From a virus: a stretch of 43,174 nucleotides of DNA. A program made the translations under genes and the position numbers. The notes below the pieces were generated by a model. The model did no database searches and was not told the origin of the DNA. It saw nothing but the letters and a program-made list of their open reading frames with translations. Where the stretch lies: the IMG/VR virus record IMGVR_UViG_3300029914_000057, positions 1 through 43,174 of that record, one strand, 5' to 3'. Each line of letters begins with the position of its first letter. Position 1 is the stretch's first letter. Below, piece after piece: positions 1 through 43,174 of this stretch.

Positions 1-1342
1 TCAAGCTGATGTTATGCCCAGCCTGCGAACCCGACGAATGCACCCACATCTGGGTAATCATAGTATTCAGACTGGTTTCATCCCCGTCAAAATCTCGCGT
101 ACCCCCGAAAACGGATTGTTGAAGATTAAGCGCGGCAGCAGGATGCGGAGTATTGCCGCTTCCGGCACTGGTAACCGTTTGAGCAAACAGGGGCTGGGCA
201 TAGTGCCGATTATCCCCAAGTGACATGCCACCATGACAAATCACCTGCGGTGGACCCCATCTATAATCAGTCACACAACCGCTAGTAGTTGTGGCGGCAG
301 GCCCATTCACTGGAATGCCATAATCTGTCGTATTTCCCATGCCCCAGGGCTGTGCTTCCGTCTGCGCATAGTTCGCGGGAGCCAGAATGGAACAGGCAAC
401 CGACGGAGCGGCGAGGCACGCCAGAAACGAGTTGGCAATGCCGTTGTTCCCCGTTCCTGCTGGGGTTTGCTGCTGCGCTGCGTTGATCTGGCCGTTCGTA
501 GTGCCAGCCACGACGGTGCCTGGGAATGTGCCATTGCCAGTGGACCCGCCCAGGGTAATAGACGGTGCGCCGGTGCCAACGCTTAAACCTCCTGGGAGCG
601 TGTTTAATTGTGATGGTCCGCTACCAGTCTGTGCTCCGTTTGTCATCGCGTTCCAAGTTGTCGAGCCGCCTGGTCCGCATCCAGTGCCGTCTGCTTTGGC
701 ATAAAGTCCTGTGCAACTTCCGCTTGCCCCTCCAATAATTACTGGGTTCACTAGTCCGGATCCTAGAGGTCCAGAGAATAAGGCCTCACCGCCTGAATTA
801 TACATCGTTAATAACGGGGTACCGGAACCTATAATTATATTAGTAGCCTGGAAGTTACCCCCTGGTGTGGTTGACGTACCATTTGCAGGTAATGCAGCAT
901 TAGCGGTCGCTTGGGCGGCAGTTTCTGCGGTAATAGCTCTGGCGGTTTCACCTGAAAAAATAGTTCGTTCATCGGTTATCGATGTTATCACACTAGCATT
1001 TGTTAGAACAATCGCAACAGGAATATCGGTTACACCAAAATTCGTCGTTTTCACTGCGGGTACGCACGATGCCGAGGTATTAAGATAGATATAATTTAGG
1101 GATGAGGCAGTAAGTGTTAATGTCCCTCCGCTATATATAAATATTGACCCTTGGCAGTTAACAGTTCCAGCCGATATTTCTGCTTGCAATCCTGTGCCAG
1201 CGGTAACCCAATACCCGGGCGCAGTACCGTTAGAATATTTTGCATTAAGCGCAGAAATTGGAGCAATTTGAGTCGCTGGATTCTGCGCAAGGCTAAAGGG
1301 GCCTATACAGGCTAACATTATTGATAAAATTATTTTTCTCAT
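1..1342 (-). CDS. Secreted-looking tail fibre/adhesin, C-terminus outside the window
   Basis: An uninterrupted frame of 447 codons runs off the left edge. Residues 1-19 (MRKIILSIMLACIGPFSLA) look like a Sec signal peptide: basic start, hydrophobic core, small residues before Q-N. Residues about 35-130 resemble the N-terminal domain of many fibre-like phage proteins (ending near ITDERTIF), and the rest is Gly/Ser/Thr/Asn-rich and low in charge, as in fibres. The start codon overlaps the stop of the gp6-like gene (ATGA), so translation is coupled to a baseplate gene. G+C rises sharply in the distal part (about 1-700), suggesting a swapped receptor-binding end. A signal peptide on a virion fibre is unusual; alternatively the protein acts at the cell surface. 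The adhesin/fibre class is inferred, the frame and signal peptide are seen. Confidence 0.65.
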   Translation of the reverse strand, partial: MRKIILSIMLACIGPFSLAQNPATQIAPISALNAKYSNGTAPGYWVTAGTGLQAEISAGTVNCQGSIFIYSGGTLTLTASSLNYIYLNTSASCVPAVKTTNFGVTDIPVAIVLTNASVITSITDERTIFSGETARAITAETAAQATANAALPANGTSTTPGGNFQATNIIIGSGTPLLTMYNSGGEALFSGPLGSGLVNPVIIGGASGSCTGLYAKADGTGCGPGGSTTWNAMTNGAQTGSGPSQLNTLPGGLSVGTGAPSITLGGSTGNGTFPGTVVAGTTNGQINAAQQQTPAGTGNNGIANSFLACLAAPSVACSILAPANYAQTEAQPWGMGNTTDYGIPVNGPAATTTSGCVTDYRWGPPQVICHGGMSLGDNRHYAQPLFAQTVTSAGSGNTPHPAAALNLQQSVFGGTRDFDGDETSLNTMITQMWVHSSGSQAGHNISL

Positions 1343-4300
1343 GAAATCCTCAAATTAAGATTGTTTAGACTAGTTACGACAGAGATATTTTTTACTGTAG
1401 CCGCTGATATAAAAATTTCATATGGGTTGCAGACAATTTGCTCTAACGCACCATACGAAAGATTTCCTGCATTTGGAACTAGATGAACCGCATTAATAAT
1501 ATTGGTCATATTCGACAAAATATAGTTAGATAGTTGTGCCCAGAAAAATGTTTGGCCAAAATTAAAATTACCAATTGTAAAAAAATTATTTACAAGAGTA
1601 ATAATTTGGCTTGCAATTTCGCCGGCACCCACTGCACTATTTGGGTTTGCTACGGCCACAAATGTTGCCTGAACCGAGGGGTCGGCTTTATCACCAAAAA
1701 GTGGAACAAACTGAGCCGAATTAAAAATTAATTCATCAGATACCATTTTGTAATTATTAAGATCATTAAAATCGTTTGATAGCGTCTCGGTTGTTGGTGG
1801 TGTTGGTAATGCTATTTGTCCCGTTTGATCTGTTATGTATTGTTGATATGCGGTAGCATAACTTGATTCGAGACAATACATATCTATAATGTTCGACGGA
1901 CTAGGATCTATTCTACGATTATCAGACGCATTATGCTGATATTGAAATTTTAAATTTTGTCGTCCTACATAATACGAATATGTTAAAGTACTTCCTGGCT
2001 GATTAAGTGTTGTTTTAGTTGCTAAACTCCCAACCCTTGATATCTGATAAAATTGAAGAGTTGAGAGGCAAAAAATAATTGCTCCATTTGCATACGAGTA
2101 TAAATTATTATTTATGTCCGTGGGTAAATTAACAACAACTACCTGATTAGCTCCAGAGCTTATTAATTTTGTAGTAGATTGCGAGTTATCGGTTACTAAA
2201 AATATAAAATTACTATCAGACACACAATCTTTAAAGAAAAAAGGGTCAGTGGGAATACCAGTATATGCTAGCCCTGCATATTGAATTTGCACCCTACTAT
2301 TATCAATTAAACCATTAATTTCATCAACGACTGCGTAAACATCTACTGATATATCGTTCGGTAATCCGAGGTTAACGGCAACGCCGGGCGCACTGTTAGT
2401 TTCTAAGATTATTATCTGATCGGTTAGTGTAGACGCGTTGGTTGGATCGTATACCTTAGCATTAGGATCAAAATAAAAGGTTGTTTGCTGTTCAGATCCA
2501 AAATAATAGGCATTTGATTGTTGATATACAGTAAAAGTTGTAGTACTCGTTGGTACGAACGCCAATAGCCAATCGTTTGTATTAATCGCCGCTGGACTCA
2601 TCGGAGCAATAAACTGGGAACCATAAATTGCTGGGCTAAAATTTAATGGTAATGTGTTATCTAAACTCCATGAAAGAGTGTATGAATTATATGATAGAGC
2701 TACCGCATTTCCATTAGTTAAATAGGTGATTAATTTTTGAATTAAATTACTCGGTAATACGGGAATGTATAATGGTAAAATGCCGGTTAATAATGCCCCG
2801 GTAGGAATTTTTTGCGATAGTAAAATTGCTCCACTACCGTCAACATTTATCCCATTCATTGAGATCGAGTTTCCGATGCCAGCCGAATCAGCAGAAGTAA
2901 TAGCCGCATAAATTATAGATTTCTGATTCAATAATTGGGAAGACGAAGTGATTAGATTATTGTTAATGTCAAAAAATTGACCAGTGGGAGCGGTAAATTG
3001 TAATAATGATCCAATTTTCAGAATTGATGAATGCGAGACGGGCGCGAAACGTCCATCGTTTATTGTAATTAGATTGCCGGTGGCAACATCACTTATCCAT
3101 CCAGAGCTAGAAGTATTGTCAGTTAACACTAAATTCCAGGCGGTCGCTGCCGAGGGAATAGTGATTGGATAATTACTGGGATTAAGGACAAACGACAGCG
3201 TATTATTAGACGATATTAGCGAGGTTATCTGACTTTCTACAATTGTTGCTAAATTATTTTGATTTGCATAGGTATAATTATTTGTTATAACTGACGGATC
3301 TGTATATATAAAACCATCGTCACAAAAAACATTTGTGCTACTAAATTTTCCAGTTGGATCAATTACATCGAGATATCGACTTACTCCGCTAGCCGTCCTA
3401 TTGATTGCTTTTAATTGTAAAATATTGCTATATTTTGTAAAGGGAAAAGAGTTATAATCTTGACCATTTACCATTCTATTTTGCGAGTAGAAACTTTGGG
3501 GTGCCTTTAATTTAATATTTGCTAACGATTCGGTACCCGCACTATTACCTACGGTGTATTGTAAACTCGCATTGATTGTTAATAGCTGTGTACGATTTGT
3601 CTTACTCGTATAGTTAATAGGAAAAGATAAATTGGACATTTCTGAAGGATTAATTCTATATGTTAGCCCATTAGATGAACGAGTAAAGCATATAAAATTA
3701 CCTTGAGGAATTGCTCCAAAAACACCGTCACCGAAGATTAAAGTAATAGCATCGTTGATTTGATTAGTTACAGAAAAAATTGTTTGCTGCTGCGATGGAA
3801 GATTATTGAAAGCTGTATTTTCTCCGTAAATTGTTTGTACCTGAGTCCATTCTGTAATTGTTCCGTCTGTATTAAGTTGATATAGCCATACATCCGAGTT
3901 ATTAACGCCGGTTTGGGATAAATTGATAGATGTATTAGGTAACCCAGATGCAATACTAAAAGTTTGCGACGACAATGTTCCCTGTTTAAAATAGAGAAAA
4001 TACCCCGTATTTTGGCTAGCAAATCCTAGTCCATCATTTTCATAAAGAAGATTAAAAGTAGAAGTGTGTTCGGGGTCGATTTCATATATAAATGTTTCGC
4101 CAACAGAAGTAGGGTTAACTATTTCAAAATTTGTACTTGAACTATTAATAGATGCTGTGAATGCATATGGCGGCGCCTGTCCTGCCGACGAAGACAAGCC
4201 GTATTCTGAATAATTAATTCCATTAATTACATTTGTATTACCAGGATTGCCAATGGTTTGAGAACTAATTAAAACTGCATTGATAATAGTATTCCACTGA

Positions 4301-4761
4301 TCTTGCCAGTTTCTATTAGTGCGATCATTCCAATTAATTGTTATTCCATTAAGATTATTTCCTAGCGAATCATATACATTATCGTTAACAGAAAGACTAT
4401 TTATTTTTAGATAGCCATTTGCAGCTAAATTTCGACTCGGAATATAATTAACAAGATTAGCCAGATAATTAATAGAATTTCTACTTTGCGCAGTAGGAAG
4501 AAAGTTTTCTCTCGCATTCATATCATAACGAAAGGACATACTTTGTCCCATAAATGCAATTAGATCAATTAATGCCGTGAACTCGCTGCTTTCAATATAA
4601 TCATTGAAATTTTCTGGATTTTTTAGTTGCAAATAATTTATGAACGATTTTCGTAGTGTGGAAAAATCGTACGACGCGAGATTCGGGCTGCCCATAGAAG
4701 TATAGAAAGCCTGCCAATCTTGAATGCCAAAAGCCGTTGTTGCTTGCAGTGATGTTCCCAT
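1339..4761 (-). CDS. 6: Baseplate wedge protein, T4 gp6-like, oversized
   Basis: The 1140-residue product carries the gp6-type N-terminus: residues about 30-110 contain DFSTLRKSFINYL, FNDYIESSEF, LIDLIAFMGQ, ARENFLPTAQSR and LVNYIPSR, typical of the wedge component that dimerises to form the inner ring of the T4 baseplate. T4 gp6 has 660 residues, so this protein is nearly twice as long; the extra mass lies in Asn/Ser/Thr-rich beta-like middle and C-terminal sequence. It lies directly downstream of the gp25-like gene, as in T4-like clusters. A late-type motif sits 5 nt before its ATG, and there is no Shine-Dalgarno sequence, so a leaderless late mRNA is possible. Identity rests on the N-terminal third. 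Confidence 0.85.
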   Translation of the reverse strand: MGTSLQATTAFGIQDWQAFYTSMGSPNLASYDFSTLRKSFINYLQLKNPENFNDYIESSEFTALIDLIAFMGQSMSFRYDMNARENFLPTAQSRNSINYLANLVNYIPSRNLAANGYLKINSLSVNDNVYDSLGNNLNGITINWNDRTNRNWQDQWNTIINAVLISSQTIGNPGNTNVINGINYSEYGLSSSAGQAPPYAFTASINSSSTNFEIVNPTSVGETFIYEIDPEHTSTFNLLYENDGLGFASQNTGYFLYFKQGTLSSQTFSIASGLPNTSINLSQTGVNNSDVWLYQLNTDGTITEWTQVQTIYGENTAFNNLPSQQQTIFSVTNQINDAITLIFGDGVFGAIPQGNFICFTRSSNGLTYRINPSEMSNLSFPINYTSKTNRTQLLTINASLQYTVGNSAGTESLANIKLKAPQSFYSQNRMVNGQDYNSFPFTKYSNILQLKAINRTASGVSRYLDVIDPTGKFSSTNVFCDDGFIYTDPSVITNNYTYANQNNLATIVESQITSLISSNNTLSFVLNPSNYPITIPSAATAWNLVLTDNTSSSGWISDVATGNLITINDGRFAPVSHSSILKIGSLLQFTAPTGQFFDINNNLITSSSQLLNQKSIIYAAITSADSAGIGNSISMNGINVDGSGAILLSQKIPTGALLTGILPLYIPVLPSNLIQKLITYLTNGNAVALSYNSYTLSWSLDNTLPLNFSPAIYGSQFIAPMSPAAINTNDWLLAFVPTSTTTFTVYQQSNAYYFGSEQQTTFYFDPNAKVYDPTNASTLTDQIIILETNSAPGVAVNLGLPNDISVDVYAVVDEINGLIDNSRVQIQYAGLAYTGIPTDPFFFKDCVSDSNFIFLVTDNSQSTTKLISSGANQVVVVNLPTDINNNLYSYANGAIIFCLSTLQFYQISRVGSLATKTTLNQPGSTLTYSYYVGRQNLKFQYQHNASDNRRIDPSPSNIIDMYCLESSYATAYQQYITDQTGQIALPTPPTTETLSNDFNDLNNYKMVSDELIFNSAQFVPLFGDKADPSVQATFVAVANPNSAVGAGEIASQIITLVNNFFTIGNFNFGQTFFWAQLSNYILSNMTNIINAVHLVPNAGNLSYGALEQIVCNPYEIFISAATVKNISVVTSLNNLNLRIS

Positions 4762-4766
4762 ATGAT

Positions 4767-4774
4767 TATTTATG
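4767..4774 (-). promoter_or_regulatory. Late-type promoter motif CATAAATA, 5 nt before ATG
   Basis: One mismatch from the T4 late consensus TATAAATA. The spacing to the gp6-like start codon is only 5 nt, which would place the transcription start at or next to the A of ATG. Confidence 0.5.
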
Positions 4775-4827
4775 CTCTAGATACAAGACGGTTAATTCAT
4801 TAATGAATTCGCGGCTGACAGGATGGG

Positions 4828-5202
4828 TTAGAAATCACTAGACAGTTCAGAATTGAAGTTCACTATTAGTTGATCCGTTTCATTTGTGTTAACATATTGA
4901 ATAATTACTGTTACTGTAATTGTATGTTGTCCCTGAGTAAGATCGAGACTTACTAATGTTATTCTAGGATCGTTATTAATGATTGAACTAATGTTAGCAC
5001 TAATGTCATCTAAATCGGTCTGTGTTATATTATCGAATAATTTATCCCAAATTATGCATCCGAAATTAGGTTGCATAAGACGTTGCCCACGCCGAGTTTT
5101 TAACGCATTCAATAAATCCTGCTGAATAAGTTTCCTATCGGTAAGAACAAATTTCTTTTGAGCATCTGACGATACCGTTGAAAAGCCTGAATATATTGAC
5201 AT
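4828..5202 (-). CDS. 25: Baseplate wedge subunit, gp25/GpW family
   Basis: The 124-residue length matches gp25 (132 residues in T4). The central block QDLLNALKTRRGQRLMQPNF followed by W-D-KLFDN and the NDPRI motif is the characteristic core of the gp25-like/GpW family, which is structurally related to the wedge sheath initiator of T4, P2 and type VI secretion (TssE). In the virion it links the wedge to the first sheath ring. It lies between a short Pro/Asn-rich protein and the gp6-like gene, the order expected in T4-like baseplate clusters. A GGG-containing ribosome site precedes the start. Confidence 0.9.
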   Translation of the reverse strand: MSIYSGFSTVSSDAQKKFVLTDRKLIQQDLLNALKTRRGQRLMQPNFGCIIWDKLFDNITQTDLDDISANISSIINNDPRITLVSLDLTQGQHTITVTVIIQYVNTNETDQLIVNFNSELSSDF

Positions 5203-5211
5203 AGTTTACCC

Positions 5212-5583
5212 TTACATTGTTGGCTTGCTAGCGGCAATCATTTGCGCTAATTGGGTTTTAGAATAAGACACGCCAGGTTGATTGGGTGATTGGGGATTAT
5301 TAAGTGTTACGTTTCCGGTTTGATTATCCATGCCTGTTATTTTAAAATTGGTCGGCTGGTTTGTGGGCCCCGATGGCAATTGGATTGTAGATCCTCGAGT
5401 TGATAATTGCTGGGAAATTGCGGGATCAATTGGTTTTACCGCTTGAGAATTTGTGTTTATATTTGCAGAATTTGCCACGCCTGGGGTAGCTGTCTTTATA
5501 TTGTTTTTAAGTCCAGATTGATTAACCGACGGTGCTAACCCTGGTATTGACGGTAAATCTTCAAATAATTCTATTATTCTCAT
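5212..5583 (-). CDS. Pro/Asn/Gln-rich protein with capsid-targeting-like N-terminus
   Basis: This 123-residue protein has no recognised domain. It begins MRIIELFEDLP, which fits the pattern M-K/R-I-x-E seen on several genes at the other end of the window and resembles the T4 capsid-targeting sequence, cut by the prohead protease after I/L-x-E. The remainder is low-complexity, rich in Pro, Asn, Gln, Thr and Ser, and probably disordered. It has its own late promoter (TATAAATA) with a normal leader and an AAGG ribosome site, so it is a virion or morphogenesis protein by context. Function unknown. Confidence 0.7.
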   Translation of the reverse strand: MRIIELFEDLPSIPGLAPSVNQSGLKNNIKTATPGVANSANINTNSQAVKPIDPAISQQLSTRGSTIQLPSGPTNQPTNFKITGMDNQTGNVTLNNPQSPNQPGVSYSKTQLAQMIAASKPTM

Positions 5584-5600
5584 TTATATCACCTTATTTG

Positions 5601-5608
5601 TATTTATA
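5601..5608 (-). promoter_or_regulatory. Late promoter TATAAATA
   Basis: Exact T4 late consensus on the minus strand, in the short gap between two minus-strand genes and 17 nt before the start at 5583. A ribosome site (AAGGTGAT) lies between motif and start, so this transcript has a normal leader. Confidence 0.75.
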
Positions 5609-5609
5609 C

Positions 5610-8009
5610 TCATCCCAATACAGCTTTGATTCCGGATAGCGCCCCGGCGTAAATTGGAGTAGATGCTTTTTGGGGCGTGGCGGCATTACTCGGTGCAGTT
5701 GGTGATGAAACAGATACGGGTGTAGCCGCTGATATGAGGTTAATCTCGTGACTGTCATCAAACCGAATACATTGTAATTCTTGGGTGAAAACACCGTTGG
5801 CTATCTTGTTAGTTATTTCTAAAACTCGATAGTAACCGCTAAAAACATTACGATGATATACAACATTATTACTTTTATCTGGTGGGGTAATTAATCCACT
5901 TGAAAGATCTATATCCCTGGGAATTAGGAAATTGAGATTCATGTAAATTTCTCCACTATTGAACATAATTCCTCCAGGTGCTCCGCTCGCTTCTGTTATA
6001 TATGGTACTAAGGTTGAATTTGCTGATGGATTTAGAAATAGTCCATCTTGCTTAATATAATCAGGGTCACCGTTAACAGTTAATCTAACCGATAACATTT
6101 CTGCGGGAGCATAAATTGTCGCAGCGACATCTGCCGCTGTAGTTCTTTCGGGAGTTTGCTCGGCCGTTATATTAGTTGATTTGATACTACTTGGTGCTGC
6201 CGATAGAACTCTAGAGGCGTTTACTGCTGTACCTTTTTGAGCTATTACATATGTTGAATTAGATGCGGTTGGTTGATCTGCCGGAGTCGATGATCCTGTT
6301 CCTTGCTGCTTAGTACTCTTATTAGCAACTTGGGTATATGTTAAAAAAGCAGTTTTGAATTCCATATCAAAGTTAAGAATTTCGGTATTTTTGCCGGTTA
6401 ATATATAGTTATATTCTTTTAAAACTCGCAACGCCGGAGTCTGATTAGGTACTTCAAATATTTTTGCGTTATCGATTATATATGGTTTTACGATGTATCG
6501 ATAATTAGCCGCGTATTTTCCACGTAAAAAATCATAACCAAGAATTGTTGTTTCGCTGCTAATCATGAACCATTGAAACGGTCCTTGTAATTGTTTAATC
6601 GCTTCCTTAATTCCGATATCTGTTGTCGGGTCGCCCGATACTAAATTTGCCATATTAATTATGTCGCTTATTTTTTTCTCGAATACTTTAATTTGATTGG
6701 TTATATACTCACTACTTATAATTAAAGTATTAATTGAATCAAGAATACTAGCGCCGACGCCAAATCGTACAATACTATGGCCAGATGAACTGCCATCAGG
6801 GTTAAAATATACCTGGTTAACCGCGGTTATTCCAGGCCCAATAGATGTTGTTGAAATTTCACCCGTTGTTACTGTTTGCCCATTAATATTAGCGGTAGTT
6901 GTTGCATTTTTAATTGCATGTGTTTGCCCAAGGTTATATGCATAATTATTTGCCATTACCTGTATCGGTGTTGCCCCAGATGTCATTTTTGCATCTTTAG
7001 GGGCAGACGTTGTATTTGTATATACAGGATTTACAAACAAACTTGCTCCAATATTAATATTTGATGAACTCGAGCTAAGTTCTGTACTTATCTGAGGTAA
7101 ACATATAATTTCATAATTATCTGCTACTGTATATGTATTTGTATCTACATAATGTTTTTGATGCTGATTCAATGAATATGCTAATCCATCGCAGTAATTT
7201 TGCACTGTGCTGCTGTTAGAAATTTCAACCATCGAATCAATTCTTCCGGCTATTTCTGTATTTGATAATTCATTAATTGGAATTGCTGTAATTTTATAGG
7301 TTGCTCCGGTGGATCCCGCTTTAATTTCCATGTTGGCTAATACTATTGGAATATATTTAGTTGTTCCTGCAATAGTATTGAGTGAACCATCATCAAAAAA
7401 TCCATTAAATGAGATTTTAAGTAAGTATGGTAGTTGACAATAGTTATACTCGTTTATAGATTGGCAAAAATCATAAAGATTTTCAATTAAGTCCATTCCA
7501 TTTGGTTCTATTATATCGAAAGTTATATTTGTTGCATTTGACCCACGATTTTCTTGATTTTGGCCGGCTATAGTCTTCATATCAAGATTATCAATGCCTA
7601 AATCTGTAGGGAAATATGTTGATAATTTATTTGTACCCATTCCTCCTGATTGACAAATAGTTGTCCAATCTGACGGTACATACCGTTGTGCAGCCATCAT
7701 TAATGCATGTAATTTTGGGGTAGTAACTTGTAATGTTATTAACGGGGTATAACTTGCATAAGAGTTAAGCAAATTGGGCCTAATAGAGCTGTTTGCAGTA
7801 GCAGACGTCGTGGATAATTGTTGATCATCTAAATTTTTGTCGGCTGCGCCTTGTGATCGGAATGATGCTAATTGATTTTGAGAATTATTAACTTGGGCTA
7901 CCAACGCCGCAGGTGGGGTGTTAAGAGCAGAAACTTCGTTTGCTACCGCAGCTTTTTTCTTTGCAATAATCTCTTCTAAACTTAGTCCTTCATTTGTATT
8001 AATTGCCAT
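5610..8009 (-). CDS. Large baseplate or hub-like structural protein
   Basis: The 799-residue protein is encoded between the gp53-like gene and the gp25-like gene and is probably part of the baseplate. Residues about 175-215 contain FDIIEPNGMDLIENLYDFCQ followed by LPYLLKISFNGF, a pattern seen in hub-like tail proteins of large myophages. The first 80 residues are Ala/Gln/Asn-rich and the C-terminal 40 are Ala/Pro/Ser-rich, both probably flexible. No catalytic motif was found. Identification as T4 gp27/gpD-like hub is possible but not proven; a virion role is supported by context and composition. Confidence 0.6.
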   Translation of the reverse strand: MAINTNEGLSLEEIIAKKKAAVANEVSALNTPPAALVAQVNNSQNQLASFRSQGAADKNLDDQQLSTTSATANSSIRPNLLNSYASYTPLITLQVTTPKLHALMMAAQRYVPSDWTTICQSGGMGTNKLSTYFPTDLGIDNLDMKTIAGQNQENRGSNATNITFDIIEPNGMDLIENLYDFCQSINEYNYCQLPYLLKISFNGFFDDGSLNTIAGTTKYIPIVLANMEIKAGSTGATYKITAIPINELSNTEIAGRIDSMVEISNSSTVQNYCDGLAYSLNQHQKHYVDTNTYTVADNYEIICLPQISTELSSSSSNINIGASLFVNPVYTNTTSAPKDAKMTSGATPIQVMANNYAYNLGQTHAIKNATTTANINGQTVTTGEISTTSIGPGITAVNQVYFNPDGSSSGHSIVRFGVGASILDSINTLIISSEYITNQIKVFEKKISDIINMANLVSGDPTTDIGIKEAIKQLQGPFQWFMISSETTILGYDFLRGKYAANYRYIVKPYIIDNAKIFEVPNQTPALRVLKEYNYILTGKNTEILNFDMEFKTAFLTYTQVANKSTKQQGTGSSTPADQPTASNSTYVIAQKGTAVNASRVLSAAPSSIKSTNITAEQTPERTTAADVAATIYAPAEMLSVRLTVNGDPDYIKQDGLFLNPSANSTLVPYITEASGAPGGIMFNSGEIYMNLNFLIPRDIDLSSGLITPPDKSNNVVYHRNVFSGYYRVLEITNKIANGVFTQELQCIRFDDSHEINLISAATPVSVSSPTAPSNAATPQKASTPIYAGALSGIKAVLG

Positions 8010-8011
8010 TT

Positions 8012-8317
8012 TTAAAGTTCCAATGCTGCTTTGACTGCCGATGGATCGGGTATATAAATTGCAGTACCCGCGGTAAAATTACCTAACGGGTCAGCAGATA
8101 ACGTTCCTGGATTTCGTTGAGCAAAAATCCACCAGAGTTCGGCATATCCATAAAGATCAAACGCCATTAGATCCGGGCGAGAATCATATGCATCGCTTAT
8201 TACTACTAAATTATCAGATGGACTAGCTGGGACATATCGCGGCGTCCAGGTATTTAATATTCCATTAGCTGAAATAGATGTATCGTAGTATGCACTTGCG
8301 CTAGTATAAGTAGTCAT
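8012..8317 (-). CDS. 53: Baseplate wedge protein, gp53-like
   Basis: The 101-residue product contains YDSRPDLMAFDLYGYAELWW, then IFAQRNPG, ADPLGNFTAG and IYIPDP, the conserved core of T4 gp53, a LysM-related wedge protein that clamps neighbouring wedges together. T4 gp53 is about twice as long, so this is the minimal core. The gene is 2 nt from the downstream hub-like gene and has an AGGAAA ribosome site. It sits in an uninterrupted minus-strand baseplate operon. Confidence 0.85.
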   Translation of the reverse strand: MTTYTSASAYYDTSISANGILNTWTPRYVPASPSDNLVVISDAYDSRPDLMAFDLYGYAELWWIFAQRNPGTLSADPLGNFTAGTAIYIPDPSAVKAALEL

Positions 8318-8323
8318 GATTTC

Positions 8324-9364
8324 CTAAAGTTGTATATCGCTAAGGCTAGTATCAGCTTGCGTTTCGATTGTGGGGAAGTCACCGCTTTTTGTGTTCGTGC
8401 TAACCGCAGTGTTATCACTTCCTAATATAACTGTTGGTGAGTTAGCTGAAAACCCAGAAAACGATGGAATAGCAGACGGTGTTAGACTAGAAATGGTTCC
8501 ATTTAAAGATGGGGATAAATCAGGATTTGGACCTAAAAGTCGGGTAGTTCCGTTAGAAAAATTTTGCAAACCAAATTGCGAGGCAAATAATCGGCTAAAC
8601 ACGGGTACAACAGAAATATTAACAGTCATCTGACACGGAATTTTAGTTATTTCTCCGTTTAATCCTGGTAATGCAACGGTAACATAATCGACATTGTCGG
8701 GAAAAGTAGTAGTAACGTTAGTAACAACAACCGGAAGACTATCTAACCCTACAAACCCGATGCCTGTTAAATTGACAATTAATGGCGGCGCTCCTGCTAA
8801 GTTAATTTTTCCGGATCCCGCGCTTGCGTCATTTCCGGTAAACATCATAGTTAGGCAACGAAGAAAGTGGATTGCCGCAACTACATATTGGCCCTCATAT
8901 GGGGTTCTAACGACAAAATCACCACTTATATCAAAAGGCTTAATTTCACTATTTTTGTACGAGTGATATGTAAAATTACTATGAGTAACAGCTTGATTCT
9001 CATATGTTGAAGAAAATGAAAGAGGAACTGACGGCTGAAAGGGGAAGACGACGCCATTTGTTTGATTAAGAATTTTTAATAAAGTATTTGCTGGGTCTCT
9101 ATAAAAAATTGCAGGACTTCCTGACAGCATACTGATTTTAACTCGTTTATCATTACCCGAAGCGCCATTAAATGTTACTTTGGGGGTAGTGGCTTTTAAT
9201 GATGGTATATTTAAGCTCGATACTCTTGAAGTACTAGGAAACATTGTTCCTATTTGCGTCGGGGTAAATGATGTTACTGAGTCAACTCCCGATGCATCTG
9301 TTACAGATGGAGTCGGCGCAAATTGATCTTCACTTTGACTCATATCTGGCAATGGAATTTGCAT
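8324..9364 (-). CDS. Tail-tube/baseplate junction-like structural protein
   Basis: The 346-residue protein has a disordered first 70 residues and then a folded region with NGVVFPFQPSVPLSF, THSNFTYHSYKNSEI, ISGDFVVRTPYEGQY and AAIHFLRCLTMMF. This block recurs in structural proteins of large myophages encoded next to gp53, where a role comparable to the T4 tube initiators gp48/gp54 has been suggested. It is the first gene of the left minus-strand operon and is preceded by a late-type motif about 50 nt upstream. The gp48/gp54 equivalence is inference. Confidence 0.55.
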   Translation of the reverse strand: MQIPLPDMSQSEDQFAPTPSVTDASGVDSVTSFTPTQIGTMFPSTSRVSSLNIPSLKATTPKVTFNGASGNDKRVKISMLSGSPAIFYRDPANTLLKILNQTNGVVFPFQPSVPLSFSSTYENQAVTHSNFTYHSYKNSEIKPFDISGDFVVRTPYEGQYVVAAIHFLRCLTMMFTGNDASAGSGKINLAGAPPLIVNLTGIGFVGLDSLPVVVTNVTTTFPDNVDYVTVALPGLNGEITKIPCQMTVNISVVPVFSRLFASQFGLQNFSNGTTRLLGPNPDLSPSLNGTISSLTPSAIPSFSGFSANSPTVILGSDNTAVSTNTKSGDFPTIETQADTSLSDIQL

Positions 9365-9371
9365 TTTTTTC

Positions 9372-9400
9372 TTGACCCCGGAAGCAACTTATGTTAATAT
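9372..9400 (+). promoter_or_regulatory. Candidate sigma70-type promoter for the late sigma factor gene
   Basis: TTGACC at 9372-9377, a 17-nt spacer and TAATAT at 9395-9400. The -35 is good, the -10 weak. It points towards the sigma gene and would give an mRNA leader of about 40 nt. Confidence 0.4.
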
Positions 9401-9404
9401 TAAC
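9393..9404. repeat. Perfect 12-bp palindrome GTTAATATTAAC
   Basis: The palindrome overlaps the -10 of the candidate plus-strand promoter in the divergent gap between the structural operon and the sigma factor gene. It could be an operator, but AT-rich palindromes also arise by chance. Confidence 0.3.
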
Positions 9405-9412
9405 TTATAACA

Positions 9413-9420
9413 TATTTATG
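9413..9420 (-). promoter_or_regulatory. Late-type promoter motif CATAAATA
   Basis: One mismatch from TATAAATA. It faces the left baseplate operon and would give a leader of about 45 nt before the start at 9364. Confidence 0.45.
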
Positions 9421-9449
9421 CTTAAAATGTAAGTAGTACGGGGGACCCC

Positions 9450-10313
9450 ATTAAAGTTAATTATTTAAATAATCGTGATTTACTCAAGGAAATTCATCTT
9501 TCAAAGAATTCATATTGCTCTTATCGAAATGTTGAATTAGATCATCAATATGATGTTATTATATTTGATGTTACAGAAATATCGAATAGTATTCAGACAG
9601 CTAAGATCAATAGAGCAGCTAGAATTTTTCGGGAAACTGCAAATAAGATAGACCCAGCTAGTATCTTAGATACTGATTTAGTTTTTCGTGTTATGACTTG
9701 GGAACATATTCCGATGTTACCGCCTAAGAAAACTATTGAAGAAAAGTTGGCTTCTGCATCTTCTGGTCTAAGCATTAATAAATTTTTTGAAGATAACGAA
9801 GAAGAAGATGTGGTAGAATTAGACGCAGAGATTGAAACTTTAATACAGACAAATATTAAAGCCGATCATATACGTATTAATTTTCCTCCATTTTTTCATT
9901 ATAGATTAGATGAATTAGGTAATGCATTTCAGGTAGGCAAAAGCCATTGGATCGGGGAGTTTGATTCGGGATCATTTTGTAAGACGCAAGGTAATTTAAC
10001 AGATACTTTGGCTCGTATGATTATGAAATTAGTTGAAAAATACGCATCGAAAGGAAATTGGCGTAATTATTCATATCGAGAAGAATTTGAAGGCCAGGCT
10101 ATTATGCAGTTAATTCAGGTTTGTCTTCAGTTTGATGAAAGTAAGAGCAGTAATCCATTTTCATTTTTTACGACCGTTGCTAGAAATGCATTTTTACGTA
10201 TTTTAAACATTGAAAAGAAAAATCAGCAGATTAGAGACAAACTTCTAATAGATAACCATATGAATCCTTCCTATAGCGCAACAAGCCAGGCCGCAATTTT
10301 CGAGAGTGAGTAA
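9450..10313 (+). CDS. 55: Late transcription sigma factor, T4 gp55-like, with N-terminal extension and apparent ATT start
   Basis: The C-terminal half is gp55-like: NLTDTLARMIMKLVEKY, NWRNYSYREEF, QFDESKSSNPFSFFTTVARN and RILNIEKKNQQIRDKLL correspond to the sigma region 2-like core that directs host RNA polymerase to TATAAATA late promoters. The first ATG is at 9693, but the same frame is open far upstream and reads like protein (VNYLNNRDLLKEIHLSKNSY, AKINRAARIF, LVFRVMTWEHIP), so translation should begin earlier. No ATG, GTG or TTG exists there; ATT at 9450 follows GGGGGA by 4 nt and is the best candidate, giving 287 residues. Alternatively an unread base error hides a normal start, or only 9693-10313 is translated. 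Confidence 0.75.
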   Translation: MKVNYLNNRDLLKEIHLSKNSYCSYRNVELDHQYDVIIFDVTEISNSIQTAKINRAARIFRETANKIDPASILDTDLVFRVMTWEHIPMLPPKKTIEEKLASASSGLSINKFFEDNEEEDVVELDAEIETLIQTNIKADHIRINFPPFFHYRLDELGNAFQVGKSHWIGEFDSGSFCKTQGNLTDTLARMIMKLVEKYASKGNWRNYSYREEFEGQAIMQLIQVCLQFDESKSSNPFSFFTTVARNAFLRILNIEKKNQQIRDKLLIDNHMNPSYSATSQAAIFESE

Positions 10314-10321
10314 ATATTATC

Positions 10322-11341
10322 ATGAGTGAATTGTTTAGGAAAGCTGCTATTTTCGGGGATATTCATCTTGGGCTTAAAGGAAACGGGCTTGTTCATAATG
10401 AAGATTGTTTAAATTTTATTAGATGGTTTTCGGAAACCGCAATATCTGAAGGCTGTGATATTTGTATTTTCTTAGGTGATTATTTTCATAATCGAAATAA
10501 TACAAATCTTGTTACAATGAATTATGGATTGCAGGGATTACGAATTTTAAGTGATTCGTTTGCTCGAGTTATTATGATCACCGGAAATCATGATCTTTAT
10601 TATAAAGACAAACGAACAGTTAGTAGCGTATCTTGGGCTAACCACATTCCGAATATCGAAATTATAAATGAATGGACACAAATGGGCGATGTTATCTTTG
10701 CACCCTGGATGGTCCAGGATGAATATAAAAAGATTTCGGTAGAAAAAGCAAAATATCTGATGTGCCACGCCGAGATTCCTAATTTCTTAATGAATGCTCA
10801 GACGGCAATGCCTGAGGTTGGCGAAATACGTGCAAAGAATTTTTCTGGATTCGAGCACGTATATAGTGGGCATTTTCATATGAGACAAACTCAAGGTAAT
10901 ATCACCTATATCGGTAATGCTTTCCCGCATAATTATACAGATGCCGGGGATGATTCTAGAGGAATGATGATTTTACCATATGGGCAAGAGCCAACTTTTT
11001 TGTCCTGGCCGGATGCTCCAAAATATAGAGTTGTTAAAATTAGTGATTTAGTTGTTGATCCCTCTTCATACCTACCAGCGCATAGTTATATTAAATTGGT
11101 CTTAGATACGGCAATATCATATGAAGAGGCCAGTTATTTAAAGGAAACTTTAGTGAAGGAATATGAATTGCGCGAAATGTCGTTGGTACCGGTTAAAAAA
11201 GATATGTACGCCGAAGATCTAGCAAATGGCGGCAATATTTCTTTTCAATCGGTTGATTCTATTGTGCAGGGACAAATAACAGCAATTAATAGTGATTTTT
11301 ACGACTCTAATCTTTTATTAAGTATCTATAGAGAATTGTGA
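10322..11341 (+). CDS. 47: Recombination endonuclease subunit, gp47/SbcD/Mre11-like
   Basis: A calcineurin-like phosphoesterase with the full set of metal ligands: GDIHLG at residues 12-17, GDYFHNR from 52, GNHD at 88-91, CHAE at 148-151 and GHFH at 183-186. At 339 residues it matches T4 gp47. With gp46 it forms the nuclease/ATPase that resects DNA ends for recombination-dependent replication and degrades host DNA. It follows the sigma gene by 8 nt and is separated from its partner gp46 by one small gene, all in one plus-strand operon. Confidence 0.93.
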   Translation: MSELFRKAAIFGDIHLGLKGNGLVHNEDCLNFIRWFSETAISEGCDICIFLGDYFHNRNNTNLVTMNYGLQGLRILSDSFARVIMITGNHDLYYKDKRTVSSVSWANHIPNIEIINEWTQMGDVIFAPWMVQDEYKKISVEKAKYLMCHAEIPNFLMNAQTAMPEVGEIRAKNFSGFEHVYSGHFHMRQTQGNITYIGNAFPHNYTDAGDDSRGMMILPYGQEPTFLSWPDAPKYRVVKISDLVVDPSSYLPAHSYIKLVLDTAISYEEASYLKETLVKEYELREMSLVPVKKDMYAEDLANGGNISFQSVDSIVQGQITAINSDFYDSNLLLSIYREL

Positions 11342-11342
11342 A

Positions 11343-11696
11343 ATGAAAGAAATTTTTATTTTTGGGTCAAATTTGCTGGGAATTCACGGAAAAGGCGCGG
11401 CATTATATGCCCGACAACAGTGTGGAGCAATTTATGGGCAGGGGAACGGCCTTCAAGGCAATTCTTATGCAATTCCCACTAAAGATGGAAGGCTGAAACC
11501 ATTGCCATTATCTAATATTCAATCATATGTAGACGAATTTTTAATTTTTTCCGAAACACATCCTGAATTAACGTTTAGATTAACTCCGATTGGAACGGGA
11601 TTAGCAGGATATAAACATTCGCAAATCGCTCCTATGTTTAGCGGTGTATCAAAAAATGTAATTATTCCCGAGGAATGGAAAATTTATTTATGCTAA
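11343..11696 (+). CDS. A1S_2505-type phage protein, macrodomain-like
   Basis: The 117-residue product starts FIFGSNLLGIHGKGAALYAR and continues GNSYAIPTKDG, LTPIGTGLAGY and IPEEW, the signature of a small phage non-structural family known by the Acinetobacter locus A1S_2505. The GSN-x-x-G-x-HGKGAA loop recalls the ADP-ribose-binding loop of macrodomains, so binding of an ADP-ribose-like ligand is plausible but inferred. It lies between gp47 and gp46, starts 1 nt after the former and overlaps the latter. In a genome with several ADP-ribosyltransferase-like genes, a macrodomain-like protein could read or remove such marks. Confidence 0.65.
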   Translation: MKEIFIFGSNLLGIHGKGAALYARQQCGAIYGQGNGLQGNSYAIPTKDGRLKPLPLSNIQSYVDEFLIFSETHPELTFRLTPIGTGLAGYKHSQIAPMFSGVSKNVIIPEEWKIYLC

Positions 11697-13465
11697 AATT
11701 AAAAAATCTTAAGATGAAAAATTTCCTTTCTTTTGGAAATGCAGTACAAGAAATTGATCTTAATAGAGAAGAGTTAGTGCTTATACTAGGTGAAAATTTA
11801 GATATGGGCGGCGAAGATGCGGGCAGTAGAAATGGCGTAGGGAAAACAGGAATTCTTAATGGAATTTCTTATGCGTTATTTGGCTGGGCAGTATCTAATA
11901 TTAAGAAAGAACATTTGATAAACAAATCAAATGGGAAAAATATGGAAGTTTCTTTAGATTTCGAATCGAATGGTAAGACATATAAAATAGTTCGAGGGCG
12001 TCGTCCAAATAATTTAGAATTTTATGTTAGCGGAACTAAACAACAAGTGTGTGAAAATTCTGCCGACGATGATGCTCAAGGGGATAGTAGAGAGACACAG
12101 CTTGAAATAGAAAAAATCTTAGGCATGAGTCAGGCTATGTTTTGCCAGGTTGTTGCGCTTAATACATATACTGTTCCTTTTTTATTCCAGCGTGTGCATG
12201 AACAACGGGCAATTATTGAACAGTTATTGGGCATTACCTTGTTATCAGAAAAAGCGGAAAAATTAAAGAAAGATATTAAATCGGTTAACGAGCAAATTGT
12301 TAAAGAACAAATACGAATTAAAAGTACGGAAGAAGCAAATACTCGTATTCAAATGCAAATTAATTCGTTACTAACGAAACAAAAAAAGTGGGCTTTAAAT
12401 CATACCAGCTCTTTGGTTGAATTAGAAGAAGCAATTTCTTTTTTGTCGACCATTGATATTGAAAAAGAATTAGTGTTGTACGAGTTGTGGGATGAATACA
12501 AAATCTTAAAAAGTTACAAGGCAGAATTAGCCGATTCCCTTCGGCAAGAAAAAATATTACTAACAAAAGAAGATAAAAAACAGATATCACTTCAATTAGA
12601 TCTTGATAGTTTAAAAGATCAATGCTGTCATACATGCCATCAAAAATTACAGACAGATGTTCACACCACACTTCTTAATAATAAACAGATAGAATATGAA
12701 CGAGTGACCTCGGAAAAATTAAGATTGGAGCAAACCATTGCAGATTTAGAACGTCGGCTAGCCGATTTTCCGATGATAGAAGTTCCAATTCAGCCGTCTT
12801 ATGATACAATAGCCGAAGCATACGATCATAAAAATAAATTGAGTCTTTTAATGCAACAATATGAAACGGCTAAAAATAGTGAAGATCCATATAAAGATTC
12901 AATTTTTGATATGAAAAATTCTGCACTTGAAACAATAGATTTTTCGACCATGAATGAATTAACAAAATTTAACGAACATCAAGAATTCTTATTAAAATTA
13001 CTGGTTAATAAAGACAGTTTTATTCGAAAAAAGATAATTGATCAAAATTTAAGTTATTTAAATTCAAGGTTAGATCATTATCTAACTAAACTAGGGTTGC
13101 CGCATAGTGTAATTTTTGAAAATGACCTTAGCGTTTCTATTAATGAGTTAGGACGAGAATTAAGTCCTGGCAATTTAAGTAGGGGAGAAATGGCAAGGCT
13201 TTCATTGGGATTAAGTCTTAGTTTCCGAGATGTGTATGAGAATTTATATCAGAAAATTAATTTATTTTTTGCAGATGAAATTCTCGATAATGGGCTAGAT
13301 ATTTTAGGTGGATTAGATGCAATGAATTTGCTAAGAGATCTAACTAGAGATCAAGGAAAATCAGTTTGGTTAATTTCACATAAGGATGAATTAATTTCAA
13401 AAGCAAACACAATTTGTAAAATTATTAAAGAAAGCGGGTTTTCAACCATTAGTTTCGATGAATAA
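11690..13465 (+). CDS. 46: Recombination endonuclease ATPase subunit, gp46/SbcC/Rad50-like
   Basis: An SMC-like ABC ATPase of 591 residues. The Walker A loop RNGVGKTGI lies near residue 50, a zinc-hook C-H-T-C near residue 313 between two coiled-coil arms, the ABC signature NLSRGEMARLSLGLSLSF near 490 and the Walker B stretch LFFADEILDNG near 520. It works with gp47. The start at 11690 (MLKLKNLKMKNFLSFGN) fits the family N-terminus better than an in-frame ATG at 11675; it overlaps the preceding gene by 7 nt. A bidirectional terminator follows immediately. Confidence 0.93.
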   Translation: MLKLKNLKMKNFLSFGNAVQEIDLNREELVLILGENLDMGGEDAGSRNGVGKTGILNGISYALFGWAVSNIKKEHLINKSNGKNMEVSLDFESNGKTYKIVRGRRPNNLEFYVSGTKQQVCENSADDDAQGDSRETQLEIEKILGMSQAMFCQVVALNTYTVPFLFQRVHEQRAIIEQLLGITLLSEKAEKLKKDIKSVNEQIVKEQIRIKSTEEANTRIQMQINSLLTKQKKWALNHTSSLVELEEAISFLSTIDIEKELVLYELWDEYKILKSYKAELADSLRQEKILLTKEDKKQISLQLDLDSLKDQCCHTCHQKLQTDVHTTLLNNKQIEYERVTSEKLRLEQTIADLERRLADFPMIEVPIQPSYDTIAEAYDHKNKLSLLMQQYETAKNSEDPYKDSIFDMKNSALETIDFSTMNELTKFNEHQEFLLKLLVNKDSFIRKKIIDQNLSYLNSRLDHYLTKLGLPHSVIFENDLSVSINELGRELSPGNLSRGEMARLSLGLSLSFRDVYENLYQKINLFFADEILDNGLDILGGLDAMNLLRDLTRDQGKSVWLISHKDELISKANTICKIIKESGFSTISFDE

Positions 13466-13466
13466 C

Positions 13467-13499
13467 AAAATGCCTGAAGATTAACTCTTCAGGCATTTT
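13467..13499. terminator. Bidirectional intrinsic terminator
   Basis: A 14-bp perfect stem (AAAATGCCTGAAGA with its complement) and a 5-nt loop, flanked by A-rich and T-rich sequence, sits between the convergent gp46 gene and the L,D-transpeptidase-like gene, so it can stop both transcripts. Confidence 0.9.
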
Positions 13500-13871
13500 T
13501 CATTCTGATACTTCTAATGTTCTATCTGTACTAGAACTAATTAATTCTCGTAATGGTTTTGCTAAAATTATGCAGCCGTCGCTTGCGGTATGATTAACAT
13601 TGGAATTATCTCCATGAATCATAAATCCTGTCCGTCCAAACGTATTAGTACCGAATGTTGGGGTAAGATGAGTTACCAATAAGCCTTTCCCTCCAGGATC
13701 ATCGACGAATGTCTGTATAGTCCATAATCCTTGGGGAATAGGTCCGTGGTTTTTAATTTGCTGCTCTGAAGAATTATCTAGATCTGCGCCATTACCGCTA
13801 TAACCTTTTCCAATTAATTTTCCAGATGGATCTATTAGATTTCCAGTTGTTTGTTCATATTTCCAAGACAT
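13500..13871 (-). CDS. L,D-transpeptidase-like peptidoglycan enzyme (DUF2778/Tlde1-like), lysis candidate
   Basis: The 123-residue protein has the ordered motifs of the DUF2778/YkuD-like fold: GKLIGKGYSGNG, NHGPIPQG-W-T-I, then GFMIHGDN with the catalytic-site His and ASDGCIIL with the catalytic Cys. DUF2778 includes the Tlde1 type VI secretion effectors, which cut and exchange bonds in peptidoglycan stem peptides. No signal peptide is visible, so it would need a holin or a virion route to reach the wall. It is encoded 12 nt after the tail lysozyme gene with a GAGGAG ribosome site, in the late operon. A role as endolysin is inferred from position and chemistry. Confidence 0.75.
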   Translation of the reverse strand: MSWKYEQTTGNLIDPSGKLIGKGYSGNGADLDNSSEQQIKNHGPIPQGLWTIQTFVDDPGGKGLLVTHLTPTFGTNTFGRTGFMIHGDNSNVNHTASDGCIILAKPLRELISSSTDRTLEVSE

Positions 13872-13883
13872 TATTATCTCCTC

Positions 13884-16118
13884 TTATGCATTTTGCGCCG
13901 AACTACCTAACTGAACAGAGCTTGCTCCTAGATCATAATATGAACTAGCAGTCGTTCCATTCGCATCAGCGGTTCTAGCCCCGGTATTAGACGGTAGATT
14001 ATGTAAAATTTTATAAAGGTTTGCAGCGCCACCGACCCCCACTAAGTGGGCCGCCATTAAAAATCCACCACGATCTTCAATAGAGCTATTACTATTTAAA
14101 ACATTCATTGATGATAATGATTGACAATTTTTTTTCATTAATTGTAGCATGGCCTGTTCTTGGGCCATTGTGTTACTAAACCAAGATTGAGAAGAATTGC
14201 ATCCATTTAATCCTGACCAATTTGCTGGATTACTAATAACCTGAGAATTAGTTCCGTGTTTAGAACTACCGGGTTTTAAATAACCACATGTTTCTAAAGC
14301 GGCTGCTCCAAATTGATATTTTCCTACAAATCCTAATTGATTTTGGGCTGAATAATTTCCACCCGATTCACGCTGCCCAATTTGAGCCATAAGCGCCTGT
14401 GTTTCCTTTACAGTGAGACCGCAAACTGGCCCAACTACTGGTTGTTTAGCGATGTCTGCTTCTGTTATTGAATGCCCTTTTGTTGTTCCTCTCACGCCTG
14501 ATCTTGTTGTTCCTGTTTGCGGTCGAGTAATTTCTGATCCTGAGAAAGTTCCTTGTGTAACATTAAATGTTTTGATACCGTTTATTTCGTGCCCAGGCCA
14601 GGGTTCATGCGCCGGCGCCCTTTCACATATAGATTTAAAATTACCAGTTTGCCACCATGCTAGTGAGCCAGCAAGCTGTCCTACTTCTAACTGATTATTT
14701 GTTTCTATCGCACCGGGGTCAGATACTTGCGAAGGTTGCCCACCGTTAAGATTAACTGGAGCTGCGGTTACATTAAAAGCTGCGCCTGCGGTTATATTGG
14801 TTGCTGCTTTTGATGATAATGAAATAGCGCCACCGGACCCTATTTTAATATCACCCGTAGAATTATAAATGGTAGACGCCCGTTGAGAACGAGCAGAAAA
14901 TGTACCAGCACTATCGATTTTAGTATCTGATCCACTATGCATTTTGATACTGCCCGCAGCATTTAGATTAATATCTTTGTCAGCGTGGAAATTAATATTT
15001 CCTTGGCTGCGTACAGAAAAATCCGAGGCAGAAAAAATATCTATAAAGCCAGAAGGGGATAACTCTACCCAAGCGGTTCCCGAACTGTTAATAACATAAA
15101 TTTGACCATTTGTATCATCTAATAGAATTTCATTGCCTGAGGTTGATCGAATTCTTATACCTTGATCTTGGCCGTCAATAGTGCCGTCATCCATGACAAA
15201 TTGATGACCTCCGGTACGATAAGCACACGATAATGCTTTTGTTAATGCCGGGTCATCTACTTGTGGGTTTGAATTTACATAATTGTTAATTAAATCAATT
15301 ATGGTAGCACTTTGCGTAACATTTGCAAAACTACTTAACCTACCGGGAGTACTTATACCAAATACCTGACTAGGATTTTCTCTAATGCTGGAAGCACTAG
15401 TACTGCCGCGGATAAAATCAAATGCCAATCCTTGTATTCCTAATTGTTTCGATTGAAATACCTGGGGAACCATTTGTACAGAGGTTACTGCGGTAGGACT
15501 AACATTTGCCTGCGCGGTTAAAACTGGTTCACTTACCGGCAAACGATATGGAATTTCTTGCTGCCCAGCCACATTCAATTGAATATATTGTTGTAACATC
15601 GTATGTGTTGGTATTGCGTTAGCACCTGATGGTTGCCAGATATATCCGCCATCATTGGGGCCAGTGGATGCTGTTACCGCACCAATAGCGGGAACCATGT
15701 GCGCGTTAACTGATTCTTGGATGCAGGCAAACCAATATCCTTGAGACACATCACCGTTCACAAAAATAATTAGTACCTGCCCGTTTAGATCTGGTGGTAC
15801 AGCCCAGAAGCCGTACGATTGAAAACTATTTTCATCGGTGTTATTAAAATCTATAGTAGGATCTATATATGAATCAACTGATACACGCTGCCGTGTCTGT
15901 CCTCGAAAAGGGCTAGCATATGATACCGTAATCCATCCCAATGGATCATTTTCATTTGCCGCTCCAAATTGGGGAATGTACACTTGCAGCCGTCCGCTTC
16001 TAGTCGGATCAATATTATTTTTGATTATACCTATATAGGGACCCGGACTACGAAATTGGCCGGAATTATCGGATCGAGTATATGGTGCTGCCTTACTTCC
16101 TATACGTCTATTTTCCAT
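13884..16118 (-). CDS. 5: Baseplate central spike/hub with tail lysozyme domain, gp5-like
   Basis: The 744-residue product has three parts. Residues about 25-130 form a gp5-type OB domain (YIGIIKNNIDPTRSGRLQVY, then GDVSQGYWFACIQ). Residues about 330-460 are a repetitive beta-prism region (INFHADKDINLNAAGSIKM, TGDIKIGSGGAISL). The C-terminal 170 residues carry a lysozyme/transglycosylase-like domain with catalytic-type QRESGGNY and GFVGKYQFGAAAL. It punctures the envelope and opens the peptidoglycan during DNA injection. In T4 gp5 the lysozyme sits in the middle; here it is at the C-terminus, as in several other large phages. It has its own consensus late promoter and a GAGG ribosome site. 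Confidence 0.88.
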   Translation of the reverse strand: MENRRIGSKAAPYTRSDNSGQFRSPGPYIGIIKNNIDPTRSGRLQVYIPQFGAANENDPLGWITVSYASPFRGQTRQRVSVDSYIDPTIDFNNTDENSFQSYGFWAVPPDLNGQVLIIFVNGDVSQGYWFACIQESVNAHMVPAIGAVTASTGPNDGGYIWQPSGANAIPTHTMLQQYIQLNVAGQQEIPYRLPVSEPVLTAQANVSPTAVTSVQMVPQVFQSKQLGIQGLAFDFIRGSTSASSIRENPSQVFGISTPGRLSSFANVTQSATIIDLINNYVNSNPQVDDPALTKALSCAYRTGGHQFVMDDGTIDGQDQGIRIRSTSGNEILLDDTNGQIYVINSSGTAWVELSPSGFIDIFSASDFSVRSQGNINFHADKDINLNAAGSIKMHSGSDTKIDSAGTFSARSQRASTIYNSTGDIKIGSGGAISLSSKAATNITAGAAFNVTAAPVNLNGGQPSQVSDPGAIETNNQLEVGQLAGSLAWWQTGNFKSICERAPAHEPWPGHEINGIKTFNVTQGTFSGSEITRPQTGTTRSGVRGTTKGHSITEADIAKQPVVGPVCGLTVKETQALMAQIGQRESGGNYSAQNQLGFVGKYQFGAAALETCGYLKPGSSKHGTNSQVISNPANWSGLNGCNSSQSWFSNTMAQEQAMLQLMKKNCQSLSSMNVLNSNSSIEDRGGFLMAAHLVGVGGAANLYKILHNLPSNTGARTADANGTTASSYYDLGASSVQLGSSAQNA

Positions 16119-16135
16119 TTATTCCTCTATACTCG

Positions 16136-16143
16136 TATTTATA
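16136..16143 (-). promoter_or_regulatory. Late promoter TATAAATA
   Basis: Exact T4 late consensus, 17 nt before the start of the gp5-like gene, with the ribosome site GAGG between them. Confidence 0.78.
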
Positions 16144-16145
16144 AA

Positions 16146-16790
16146 TTACCAAATATGCTTAATAGCCCAATGAATAAATCCGTGTGGGTTATTCACATCT
16201 GTAAGTAATTGATTTGTTTGCCCTGTGATTTTTACACTATTATCTAATAAACTATTAATGTGCTCGGGCATTTGTTTTATGTTATTATCAGTTTCGAACG
16301 AATCAAGATCAGATAAATTTTTAGTGACCTGAGTAAGTACTGGATTGAAATTTTTTACGGTACCATTTGTTGTTATTAAAAAATCATTTACATTTGTTGA
16401 TATAGAATCGGTATTTTTAGAAATTTGGGGAACCGCAGCATTAACTAACGTTATTGTGTCATTTGCAGACGCAGTTAATGAATTAATATTATCTAACATA
16501 GTATTGATTTTTTTAGTAGAAACAGGGGCGACATTGTCGAAATATGTTTTTTCACTAAGCGCAGCATTATTAAGATTGTAAAGTGTAGTATGCAGATCCC
16601 ACAAATCTTGATTAAGCACTACTATCGGGCCAGAAGGAGAATTTATAGTTGAAAGGAGCGTATCTATTTTTTTAGTTAATTGATATTCTTCTATTGGGGT
16701 TGCTATGAAAAATATTCCCATTGATATTGCGCAGAAGGTAATAGCTAGCCAACCTAAAATTTTTGAACATGTAAGAATTTTATTTTCCAT
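16146..16790 (-). CDS. Membrane-anchored coiled-coil protein, unknown function
   Basis: The start at 16790 (MENKILTCSK) is chosen because GAGGAATAAT precedes it; an in-frame TTG 12 nt upstream would lie within this ribosome site. Residues about 8-31 (KILGWLAITFCAISMGIFFI) form one membrane segment. The remaining 180 residues are rich in Asn, Thr, Ser and Asp with heptad-like hydrophobic spacing, suggesting a long helical domain outside the membrane. The gene lies between the gp5-like gene and a terminator. A role in lysis, superinfection exclusion or injection is possible but nothing in the sequence decides. Confidence 0.65.
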   Translation of the reverse strand: MENKILTCSKILGWLAITFCAISMGIFFIATPIEEYQLTKKIDTLLSTINSPSGPIVVLNQDLWDLHTTLYNLNNAALSEKTYFDNVAPVSTKKINTMLDNINSLTASANDTITLVNAAVPQISKNTDSISTNVNDFLITTNGTVKNFNPVLTQVTKNLSDLDSFETDNNIKQMPEHINSLLDNSVKITGQTNQLLTDVNNPHGFIHWAIKHIW

Positions 16791-16800
16791 ATTATTCCTC

Positions 16801-16836
16801 AATTAAAAAGGGACCCGATGAGGTCCCTTTTTAATT
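16801..16836. terminator. Intrinsic terminator, 15-bp stem
   Basis: AATTAAAAAGGGACC pairs perfectly with its complement around a 6-nt loop, with T-runs on both strands. It ends the minus-strand transcript of the 16851-17282 gene. Confidence 0.88.
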
Positions 16837-16850
16837 AACTAAAAATTAAT

Positions 16851-17282
16851 TTATGCAACTGGTACAGCGGTAACAACCTTAGGAATAACGGCAAGAATTG
16901 CATCTAGCTCGCCAATGAAAAGGTCAACATAGTTAGTAATAGTAGCAACTTTAGCTGAATTTTTGATAGCCGCTAACGATAGTAATGCTCCTAAATTTGT
17001 CTTAAGTGCGTTAAGTGCGTCAGATAGATTTGTGCTTGCGTCTTCGGCCTGAATGAATTTAGTTGCTAACACTAGACCATTCTGAATGACGGTGACGGCA
17101 GCGGTAACTTCAGCATCAACAGATGTTCCGCCGACAGAAGTAACAATACTTTCAAGAATTGGGCTTACAAAAGCAATATCGGTTTCTGCAACCTGTGCCC
17201 AAGATGGTTCTGATTTGAATAGTTTCTTAAATAGGTTTTCGATATCTTCGAAGTGAGTTTTAAAAGATAAAATAAAAGACAT
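16851..17282 (-). CDS. Conserved small Ala/Val-rich phage protein
   Basis: The start at 17282 (MSFILSFKTHFEDIENLFKK) is set by a strong AAGGAG ribosome site; the frame is open for 44 more codons upstream but that ATG lacks a site and overlaps the previous gene. The 143-residue product has an amphipathic N-terminus, then SEPSW and helical Ala/Leu/Val-rich segments ending in KVVTAVPVA. Similar small proteins occur in phages and prophages of Burkholderiales as far as I recall; no function is known to me. Its solitary position before a strong terminator suggests a separately produced, abundant protein. Confidence 0.7.
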   Translation of the reverse strand: MSFILSFKTHFEDIENLFKKLFKSEPSWAQVAETDIAFVSPILESIVTSVGGTSVDAEVTAAVTVIQNGLVLATKFIQAEDASTNLSDALNALKTNLGALLSLAAIKNSAKVATITNYVDLFIGELDAILAVIPKVVTAVPVA

Positions 17283-17391
17283 GTTGATCTCCTTAATAGT
17301 TACAATTGTTTTTTCAATTGTGTTGTTTAAAATTGTTTCTGAAACAGCTTTCTGCACAGTTTCAACTGGTGACGTATGAGAGAGAAAATGA

Positions 17392-17949
17392 CTAAATATG
17401 TTTTTTAATGTCATAAGGAATGCCCGCCGCGTGCATCAAGGTTTGAATCAATGGATCAGTTGATACATAACTTTCAGTTTTAATTCCCGCCGCCTGTTTT
17501 AAATTATCAATTGGCCTATTAATTTGTTCTCTGTAGTTACGCGGGCTTAACGGAACAAATAATTTTAAATTCTTTTCGGATAATGGATGATATTCGTCAT
17601 CCATATATTTAAATTTCCATTCATTTTGTTTTAGTTGTGACGCAGCCGATAAGTCTGAAATTAGTTGGAATATCTGGGTAATGAGGCGTCTTCGTCGTAA
17701 AATTTCTACATAAACTAAATAGCTACCGGGTTTAATTTCTGATGCAGAAATGTCGGCATCCAAAATAAAATCGTAACCATTTTCAAAAAAACCAATTACA
17801 TCAAGAGCTGCTCGCTTATCATTAACCAAGAAACTTATAACGGCAATTTCATCATCTTTACCAATTTTAGAGCAAAATTCGTCGATGTGGATCGAGGGCT
17901 CGAGCACGAATTTTAAATCAGAGATTTCAAAAGATTCTAATACTTTCAT
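17392..17949 (-). CDS. Conserved phage protein, unknown function
   Basis: The 185-residue product starts at 17949 (MKVLESFEISDLKF), where GGGAG precedes the ATG. An acidic, mixed alpha/beta N-terminal half (DDEIAVISFLVNDKRAALDV, GFFENGYDFILDADISASE) is followed by KPGSYLVYVEILRR and a helical region. No catalytic motif is recognised. A consensus late promoter precedes it, placing it among virion or assembly proteins. Confidence 0.7.
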   Translation of the reverse strand: MKVLESFEISDLKFVLEPSIHIDEFCSKIGKDDEIAVISFLVNDKRAALDVIGFFENGYDFILDADISASEIKPGSYLVYVEILRRRRLITQIFQLISDLSAASQLKQNEWKFKYMDDEYHPLSEKNLKLFVPLSPRNYREQINRPIDNLKQAAGIKTESYVSTDPLIQTLMHAAGIPYDIKKHI

Positions 17950-17967
17950 TTCACTCCCATGCAACTA

Positions 17968-17975
17968 TATTTATA
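17968..17975 (-). promoter_or_regulatory. Late promoter TATAAATA
   Basis: Exact T4 late consensus, 18 nt before the start at 17949 and just downstream of the stop of the 17983-18534 gene. Confidence 0.75.
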
Positions 17976-17982
17976 GTCTAAG

Positions 17983-18534
17983 CTATTGGGCAGCCTGATT
18001 TTGTTCTTCGGCCGCTTTCTGTGCGCCCGCGTGAGTATCAAGATCTTCTGAGTAGGCTTTCTCAATATTAGTTGAGTCGATATCATCCATATCGATTTCA
18101 GAATCCATAATTTCTTCGCTTCCTTGGGTAATGTCTTTCATTAGGAATCGTGGCATATTGATAGTTATTAGCCAAACAAGCATTTTTTTAAGTTTTGCTT
18201 TTTTAATTTTTGGACGAAAATCATCGGCGTCTTCAATTTTTACAGGATATACAAGCCATGCTTTTCTATACCCAACTTTAACTCCATATGGTAATAATCT
18301 AGAGGCGCCGGATGGGTCCGGCATTTTGGATAACGGTGATGAAAATGTACATTGGACTCGGTATGCAGCAATTTCGGGGCCCGCTACTAACTCTAGTGTC
18401 TTCCAATTATGAAAGGCATATAACCCATTTTCATCAATAACTCGTTCAAATTCTCGAAGAATAGACATAGCGCTTGCACTTATTGAGACTTGCCTAATAT
18501 TATCGAGAATTTCGCTTATTTTAATATTTGCCAT
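17983..18534 (-). CDS. Late-expressed phage protein, unknown function
   Basis: The 183-residue protein begins MANIKISEILDNIRQ; the I-S-E near the start fits the I/L-x-E pattern noted for other proteins here. Residues about 70-90 contain MPDPSGASRLLPYG. The C-terminal 50 residues are acidic and Ala/Gln-rich. A late-type motif and a GAAGGA ribosome site precede the start. It is probably a virion or assembly component by context; no family is recognised. Confidence 0.7.
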   Translation of the reverse strand: MANIKISEILDNIRQVSISASAMSILREFERVIDENGLYAFHNWKTLELVAGPEIAAYRVQCTFSSPLSKMPDPSGASRLLPYGVKVGYRKAWLVYPVKIEDADDFRPKIKKAKLKKMLVWLITINMPRFLMKDITQGSEEIMDSEIDMDDIDSTNIEKAYSEDLDTHAGAQKAAEEQNQAAQ

Positions 18535-18536
18535 TG

Positions 18537-18587
18537 TTATCCTTCACGCATATTTATCAATGAATATCCCACGAACTTAGTTCGCAT
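18537..18587 (-). CDS. Possible 16-residue leader peptide
   Basis: ATG at 18587 opens a frame of 16 codons (MRTKFVGYSLINMREG) ending in TAA 2 nt before the start of the next gene. GCTAAATA lies 5 nt before this ATG, the same spacing as on several larger late genes. It has no ribosome site and may be chance; the second late motif at 18551-18558 lies inside it. Confidence 0.25.
   Translation of the reverse strand: MRTKFVGYSLINMREG
18551..18558 (-). promoter_or_regulatory. Late-type promoter motif GATAAATA
   Basis: One mismatch from TATAAATA, 16 nt before the start at 18534, with GAAGGA between motif and start. Confidence 0.5.
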
Positions 18588-18592
18588 ACAAG

Positions 18593-18600
18593 TATTTAGC
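18593..18600 (-). promoter_or_regulatory. Late-like motif GCTAAATA
   Basis: The TAAATA core is kept; it lies 5 nt before the ATG of the 16-codon frame. It would be a second, upstream late start for the 17983-18534 gene. Confidence 0.3.
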
Positions 18601-18675
18601 ATTTTTAAAGGAATAATTTGCATTGAAATGCTGCCGGTAAATACTTGGCAGGGTAATTTAGGGGAGACACTTCAT

Positions 18676-19428
18676 ATGTCGAGAACCAAAAAGGTACGCT
18701 CCAACAACGAGTTTTCAGAATCAACTAAGAAAAACAACCCAGATACCGCTCATTATACAATTAAAACAGGAATTAAAAAGGCTGTTCAAATTATCCCACG
18801 CAATATTCACCAAGAAGAATATCTCGAGTATTTATTAAACCCAGAAAAAATGATTGTAATAGTACAAGGTCCAGCCGGCACTGGAAAAACAGTTATGGCG
18901 ATGCTTGCTGCAATTAAGGCATTTAGTGAAAAAAAAGTAAATAAAATTATTTTATGCCGTCCTTCAGTTGGAACCGATGATGAAAATCTCGGATTTCTAC
19001 CGGGTGATATTAATGAAAAATTAGCGCCGTGGCTTCAGGCATTATTTGATGTTCTTTTAGAGTATTTTTCTGCTAAAGAATTGGCAACAATGATTGAAAA
19101 TAAACGGATCGAATGTTTACCATTGATGTATGTGCGCGGACGAAATATTTCATCGTTCGTAATTTTAGATGAATCTCAAAATTGTTCTAAAAAACAAATT
19201 CTTGCTTTAGGTACTAGATTGTGTGAAGGTTCCAAATTAGTATTAACGGGAGATAATGATCAATCAGATAAACGTAGCGGAGATAATGGATTAAAATATT
19301 TTTCAGAGTCACTTAAAAAATACGGTAGAAGTGAGTTTATTGCCAGTATTGAATTTTCGGAAAACGATATTGAAAGGCACCCTGTTGTAAAAGAAGTAAT
19401 CGACATATTTAGAAAAGGGGAAGAATAA
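18676..19428 (+). CDS. phoH: PhoH-like ATPase
   Basis: The 250-residue product has Walker A GPAGTGKT at residues 65-72, then LCRPSVG and GFLPGDINEKL, and Walker B FVILDESQN followed by GTRLCEGSKLVLTGDNDQSD, all typical of PhoH-like P-loop proteins of the SF1-helicase-related fold. PhoH-like genes are common in large phages; their biochemical role, probably RNA-related, is unsettled. The start at 18676 (MSRTKKVRSN) is preceded by GGGGAG; the frame extends upstream but without a ribosome site. It is a single-gene plus-strand unit that ends in a strong terminator. Confidence 0.9.
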   Translation: MSRTKKVRSNNEFSESTKKNNPDTAHYTIKTGIKKAVQIIPRNIHQEEYLEYLLNPEKMIVIVQGPAGTGKTVMAMLAAIKAFSEKKVNKIILCRPSVGTDDENLGFLPGDINEKLAPWLQALFDVLLEYFSAKELATMIENKRIECLPLMYVRGRNISSFVILDESQNCSKKQILALGTRLCEGSKLVLTGDNDQSDKRSGDNGLKYFSESLKKYGRSEFIASIEFSENDIERHPVVKEVIDIFRKGEE

Positions 19429-19435
19429 AATAAGA

Positions 19436-19467
19436 TAAAAACGGTGGCCTGACGGCCACCGTTTTTA
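19436..19467. terminator. Bidirectional intrinsic terminator
   Basis: A 14-bp perfect stem (TAAAAACGGTGGCC with complement) and TGAC loop separates phoH from the convergent thymidine kinase gene. The stop codon of thymidine kinase lies at its right edge. Confidence 0.9.
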
Positions 19468-20028
19468 TGATTCCAATATTGGATCAAAGCATTGCCGACA
19501 TCGCGCCTCGTAAAGAGTATCTGCCCCAACTAATACTCGACTAGTATCAGTGCTTAATCGTTGCGAATGAATTGCGGGTTCCCCGCATTTTACGCATACG
19601 GCTGATAATTTAATAACTTCGTCAGCAATAGCCATCAATTCTGGTATAGGATGAAATGGTTCCCCAGCAAAAGTTGTATCGAGTCCAGCGATAATAACTC
19701 TTTTTCCGGCACGTGCTAGTTCAATAGAAAATGATATTAGTTCATCCCCAAAAAATTGCGCTTCGTCAATTCCTATTACATCAAAATTATTAAGACATAT
19801 TCCGGCAATAGTTTTTAGCTCGCCAGTAGTTTGAACTGTTTTCGCGGAGAAAGTTAATTTGCTGTGTGATGCAATATCGGTTACATTATATCTATTATCG
19901 ATATTTGGTTTGAAACATTGTATTCGTTGTTTTGCAAAGGTAGCTCGGCGCAGCCGCCTTATTAATTCTTCGGATTTTCCTGAGAACATTGGCCCAGTTA
20001 TTACTTCTATCCTACCGCTTTTCATCAT
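19465..20028 (-). CDS. tdk: Thymidine kinase
   Basis: Transfers phosphate from ATP to thymidine to feed dTTP synthesis. Visible are Walker A GPMFSGKS (residues 12-19), the lasso-side RRLRRATFAKQ, Walker B-type GIDEAQFF (about 85-92), and two zinc-binding pairs, C-V-K-C (about 144) and C-R-Q-C near the C-terminus. The 187-residue length is that of bacterial and T4 type-II enzymes. AAAGGAT precedes two tandem ATG codons (20028, 20025), the second better spaced. It overlaps the JAMM peptidase gene by 17 nt at the end of the minus-strand nucleotide/replication operon. Confidence 0.95.
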   Translation of the reverse strand: MMKSGRIEVITGPMFSGKSEELIRRLRRATFAKQRIQCFKPNIDNRYNVTDIASHSKLTFSAKTVQTTGELKTIAGICLNNFDVIGIDEAQFFGDELISFSIELARAGKRVIIAGLDTTFAGEPFHPIPELMAIADEVIKLSAVCVKCGEPAIHSQRLSTDTSRVLVGADTLYEARCRQCFDPILES

Positions 20029-20497
20029 GATCCTTTGATTCCGATATTAGTGTTTCTATTTGTTGCATTTGCTCGTTAAAAAATATTAATCCCCACTGAA
20101 ATACTTTTTTTCTATCGGCAATAGCCATAATACCCATTATGCGATCTTCTAAAATTTCATCTATAAAACCACACGAATTGGTTTCTTTAAACTGATCCGC
20201 GATAAAACCTTTTTTATCAATATAACTGTGCGTTAACACTGCATTTGGGTGGGTATGAATAGTTCCAAAATATTTTAAATTTGTGCCCGCTTCTATTTCT
20301 TCCTCCGCACTCTGATAGGAAATTCCACGGGGGTTAGTTCTGTTAACCGATAAGTCGTCTAAGGCATAGATATAGAGCGTATCCATAACTTGCTTACCTA
20401 GTATGGCAGATATGCATTCGTTTGGATACGCTCTTAGCGCTTTTTGTTTAAATTCATTAACGATATCGTTATGAATAACAACTTGAGTTATGAACAA
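20012..20497 (-). CDS. JAMM/MPN+ metallopeptidase
   Basis: All JAMM zinc-site residues are present and correctly spaced: Glu27 in YPNECISAIL, His81 and His83 in GTIHTHP, seven residues, Ser91 and Asp94 in S-Y-I-D. This is the E / H-x-H-x7-S-x2-D signature of metallo-isopeptidases that cut ubiquitin-like and sulphur-carrier conjugates. The domain is stand-alone (161 residues), with no NlpC/P60 partner as in tail-tip peptidases of the lambda type. It lies between a small unknown gene and thymidine kinase in a non-structural operon, so a cytoplasmic role is likely. Substrate unknown. Confidence 0.8.
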   Translation of the reverse strand: MFITQVVIHNDIVNEFKQKALRAYPNECISAILGKQVMDTLYIYALDDLSVNRTNPRGISYQSAEEEIEAGTNLKYFGTIHTHPNAVLTHSYIDKKGFIADQFKETNSCGFIDEILEDRIMGIMAIADRKKVFQWGLIFFNEQMQQIETLISESKDHDEKR

Positions 20498-20500
20498 GAA

Positions 20501-20797
20501 TTATTCCTCTGTGGTTAATTGCACCGCATCTAATTGTTCCGGATAAATTGCGTGAAAGTAGTCATATACATCTGAATAATTATCAGACGCAAATCGTGAA
20601 TAATCACGGCATTTCTCTATAGTTTTCTTTTTAAGATTTAACACGGTATCAGCTCTGTTTAATTCGGTAGCTCGCAAATTACGAACTAATGAGATATGTT
20701 CGTCCCTAGCTAAATTTCGTGAATCCGAGAAAAAATCTTTTTGACTAGTTGCCTTTTCATTAAGCGGTGCGATGAAAAATGTTGAAACTAAAAACAT
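20501..20797 (-). CDS. Hypothetical protein
   Basis: The 98-residue protein (MFLVSTFFIAPLNEKATSQK at the start) is mostly helical, charged and without a recognisable domain. It follows the gp44-like gene by 10 nt with a strong AAGGAG site and is followed 3 nt later by the JAMM gene. A gp62-like clamp-loader subunit would be expected next to gp44, but T4 gp62 is almost twice as long and I see no support for that assignment. Confidence 0.65.
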   Translation of the reverse strand: MFLVSTFFIAPLNEKATSQKDFFSDSRNLARDEHISLVRNLRATELNRADTVLNLKKKTIEKCRDYSRFASDNYSDVYDYFHAIYPEQLDAVQLTTEE

Positions 20798-20807
20798 TTA
20801 TTGCTCC

Positions 20808-21734
20808 TTATGTAAGTTGTGATAATTCGATAAGCACTGCGCTGCAAAGAATTTCGGCATCTGCGCATACTGGTATTTGAACCATTGCTTTACGAATAAT
20901 TAGAATAGCTTGGTCAGTTAATTCATTAGTATTACCCCATAAATCTAAATTATCATAGCAGAATCGGAAGAATGATTCTAATTCTTCTGGCCGAATTTGC
21001 TCGCAAATTAATTTACGTGCCTCTCTAATTTTTCCAGCCTTGAATAATGCGATAGCATCAATTTTATAATCACTTGATGAAGTACTTTCGTTTTGTTTCA
21101 ACAGTTTTCCATCGACCGAATTTAATTGACAGCTATTAATACCTTTTCGCAGGTCTGGCCAAGTGCCCCTTACATAGTCATCTAGGGTATCAAGGTCAAA
21201 GTCGATATTTTCTGTTAAAAGAATCTCTGCTAATTTAGAAGTAAAATCGGTAACATCCATTTTACAGATTTCAAGACTCTGTGTTCTACTGTGAATTGCC
21301 GGAATAATTCGATTTGGATAATTACAGGTGAGGATGAATCGACTGGAGGATGCGTACTGCTCAAGAATACCCCTTAGTGCTGCTTGAGCAACGGGCGTTA
21401 GCCCGTCGGATTCGTCTAGAACCACAACCTTCATTGTACCAAAGGGCATTGTGCTGGCAAAGGTTGTAATACGATCTCGCATAGTATCGATATTTCGTTC
21501 ACGACTAGCGTTAATCCATAAAACGTCATATGGATCAATATGCAATTCGTTAATTAACATTGCGGCGGCGCTTGATTTACCGGTTCCGGGACTGCCATGT
21601 AGCAAGAGGTTCGGTAGATCTTTATTTTTTACAAATGCTTCGATCTGCAATTTTTGTTGTGGATTACTGAAAACATATTCCGAGAGTGTCTTAGGTCGAT
21701 AACGTTCAGTCCAAAGACTATGTTCAATATTCAT
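20808..21734 (-). CDS. 44: Sliding-clamp loader ATPase, gp44/RFC small-subunit-like
   Basis: A 308-residue AAA+ protein beginning LWTERYRPKTLSEYVF, as clamp loaders do. Walker A GSPGTGKS is at 47-54, Walker B VVVLDES at about 103-109, followed by LTPVAQAALRGILEQY, sensor 1 RFILTCNYPN and the arginine finger HSRTQ. It loads the sliding clamp onto DNA for the phage polymerase. No gp62 partner is evident next to it. A TATAAT box lies 6 nt before the ATG with a plausible -35 at 17 nt, and there is no ribosome site at usual distance, so it may have a leaderless transcript besides read-through from dUTPase. Confidence 0.93.
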   Translation of the reverse strand: MNIEHSLWTERYRPKTLSEYVFSNPQQKLQIEAFVKNKDLPNLLLHGSPGTGKSSAAAMLINELHIDPYDVLWINASRERNIDTMRDRITTFASTMPFGTMKVVVLDESDGLTPVAQAALRGILEQYASSSRFILTCNYPNRIIPAIHSRTQSLEICKMDVTDFTSKLAEILLTENIDFDLDTLDDYVRGTWPDLRKGINSCQLNSVDGKLLKQNESTSSSDYKIDAIALFKAGKIREARKLICEQIRPEELESFFRFCYDNLDLWGNTNELTDQAILIIRKAMVQIPVCADAEILCSAVLIELSQLT

Positions 21735-21740
21735 AAGTCA

Positions 21741-21769
21741 ATTATACTTATTCCTTTCCATCAAAGCAA
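21741..21769 (-). promoter_or_regulatory. Candidate sigma70-type promoter, TATAAT 6 nt before ATG
   Basis: TTGCTT (21764-21769), a 17-nt spacer and a perfect TATAAT (21741-21746) read towards the gp44-like gene. It overlaps the end of the GroES-like gene. The spacing predicts transcription starting on the ATG. Confidence 0.5.
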
Positions 21770-22119
21770 GAGATTTTTGCTAATTCATCTGAGTTAGAAT
21801 ATCCTAAAATTGCCTTAGGATCTGCCCGACGGATGACAATATTTTGTTCTTTAAGTTGTACACCTCTAGACCACCGCCCGTGTTCCACTAATACCCATTG
21901 TCCCGGAATAAGATCATGATTATCGTGGCCAACCGCATAGACTTTAGCCCACCGTGCATGAATACCACGGGATTTTTTATCATCGTCGATCAAGACAATT
22001 CCCATTGGGGTAATTTGTTCTCCAAAATATAAATCTTGAATAAGAACGTCCTTATGCAACGGAATAATTTCCTTAGCCGAAATAATCGGGGGAATTTCGT
22101 TTTGCTTCATTTCTTCCAT
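21748..22119 (-). CDS. Co-chaperonin GroES/gp31-like
   Basis: The 123-residue protein resembles phage GroES-type co-chaperonins: PLHKDVLIQDLYFGEQIT, then GIVLIDDDKKSRGIHARWAK, VYAVGHDN and GQWVLVEHGRWSRGVQL. T4 gp31 replaces host GroES so that GroEL can fold the larger phage capsid protein. The mobile-loop region corresponds to the ITPMGIVLIDDD segment. It overlaps the preceding gene's stop (TAATG) and has an AGGAAA site. It is encoded with replication and nucleotide genes rather than with the head. Confidence 0.82.
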   Translation of the reverse strand: MEEMKQNEIPPIISAKEIIPLHKDVLIQDLYFGEQITPMGIVLIDDDKKSRGIHARWAKVYAVGHDNHDLIPGQWVLVEHGRWSRGVQLKEQNIVIRRADPKAILGYSNSDELAKISCFDGKE

Positions 22120-22388
22120 TATTTCCTACCTTTTTTGTGGTGCTCGGGAAAATCAATTGGCTCTTCAGTCGATGTTGCATCCGATTTAGCTTGTGAAGAT
22201 ACTGGCTTATTTGATGGAACCGTGGCATGTAGTTTAGCTGCTACCGGAGTTACCTGTGTTTGCTCTTCTTTAGCAGTAATTTTCTTAGATGGTTTTAATC
22301 CTACAGGTGTGGCATTTGGATTTTGGTTTCTCATTGCCGACATATCAATCTTTTTGCCTAAGGCAGTTGTTACATAATGTTTTCCCAT
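22119..22388 (-). CDS. Small basic protein, unknown function
   Basis: 89 residues beginning MGKHYVTTALGKKIDMSAMR and continuing as a Lys/Pro/Thr/Ala-rich, probably disordered chain with a basic end (HHKKGRK). KKIDMSAMRNQNPNA may be a short conserved motif. AAAGGAG precedes the start and it follows its neighbour directly. DNA or RNA binding is possible from charge alone; no family is recognised. Confidence 0.6.
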   Translation of the reverse strand: MGKHYVTTALGKKIDMSAMRNQNPNATPVGLKPSKKITAKEEQTQVTPVAAKLHATVPSNKPVSSQAKSDATSTEEPIDFPEHHKKGRK

Positions 22389-22910
22389 TTATTTCTCCTT
22401 TAAAAATTCTTTATAATCTAGATTATAGAGTAGAGCATCAACGCGATGTATTTTTAATAAAAACAAACAATAAGATGAGCAAGAACTCCCACGGCCAACA
22501 CCCCAGACAATATTATTTTTTTCGGCCGTATCTCGTAGATATTTAAGATATCGTAATAAATTTAATAAATTAAATTTTTTGTATAGCGTTAATTCTTCTT
22601 GCACTCTAAGTCGTTGGTCGTCGGTTGCGCACTGATTATATAGCCATAATTCGATATCAAATTGTGAATATTCTTCTGGCATTAACCAGATCTGTTGAAG
22701 CTGAGTATGATATTCTTCTGGAGTAGTTTCTCGAATATTATTCCATAAATTAACATTCGGCATAGCAAGAAAAGTTTCTTTTTTTGCTTGAATATATTTT
22801 TGCCCATTTTTCAAGAATATATTTTCAAAATCTAAATCGGGGTTTTTACGAAGTGCCTCGCAGATTTCTTCTTCTGTATATTCGATTTCACCATACTCGT
22901 CAATTTGCAT
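22389..22910 (-). CDS. Stand-alone protein with a DNA polymerase III alpha-like motif
   Basis: The 173-residue protein is acidic and helical up to about residue 130. Its C-terminus reads NIVWGVGRGSSCSSYCLFLL and then HRVDALLYNLDYKEFLKE. This parallels the bacterial Pol III alpha segment G-x-GRGSAAGS followed by a D-P-L-x-Y-x-L-x-F-E-R-F-L block. Nothing else of a family C polymerase (PHP domain, catalytic aspartates, thumb) is present, so it is not a polymerase on its own. Its start touches the stop of the preceding gene. It may be a domesticated fragment or a convergent motif. Confidence 0.6.
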   Translation of the reverse strand: MQIDEYGEIEYTEEEICEALRKNPDLDFENIFLKNGQKYIQAKKETFLAMPNVNLWNNIRETTPEEYHTQLQQIWLMPEEYSQFDIELWLYNQCATDDQRLRVQEELTLYKKFNLLNLLRYLKYLRDTAEKNNIVWGVGRGSSCSSYCLFLLKIHRVDALLYNLDYKEFLKEK

Positions 22911-23590
22911 TACTTATCCTTATCGTCGTCTTTCTTAATTCCACCTTCTAAAACAAATATTTTTGGATTTTTCTTTTTTGTTTCAGGATCAAAAATAATT
23001 TCTAATAATTCTTCGTCTTCATCATTGGAAGTATTTTCTAATATATCTGCATATATAGTATCCCAATCGAGGTCTAAATCTTTCCAGGAAATATTATCGG
23101 CTGTTTGCTTAATATCCGCGGTTGTAATATCTGATCTATCCCACCAGGCGGTTGGGTGTTCGTCTGTAATATATGCGTAATCTGGAAAATTATTGTAGTC
23201 TTCGATGGTGTACATTATATTATCGGATAGCTCACTTCCAATTATAACACTTTCTATTTCAAAATTCTCTTCTGTTATTGCAGAAAATTTTTGAAATAAC
23301 ATAATGCCGAGGATTTGATCATATGGCTCTTCCGGTAAAAACACTAGATGATTATTGCCAAACATTTCCGATAATTTTAAAATATGTGGATTTTCGGAAT
23401 TTAATATAATACTATTTTCAAAAATTTCTCTCATAAAAAATAAAATTCGTTGGAGAGCGATATTCTGATAATTGCTATTTTCTGTAGCAGTAATAACATT
23501 AACCTTCATTGTATACCGATTTGGCAGAAGTCTATCACCATCACAAATAATAGCAGAAAAATTTAAATCGTAACTAAGTCTAACATTCAT
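22910..23590 (-). CDS. Conserved acidic phage protein, unknown function
   Basis: 226 residues, acidic, with an N-terminal beta-rich part (MNVRLSYDLNFSAIICDGDR) and a C-terminal stretch of Asp/Glu ending in KDDDKDK. The middle contains FLPEEPYDQILGIMLFQKF. AGGGGCC precedes the start. It is coupled to the following gene and belongs to the dUTPase-to-thymidine-kinase operon. I know proteins of this appearance only as uncharacterised T4-like phage genes. Confidence 0.65.
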   Translation of the reverse strand: MNVRLSYDLNFSAIICDGDRLLPNRYTMKVNVITATENSNYQNIALQRILFFMREIFENSIILNSENPHILKLSEMFGNNHLVFLPEEPYDQILGIMLFQKFSAITEENFEIESVIIGSELSDNIMYTIEDYNNFPDYAYITDEHPTAWWDRSDITTADIKQTADNISWKDLDLDWDTIYADILENTSNDEDEELLEIIFDPETKKKNPKIFVLEGGIKKDDDKDK

Positions 23591-23599
23591 AAGAGGCCC

Positions 23600-23842
23600 C
23601 TATCCGATGTTAAGTACACACCCATCATTATCGTCTTCTTCTTTTTTCATATTACGTTTTTTTGTATATTCTTCTAATTTTTTATCAGAACGCTCACTCT
23701 GCTCGTCGATATATTGGCCTAACAGATTCTGGGCTTGCAGTGATAAATTTTGATTTAATGAAAATATAATTTTTTGAAGAGCTAGTATTTTTGAATCTAG
23801 CTCTTCATCCGTTAATTTTTCTAGTAATACATCTATTCCCAT
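23600..23842 (-). CDS. Small charged helical protein
   Basis: 80 residues, starting MGIDVLLEKLTDEELDSKIL and ending in a Lys/Glu/Asp-rich tail (DDNDGCVLNIG). It looks like a short helical hairpin or coiled coil. It is sandwiched directly between dUTPase and the 226-residue unknown in the same operon. Function unknown. Confidence 0.6.
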   Translation of the reverse strand: MGIDVLLEKLTDEELDSKILALQKIIFSLNQNLSLQAQNLLGQYIDEQSERSDKKLEEYTKKRNMKKEEDDNDGCVLNIG

Positions 23843-24394
23843 TTATCGTCCTGTACTACCAAATCCTAAATCAGCACGATTTGAAGTTGGTAATTCATTA
23901 ACTTCGACAATATCAACATTTGTTTTTACTTCTACCGGAATCATTTGAACGATTTTATCTCCGGCTTTTACCGTATAATTTACTTTATTGTGGTTAGTAA
24001 GTAATACTTTAAGTTCACCGGTATACCCGGCATCAATTACTCCGCCCGATACCGTGATTCCTTTAACTGCCATACTTGATCGATCTCGATATAATAGACC
24101 ATAATTAATACCTGTTTCGACTAGCCGAATATCAGCGCGAATATAATTTTCGTTGTTAAATGGATTTACAAAAAGAAGTTTTTCAAACATAGTTCTCGGC
24201 TGCCGTAGGACAACATCATAATCTTCTTCAGCGTCTACGTACCGGGCACTAACAAAGGTATTTACAAGTGTAACTGTATTCTTATTTAAAACGGTATCTT
24301 CGGCGGCATATAGATCAAAGCCTAAATCTTCACCTGCAGTTGATACCGTTGGTAGAATTGCATGTGCGGCTAATTTCTTTACTAACAGTGGCAT
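23843..24394 (-). CDS. dut: dUTPase
   Basis: Hydrolyses dUTP to dUMP and pyrophosphate, keeping uracil out of phage DNA. The 183-residue sequence shows the trimeric dUTPase motifs in order: motif 1 GEDLGFDLYA (about 21-30), motif 2 RDRSSMAVKG, motif 3 GVIDAGYTGELKV, motif 4 GDKIVQMIP and the C-terminal Gly-rich motif 5 ADLGFGSTGR. An insertion between motifs 1 and 2 makes it longer than the usual 150. It opens the minus-strand metabolism operon behind a consensus sigma70-type promoter and an AGGAG ribosome site. Confidence 0.95.
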   Translation of the reverse strand: MPLLVKKLAAHAILPTVSTAGEDLGFDLYAAEDTVLNKNTVTLVNTFVSARYVDAEEDYDVVLRQPRTMFEKLLFVNPFNNENYIRADIRLVETGINYGLLYRDRSSMAVKGITVSGGVIDAGYTGELKVLLTNHNKVNYTVKAGDKIVQMIPVEVKTNVDIVEVNELPTSNRADLGFGSTGR

Positions 24395-24403
24395 AAATTA
24401 AAT

Positions 24404-24437
24404 CTCCTATTAATAATTATAACATTACTAATAGGAG
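24404..24437. repeat. Inverted repeat around the dUTPase promoter -10
   Basis: CTCCTATTA (24404-24412) and TAATAGGAG (24429-24437) are perfect 9-bp arms 16 nt apart, straddling the -10 box and entering the spacer. This is a plausible operator. One arm also contains the ribosome site. Confidence 0.5.
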
Positions 24438-24444
24438 GTGTCAA
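24416..24444 (-). promoter_or_regulatory. Consensus sigma70-type promoter of the dUTPase operon
   Basis: TTGACA (24439-24444), a 17-nt spacer and TATAAT (24416-24421): a perfect match to the bacterial housekeeping consensus. The mRNA leader is about 15 nt with AGGAG. It should be active early with host RNA polymerase. Confidence 0.88.
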
Positions 24445-24445
24445 T

Positions 24446-25192
24446 CTAAAGTGTTGTTAAGTGTGCATATGACCAAATTGAGGTATTGCCTGTGTATTCT
24501 CCGACGCAAACATATATGTTTCCGTTGCCGTATGCAAGTTGCCCAGGTGTATCTGAAGGAATACCTACAGATGTTGGTACATATGATTTTGCAACGCTCA
24601 AACTATTTTTACGAGTAAGAATCCAGTTTGTTCCGTCAGGACTACCTAAGGTAAGCGTATGTGGGCCAGCAGCATTAAATGTTAATACGTTGGTTACCGA
24701 ATTAAAGCCAGTAATACTATTCCCGTGCTGGACTGCTAATCCGCCGAAACTTAAATTATGACTAGAATCTACCGCAGTTACATACAATGTCAATTCGGAA
24801 TAACCTAAATTTGGAAAATTTGTAGGATTAACTGTGGTGGTAACATTACCAGTCCCCGCAAGAGATACCTCATGAAATGTGCCTAATGTAAAATCAAAAT
24901 TTTCTGTGGCCGAAGTAGTTAATGATCCATGATTATAAATCTGTAAGCCGAAATCATTTAATTCTGTATTTGATATCGGCATCCCGCCCATATTATTAAT
25001 ATTTGCATTTGCTCCATAGGTAAGTGCAGATTTAACTACCACCTTATTAATTAAATCATTAATTTCCGCAGCGGTTTCGGCGAAATTGTTCAGAGTGGCA
25101 AGAAAATTACTACGAAAGCCTTGGGTACTCTGATTCACACCCGCTACAGGATAGGTTGGATCGATTGAATTTGGATTAATTTGTGATGCCAT
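24446..25192 (-). CDS. Virion structural protein, fibre-like
   Basis: The 248-residue protein starts INPNSIDPTYPVAGVNQSTQ and continues GFRSNFLATLNNF, an N-terminal pattern I recognise from structural proteins of T4-like marine phages. The rest is beta-rich and low in charge, with a C-terminal GYGN-like segment (GQLAYGNGNIYVC) typical of fibre tips. It has its own late promoter and GGAG ribosome site and follows the large Ig-like protein. An exact place in the virion cannot be given. Confidence 0.7.
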   Translation of the reverse strand: MASQINPNSIDPTYPVAGVNQSTQGFRSNFLATLNNFAETAAEINDLINKVVVKSALTYGANANINNMGGMPISNTELNDFGLQIYNHGSLTTSATENFDFTLGTFHEVSLAGTGNVTTTVNPTNFPNLGYSELTLYVTAVDSSHNLSFGGLAVQHGNSITGFNSVTNVLTFNAAGPHTLTLGSPDGTNWILTRKNSLSVAKSYVPTSVGIPSDTPGQLAYGNGNIYVCVGEYTGNTSIWSYAHLTTL

Positions 25193-25209
25193 ATTATTAT
25201 CTCCTAATG

Positions 25210-25217
25210 TATTTATA
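25210..25217 (-). promoter_or_regulatory. Late promoter TATAAATA
   Basis: Exact consensus, overlapping the stop codon of the upstream 930-residue gene and 17 nt before the start at 25192. Confidence 0.75.
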
Positions 25218-28005
25218 CCCCAACTATTCTGCGATAATCCAATGGGGAATTTTTAAATTTTAGATAAATGCTGCCTTCATCTTGATGTAAAAATTTATCG
25301 CTAGTATCAACAAAAGTAACATTATAGAAAGTAGTAGAGTCTCCGATATCTATCTCTTCTGTGGAAATATTAATGCCTGCTTCTGTTGTTAATATTATGC
25401 CTAGTTCGGTTAACATATCGAATATGCTGCTTACTTTGGTGAATTCTGTTATTTCCGATAAACTCCAAGTATTTGTTTCTGTGTTCCAATTTTGCAAAAT
25501 ACCGTAGTTCCAAACATATCTATCAGTTTCTGCAAAAATTGTATTAAGCGGCCTATTATTATCATAGTATTGTTGTAGATAGAATAATATTTTTTGCCCC
25601 TGCCCAGGATTAACGTAGACAAGCGGAATTGCGGGTACAAAACCCAATATTTCACCATTTGGCTGAGTATCAGTCATCCAAGTCGGGAGGAAGTTTTCAT
25701 CAAATCCACTTAACGTTGTATTAAGCTGATTAATCATATTTGGAATAGTCGGTGGATATAGCGTTTCATAATTGGCTGTCGTTATACTACCCGAATATGA
25801 ATTACCGGCTAAATCGGTGTATGAGTCTAATGGTTGAATGTAGATGATTTCGTAACCATCAGTTGTACTCTGGGCCCATTTAAGATTAGTAAATAGAAAA
25901 GTTTTTCGATGGTAATATTTGTCCAATGAGGCTGCAATTTCCGCAGGTGTTACTGCTGCAATTCCATATCCGATTAACATTCTTATAGTATTTTGAATGC
26001 CAAAATAAAAATCTTGCTGGCGATAAATTGCAGAGTTTGGAATTATTGCTTGGTCCAATAATGGTGTGAATAATGTTTCGCTATCCTCGTCGTTTAATAA
26101 AAATTCTAGGCTCAAATTTGTTTTCGGTGATGTATTATATGATGAGATCGGTGACGGCACTAAATTAAGAGTAAATGTTTGTGAAGTTTTTGCAAGATAT
26201 TGGAAGTCTTTGTTCACAATATTATTGGGACCGGGTAAATCTGTTTCTGGAACCATTGACGATTTATTCGATCCTACAATAGCCGTTATGGTAAATGTGA
26301 ATTGAAGGTCAAATTCTGTTTTATCGTTTAATAAGGTACAATCATTGAAACTAAAATATTGGAAGCTGGGGCTGCCAACTAAATCACCGTTCGATAATAC
26401 TCTTAATCCGGTAGGTATCATCCCGTCGGTTAATGAATAATTAATTGGATTTCCTGGGGTTATTGCCGATCTTTCGGTTATTATGACCGGTGGAATTGCT
26501 AGATAATTGCTGCCTGTGTTGGTTAAGATTATATTTGATATACCGCCATTGTAGACTAGAACGGTTGCGCTAGCAGGTGATGTTTCTCCCGTTAGCCCAA
26601 ATCCAACCAACGCGGAATCATAAAATTCTCCGGTTGATAGTACATTAACCGTGTCAATTCCAAAGTTAAGATCAATAATTGCATTCAGCCCATTGGGATT
26701 ATTCCATATAATATTAGAAAGATTTGGTAATTCTGTATATTGTTGAACCCCTGGGCTTATACTAACAGATGATATAGATCCATTGGAGGTATTTCCAGTA
26801 ACGACAATATTTGCATTCGAAGAATTAATTCCCCCGGTAACAATGAACCATTCCCCAATGTTAAAATTGCTTCCCCCATTAATAATGGTAGCATCTATTA
26901 CTTTTAATGTTGCATTTGCAGTCGCGCCGCCTGCAATTTGCGGTGTAGTAGATTCTAAAATTTCTGCTTTAAATGAAATTGTGCTAGGGACTCCCGGAGT
27001 CACGTTGCCAATATTAATAGGACTTGTCCATTGCACATTTTTTTGGTATGGACTTTCAACAGTAAGATACACGGGAAGAATAGTTTGATATGGATTAATT
27101 CCAGATGTCGGTTCAGTAACTTTTTTGTAGGCTCTTACATTAAATTCATATGGGGAAGCATTGCTATAATAATTATCGACATAGCCGGTTAACCAGCCGG
27201 TATTTGCATTAAGCGATAAATTACTATTGGGAAAAACATTTCCATTAATTAATTGGTAATTAATAGTATTGTTTTCATAATCTACCGCTTCAAATTGATG
27301 TTGTAAAAAATTGCCTGTTATATTTCCGATATTAATATATTTTCCTTCATCTGATTCTAGAAAAATCGGAGAATAATAACTGCCGGAGGATGCTACGGTT
27401 AACGTAAAATTTGCAGTAAGATTAGAACCGTATGCGGCGGTAAAAGAAAAAGTATTAGAAGACATGCTTAGAGAAATATTTGGCTTGCCAACTTCGATAT
27501 TAGGATAAATTGCAGGAGTATCATATAATACTGCGGGATTAATATACCCAGAAATATATCCGGATGAATCAATAGTAAGATTTCCCGGCAAGCCGCCGGA
27601 TGAAAGACTAATATTAGGCGTGAATGGTAAACCGGCAATTGGCGCAATATTGGCCGACATCCAGGCTCCTGCTGGAAAAATTCCTAGATTTGCATTAGGA
27701 AAAATATCTAATAATTCAACATTAGATACACAAATTGAAAACGTTCTATCGGCTATTGAATTATTATCAGTTGCTCTAATAGTAAATGAATATGTTCCGG
27801 GTAGATTTTCGGAATTCGCCATACCCCATATACTAGGAATAAATTGATTTTGCTTGGGAAGAGCTAATGTTACTCCGCTAGGTAACGATCCAGCAATAAT
27901 ATTATAGGTTGCTGTATTGCTAGCATTACAGTTTAGGTTAACAGAAAAGGTGTTACCTAAATTTACATTAGCGATATATCCTGGGGCTGTTATCCATGTT
28001 GGCAT
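25213..28005 (-). CDS. Large virion protein with Ig-like (He_PIG-type) repeats
   Basis: The 930-residue protein contains at least three to four copies of a putative Ig-like repeat with a G-L-P-x-G / G-x-I-x-G pattern: IIAGSLPSGVTL with GTYSFTIRATDN, SSGGLPGNLTID with SGYISGYI, PNSNLSLNANTGWLTGYV, and DGMIPTGLRVLSNGDLVG. The C-terminal 300 residues differ and contain YVNPGQGQKILFYLQQYYDN. Such proteins decorate tails or fibres of large myophages and may aid weak surface binding. A late-type motif sits 5 nt before the ATG and no ribosome site is present. Confidence 0.72.
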   Translation of the reverse strand: MPTWITAPGYIANVNLGNTFSVNLNCNASNTATYNIIAGSLPSGVTLALPKQNQFIPSIWGMANSENLPGTYSFTIRATDNNSIADRTFSICVSNVELLDIFPNANLGIFPAGAWMSANIAPIAGLPFTPNISLSSGGLPGNLTIDSSGYISGYINPAVLYDTPAIYPNIEVGKPNISLSMSSNTFSFTAAYGSNLTANFTLTVASSGSYYSPIFLESDEGKYINIGNITGNFLQHQFEAVDYENNTINYQLINGNVFPNSNLSLNANTGWLTGYVDNYYSNASPYEFNVRAYKKVTEPTSGINPYQTILPVYLTVESPYQKNVQWTSPINIGNVTPGVPSTISFKAEILESTTPQIAGGATANATLKVIDATIINGGSNFNIGEWFIVTGGINSSNANIVVTGNTSNGSISSVSISPGVQQYTELPNLSNIIWNNPNGLNAIIDLNFGIDTVNVLSTGEFYDSALVGFGLTGETSPASATVLVYNGGISNIILTNTGSNYLAIPPVIITERSAITPGNPINYSLTDGMIPTGLRVLSNGDLVGSPSFQYFSFNDCTLLNDKTEFDLQFTFTITAIVGSNKSSMVPETDLPGPNNIVNKDFQYLAKTSQTFTLNLVPSPISSYNTSPKTNLSLEFLLNDEDSETLFTPLLDQAIIPNSAIYRQQDFYFGIQNTIRMLIGYGIAAVTPAEIAASLDKYYHRKTFLFTNLKWAQSTTDGYEIIYIQPLDSYTDLAGNSYSGSITTANYETLYPPTIPNMINQLNTTLSGFDENFLPTWMTDTQPNGEILGFVPAIPLVYVNPGQGQKILFYLQQYYDNNRPLNTIFAETDRYVWNYGILQNWNTETNTWSLSEITEFTKVSSIFDMLTELGIILTTEAGINISTEEIDIGDSTTFYNVTFVDTSDKFLHQDEGSIYLKFKNSPLDYRRIVGV

Positions 28006-28010
28006 ATTGA

Positions 28011-28018
28011 TATTTATG
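28011..28018 (-). promoter_or_regulatory. Late-type promoter motif CATAAATA, 5 nt before ATG
   Basis: Same motif and same 5-nt spacing as in front of the gp6-like gene; predicted leaderless. Confidence 0.5.
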
Positions 28019-28020
28019 CC

Positions 28021-28054
28021 GACAAAGAAACGGCACTAGTGCCGTTTCTTTGTC
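28021..28054. terminator. 34-bp perfect palindrome, probable terminator
   Basis: GACAAAGAAACGGCACT and its exact complement abut without a spacer. It lies just after the last gene of the minus-strand early array and before the late promoter of the next gene, where it should insulate early from late transcription. Confidence 0.75.
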
Positions 28055-28056
28055 AG

Positions 28057-28251
28057 TTACATGCTTAAGGTTTTTAAAAATTGCCGTTCTATTAGATATC
28101 TAGCCGCTGCCCAGGCAGATTCTTCATTATGTGTCATTCCGGATAATAGAAAAATTTCGTGGGAAGAACGGTGAACTATTTCGTAAAATTTTCCAATTTT
28201 ACGGCATCGTGCAGTCGTATATATAGTAGATACAAATTCTTTATCGGTCAT
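28057..28251 (-). CDS. Small array paralogue, last of the minus-strand array
   Basis: 64 residues. The start at 28251 (MTDKEFVSTIYTTARC) overlaps the preceding stop as ATGA and matches the family N-terminus K-E-F-V-x-x-I-Y; the frame is open further upstream but only inside the neighbour. The family C-terminal block is NEESAWAAARYLIERQFLKT. Function unknown. It is the last gene before the 34-bp palindrome. Confidence 0.75.
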   Translation of the reverse strand: MTDKEFVSTIYTTARCRKIGKFYEIVHRSSHEIFLLSGMTHNEESAWAAARYLIERQFLKTLSM

Positions 28252-28466
28252 TGCGAAAATTGTTCTAAAACTATAAGCTGAGTGGTTTTCCATGCAATTC
28301 CCCATAATTCTGAATGGCCAATAATTCCCGAAGGAAAAAATTTGGTTGGAGTTAACCGAGTGAATTCTTCCGGCTCATCACCGATGCTTGCAATATACGC
28401 ATAGCCGCCAAACCAATAGCATTTTGCATTTGGATAAATCGCTTTAACCTGCTCTTTGTATGTCAT
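28248..28466 (-). CDS. Small array paralogue
   Basis: 72 residues from the ATG at 28466 (MTYKEQVKAIYPNAKC), which overlaps the previous stop as ATGA. The longer upstream frame is rejected because it lies wholly in the neighbour. The C-terminal block is divergent: HSELWGIAWKTTQLIVLEQF. The N-terminus is nearly the same as that of the adjacent paralogue (KKQVQKIFPNSKC), suggesting a recent tandem duplication. Confidence 0.75.
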   Translation of the reverse strand: MTYKEQVKAIYPNAKCYWFGGYAYIASIGDEPEEFTRLTPTKFFPSGIIGHSELWGIAWKTTQLIVLEQFSQ

Positions 28467-28687
28467 TCTGTGAATTTGTCTATCATATCTTCCGCAATTT
28501 TTGTATATGCGTTTTGCCAAGCGGCCTGCTCGTCGGCATACAACATACTAATTGCCTTATCATATTGCCCATATGAATCAACGTATTCTTCTCGCGGATC
28601 CGAGCAAATTATTTGGAAGAAATAATTATGCCATTCAATACATTTTGAATTTGGAAAAATCTTTTGAACTTGTTTTTTGTAATTCAT
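28463..28687 (-). CDS. Small array paralogue
   Basis: 74 residues from the ATG at 28687 (MNYKKQVQKIFPNSKC); C-terminal block ADEQAAWQNAYTKIAEDMID. The ten bases before the start, read in the other frame, encode F-S-E-stop, the typical end of an array member, although the gene now upstream is IF-1. This suggests that a paralogue once preceded it. Confidence 0.75.
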   Translation of the reverse strand: MNYKKQVQKIFPNSKCIEWHNYFFQIICSDPREEYVDSYGQYDKAISMLYADEQAAWQNAYTKIAEDMIDKFTE

Positions 28688-28728
28688 TCTGAGAATCCCC
28701 AAATTCTAGTATTAATTTTAAGAATTTT

Positions 28729-28944
28729 TTAAAATCGGTAAACAATCCTACCTAAAGAGAGCGAATACGGAGAAAGTTCAACCTGAACGAAATCCCCTGG
28801 TTCAAGACGAATATTGTTTTTACGCATTCTGCCGCCTAGGTAACCAATGACTGTTTGTCCACCAGGAATTTCTACAATCCATGTTGTGTTGGGAAGAGTT
28901 TTAACGATTTTACCTTTTAATTCGACTAGATCAACTGATGCCAC
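28729..28944 (-). CDS. infA: Translation initiation factor IF-1 homologue
   Basis: 71 residues, the normal IF-1 length. The sequence follows bacterial IF-1 almost end to end: VELKGKIVKTLPNTTWIVEI, then GQTVIGYLGGRMRKNNIRLE, GDFVQVELSPY and GRIVYRF. The basic G-x-M-R-K-N-x-I-R stretch that touches 16S rRNA in the ribosomal A site is intact; the usual Asp in the Y-D-L segment is Ser. A GTG start follows AGGAG. It is embedded in the early array of tiny paralogues, so it should be made early, and could alter initiation on host or phage mRNAs. Role inferred; identity strong. Confidence 0.93.
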   Translation of the reverse strand: MASVDLVELKGKIVKTLPNTTWIVEIPGGQTVIGYLGGRMRKNNIRLEPGDFVQVELSPYSLSLGRIVYRF

Positions 28945-28956
28945 GTTACTCCTGAT

Positions 28957-29157
28957 TCATTTTGAAAATTGGGTTAAAATTTTTGAGTTAATTGTTTTAG
29001 CAGCCCATTGCCATGCCATTTCTTCACTGATAAAACTAATTGCTAATATTTGTTCTACTTTAATTATAACATATTTAGTGTATTGATGCGTGGAAGAATT
29101 ATCATTGGTGCATTTTGCGTCTGGATAAATCGATAATACAAATTCTTTATCGGTCAT
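28957..29157 (-). CDS. Small array paralogue
   Basis: 66 residues, beginning MTDKEFVLSIYPDAKC, the clearest family N-terminus, with the C-terminal block ISEEMAWQWAAKTINSKILT. The start overlaps the upstream stop by 4 nt (ATGA). The middle, about 25 residues, is variable as in all members. Function unknown. Confidence 0.78.
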   Translation of the reverse strand: MTDKEFVLSIYPDAKCTNDNSSTHQYTKYVIIKVEQILAISFISEEMAWQWAAKTINSKILTQFSK

Positions 29158-29354
29158 TGCGCTAACCTATCTATTAATCGATCCGATAAAATCGCTGCCG
29201 CCGTCGTCCAGGCTTCTTCCTCGTTTTCGGCGATAACCGAAAATAAGAAAGGCCACTCCCCACGAAAAAATCCGTAGTGTCCTTTTAAAATAGATACCCC
29301 TGGGGAAATTCTAATTTTAGGGCATATTGAAATAGCTAGATCTTTATCAGTCAT
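29154..29354 (-). CDS. Small array paralogue
   Basis: 66 residues: MTDKDLAISICPKIRI at the start, NEEEAWTTAAAILSDRLIDR and L-A-Q at the end. The Tyr of the IYP motif is Cys here. ATGA overlaps link it to both neighbours. Confidence 0.76.
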   Translation of the reverse strand: MTDKDLAISICPKIRISPGVSILKGHYGFFRGEWPFLFSVIAENEEEAWTTAAAILSDRLIDRLAQ

Positions 29355-29601
29355 GATTGTAATGCCATAAAAAATTCCGCTTCTCTGAGGTTTTTAAACG
29401 GACCATATTCATATGTTTCACCGGTATTATATACTACTTCAACCTTTATTTTACGGCAAAAATTCATACGATAATACAGAATTAATTCTGGGTAATTATT
29501 AATAGTTTTAACTATCGTTGGATTTTTACGAAGGATCACGAATAAAATGAAGACAATCGTGAAACATATATATATATCGCATAAAATATTAATATAATCA
29601 T
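29351..29601 (-). pseudogene. Array gene broken or switched off at an (AT)6 repeat
   Basis: ATG at 29601 overlaps the upstream stop as ATGA, exactly as its neighbours do, but the frame closes after 18 codons. The second frame, open down to the stop at 29351 (which again overlaps the next ATG), joins it if one AT unit is removed from the repeat at 29566-29577. The joined product would have 82 residues: a membrane segment (MIILIFYAIYI, then CFTIVFILFVIL) followed by RKNPTIVKTINNYPELILYY and FKNLREAEFFMAL. It may be a phase-variable gene, a recent pseudogene or a sequencing slip. The C-terminal frame alone lacks a credible start. Confidence 0.55.
29566..29577. repeat. (AT)6 dinucleotide repeat inside a small gene
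   Basis: Six AT units; losing one unit would restore a full-length frame in the surrounding array gene. Confidence 0.7.
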
Positions 29602-29801
29602 TCTGATAATCTTGCTTGCAGCTCGGCATTAATAAAATTTTTTGCACTGCGCCACGCATCGGCGGCAGTCGAACACCAGGCTGATATTGCTTCCTTGTCG
29701 GAACGACCCGAAAAACTAATATTAAAGCATCCTAAAAATTGGTTGTGCCGAACATATGCACCGGGATAAATCGATAGCACGAATTCTTTATTGTTGTTCA
29801 T
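29598..29801 (-). CDS. Small array paralogue
   Basis: 67 residues: MNNNKEFVLSIYPGAYVR at the start and TAADAWRSAKNFINAELQAR with L-S-E at the end. It shares FVLSIYP with the member at 28957-29157. ATGA overlaps on both sides. Confidence 0.78.
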   Translation of the reverse strand: MNNNKEFVLSIYPGAYVRHNQFLGCFNISFSGRSDKEAISAWCSTAADAWRSAKNFINAELQARLSE

Positions 29802-30016
29802 TCTGATAATCTTTCAACTAAGTTTTCATTGATCTTATCGGCCGCATCTTTCCAGGCATCGCTAGATGTTTTACTCCATTTCGATAGCGGATAAGGAAAT
29901 ACATCTACTATATTAGCATACTTCTCAATGCGCCAACCATTAAACAGTGGGCTGAGATAGGCTCGCGCATATGGATATTGAGCGAGAACAATTTTTTTAT
30001 TCGGGTTCTGCATCAT
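29798..30016 (-). CDS. Small array paralogue
   Basis: 72 residues from the ATG at 30016 (MMQNPNKKIVLAQYPYARAY), chosen because it overlaps the upstream stop as in the rest of the array. C-terminal block TSSDAWKDAADKINENLVER and L-S-E. Confidence 0.76.
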   Translation of the reverse strand: MMQNPNKKIVLAQYPYARAYLSPLFNGWRIEKYANIVDVFPYPLSKWSKTSSDAWKDAADKINENLVERLSE

Positions 30017-30225
30017 TCTGATAGACATCGTAAAAATTGCCATTCGATCCTTTCAATTGTATCTTCCCATGCAAATTCTTCGTCACACCCCCAACTTGAC
30101 AGCGTCGCGCCGGAATTATTTTGAAGTATTCTCCAGATCGGCTTGCCTGTGACGGGTGAACGGCCAGATACCGCAATCGCGTCCGGATAAACTGCCCGGA
30201 CGCGATTTATTAGTACGCTTTTCAT
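30013..30225 (-). CDS. Small array paralogue, first of the minus-strand array
   Basis: 70 residues: MKSVLINRVRAVYPDAIAVS, then DEEFAWEDTIERIEWQFLRC and L-S-E. Its start overlaps the stop of the 392-residue gene (TAATG), so the whole array is translationally coupled to that early gene. Confidence 0.77.
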   Translation of the reverse strand: MKSVLINRVRAVYPDAIAVSGRSPVTGKPIWRILQNNSGATLSSWGCDEEFAWEDTIERIEWQFLRCLSE

Positions 30226-31403
30226 TATTTGATCGCTTTCAGCAGGATAGTATCTGCATTCATGCTTTCCCGCAATGAAGTTTCTACCGCCTTGATATTA
30301 TCGAACCACTTGAACGCTCCAACCTTGCTCATACTGTTAAACTGCTTTAGTTGTTCGGCGATCTTGCGCAGCGTTTTCGACGTGCTCTTGGTCGGGTCCA
30401 TGTTAAGAATTTTGTTGCCCTTAACGTCAAGTGTTGAATTCGGAAGAGCAACATAGCGTCCAATTTTTCTCGTCTTGGTATTTAGAACCCATAATACGGT
30501 TGACTTGAGAATTTGAACAGGGTCAATGCTAGTGAGATGCATTTCCGGCTGAACCTGAAGGAAGCGCAACTTGCTAACAACCTTATCAGGAGTTGTCATC
30601 TTCTTCTTGCGGGACTTGCGCGTGCTCTTCTTGACGATACCGAAACCGGTAATGTCAGTGATGGCTGTTTCCCACCAGGCAACCGATGCTTTCAATTCGC
30701 GCTTGCCAAGATGCGCATACGCTTCGTTGATTTCATCATTCTTGCCAGCAAGTGCAATCTTGAATTCCGAAAGATACACATTTGCAAACTCAATCAGATC
30801 CTTGGTACGATTACCAGGGGCAGTCGTTTTCGGATCATGCAAAATCTGCATGATATTTCGTTCCGACTTCTGATAATTCGATTCAACGAACTGGTCGAAC
30901 GCGGCGTTGATCTCACCCTTCACCCGACGCAATTTTGCGTCAATGAAGTCTTGAATATTCGGCTTCGCGACCCCGTCAACTGCCGGAACTGAAACTTTCA
31001 TATTTTCAAGGCATTTGCGCAGGTCACGAACAATAAACTTGCTTTCACGGAATCGTATCTTGAATCCCATCTGAATCATGCGGATCATCCAAGCCGATGC
31101 GTGCGGAATTTGCAACTTGCTCTTTTTTAATGCCTGAACTAATTCTGGCATATTGTTTGAAACGGCCAAGGCTTTCAGAGCAAGCTCGTGACCATGATCG
31201 TCATCCTGGGTTGCTGTATACCAGGCAAATGCTGCGAGCAGTTGGCGATCATATTCATCCTGGGACCACTGCGCCTGCTCTTCAACGGAAGGCCAATAGG
31301 GCTCGTCAAGGCCGATATACTTCGCCCCTTCTCCCTTGAAACGGAGTATCGGGGTTGGCTTTACATGCTCTGGCTTGAATGATCTTTTTACTGTCTTCGT
31401 CAT
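30225..31403 (-). CDS. Early protein of unknown function, first gene of the minus-strand early operon
   Basis: 392 residues, basic and mostly helical. Noticeable segments are LRFKGEGAKYIGLDEPYWPS near residue 20, HGHELALKALAVSNNMPEL near 80, a Lys/Arg-rich stretch KKSTRKSRKKKM near 265 and KTRKIGRYVALPNSTLDVKG near 315. No catalytic motif is recognised. G+C is clearly higher than in surrounding genes, like the divergent AAA+ gene. It is transcribed from a perfect sigma70-type promoter whose -10 ends 6 nt before the ATG, with no ribosome site, predicting a leaderless mRNA. Confidence 0.75.
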   Translation of the reverse strand: MTKTVKRSFKPEHVKPTPILRFKGEGAKYIGLDEPYWPSVEEQAQWSQDEYDRQLLAAFAWYTATQDDDHGHELALKALAVSNNMPELVQALKKSKLQIPHASAWMIRMIQMGFKIRFRESKFIVRDLRKCLENMKVSVPAVDGVAKPNIQDFIDAKLRRVKGEINAAFDQFVESNYQKSERNIMQILHDPKTTAPGNRTKDLIEFANVYLSEFKIALAGKNDEINEAYAHLGKRELKASVAWWETAITDITGFGIVKKSTRKSRKKKMTTPDKVVSKLRFLQVQPEMHLTSIDPVQILKSTVLWVLNTKTRKIGRYVALPNSTLDVKGNKILNMDPTKSTSKTLRKIAEQLKQFNSMSKVGAFKWFDNIKAVETSLRESMNADTILLKAIK

Positions 31404-31409
31404 GATTTA

Positions 31410-31438
31410 AATATACAAGAATACGATACACTTGTCAA
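31410..31438 (-). promoter_or_regulatory. Consensus early promoter, minus strand
   Basis: TTGACA (31433-31438), a 17-nt spacer and TATATT (31410-31415). The -10 ends 6 nt before the start codon at 31403, so transcription should begin on the A of ATG. Confidence 0.85.
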
Positions 31439-31504
31439 CCACTATTTTCAGATTTTTAAGTTGTTGATTTTAAAGGGCCGATATCGTAAATATGGCGCCG
31501 TATG

Positions 31505-31564
31505 GCCCCAATATGACCCCAGGAGTAGCTGAGTACCATCATTATAGTGGGGTCATATTGGGGC
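31505..31564. repeat. Perfect inverted repeat, 17-bp arms
   Basis: GCCCCAATATGACCCCA (31505-31521) and its complement (31548-31564) are separated by 26 nt. Pairing continues outward after one mismatch. No T-run follows, so it is not a standard terminator; an operator or origin element is more likely. Confidence 0.85.
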
Positions 31565-31621
31565 GATATAAGTCCTTTGTTTTCAATGGCGCATTTTTCT
31601 TGGTTTTTAGGCTGATTTCGC

Positions 31622-31650
31622 TTGCATTCGGTACCGGAGTTTGCTATACT
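31622..31650 (+). promoter_or_regulatory. Early promoter P1, plus strand
   Basis: TTGCAT (31622-31627), a 17-nt spacer and TATACT (31645-31650). It is the upstream one of two promoters for the AAA+ gene. Confidence 0.7.
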
Positions 31651-31694
31651 TATTTTAGTGAATGGAACAGAGCTAACGAAGCAGAAGTTGGCTG

Positions 31695-31723
31695 TTGACA
31701 AGAATCAGGAACTTTGCTACACT
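31695..31723 (+). promoter_or_regulatory. Early promoter P2, plus strand
   Basis: TTGACA (31695-31700), a 17-nt spacer and TACACT (31718-31723). The leader of about 22 nt contains AAAGGGG before the AAA+ start. Confidence 0.8.
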
Positions 31724-31751
31724 TAACAAGTAGTGAAAGGGGTAACACCGC

Positions 31752-32789
31752 ATGGCAACAGTGAAAATCATTCAGGGTTCGTATCGCAACCAGGAAATCA
31801 AAAACCAAACGTTTACGCTGATTAATGGGTACGTGGAAACGCCGAATTCGAAGCATGTTACGGTCGAAGGAACAAAACTTTGTGGCCGTCCGACAGCTCG
31901 AATTCGCGTGAAGAGCCAGAAGGATTTTGTCATTGCCGGCACGGTTGAAACGGTTGATGATCAGATTTCTGTTGAAGAGGAATCCTCTGAGCCGGAAGTT
32001 GTTGAAACAGATGCAGCCGTACTTGCGCGTATCAGTGATAGGTTTCAGATTTTAACTGAACTGACCCAGGGTGCTCTCACTGGAGATATTCGCGCATTGT
32101 TTGTAACCGGCGCCCCGGGAGTTGGAAAGACTTTCGGTGTTGAAAAGACGCTGCAAGATGCGGGGTTGGTTGAAATTTTTTCCGATCTTCCTCCTCGGTA
32201 TGAAGTTATTTCTGGTGCAATGTCTGCGGTCGGTATGTATATGAAGTTGTACGAATTCCGTGACGATAACAATGTTCTCGTCATTGACGATTGCGATTCG
32301 GTTTTTACCGACGAACTTTGCTTGAACCTGCTGAAAGCTGCATTGGATACGAGCAAGCGCCGCATGATTCACTGGAACGTGGATTCGGTTTCACTTCGGA
32401 AGGGTGATTGCCCTAACCAATTTGAGTTCAAGGGTTCTATTATCTTCATTTCGAACATTAACTTCAAGAAGGTTCGTTCTGAGCGTATGCGTAACCATCT
32501 CGAGGCCCTCATGAGCCGTTCGCATTTTCTTGATCTTACTGTTCATACGGATCGCGAAAAGTTGCTCAGAATTGAAGACCTGGTTACGAATCATAAGATG
32601 CTTTCCCAGTTCAAACTGTCCGATAAAATGAGCGCAAAGGTTATGAAGTTCGTGCGTGATAACGCTTCGAAATTTAACGAGCTTAGCCTGCGCACTGTCA
32701 TTAAATTGGCCGGTCTCGCCAGGACGTTCGACGAGAATGACAAGTGGATGCGAGTTGCTGAACTTTCTATGATGGGAAACCAATTTTAA
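31752..32789 (+). CDS. AAA+ ATPase, early
   Basis: 345 residues. A beta-rich N-terminal region (residues 1-65) and an acidic linker (EEESSEPEVVE) precede an AAA+ core: Walker A GAPGVGKT at 120-127, Walker B VLVIDDCDS from 175, sensor-like FKGSIIFISNINF near 225 and a helical lid. Single-subunit AAA+ proteins like this are common in large phages but their clients are unknown. It opens the plus-strand early operon, has relatively high G+C, and ends inside a 40-bp palindrome. Confidence 0.85.
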   Translation: MATVKIIQGSYRNQEIKNQTFTLINGYVETPNSKHVTVEGTKLCGRPTARIRVKSQKDFVIAGTVETVDDQISVEEESSEPEVVETDAAVLARISDRFQILTELTQGALTGDIRALFVTGAPGVGKTFGVEKTLQDAGLVEIFSDLPPRYEVISGAMSAVGMYMKLYEFRDDNNVLVIDDCDSVFTDELCLNLLKAALDTSKRRMIHWNVDSVSLRKGDCPNQFEFKGSIIFISNINFKKVRSERMRNHLEALMSRSHFLDLTVHTDREKLLRIEDLVTNHKMLSQFKLSDKMSAKVMKFVRDNASKFNELSLRTVIKLAGLARTFDENDKWMRVAELSMMGNQF

Positions 32790-32822
32790 AATAGTGGGAT
32801 TTAAATCCCACTATTTTAAAAT
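32783..32822. terminator. 40-bp perfect palindrome, probable terminator or attenuator
   Basis: ATTTTAAAATAGTGGGATTT and its exact complement form a perfect palindrome that includes the stop codon of the AAA+ gene. T-rich on both sides, it should reduce read-through into the small genes that follow. Confidence 0.75.
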
Positions 32823-32838
32823 TAAAGGAGATGCTTAA

Positions 32839-33036
32839 ATGAAAAATGGTGTTTACGAGATTACCGATCCTATCAATGTTAAGAAGGTTTCGGATGAATT
32901 GGGCAACATTGTTACCGGTAAGGGTGGCGCTGAAATTAACATTAATGGAATTACCATTGCAGGTAATAGAGTTACCATTCGATGGGACAACCTATCTAGA
33001 GAGGTAAATATGGTTGTTTTGTCGTCTGCTAATTGA
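32839..33036 (+). CDS. Small hypothetical protein
   Basis: 65 residues (MKNGVYEITDPINVKKVSDE, then ININGITIAGNRVTIRWDN), predicted beta-rich. AAAGGAG precedes the start by 7-8 nt. It follows the palindrome after the AAA+ gene. After its TGA stop the same frame continues for 15 codons with C-S-S-C-G, a zinc-ribbon-like remnant. Function unknown. Confidence 0.65.
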   Translation: MKNGVYEITDPINVKKVSDELGNIVTGKGGAEININGITIAGNRVTIRWDNLSREVNMVVLSSAN

Positions 33037-33234
33037 GACGTCTGTTCTTCTTGCGGTCAAAATATGAACGCCGAAAACCTATAATTAAATGGCAAACAAA
33101 ACAGATAAGAATGCGAAAATTTAAGTTATTCTAGCTAGTTAAGTCGAATGCAAGATTAATGAGATGCGTGTTGCTGCTCTTTTTTGAAGAGTGGGAAACA
33201 ATTTTAATCCATTAATTAAAGAAAGGATTGTATT

Positions 33235-33735
33235 ATGGTAAAATATTTAATACTCGCCTACAAGGCTGATAATGAAGATTACTGTATGGGGTGTCACGTG
33301 GCCTCCTACTCGTCCGATTTTCAGTATTTAAATACCACCGACCGCGAGGAGGCTCTTCGTTTCCTTGTGGATAAAATTACTTACAAAGTCGAGGACCGCG
33401 AATATGGCTATGACTTTACCATTTTCATCGATGGCAAGACCTCGGAGTACAACAATCTTAATGGTGAAACTACAGATTATGACAATCTTATCACCAATTC
33501 CGAAGGTGAGTATGACTACGACGAAGAGCCCGGTCGAAAACTCATGGCTGATGCAAGAGCCACGATTAAGCGTAACGAATTCGACGCGTTGGCAAAGGCC
33601 GCGGCCGCCGCACGCCGAGCTCAAACCGAGGCGGAAGAAGCATATAAGATTGAAGAAGCACGTAAAGAGCGGGAGAGGGAAGCGCATGATCGGAAAGAAT
33701 TCGAACGCCTAACAGCAAAATTTGGCGGTAAATAA
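33235..33735 (+). CDS. Acidic protein with C-terminal charged helix
   Basis: 166 residues. The N-terminal part (MVKYLILAYKADNEDYCMGC, then YLNTTDREEALRFLVDKIT) looks like a small alpha/beta fold. Residues 115-166 form a long charged helix rich in Ala, Glu, Arg and Lys (AKAAAAARRAQTEAEEAYK), probably a coiled coil. AAAGGA precedes the start. Codon use and G+C resemble the AAA+ gene. No family recognised. Confidence 0.7.
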   Translation: MVKYLILAYKADNEDYCMGCHVASYSSDFQYLNTTDREEALRFLVDKITYKVEDREYGYDFTIFIDGKTSEYNNLNGETTDYDNLITNSEGEYDYDEEPGRKLMADARATIKRNEFDALAKAAAAARRAQTEAEEAYKIEEARKEREREAHDRKEFERLTAKFGGK

Positions 33736-33917
33736 TGAAACGATTGATTGCTTTTTGGAAAGCGCTAACCGGTGGATACGATTGCCAGGTATGCGGGCGA
33801 TCGGGGTGTAAGCCCGTTGACTATACCGATGGTTCAACTCATTGGAGTTGTTATAATGGATGCCGTTATTGGGAGTACGACGACGGCACCATCGAACGTA
33901 TGCTAGACGGCCTGTAA
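33735..33917 (+). CDS. Small zinc-ribbon-like protein
   Basis: 60 residues with C-Q-V-C, a further Cys (RSGC) and WSCYNGC, spaced as in small zinc-binding domains, followed by an acidic end. The start overlaps the previous stop (TAATG). Function unknown; nucleic-acid or protein binding is possible. Confidence 0.65.
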   Translation: MKRLIAFWKALTGGYDCQVCGRSGCKPVDYTDGSTHWSCYNGCRYWEYDDGTIERMLDGL

Positions 33918-33967
33918 AAACATTTTGGAATTGCCCAAGGTAGAAAGAAGGATTATGTTCTTCATTA

Positions 33968-34204
33968 ATGGCAAATAATTTGGGAAAGTCGAATATAATG
34001 GCATCGAAGATTTCGCAGTATGCAAAAGAACAAGTAAAATACCACTATCCCACCGCCCGAGTGATGCGCTGTGGATCCTGGTGTAAAATAATAACACACC
34101 TCGGTAAACCATTGCAGCCAGCTTGGAGTTCAAATTCCAATCGTACTTGGAGGGAAACATGGATCTGCTTGCAGGAGCTACTATTGAAGAGATTATCTCA
34201 GTAG
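33968..34204 (+). CDS. Small array paralogue, first of the plus-strand array
   Basis: Up to 78 residues. The family core begins near QYAKEQVKYHYPTARVMR and ends TWRETWICLQELLLKRLSQ. The start is uncertain: ATG 33968 and 33998 both lack a good ribosome site, and the strong AGAAGGA upstream serves an ATG at 33955 that opens only a 7-codon frame (MFFINGK). Re-initiation after this mini-frame would be possible. Function unknown. Confidence 0.65.
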   Translation: MANNLGKSNIMASKISQYAKEQVKYHYPTARVMRCGSWCKIITHLGKPLQPAWSSNSNRTWRETWICLQELLLKRLSQ

Positions 34205-34413
34205 AAGCGAAGAATAAAATTCTTGCAATGTTTCCGAATGCCGTTACGAAAAAGGCATATCTCTTAGACAATGGATATCGAATTGTTGAATCCAATGCCA
34301 ACTATCCTACTAGCACATTGCTTTCTGATAAATTTTCGCATTCAATAGATACTGCCTGGATAGATTCTTGGTATTATATTCAGGAAAAGATAGTAGAAAG
34401 ATTGTCGATATGA
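34159..34413 (+). CDS. Small array paralogue with N-terminal extension
   Basis: 84 residues from the ATG at 34159 (MDLLAGATIEEIISVEAKNK), chosen because GGAGG lies 6 nt upstream; it overlaps the previous gene by 46 nt. The family motif is KILAMFPNAVTKK and the C-terminal block DTAWIDSWYYIQEKIVERLS. The extra N-terminal 20 residues are translated over the end of the previous paralogue. Confidence 0.7.
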   Translation: MDLLAGATIEEIISVEAKNKILAMFPNAVTKKAYLLDNGYRIVESNANYPTSTLLSDKFSHSIDTAWIDSWYYIQEKIVERLSI

Positions 34414-34640
34414 CCGAAGCAGAAAGAAAAATGCGAGAATTTAGACCCGGATGTTATTTAAAATACAATCCTTCCGGTAGATTTCAAATTCATCGATCCA
34501 ATTTGTCTTGGTATGCCGGGTATACTGGATATAATGCACTTGGCATCGAATCAAAAACCAAGGACGGTGCCTGGGAAAACGCATTATCATTATATCAATT
34601 GGGTGAAGATCTATTGTTAATTCGGGTATTAAGCCAATGA
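34410..34640 (+). CDS. Small array paralogue
   Basis: 76 residues from the ATG at 34410 (MTEAERKMREFRPGCYLKYN), overlapping the preceding stop as ATGA. C-terminal block TKDGAWENALSLYQLGEDLL, ending V-L-S-Q. The IYP motif is replaced by F-R-P. Confidence 0.73.
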   Translation: MTEAERKMREFRPGCYLKYNPSGRFQIHRSNLSWYAGYTGYNALGIESKTKDGAWENALSLYQLGEDLLLIRVLSQ

Positions 34641-34846
34641 ATTACAAAGCAAAAGTTAGGGAAATTTATCCCAAGGCAAATTGGATATTCGAGATTAGAA
34701 CTTCTAACGGCGAACAAAAAATTTTATTTAGGATTTTTTTAACTCCGACTCGATCTCTGTATCCGGCTGATAAAAACCTAGAACTTGCATGGAAAAATGC
34801 ATATGAGCATTGCGAGCAAGAATTGTTAAAACGATTGGAGCAATAA
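34637..34846 (+). CDS. Small array paralogue
   Basis: 69 residues: MNYKAKVREIYPKANWIFEI at the start and NLELAWKNAYEHCEQELLKR with L-E-Q at the end. ATGA overlap upstream and TAATG downstream. Its M-N-Y-K start matches the minus-strand member at 28463-28687, tying the two arrays together. Confidence 0.78.
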   Translation: MNYKAKVREIYPKANWIFEIRTSNGEQKILFRIFLTPTRSLYPADKNLELAWKNAYEHCEQELLKRLEQ

Positions 34847-35094
34847 TGTCTTCTCCGAAACAACGGATGATTAAAGAAAAAGTCGTTAAAATTTACCCTG
34901 ATGCCAAATTGCGTCGCAAGTATGGAATATATTATCGAGTTTTTCGCTCGCCTATGCTAGATTCTTGGATGGAGGAACCAGGCCTATTAACTTTTTGCAC
35001 CCCAATTGATGGTTGGTTCAGATCATCCGACAAGGCGTGGGAGTATGCCTGGAAAGAAATACAAACAGATTTAATTGAGAGGTTTGCATATTGA
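34846..35094 (+). CDS. Small array paralogue, last of the plus-strand array
   Basis: 82 residues from the ATG at 34846 (MSSPKQRMIKEKVVKIYPDA), sharing the A of the previous TAA stop. C-terminal block SSDKAWEYAWKEIQTDLIER. It has a longer middle (about 35 residues) than most members. Confidence 0.78.
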   Translation: MSSPKQRMIKEKVVKIYPDAKLRRKYGIYYRVFRSPMLDSWMEEPGLLTFCTPIDGWFRSSDKAWEYAWKEIQTDLIERFAY

Positions 35095-35606
35095 AAAATA
35101 TTTTTCTATCTTCAGATGCCCATTTTTCGCATCGTAACATTATTAAGTATTGCGATAGACCATTTTTTTATGTCGAAGAAATGAATGAGCGACTCATTCA
35201 GAACTGGAATGAGGTTGTTCGAAATGATGATGAAGTTTATTATTTAGGTGATTTTGGATTACACAGTCCTGAAGTGCTTATGCCATTTAGAAATCGATTA
35301 AATGGTAATTGGAAAATGTTTATCGGCGGCAATCATGATCGAAATTCATTATTGCAAAGTCCGGGACTAGCCGAGCAAGTAGTTAAATTCAGTGAGAAAA
35401 AAGTTGTTAATTTTGAACTAGACGGTATTCCTTTATGGTTAAGTCATTGCCCAGCAAATGTTCTACCTAACGATCCAATTAATCTTTACGGGCACACTCA
35501 CGATCATGTTCCTATGCTAGCGGGTAACAACCGTAAAATTAACATTGGGGTTGACGCTTGGAATTTATATCCAGTAGCTTGGGAGCAAATTAAAGCCTTG
35601 CTATAA
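35091..35606 (+). CDS. Calcineurin-like metallophosphoesterase
   Basis: 171 residues with SSDAHFSHRN (residues 7-16), YYLGDFG, GGNHDRN, LSHCP and GHTHDH, the full metal-binding set of small phosphoesterases of the type found in many phages and bacteria. The start is TTG at 35091, overlapping the previous stop as TTGA. It closes the plus-strand early operon. Substrate unknown; a nucleotide or cyclic-nucleotide signal would be worth testing given its early context. Confidence 0.88.
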   Translation: MKNIFLSSDAHFSHRNIIKYCDRPFFYVEEMNERLIQNWNEVVRNDDEVYYLGDFGLHSPEVLMPFRNRLNGNWKMFIGGNHDRNSLLQSPGLAEQVVKFSEKKVVNFELDGIPLWLSHCPANVLPNDPINLYGHTHDHVPMLAGNNRKINIGVDAWNLYPVAWEQIKALL

Positions 35607-35608
35607 TT

Positions 35609-36217
35609 TTAGGAGCCCTCTTCAATATTAAAATAGTTAGATGCATCCTGAATATAATACCGACTTAACGCAAAATAATTTCCATGAATAATAATTTCAT
35701 TGCCGGAGGCTAACGCTTCCGGCAAATTGTCGTGTCTAAAACCCAAATTCTTAATGAAAGTTAATGCTTCTTCATGTGTTGGAATATTTCCGCGTTTTGA
35801 AAATGGATTTCTCGGGGCAATCCAATTATGTAATTCTTTTTGAACAAGTCGACTAATACCGATATCCGAAACATGCTGACTCCAAGTAAAAGAAAATCCA
35901 TCCTCTGGAAAAATCAAATATGGATTTCCGAATAGGTAGACTTCTGTTATATTTGGTGTGCAGCTTCTTGAATTTGATCTTAACGCGGTAAATCCGTTTG
36001 TTTTAAGAATATGATCCAGCATCGCCTGCTCTTGTAATGATTGCCCTAGCGGCATTCTAGTATTAGGTGTCGCCGCATTAAAAAATGGTTTTCTTGTATC
36101 AATACCACGATATAAAAATGTATTAGCGGCTTTGACACCGGAAATAAATTCCTTACAGGAATCATTTATTCGGGTTAATGTATCATTTATACTGATTTCA
36201 AATTCGTCGGCTTTCAT
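35609..36217 (-). CDS. ADP-ribosyltransferase-like protein, paralogue 1
   Basis: 202 residues. Three blocks shared with the other paralogues resemble the mono-ADP-ribosyltransferase order R / S-x-S / E: FLYRGI with Arg37, LRSNSRSCT at 80-87, and GNEIIIHGNYFAL with Glu174. Between them is the family hallmark YLIFPEDGFSFTWSQHVSDI. The catalytic assignment is inferred from this order, not proven. The N-terminus (MKADEFEIS) lacks the I-x-E pattern of the others. GCTAAATA lies 5 nt before the ATG. It converges with the phosphoesterase gene, 2 nt away. Confidence 0.6.
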   Translation of the reverse strand: MKADEFEISINDTLTRINDSCKEFISGVKAANTFLYRGIDTRKPFFNAATPNTRMPLGQSLQEQAMLDHILKTNGFTALRSNSRSCTPNITEVYLFGNPYLIFPEDGFSFTWSQHVSDIGISRLVQKELHNWIAPRNPFSKRGNIPTHEEALTFIKNLGFRHDNLPEALASGNEIIIHGNYFALSRYYIQDASNYFNIEEGS

Positions 36218-36222
36218 GTAAT

Positions 36223-36230
36223 TATTTAGC
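36223..36230 (-). promoter_or_regulatory. Late-like motif GCTAAATA, 5 nt before ATG
   Basis: Keeps the TAAATA core of the late consensus; same spacing as at the other island genes. Confidence 0.4.
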
Positions 36231-36334
36231 TCGATTACGAGATAAGCCCGTATTGTTCTTAAGAGCCACGGATGTAGCGAGTTAGAATTAAGATATACCT
36301 TTTAAGCTCTTAATTGTTATATTTTTCATAAATG

Positions 36335-36342
36335 GCTAAATA
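36335..36342 (+). promoter_or_regulatory. Late-like motif GCTAAATA, 5 nt before the tnpB ATG
   Basis: Same core and spacing as before the phage genes of the island. It may be accidental in such AT-rich sequence or show that the relic is transcribed late. Confidence 0.3.
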
Positions 36343-36347
36343 TATTT

Positions 36348-36530
36348 ATGTTCAAGTCATTCAAATATCGATTAACTCCAACCAAAGAACAAGAGAAAAC
36401 TCTTGTGGAATGGCAAGGGCAGTTGAGATTTGTTTGGAATAATTTTCTTAAGCAAAATATTGATAGATATCAATTGGAAAAGAGATTCATCTTGGAAACA
36501 GGAAGCCACTTCTCTTTAGAGAAGTGGTAG
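36348..36530 (+). pseudogene. tnpB: tnpB remnant, internally deleted
   Basis: MFKSFKYRLTPTKEQEKTLV followed by RFVWNNFLKQN is the helical N-terminus of IS605-family TnpB, the RNA-guided nuclease ancestral to Cas12. After about residue 46 the frame jumps into the right-end sequence (GSHFSLEKW), so the RuvC and zinc-ribbon domains (about 350 residues) are gone. It cannot be a nuclease. The deletion has left the frame open to a TAG within the right end. Confidence 0.85.
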
Positions 36531-36535
36531 TTCAC
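36506..36535 (+). ncRNA. IS605-type right-end hairpin, 3' end of a former omega RNA
   Basis: CCACTTCTC / TTTA loop / GAGAAGTGG is a perfect 9-bp stem followed by TAGTTCAC. In IS605-type elements this hairpin is both the transposition right end and the 3' end of the TnpB guide-RNA scaffold; sequence after 36535 would be the guide. Here it is a relic. Confidence 0.7.
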
Positions 36536-36550
36536 CGAATTACCTCATCG

Positions 36551-36558
36551 CATAAATA
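36551..36558 (+). promoter_or_regulatory. Late-type motif CATAAATA, 5 nt before ATG
   Basis: One mismatch from TATAAATA and 5 nt before the start of the split ADP-ribosyltransferase-like gene. Confidence 0.5.
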
Positions 36559-36563
36559 TCTAT

Positions 36564-37489
36564 ATGACAACTTTTCCAGAACTTAATCCAGGCGAAACGA
36601 CAAGTTTTCCGAGAGGACAGGCCCCCGAAATTCAAGCCAATCTTTTTTCAACGTATTCTAGGGTTGATAGAAACAGACTTATACAAGTGTGCAAATTTAT
36701 CGAAGAACATTGCTCCGAATTTTTAGCATCGGCCAAAGCCGCCAATAGATTTTTATATCGAGGAATTAAAACTTATGATTCGCCTTCAAAAATTTTTTTA
36801 GGCAGCCCACGCAATGACCGACGTTCTAGAGATACCGATCCAGCGGTTCAGTTAATAGTCGATGAATATTTAACATTGCAAGGATTTAAAGCACTACGAT
36901 CAAATAGTATTTTTTGCACTGGAGAAGAGCAGAATGCGTTGACATATGGCGATCCATATATTATTTTTCCTATTAATGGATTTGAGTATACCTAGAGCAT
37001 CTTGATTGGGTTATTCAACCGCGCTTCTTATCCCCGAATTATAGTGCCCTGCGAAATATTTTTAACGACATCTATTATAGTACCCGAGACGATACACACA
37101 AGGCAACCCTTGCAAATATTGCTATAAAAAATGCTGTGGAAATATATGTTAAGCCTTTTACGTGGGGCGGTAGCGGAGATGGCTATTTTTATGATCTTGC
37201 CCAGTTAAGAAAGTTTATGCAAATTGCTGCAAAATTATCGGCAACTGTTGAAGAAGTTCGTCATTATTTTACACCCGAATTAAGAGCAAAAATTAATAGA
37301 CTAATATCAAATTCACTTAATCCAAAAATTGCATCCCAACAATTTGTCAAACTGAATAAATTATTGAAAACTCGGCTAGATACCGCGATTAAATTAGATC
37401 ACGAAGTTATGATTCACGGTTCGTACGTAGCAGTAGAGTCAAATAAATTTAATGAAGCATTGGGTCAATATTTTCTTAATATTAATTAG
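36564..37489 (+). pseudogene. ADP-ribosyltransferase-like paralogue 2, split by a frameshift
   Basis: The first frame (143 codons) carries FLYRGI, DRRSRDTDPAVQL, ALRSNSIFCTG and YIIFPINGFEYT, and stops at TAG exactly where the paralogues read T-W-S. The sequence resumes in another frame about 10 nt later (HLDWVIQPRFLSPNYSALRN) and runs to 37489 with DTAIKLDHEVMIHGSYVAV, the third family block. A short deletion in the T-W-S codons explains both. The C-terminal part has an extra region of about 100 residues compared with the other copies. Stop at 37489 overlaps the convergent kinase stop by 4 nt. Programmed frameshifting is less likely, as no slippery run is seen. Confidence 0.75.
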
Positions 37490-38175
37490 GGCCGCCTACC
37501 AGAAAGTTTTGGATATTTTCTACCTATTCCCGCAATAGCTTTTGTTTTAACACCCTTCATAATAGATTGCGCTTCTGGACTATTTGGAGACAGCAGGAAA
37601 TTATTTAATTTTCTGCGGGCAATATCTAGATCTTGATCAATCATATTTTCATTATTCTGTACTAACGAAAAATATCGCCCAAATAATAATTCATATAATG
37701 CTATATTCTGTTTAACAGAAGAATATGCTTCCTGGAAATAATCAAGGTCTACTTTGCGTTTATCTGCACGATCTAGTGCCGTTTGATATCTTGATTCTAT
37801 TCTCGCTCTTGCAATAGATTCGTCAACGTCTACAAATATCATGAATGTTTGATAATAACATTCTTTTAATTTTTTGTTCAATCGAATTATTACGTCTGCA
37901 TTTCTTCCGGTAGTATTAATAATTAATCCTAAATAATCATTGGCCCATAGATTAAAACGTTTTTCGGTAGTTTTACCGGCTGTCTCATAATCTGATAATG
38001 TTTTTAAATGTAGTTTGGTTCGATCTATATCTAATTGTTTGAATCCTCGGGTCTCGAGACCAAATTCTTTTTCAATGGTAGTTTTTCCACTACCGGGCGA
38101 CCCGACTAAAAATATAGCCTTAAAGTTAAAATTATCGTGGACGCCCTCATTTAAAATCGCTTCAGATATTTTCAT
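37486..38175 (-). CDS. P-loop kinase with capsid-targeting-like N-terminus
   Basis: 229 residues. MKISEAILNEG at the start fits M-K-I-x-E. Walker A GSPGSGKT is at 25-32, then LDIDRTKLHL (substrate-side Asp) and MIFVDVDESIARARIESRYQ, a lid with several arginines, as in AAA_33/zeta-toxin-type small-molecule or nucleic-acid kinases. The C-terminus is basic (KAIAGIGRKYPKLSGRR). ACTAAATA lies 5 nt before the ATG. With late expression and an I-x-E N-terminus it may be packaged with the DNA. The substrate is unknown. Confidence 0.72.
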   Translation of the reverse strand: MKISEAILNEGVHDNFNFKAIFLVGSPGSGKTTIEKEFGLETRGFKQLDIDRTKLHLKTLSDYETAGKTTEKRFNLWANDYLGLIINTTGRNADVIIRLNKKLKECYYQTFMIFVDVDESIARARIESRYQTALDRADKRKVDLDYFQEAYSSVKQNIALYELLFGRYFSLVQNNENMIDQDLDIARRKLNNFLLSPNSPEAQSIMKGVKTKAIAGIGRKYPKLSGRRP

Positions 38176-38180
38176 ATTAA

Positions 38181-38188
38181 TATTTAGT
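38181..38188 (-). promoter_or_regulatory. Late-like motif ACTAAATA, 5 nt before ATG
   Basis: Lies directly after the stop of the neighbouring ADP-ribosyltransferase-like gene and 5 nt before the kinase start. Confidence 0.4.
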
Positions 38189-38857
38189 CTAGTCTGTTAT
38201 GCCAAAATATTTTCTAGCTGCCTCGCCATACAACGACCCACTAATAGCGATGTATTGGCCATTGATTATTATTTCGTTTCCAATTCTAAGAGCCATATCA
38301 AAATGCTTATTGCCGAAAAATTCCCATTTATCAACAAATTTTTTAGCTTCATCACGGGTGATAGCATCTATTCTTCTCGAATCATTAAAATCTTTTAGTT
38401 CCCAATATAGATTGGAATTACTTCCGATATCCTTAATTCTTGCACTCCAGGTAAAATTAAAACCTGTCAACGGAAAAATTAAATAAGTTGCTCCAAATGA
38501 CATTTCCACTTTCGACGTGGTACAAATAGAATTTTTTCGTAGGGCGGGAAAGTTATTCAATTCAAATATATGATCCAAGAGTTGTTGTCCATATGGGCTA
38601 GCCCATATGGACAACCTACTTATGGGTGTAAGCCCGTGGAAAATAACAGGCCGGTTACTGATACCTCCAATACCCCGATATAAAAAGGTATTATTCTTCT
38701 GCATAATAGGTAGTACATCACAATGTGTTGTTATAAAATCGAGAACTTTTTCTAATTTTTCTGAGTTGTAATTTTTAATGCCACCGTAGTTATCGGCCCA
38801 GTCATCTACTGTACTGGTATTAATGTCACTCGGATTTATTATTTCGTATATTTTCAT
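38189..38857 (-). CDS. ADP-ribosyltransferase-like protein, paralogue 3
   Basis: 222 residues starting MKIYEIINPSD (M-K-I-x-E). Family blocks: FLYRGI with Arg61, ALRKNSICTTS at 105-115, YLIFPLTGFNFTWSARIKDI at 125-144, and GNEIIINGQYIAI with Glu195. A perfect 32-bp palindrome lies in the segment coding for residues about 82-92, where the protein has a few residues more than its neighbour copy. It follows paralogue 4 after 6 nt without a clear ribosome site, in a three-gene tandem. ADP-ribosyl transfer is inferred. Confidence 0.62.
   Translation of the reverse strand: MKIYEIINPSDINTSTVDDWADNYGGIKNYNSEKLEKVLDFITTHCDVLPIMQKNNTFLYRGIGGISNRPVIFHGLTPISRLSIWASPYGQQLLDHIFELNNFPALRKNSICTTSKVEMSFGATYLIFPLTGFNFTWSARIKDIGSNSNLYWELKDFNDSRRIDAITRDEAKKFVDKWEFFGNKHFDMALRIGNEIIINGQYIAISGSLYGEAARKYFGITD
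38584..38615. repeat. 32-bp perfect palindrome inside a coding sequence
   Basis: GTTGTCCATATGGGCT and its exact complement abut. One half codes S-P-Y-G-Q-Q, the part that matches the paralogue; the other codes the extra L-S-I-W-A. Confidence 0.85.
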
Positions 38858-38862
38858 TGTAC

Positions 38863-39537
38863 CTAGCCTGTTATCCCAAAATATTCTTTAACTGCATAGA
38901 TATATGGATAATCTGATGATTTAATAGCAACATATTGCCCATTAATTGTAATTTCATTACCTACCCAAAGAGCTTGATCGAAATTATTATTTCGAAAGTC
39001 CCACTTTTTAATAAATTTATTTGCGGCATCCTGGTCTAATCGATTAATTCCTATATAGGAATTATATAATTTTTTCAGCTCATTATAAATTTCATTATTA
39101 CCACCTACATCTTTTATAATTTTGCTCCAGGTAAAATTAAATCCATTCACCGGAAAAATATAATATATTTTTCCAAAATTTACATATTCATCGGGTTTGG
39201 TAGTTGCACATATTGAATTTCTTCTTAATGAAATAAATCCTGTTAGCTTAAATATTTTATCTAATATCCATTGTTGATCTTTTCCCATACCATACGGTTC
39301 CCGCGTAACCGGGGTCGCCCCCAGAAAAATAGTCGGCGAGGGCGCGTTAATTCCGCGATATAAAAATTTATTCTTTGATTGCATATCTTTTACGGCCTGA
39401 CTACAATGTTTAGATATAAATTCGAAAACATGTTCCAATTTTTCTTGCTCGTAATTTTTAAAACCACCAAACCCGTTGGTCCAAACATCGAGGTTATCCT
39501 CGTCTTCAATTGGTTTCAATAATTCGAATATTTTCAT
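38863..39537 (-). CDS. ADP-ribosyltransferase-like protein, paralogue 4
   Basis: 224 residues starting MKIFELLKPIEDED (M-K-I-x-E). Family blocks: FLYRGI with Arg61, SLRRNSICATT, YYIFPVNGFNFTWSKIIKDV and GNEITINGQYVAI. It is the closest relative of paralogue 3 by length and N-terminus (both have a W-x-x-x-x-GG-x-KNY segment near residue 20-30). The start overlaps the upstream stop (TAATG) and has AGGAATATA before it. Substrate and activity are untested. Confidence 0.62.
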   Translation of the reverse strand: MKIFELLKPIEDEDNLDVWTNGFGGFKNYEQEKLEHVFEFISKHCSQAVKDMQSKNKFLYRGINAPSPTIFLGATPVTREPYGMGKDQQWILDKIFKLTGFISLRRNSICATTKPDEYVNFGKIYYIFPVNGFNFTWSKIIKDVGGNNEIYNELKKLYNSYIGINRLDQDAANKFIKKWDFRNNNFDQALWVGNEITINGQYVAIKSSDYPYIYAVKEYFGITG

Positions 39538-40184
39538 TATATTCCTATACCAAATCGTTTTACTAGTTCGGTATGATACTTATCGGCCAATGCGATATAT
39601 TGACCATGAATAGTAATTTCATTTTTACTGTGCAGAGCCATTGCAAAATTATTTTTTGAGAATTGCCAGTATTTAACAAATTTTTTTGGAGAACTAACTA
39701 GCTTTTCGCGTGCCAACGAACTTGCCAATTCGTTATTTGCTCCAATATCTTCAATTTTTGGACTCCATGTAAAATCAAAACCCTTAACGGGAAAAATATG
39801 ATATAATTTACCGAATCCGTATAAATCTGTATTGCTGCCCGTGCAACAGATGCTATTTGAGCGTAATGAAGAAAATCCACACTGTTGTAATATTTTATCT
39901 AACAGCGGTTGATCATATTCCGCGCTGTATGATTCACGCGCTGTCGGCGTTATACCATGAAATACATTGGGTACGCCAACATCATACCCTATTCGACGAT
40001 ATAAAAATGTTTGCGTATCTTGCATGGCTGTAACAGCTTTTTTACAGTGCTTATCAATAAAATTCATTATTTCTCTAGTAGGAGAGTTGTATACTTTTTG
40101 CCCGCCATGCGTTTCATCCCATAAGTCATCCGGATTCTCTTTTTCAAAATCTTTAAATGGTTTCATTAATTTATTTAGTCGCAT
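39537..40184 (-). CDS. ADP-ribosyltransferase-like protein, paralogue 5
   Basis: 215 residues from the ATG at 40184 (MRLNKLMKPFKDFE), which aligns with the MKIFELLKPI start of paralogue 4 but has Lys in place of Glu, so the proposed cleavage site is lost. Family blocks: FLYRRI with Arg63, SLRSNSICCTGS, YHIFPVKGFDFTWSPKIEDI and KNEITIHGQYIAL. A start at 40166 (MKPFKDFE) is possible; it too has a TAAATA motif 5 nt upstream. First gene of the three-gene tandem. Confidence 0.6.
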   Translation of the reverse strand: MRLNKLMKPFKDFEKENPDDLWDETHGGQKVYNSPTREIMNFIDKHCKKAVTAMQDTQTFLYRRIGYDVGVPNVFHGITPTARESYSAEYDQPLLDKILQQCGFSSLRSNSICCTGSNTDLYGFGKLYHIFPVKGFDFTWSPKIEDIGANNELASSLAREKLVSSPKKFVKYWQFSKNNFAMALHSKNEITIHGQYIALADKYHTELVKRFGIGI

Positions 40185-40188
40185 ATTA

Positions 40189-40196
40189 TATTTATT
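40189..40196 (-). promoter_or_regulatory. Late-type motif AATAAATA, 4 nt before ATG
   Basis: Faces paralogue 5 and overlaps by 2 nt the -35 of the divergent exonuclease promoter, so early and late use of this spot may exclude each other. Confidence 0.4.
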
Positions 40197-40224
40197 GACT
40201 TTTATTAGAAATATAATGTATAAT
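40195..40224 (+). promoter_or_regulatory. Sigma70-type promoter, TATAAT 6 nt before ATG
   Basis: TTGACT (40195-40200), an 18-nt spacer and TATAAT (40219-40224). Transcription should start on the ATG at 40231. Confidence 0.75.
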
Positions 40225-40230
40225 AAAAAC

Positions 40231-40776
40231 ATGAAGAATTATACAAATATTATGCTCGATCTCGAGACCTGTGGAACTATTCCAAATGCGAAAGTATTAT
40301 CAATTTCTGCGGTAGCATTTGATCCGTTTGATTATACAGCAGATTTATCAGATAATCCAACCTTAGATTTATTGCTGTCTTTAGACGATCAGGAGAATCG
40401 TTATGAAGATCCCGCAACTCTAGAGTGGTGGGCCAAGCAAGATCCATCGGTTATTGAAAAGATTTTCAGCGATACCGGACGGGTATCAGTTGAACATGCA
40501 CTAGCCCAGTTAACCAAATTTGTATGGAATAAGGACCGACTTTGGGCACAAGGAATCGCAGTTGATTTTCCAATGCTTGATAATTTATATCGAGAACACA
40601 GCAAGAATATTCCTTGGCAGTATTGGCGTGTAACAGATAGCAGAACATTACGTGCATTGACGACTACACAAGAATATCCGGCTAGTCATGACTCGCTCGA
40701 CGATTGCCGTCAGCAAATTAGAGCAGTCACAGAAGCATTGCATAAATTGGGTGTTGAAGAATTTTCCCGCAAGTAA
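40231..40776 (+). CDS. DEDDh 3'-5' exonuclease (DexA/Rv2179c-like)
   Basis: 181 residues from the ATG at 40231. The DEDDh residues are visible: Asp10 and Glu12 in IMLDLETCG, Asp112 in GIAVDFPML, and His153/Asp158 in SHDSLDDC, with TDSRTLR before the last motif, as in phage and bacterial members of the Rv2179c-like group and T4 DexA. It removes nucleotides from 3' ends of DNA or RNA. A longer reading frame upstream is rejected: it crosses the promoter and the divergent gene. A palindromic terminator follows. Confidence 0.88.
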   Translation: MKNYTNIMLDLETCGTIPNAKVLSISAVAFDPFDYTADLSDNPTLDLLLSLDDQENRYEDPATLEWWAKQDPSVIEKIFSDTGRVSVEHALAQLTKFVWNKDRLWAQGIAVDFPMLDNLYREHSKNIPWQYWRVTDSRTLRALTTTQEYPASHDSLDDCRQQIRAVTEALHKLGVEEFSRK

Positions 40777-40795
40777 TTTGCTATATAAGACAAGT

Positions 40796-40817
40796 GAAGG
40801 AGCCAATTGGCTCCTTC
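40796..40817. terminator. 22-bp palindromic terminator
   Basis: GAAGGAGCCAA and its exact complement form a perfect palindrome between the convergent exonuclease gene and the minus-strand gene ending at 40819. Confidence 0.75.
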
Positions 40818-40818
40818 C

Positions 40819-41541
40819 TTAGTCTGTGACTTTAATTCCGTTTGGCCCTAGATTTCCGCTAACGCCTATTTTTGATAACTCTAAGGTATTAGGATGATTG
40901 CCGAAATATCTGAACAATAGGTGCTCAATATCTTTATATTGTCCAATTTCTAATGCACTACTAAATTCTTCTAACATTAGATTATACCGATAAAAGACCA
41001 ACGCTGTTCGATCAGCCGGCCAACTCCACAATCTCGACATAAACTGAAAATTTAACCCACCGGTAACCTGTGCTGGAAATTGGCTATTTCTTCGGGCGGC
41101 AAACATATATTTGTTCCTATGTTCAAACGTTTCCACTGAGAACCCGTCGGATAAAAAATACCTTCCACTCAATTTAAATACTCGATCAATATTTTCTAAT
41201 AATTTCGGCCGGCTAACTACAAAATCTAAGGTCTTACCAGTTACAAGTAATTCTGTATACGATTTTACAACATCCCAATTATCGGTTGATTTATAAATTT
41301 GTTGAACCTGGATATCGGTATTATAATTAATAAGTCCTAATAGATACGGTTTAAGAATTGCAGATTCTTCTTCTGTAATACTGCTTTCCCCACTGCTTTC
41401 GGAAAGAATAATTTGCGCATCGGGAATTTTATCTTTCACACTTTTTAATGTATTAATAGTTTGCTCTAATCGTTGTTCGGCAGAATAGACACCATGCTTG
41501 GTATGCAATGCGCTACCGATTAAAAATAAAGTTTTGATCAT
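40819..41541 (-). CDS. Possible glycan-related protein, glycosyltransferase-like
   Basis: 240 residues. It starts with a Rossmann-like strand (IKTLFLIGSALHTKHGVYS), has AQIILSESSGES, and in the middle FKLSGRYFLSDGF, a K-x-S-G-R-Y-x-L motif that I associate with proteins of polysaccharide gene clusters. No nucleotide-sugar DxD motif is certain. It follows its upstream neighbour by 1 nt with a GGAG site, so the two are made together, perhaps acting on cell-surface, virion or DNA sugars. Tentative. Confidence 0.45.
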   Translation of the reverse strand: MIKTLFLIGSALHTKHGVYSAEQRLEQTINTLKSVKDKIPDAQIILSESSGESSITEEESAILKPYLLGLINYNTDIQVQQIYKSTDNWDVVKSYTELLVTGKTLDFVVSRPKLLENIDRVFKLSGRYFLSDGFSVETFEHRNKYMFAARRNSQFPAQVTGGLNFQFMSRLWSWPADRTALVFYRYNLMLEEFSSALEIGQYKDIEHLLFRYFGNHPNTLELSKIGVSGNLGPNGIKVTD

Positions 41542-41542
41542 A

Positions 41543-42382
41543 TTACTCCAAATTGAAAAGATATGGATTAGCCTGCGCCAATCGATTTCTATAAAAAATA
41601 TAATGTTCTAATAATTCATGGCGCCCACCGGAGATTGCCGCGGTTTTTATGTCGGACAACGAGCGCAGTTCATCTAAGATATGAGGCGGCAATTTTGTTT
41701 TATTTAGTAATTCATCCCGTGTATAACGGTAATGTTCTACCTTTATATTATGATTTGTATTAATAAAGACACTAAACAGCCGTTCTACGACAAAGGTAAA
41801 ATAAGGGAGTGCGGCGTTAGGTCCATAATGAGCGGCGGTTTTAAACATCATATCGTAATCGGCTGAATCCGTTTTTACCATATCGATAAAAAACTTTAAA
41901 AAATCAATATACTGTTTCCAAAATATTTTATTTCCAACAAAATAATTACAAAGCGCGAATGTCTCTGAATCCATCCAAAGTTTATTTAAATCTACAGATA
42001 TGTGCATCTTATTAAGATTTCGTTGAATCAAATCTTTTAGTCCGGGATGACAATTCTCGCCTTGAGTAATTACACTAGGAGATAGACTTTCATTAATCGG
42101 AGTTGGATTAATAAAATAGACATCGGCTCGATTCGGATCTATTTCGATAAAATCGATAAATTGCTGGCCAGTAATATTAGTCTTTGCTTCAAACTTTGGA
42201 CTAACAAATCCCCATAGATCTAATCCGTGCTGTAATGCATATGTCTGTCCTGGTTCAAAAGATTGGTATTCACATAATTCGGGATGCAAATTTTCTAAAT
42301 TATTATAGGGAACAAACGGCAATTTAACTTTTTCCAGTTGTTCCTTTAGATAACATATTTGATATACTTGTATTTTGCTCAT
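41543..42382 (-). CDS. Possible glycosyltransferase-like protein (DUF4422-like end)
   Basis: 279 residues. The N-terminus IQVYQICYLKEQLEKVKLPF with YALQHGLDLWGFVSPKF, and the C-terminal LCNYFVGNKIFWKQY-like segment (ALCNYFVGNKIFWKQYIDF) followed by LPYFTFVVERLFSVFI, match the layout of capsule-type glycosyltransferase-associated proteins such as DUF4422. The D-P-N-R-A-D-V region may hold acidic ligands. The promoter has an extended -10 (TGCTATAAT) 5 nt before the ATG and no ribosome site. First gene of a two-gene unit. Confidence 0.5.
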   Translation of the reverse strand: MSKIQVYQICYLKEQLEKVKLPFVPYNNLENLHPELCEYQSFEPGQTYALQHGLDLWGFVSPKFEAKTNITGQQFIDFIEIDPNRADVYFINPTPINESLSPSVITQGENCHPGLKDLIQRNLNKMHISVDLNKLWMDSETFALCNYFVGNKIFWKQYIDFLKFFIDMVKTDSADYDMMFKTAAHYGPNAALPYFTFVVERLFSVFINTNHNIKVEHYRYTRDELLNKTKLPPHILDELRSLSDIKTAAISGGRHELLEHYIFYRNRLAQANPYLFNLE

Positions 42383-42387
42383 GTAAT

Positions 42388-42396
42388 ATTATAGCA
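42388..42396 (-). promoter_or_regulatory. Extended -10 promoter, TATAAT 5 nt before ATG
   Basis: TGCTATAAT on the minus strand; no good -35 is visible. The spacing again predicts a leaderless mRNA for the gene starting at 42382. Confidence 0.5.
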
Positions 42397-42402
42397 CATT
42401 GA

Positions 42403-42410
42403 AATAAATA
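42403..42410 (+). promoter_or_regulatory. Late-type motif AATAAATA, 5 nt before ATG
   Basis: One mismatch from TATAAATA, 5 nt before the nucleotidyltransferase-like start, without a ribosome site. Confidence 0.45.
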
Positions 42411-42415
42411 CTTAT

Positions 42416-43126
42416 ATGAAAATTGCAGAATTATTATTTGAGGGTGGTAATGCCTTTGTTGGCGACTTAGCTGTAATTCGTATTGCTAGAGCCCAAGTAA
42501 AACCTACGGTCGCTTTTCTAGAGGGTATTACCGGTCTCTCGCTTTTGAATAACATGCTCGGATCAACGGGTATTAAAGAAACGAGTGGAGATATCGATCT
42601 AGCAGTTGATAGGTCGGAAATAACTAAAGATGAATTATTAGTTACTATCAGACAATGGACAGATGCTCATAATATGACGGCCGTTATGCCTGCAAAAAAA
42701 TTAGGCAGTAGTGTAACGATGCGTTGCCCGATCTCTGGCAACCCGAAAAATGGTTTCGTTCAGGTAGATTTAATGTTTGTATCCGACATTGAATTTGCGA
42801 GATGGGCAATTCGTGCGAATCCTGATAGTAAATATAAAAATCTAGTAAAGAATAAGCTATTATATAATCTTGCAAAGTCGATGAATTTACGATATCAAGA
42901 GCAGGAAGGATTAACTACTCTTGACACAAAGAAACTTCTTAAAAATGGCAATAATCCAGATTTCATTGCGAAAAAATTATTGAATGCTAAAGCAACGAGA
43001 AAAGATATTGAGTCAGTTGAAAGTATAATGGCTGCATTGAAAAATGATCCTAAAAAAGAGGAAAAACTTCGATTTGCTTATCCTGCGGTATTGGCAGAAG
43101 TCGGAGTTGATTTGAGATCGATATGA
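42416..43126 (+). CDS. Nucleotidyltransferase-like protein with capsid-targeting-like N-terminus
   Basis: 236 residues starting MKIAELLFEGG (M-K-I-x-E). The polymerase-beta-type nucleotidyltransferase signature is present: G49-S50, then D-I-D-L with Asp59 and Asp61, and a third acidic residue Asp118 in FVQVDLMFV. The helical C-terminus contains KLLYNLAKSMNLRY and repeated Lys/Asp-rich helices. Such enzymes transfer nucleotides to RNA, proteins or antibiotics; MNT-type toxin-antitoxin modules and tRNA-modifying enzymes share the core. A late-type motif precedes it directly. It overlaps the next gene as ATGA. Confidence 0.72.
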   Translation: MKIAELLFEGGNAFVGDLAVIRIARAQVKPTVAFLEGITGLSLLNNMLGSTGIKETSGDIDLAVDRSEITKDELLVTIRQWTDAHNMTAVMPAKKLGSSVTMRCPISGNPKNGFVQVDLMFVSDIEFARWAIRANPDSKYKNLVKNKLLYNLAKSMNLRYQEQEGLTTLDTKKLLKNGNNPDFIAKKLLNAKATRKDIESVESIMAALKNDPKKEEKLRFAYPAVLAEVGVDLRSI

Positions 43127-43174
43127 AAATATGCGAAATTGAGAACTCAACTCCTCTGGAACGATTGGAGATGG
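43123..43174 (+). CDS. Start of a further M-K-I-x-E protein, cut by the window edge
   Basis: ATG at 43123 overlaps the preceding stop (ATGA). The 17 visible codons read MKICEIENSTPLERLEM, again with M-K-I-x-E at the N-terminus. Nothing more can be said. Confidence 0.6.
   Translation, partial: MKICEIENSTPLERLEM

Follow-up and report, generated by a model that had tools for sequence, protein, structure and literature searches.

A putative island of head-loaded enzymes with cleavable [LI]-x-E leaders in a large T4-like phage

The DNA analyzed here, a stretch of 43,174 nucleotides referred to as the window, derives from a large T4-like phage. Near its right end lies a group of genes that, judging from their sequences, probably constitutes an at least partly late-expressed island of head-loaded enzymes with cleavable [LI]-x-E leaders, a reading to which a probability of about 0.65 is assigned. 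Head-packaged enzymes of the T4 type are already known.

Genes of the island and identity of the phage

Listed below are the relevant genes and their candidate leaders, where ART designates ADP-ribosyltransferase.

35609 to 36217, minus strand: ART-like paralogue 1, 202 residues, beginning MKADEFE (PHROG_11975, 3.2e-22)
36564 to 36995, plus strand: ART-like paralogue 2, 5' part of a broken copy, beginning MTTFP (PHROG_11975, 1.2e-29)
37136 to 37489, plus strand: ART-like paralogue 2, 3' part in another frame, holding the E block (PHROG_11975, 0.0053, a weak match)
37486 to 38175, minus strand: zeta-toxin-type P-loop kinase (PF06414, 5e-13)
38146 to 38175, minus strand: candidate 10-residue head-targeting leader of the kinase, MKISEAILNE, followed by G
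38189 to 38857, minus strand: ART-like paralogue 3, beginning MKIYE followed by I, candidate cut after E
38863 to 39537, minus strand: ART-like paralogue 4, beginning MKIFE followed by L, candidate cut after E
39537 to 40184, minus strand: ART-like paralogue 5, beginning MRLNKLMKPFK (the open reading frame listing starts at 40232)
42416 to 43126, plus strand: Pol-beta-fold nucleotidyltransferase, MKIAELLFE followed by GGNAF
42416 to 42442, plus strand: candidate 9-residue head-targeting leader of the nucleotidyltransferase, MKIAELLFE
43123 to 43174, plus strand: ART-like paralogue 6, 5' end only, beginning MKICE followed by I (complete in locus L008, 2511 to 3107)
5212 to 5583, minus strand: 123-residue protein far from the island, leader MRIIELFE followed by D, with TAAATA 17 nt upstream

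As can be seen, six ART-like paralogues are present, one of them broken and another cut by the window edge. Paralogue 2 (36564 to 37489, plus strand) is disrupted by a stop and a frame change within its FTWS block, and the open frame of its 3' part extends further upstream of 37136. In an alignment of five window copies, with paralogue 2 represented by its 5' part only, the identities to the first row are 37-39%, and FLYR, R-x-N-S, and FP..GF..T are common to all five. The first-pass annotation had described five paralogues with R, S-x-S-like, and E blocks together with a gene starting M-K-I-x-E at the right edge. The paralogy, the order of the blocks, and the start were borne out, but the right-edge gene is itself a sixth paralogue, as its complete copy in L008 reveals, and the copy at 36564 is broken. 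An exonuclease gene is located within the island at 40225 to 40776, and further island genes are found at 40819 to 41541 and at 41543 to 42382.

Megablast of positions 35000 to 43174 against phage records returned zero matches. By contig overlap, the window corresponds to contig G001 at 100% identity, and G001 in turn overlaps G004 over 45,871 b at 99.998% identity. The assignment of the window and G004 to the same phage rests on this identity because the sample numbers of the contigs differ. G004 contains the gene of a gp21-like protease of family S77 as well as that of a gp23 capsid protein. The prohead protease that the first-pass annotation proposed to look for, and on which it let its suggestion of packaging depend, is thus present in a contig joined to the window by overlap.

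The ART-like family

The ART alignment contained 39 members, namely four window copies and 35 of 45 candidates. Arg 61, Arg 105, and Ser 108 are invariant, and Glu 195 is nearly so. The R, S-x-S, and E blocks follow one another in the order of ADP-ribosyltransferases, with S-N-S the commonest form of the second. The E block mostly departs from that of Arg/Asn-specific mono-ARTs, in which E or Q stands two residues before the catalytic glutamate: among the 93 members with the motif, from which duplicates were removed by E block only and which leave 24 of 117 rows outside the search pattern, that position is G in 44, E in seven, and Q in none.

A structure model of paralogue 4 has a pLDDT of 86.7, with residues 1-23 below 50. 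Foldseek against the PDB gave 48 rows for this model, none below an E-value of 0.2 and with no ART recognized, and the fold assignment rests accordingly on VIA structural re-alignment and on the motifs. In the re-alignment, 27 of 475 chains, belonging to 24 entries, reached a Z of 2 or more. Of these 24 entries, 23 contain an ART-superfamily protein; for 7yk3 and 9gco, the choice of the ART chain is presumptive. The best row was 2aua (Z of 6.4), a protein of unknown function, followed by Arr (Z of 4.5). These Z values are modest and count against the assignment. An ART fold is nevertheless supported for the family by the model, and the non-ART fold that would have spoken against the first-pass proposal was not what the re-alignment indicated.

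Sequence comparisons place the family among PHROGs of unknown function. A profile search against PDB sequences returned no match up to an E-value of 1, and in Pfam the best E-value for all 39 members was 0.0074, with no family matched by more than two of them. The kinship to T4 Alt and ModB previously suggested was not detectable by sequence: HHalign of the ART alignment against Alt, ModA, and ModB gave a probability of 0.1, which is a weak test because the template comprised just three sequences. No relative emerged when bacterial genomes were scanned with one of the ART proteins. SCTP-2 was considered as a second phage with an ART array and rejected, the YRG block being found in none of eight other proteins around gene 445. 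The family was not described in the titles and abstract openings covered by a literature search whose scope excluded preprints and most subscription journals.

The kinase and the nucleotidyltransferase

The kinase matches Pfam family PF06414 with 49.4 bits (cut-off 22.3) and is assigned to the zeta toxin family; its P-loop is kept. Samples of kinases and nucleotidyltransferases were drawn from the best 80 loci each, picked by similarity. Within 64 of 73 kinases from these loci, [LI]xE lies exactly 15 residues before the P-loop. The nine of 73 relatives without it at this fixed place count against the packaging reading, as does the kinase of L052, which lacks it there. The residues upstream are variable, with entropies of 3.1-3.6 bits, P3 is low (L/I/V), P2 is high, and both P1 (E in 70 of 71) and P1' (G in 68 of 71) are near zero. 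In the window the candidate cleavage of MKISEAILNE follows residue 10, and a second I-S-E occurs at residues 3-5.

According to its model, the nucleotidyltransferase is of Pol-beta-like fold. VIA gave a Z of 10.4 to Pol beta, and 315 of 999 chains reached a Z of 8 or more. Gly 49, Asp 59, and Asp 61 are invariant in 26 rows, in keeping with the G-S/T...D-x-D signature. A profile search of the family against PDB sequences gave five weak histidine-kinase rows. Candidate cleavage of the leader follows residue 9, and I-A-E occurs also at residues 3-5. [LI]xE followed by GG is found in 66 of 72 nucleotidyltransferases from the best 80 loci, and in 49 of the 72 the nearest start codon lies five residues before GG; three rows without GG..F (L100, L107, and L188) stand outside the 72, and two of these have LLE then GG. 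Residues 1-10 of the model fall below a pLDDT of 50, an observation left out of the evidence because the alignment rows began at GG. Note that the only possible start of the Phosso nucleotidyltransferase is M-GG and that one from Atu_ph07 is annotated in the same manner. The leader is therefore not needed for the fold, and its absence from these two homologues counts against packaging.

The N-terminal leaders

The M-[KR]-I-x-E starts named in the first-pass annotation are real in all six genes (38189 to 38857, 38863 to 39537, 37486 to 38175, 42416 to 43126, the right-edge gene, and 5212 to 5583) and are commoner than chance. These same genes, namely ARTs 3, 4, and 6, the kinase, the nucleotidyltransferase, and the 123-residue protein, are those in which [LI]-x-E occurs near the N-terminus. 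ART 1 (MKADE), ART 2 (MTTFP), and ART 5 (MRLNK) display no [LI]xE within their first 25 residues, and their packaging is consequently less sure.

The tag patterns were chosen after the sequences had been seen, and a first pattern with a hydrophobic residue before [LI]xE missed the Atu_ph07 array and was replaced. Duplicates sharing a stretch were removed before the ART, kinase, nucleotidyltransferase, and loose-pattern counts. The pattern M[KR][IL]xE, in which M may be followed by A, V, or L, occurs in 55 of the 103 ART genes of related contigs versus 0 of 424 internal methionines. Here, as in the T4 and loose-pattern counts, any of the three foremost ATGs inside 35 codons could serve as the gene start, a rule that favors tags, and the internal comparison ignores paralogue kinship and codon preference after the start. 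When the first ATG was taken regardless of motif, a count free of the three-ATG bias from which 25 ART genes without an assigned start were left out, 48 of 85 matched, with position 4 variable and E at position 5 in 62 of 85. Two observations count against packaging: only 5 of 14 ART gene starts in the phage of the window itself carry M[KR][IL]xE, and position 6 is I, L, or F in 65 of 85, unlike the G, S, N, or A at the other candidate sites.

As a control, the stricter tag was sought in T4 and found at 3 of 172 starts (gp24, IPII, and IPIII) versus 0 of 647 internal methionines; A was admitted after M in the light of the gp24 sequence, and without this change the count is 2 of 172. Looser patterns are also enriched at ordinary gene starts and were for that reason left out of the evidence. 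Among 550 other contig genes, 43 have [LIVF]xE after M[KR], compared with 54 of 2226 internal methionines, and in T4 this pattern is found at 11 of 172 starts. An [LI]xE whose last residue is any of 5-13 occurs in 37 of 146 T4 genes versus 70 of 639 internal positions, and [LI]xE near the start of other contig genes in 133 of 550 versus 259 of 2226.

The maturation protease and Atu_ph07

The cleavage motif of gp21, L/I-X-E, and targeting by a leader are described in a published account (PMC9026906). In all five gp23-type capsid proteins examined, L-x-E precedes [NS]AT at the expected cleavage point. The [LI]-x-E leader suggested in the first-pass annotation is thus backed by two unrelated enzyme families and by the capsid proteins, and more weakly by the T4 control.

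An array of 11 ART-like genes with LxE leaders, gp53 to gp63, is found in Atu_ph07, the LxE occupying residues 6-8; the true start of gp63 is MRLFQLLE, and a piece from a 50-kb cut was counted as untagged among the 11. The first of them, gp53, is a fusion of an ART-like protein and a kinase with the leader MKWNDLNE. The array is located inside CDS 31-76, for which 29 proteins from 46 genes were identified in virions, a count that applies to the whole stretch and not to gp53 to gp63 individually (PMC6102473). Relatives with several domains include gp53, L145, and L150. The window genes have one recognized domain each and do not qualify as polyvalent proteins.

Late-type motifs

The TAAATA words immediately upstream of island genes are as follows.

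36223 to 36228, minus strand: 5 nt before the ATG of ART 1
36553 to 36558, plus strand: 5 nt before the ATG of ART 2
38181 to 38186, minus strand: 5 nt before the ATG of the kinase
40189 to 40194, minus strand: 4 nt before the ATG of ART 5
42405 to 42410, plus strand: 5 nt before the ATG of the nucleotidyltransferase

A transposase remnant in the window has TAAATA at its start too. Almost all of the island genes had been credited with a late-type motif; TAAATA 4-5 nt before the ATG is limited to 5 of 10 (the six ART copies, the kinase, the nucleotidyltransferase, and the genes at 40819 to 41541 and 41543 to 42382), a count that leaves out the exonuclease gene. Plain counts of TAAATA 2-12 nt from an ATG are unremarkable, with 11 in the window versus 10 for the best permuted word, 17 versus 20 in G001, and 2 versus a median word of 4 in the unique part of G004. 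The exact 5-nt spacing alone stands out. The rarity of the motif in the part of G004 with the protease and capsid genes counts against the reading as a late-expressed, head-loaded island.

Discussion

According to the favored reading, the island would be expressed at least partly late and its enzymes loaded into the phage head. The leaders, ending in [LI]-x-E after five residues in ARTs 3, 4, and 6 and after nine and ten in the nucleotidyltransferase and the kinase, respectively, would bind the enzymes to the prohead core, and the gp21-like S77 protease would cut after the glutamate during head maturation. The freed enzymes would stay in the head and enter the next host with the DNA, where the ART-like proteins would modify host molecules at the expense of NAD+ and the kinase and the nucleotidyltransferase would act alongside. 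Sequences and models directly show the families, the ART-like and Pol-beta-like folds, the leader motif, the protease gene, and the L-x-E sites of the capsid proteins; the steps from packaging and cleavage to injection, NAD use, and choice of targets are inferred. The earlier term "protein-modifying enzymes" overstates the case for the kinase and the nucleotidyltransferase.

The genes could instead encode ordinary late or accessory intracellular enzymes that are never packaged, their starts reflecting codon preference or shared ancestry and the E-G of the kinase and the nucleotidyltransferase simply marking the first structured part of those domains. Indeed, the paralogues share ancestry, such that their starts are not independent, [LI]xE is enriched near ordinary gene starts both in T4 and in the contigs, and the Atu_ph07 and Phosso nucleotidyltransferases do without a leader. 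The last point cuts both ways, for a Phosso enzyme that manages without the leader is not what a structural beginning at E-G would suggest. This explanation is regarded as unlikely given that in three unrelated families, ART-like, kinase, and nucleotidyltransferase, leaders of differing sequence close with [LI]-x-E, the central residue of which varies, and that the stricter tag recovers only known gp21 substrates in T4.

That the leader targets the head core and the ART-like proteins are chiefly structural, without enzymatic activity, would be in line with the failure of Foldseek to find a close solved ART and with a motif III mostly lacking E-x-E. It is considered improbable, since a structural role would not need an invariant Arg 61 and Ser 108 and a nearly invariant Glu 195 across 39 diverged members, and the neighbors keep the P-loop and the Pol-beta carboxylates. 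A toxin-antitoxin or superinfection-exclusion system acting in the producing cell, with a zeta-type kinase toxin and ART-like partners, is suggested by the Pfam match and by the fusion in gp53; it leaves the leaders unexplained, the fusion itself carrying one, and appears very improbable.

The island in the window, read as a set of head-loaded enzymes, shares with T4 Alt, ModA, and ModB the T4-like phage, the order of the R, S, and E blocks, and a gp21-type protease; ModB also has LYRGIS, and Alt starts with MELITE, a short N-terminal stretch containing I-x-E. It differs in the lack of profile similarity to Alt/Mod and of E-x-E in most members, in the arrays of proteins that are for the most part some 200-300 residues long, rather than one of 682 as in Alt, and in the fused or adjacent zeta-type kinase. 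T4 IPII and IPIII (MKTYQEFIAE) and gp24 (MAKINELLRE) likewise have short leaders ending in [LI]xE, whereas the cargo here consists of recognizable enzymes in large paralogous arrays, and many of the leaders span just five residues. Polyvalent proteins and head-packaged ARTs of phages (Iyer 2017, PMC5512222; Iyer 2022, PMC9503650) similarly involve effector enzymes in the head, among them ARTs accompanied by further enzymes, and some relatives of the window genes are likewise multidomain; each window enzyme, by contrast, comprises one domain and is translated from a start of its own, and "paralog", "zeta", "atuph07", and "auz94" do not appear in the text of PMC9503650. In the phiKZ and SPN3US ejection systems (PMC9026906, PMC10052503), head proteins are likewise cut after X-E and many are ejected with the DNA, but the motif there is S/A-X-E or A-X-E; the phage of the window has L/I-x-E and a gp23-type capsid. 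Finally, the window kinase is by profile a P-loop kinase like Zeta toxin, PezT, and T4 polynucleotide kinase, from which its phage leader distinguishes it.

A broader proposal, for which the odds seem slightly less than even, is that the portable [LI]-x-E leader may serve large T4-like phages as a general address label, loading arrays of single-domain enzymes (ART-like proteins, zeta-type kinases, Pol-beta nucleotidyltransferases, and probably more). The same site in relatives of 420-1300 residues may be the junction where the prohead protease dices polyproteins into injected enzymes, and diversification of the ART arrays may allow a single virion to inject numerous ARTs, each acting on other targets. 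If the packaging reading is true, the phage would inject ready-made enzymes along with its DNA, and a short N-terminal motif would help to predict injected proteins among the unnamed ones of jumbo T4-like phages, a distinction that virion proteomics by itself does not provide because it cannot separate cargo from structural components. An unannotated, ART-like family would thereby be named as likely host-takeover enzymes.

The enzyme island

The right end of the window carries six copies of an ADP-ribosyltransferase (ART)-like gene, numbered here from left to right, together with a kinase and a nucleotidyltransferase.

Genes of the island
35609-36217, minus, ART-like paralogue 1
36564 to 37489, plus, ART-like paralogue 2, a broken copy
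37486-38175, zeta-toxin-type kinase amid the ART-like copies (Pfam zeta toxin, 5e-13)
38189-38857, minus, ART-like paralogue 3
38863-39537, minus, ART-like paralogue 4
39537-40184, minus, ART-like paralogue 5
42416-43126, nucleotidyltransferase amid the ART-like copies
from 43123, start only of ART-like paralogue 6 (full length in the matching contig)

The window's ART-like copies matched PHROG_11975, for which no function is assigned, and no Pfam family. Most of them, and the kinase as well, also matched PHROG_12810, which is covered end to end by gp53 of phage Atu_ph07, a single protein with fused ART-like and kinase parts. Lying between copies 1 and 2 (36348-36545) is the remnant of an IS605-type element, made up of 60 residues from the N-terminus of TnpB (PF12323, 2.3e-14) and, after them, a stretch resembling a hairpin, CCACTTCTC...GAGAAGTGG. 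Just past the right edge, directly after the sixth copy (43480-44979 of contig G001), is a 500-residue protein beginning with MRYFELFE followed by SS, which had no match in Pfam or PHROG searches. Elsewhere in the window, positions 28057-35094 encode about eight small proteins (69-96 residues) that resemble one another by eye, most of all toward the termini (W..A......, then RLSQ-type); neither of the two searched against Pfam gave a match. The product of a gene running off the left edge (2-1342), also without a Pfam match, begins with the signal-peptide-like MRKIILSIMLACIGPFSLAQ.

Fold and predicted chemistry of the ART-like family

In an alignment of 39 diverged ART-like members, R61, R79, R105, and S108 are invariant and E195 is nearly so. 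The AlphaFold2 model of paralogue 4 has a pLDDT of 86.7 and a pTM of 0.84, with residues 1-23 below 50. A Foldseek search of the model against the PDB gave no useful match; structural re-alignment (VIA) of 475 Foldseek candidates gave 27 chains, from 24 entries, with Z of 2 or more. We take 23 of these 24 entries to contain an ART-superfamily protein, the matched chain in 7yk3 and 9gco being assumed; among them are Arr, DarT, KptA/Tpt1, the diphtheria and pertussis toxins, OspC3/CopC, SopF, PltA, and TreX. The best entry, 2aua (Z of 6.4), is without known function. The predicted ART fold is well supported and, since no Z was as high as 8, falls short of proven. In a viral structure library, 28 matches reached an E of 0.001 or lower; Atu_ph07 proteins account for five, one of which is the zeta-toxin fusion.

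The first-pass annotation's assignment of ART-like paralogues is supported by the conserved residues and the ART entries. In the comparison with T4 Alt and ModB that it proposed, sequence kinship to Alt, ModA, or ModB was undetectable. A glutamate at -2 of the catalytic glutamate occurs in only 7 of 93 members, such that the E/Q-x-E of Arg- and Asn-modifying ARTs is mostly absent. Given both findings, the chemistry of the family may differ. On contig L017 (1684-3285), a 534-residue open frame begins with what looks by eye like the start of a HIGH-type nucleotidyltransferase (FPGGFHP), without a Pfam match, and continues into an ART-like domain (PHROG_11975, 3.7e-27); this fusion is possibly NAD-related.

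Candidate N-terminal leaders

The ART-like genes tend to begin with M[KR][IL]xE, the end of which, [LI]xE, is a candidate prohead protease site.

Occurrence of M[KR][IL]xE at gene starts and at internal Met (no p-values are given because the patterns were picked after the sequences had been seen and the genes are related)
ART-like genes of related viral contigs, made non-redundant on the final 60 residues: 55/103 starts, 0/424 internal
Other genes of these contigs: 28/550 starts, 7/2226 internal
T4: 2/146 starts, 0/639 internal
ART-like genes of the phage that holds the window, counted over G001 and two pieces of G004: 5/14 starts, 0/43 internal
Other genes of the own phage: 6/134 starts, 2/562 internal

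The first-pass annotation proposed looking for such starts in the rest of the genome; they are present in the phage itself, with a weaker signal than in the related contigs. When the first ATG was chosen irrespective of motif, 48 of 85 ART-like genes matched, the fourth residue being variable. The more stringent tag M[KR]x(2,3)[EQ]hhxE was found in 13/103 ART-like genes, 5/550 other contig genes, and 0/2650 internal Met. With A allowed after M, an addition made once gp24 had been seen, it picks out 3/172 T4 starts (gp24, IPII, and IPIII; 2/172 without A) and 0/647 internal Met. These three proteins are named as gp21 cleavage substrates in PMC9958956, and gp24 also in PMC9026906.

The kinase and nucleotidyltransferase, unrelated neighbors, point to the same leader reading of their N-termini as the ART-like genes. 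Among the matches listed, [LI]xE lies exactly 15 residues before the P-loop in 64 of 73 distinct kinase relatives, with G next in 61 of the 64; the relatives outside the 64 mostly retain E-G, with V or F replacing L/I. For 71 listed kinases, positional entropy upstream ranges over 3.1-3.6 bits, with values of 1.44 at P3, 3.23 at P2, 0.11 at P1, and 0.25 at P1'. Likewise, among the matches listed, [LI]xE immediately precedes GG in 66 of 72 nucleotidyltransferase relatives, and in 49 of the 72 the closest start codon sits five residues ahead of GG, the length of the ART leader. The homologue in Sinorhizobium phage Phosso must start M-GG, there being no ATG, GTG, or TTG after the upstream stop, and that of Atu_ph07 is annotated alike, with upstream TTG codons as possible alternatives; the predicted Pol beta-like fold (VIA Z of 10.4) thus does not need the leader.

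The kinase motif also persists internally: among the matches listed, 14 of 15 relatives in which over 100 residues of open frame precede the P-loop (frames taken irrespective of start codon) retain [LI]xE and G at the usual place. Kinase-containing open frames of 1134-1319 residues occur in L124, L145, L150, L151, L170, L172, and L184. In L124, L151, L172, and L184 a ligase-like module containing EKLDGQN starts after [LI]xE followed by GG, and L145 and L150 hold a cytidylyltransferase-like part; nucleotidyltransferase and ART profiles had no match in the long kinase frames. These frames may encode polyproteins that are cleaved inside the prohead.

In Pelagibacter phage HTVC008M (L094, 2194-10145), a kinase relative beginning with MIPFILKE followed by GLYDP adjoins a gene whose start resembles that of a HIGH-type nucleotidyltransferase, along with further starts of the leader kind, extending the enzyme set to cultured marine T4-like phages.

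Protease, capsid, and virion proteins

The window is identical to contig G001 (105 kb) across 42,931 bases and 99.995% identical to G002; G001 overlaps G004 by 45,871 bases at 99.998% identity. A gp21-like protease, for which the first-pass annotation proposed a search, is found on G004 as an S77 protease (1.2e-24); the same contig also carries a gp23-type capsid gene (5.8e-97). Adjoining both are small genes with starts such as MNLLEEIQNYRGILIE followed by G, which probably encode core proteins. At 3264-5794 and 9532-9882 of L083 (G004), the row of small genes adjoining protease and capsid gene has starts of MNLLEEIQxYRxIL.E or similar, then S/G in several; the products are probably internal proteins of the head, each with a leader of 16 residues. 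Five of five capsid proteins, from the own phage, from Atu_ph07 and SCTP-2, and from two other contigs, carry L-x-E directly before [NS]AT. According to PMC9026906, the T4 gp21 motif is L/I-X-E, and IPIII is directed to the head by its first ten residues, of which 4 and 7 serve mainly in targeting and 8 and 10 in processing. The S77 protease is present in Atu_ph07 and in 4 of 10 records searched; its absence from the other six means little because these, at 61-137 kb, may be fragments.

In Atu_ph07, eleven ART-like genes stand in tandem, from gp53 through gp63 (numbering consistent with published gp2 and gp128). All eleven starts have L-x-E at residues 6-8, as in MRWEQLTE and, for gp63, MRLFQLLE; the automatic count was 10/11 because gp63 is split at a 50-kb border. 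Another ART-like gene elsewhere in this genome starts MKWHQLTE. Mass spectrometry, as reported in PMC6102473, identified 131 virion proteins, 29 of them within CDS 31-76. The array falls inside this interval; all 29 could in principle come from its 35 non-array genes.

Late-type motifs

The first-pass annotation placed a late-type motif at almost all island genes, which overstated the case: TAAATA lies 4-5 nt before ATG in 5 of 10. The plain TAAATA count in the window is not outstanding, and the motif is rare in the protease/capsid part of G004. Of 21 TAAATA-to-ATG pairs in the window (gap 0-24 nt), nine are spaced by exactly 5 nt, and spacings of 16-17 nt form a lesser second peak.

TAAATA-N5-ATG with a frame of 60 residues or more in the window
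4772, 28016, 36228, 38186, 40177, minus
10311, 36337, 36553, 42405, plus

The window has nine such sites; G001 taken together with the unique G004 part has 14, L010 has four, 118 kb of T4 has three, and 200 kb of Atu_ph07 has one. T4-type late promoter geometry puts the transcription start at the ATG for such spacing; on this analogy leaderless late mRNAs are possible, and these may be leaderless late genes.

Implications

Head-packaged ARTs are a known class (T4 Alt), and about 44% of phage ARTs occur in packaging contexts, as given in Iyer 2022 (PMC9503650). In the literature searched, no description was found of the present family or of the shared leader ending. What appears to be new is an unnamed, tandemly expanded ART-like family and, judged from sequence, an [LI]xE leader ending common to three enzyme families and kept inside longer relatives. 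The enzyme families, the folds as modelled, the motif, the protease gene, and the capsid sites are seen directly in sequence or model. We favor, at a probability of roughly 0.65, the reading that the island encodes head-packaged enzymes with cleavable leaders: the enzymes would be packaged in the head by way of the leader, the leader would be cut off, and the freed enzymes, of which the ART-like ones would use NAD to act on host targets, would be injected together with the DNA.
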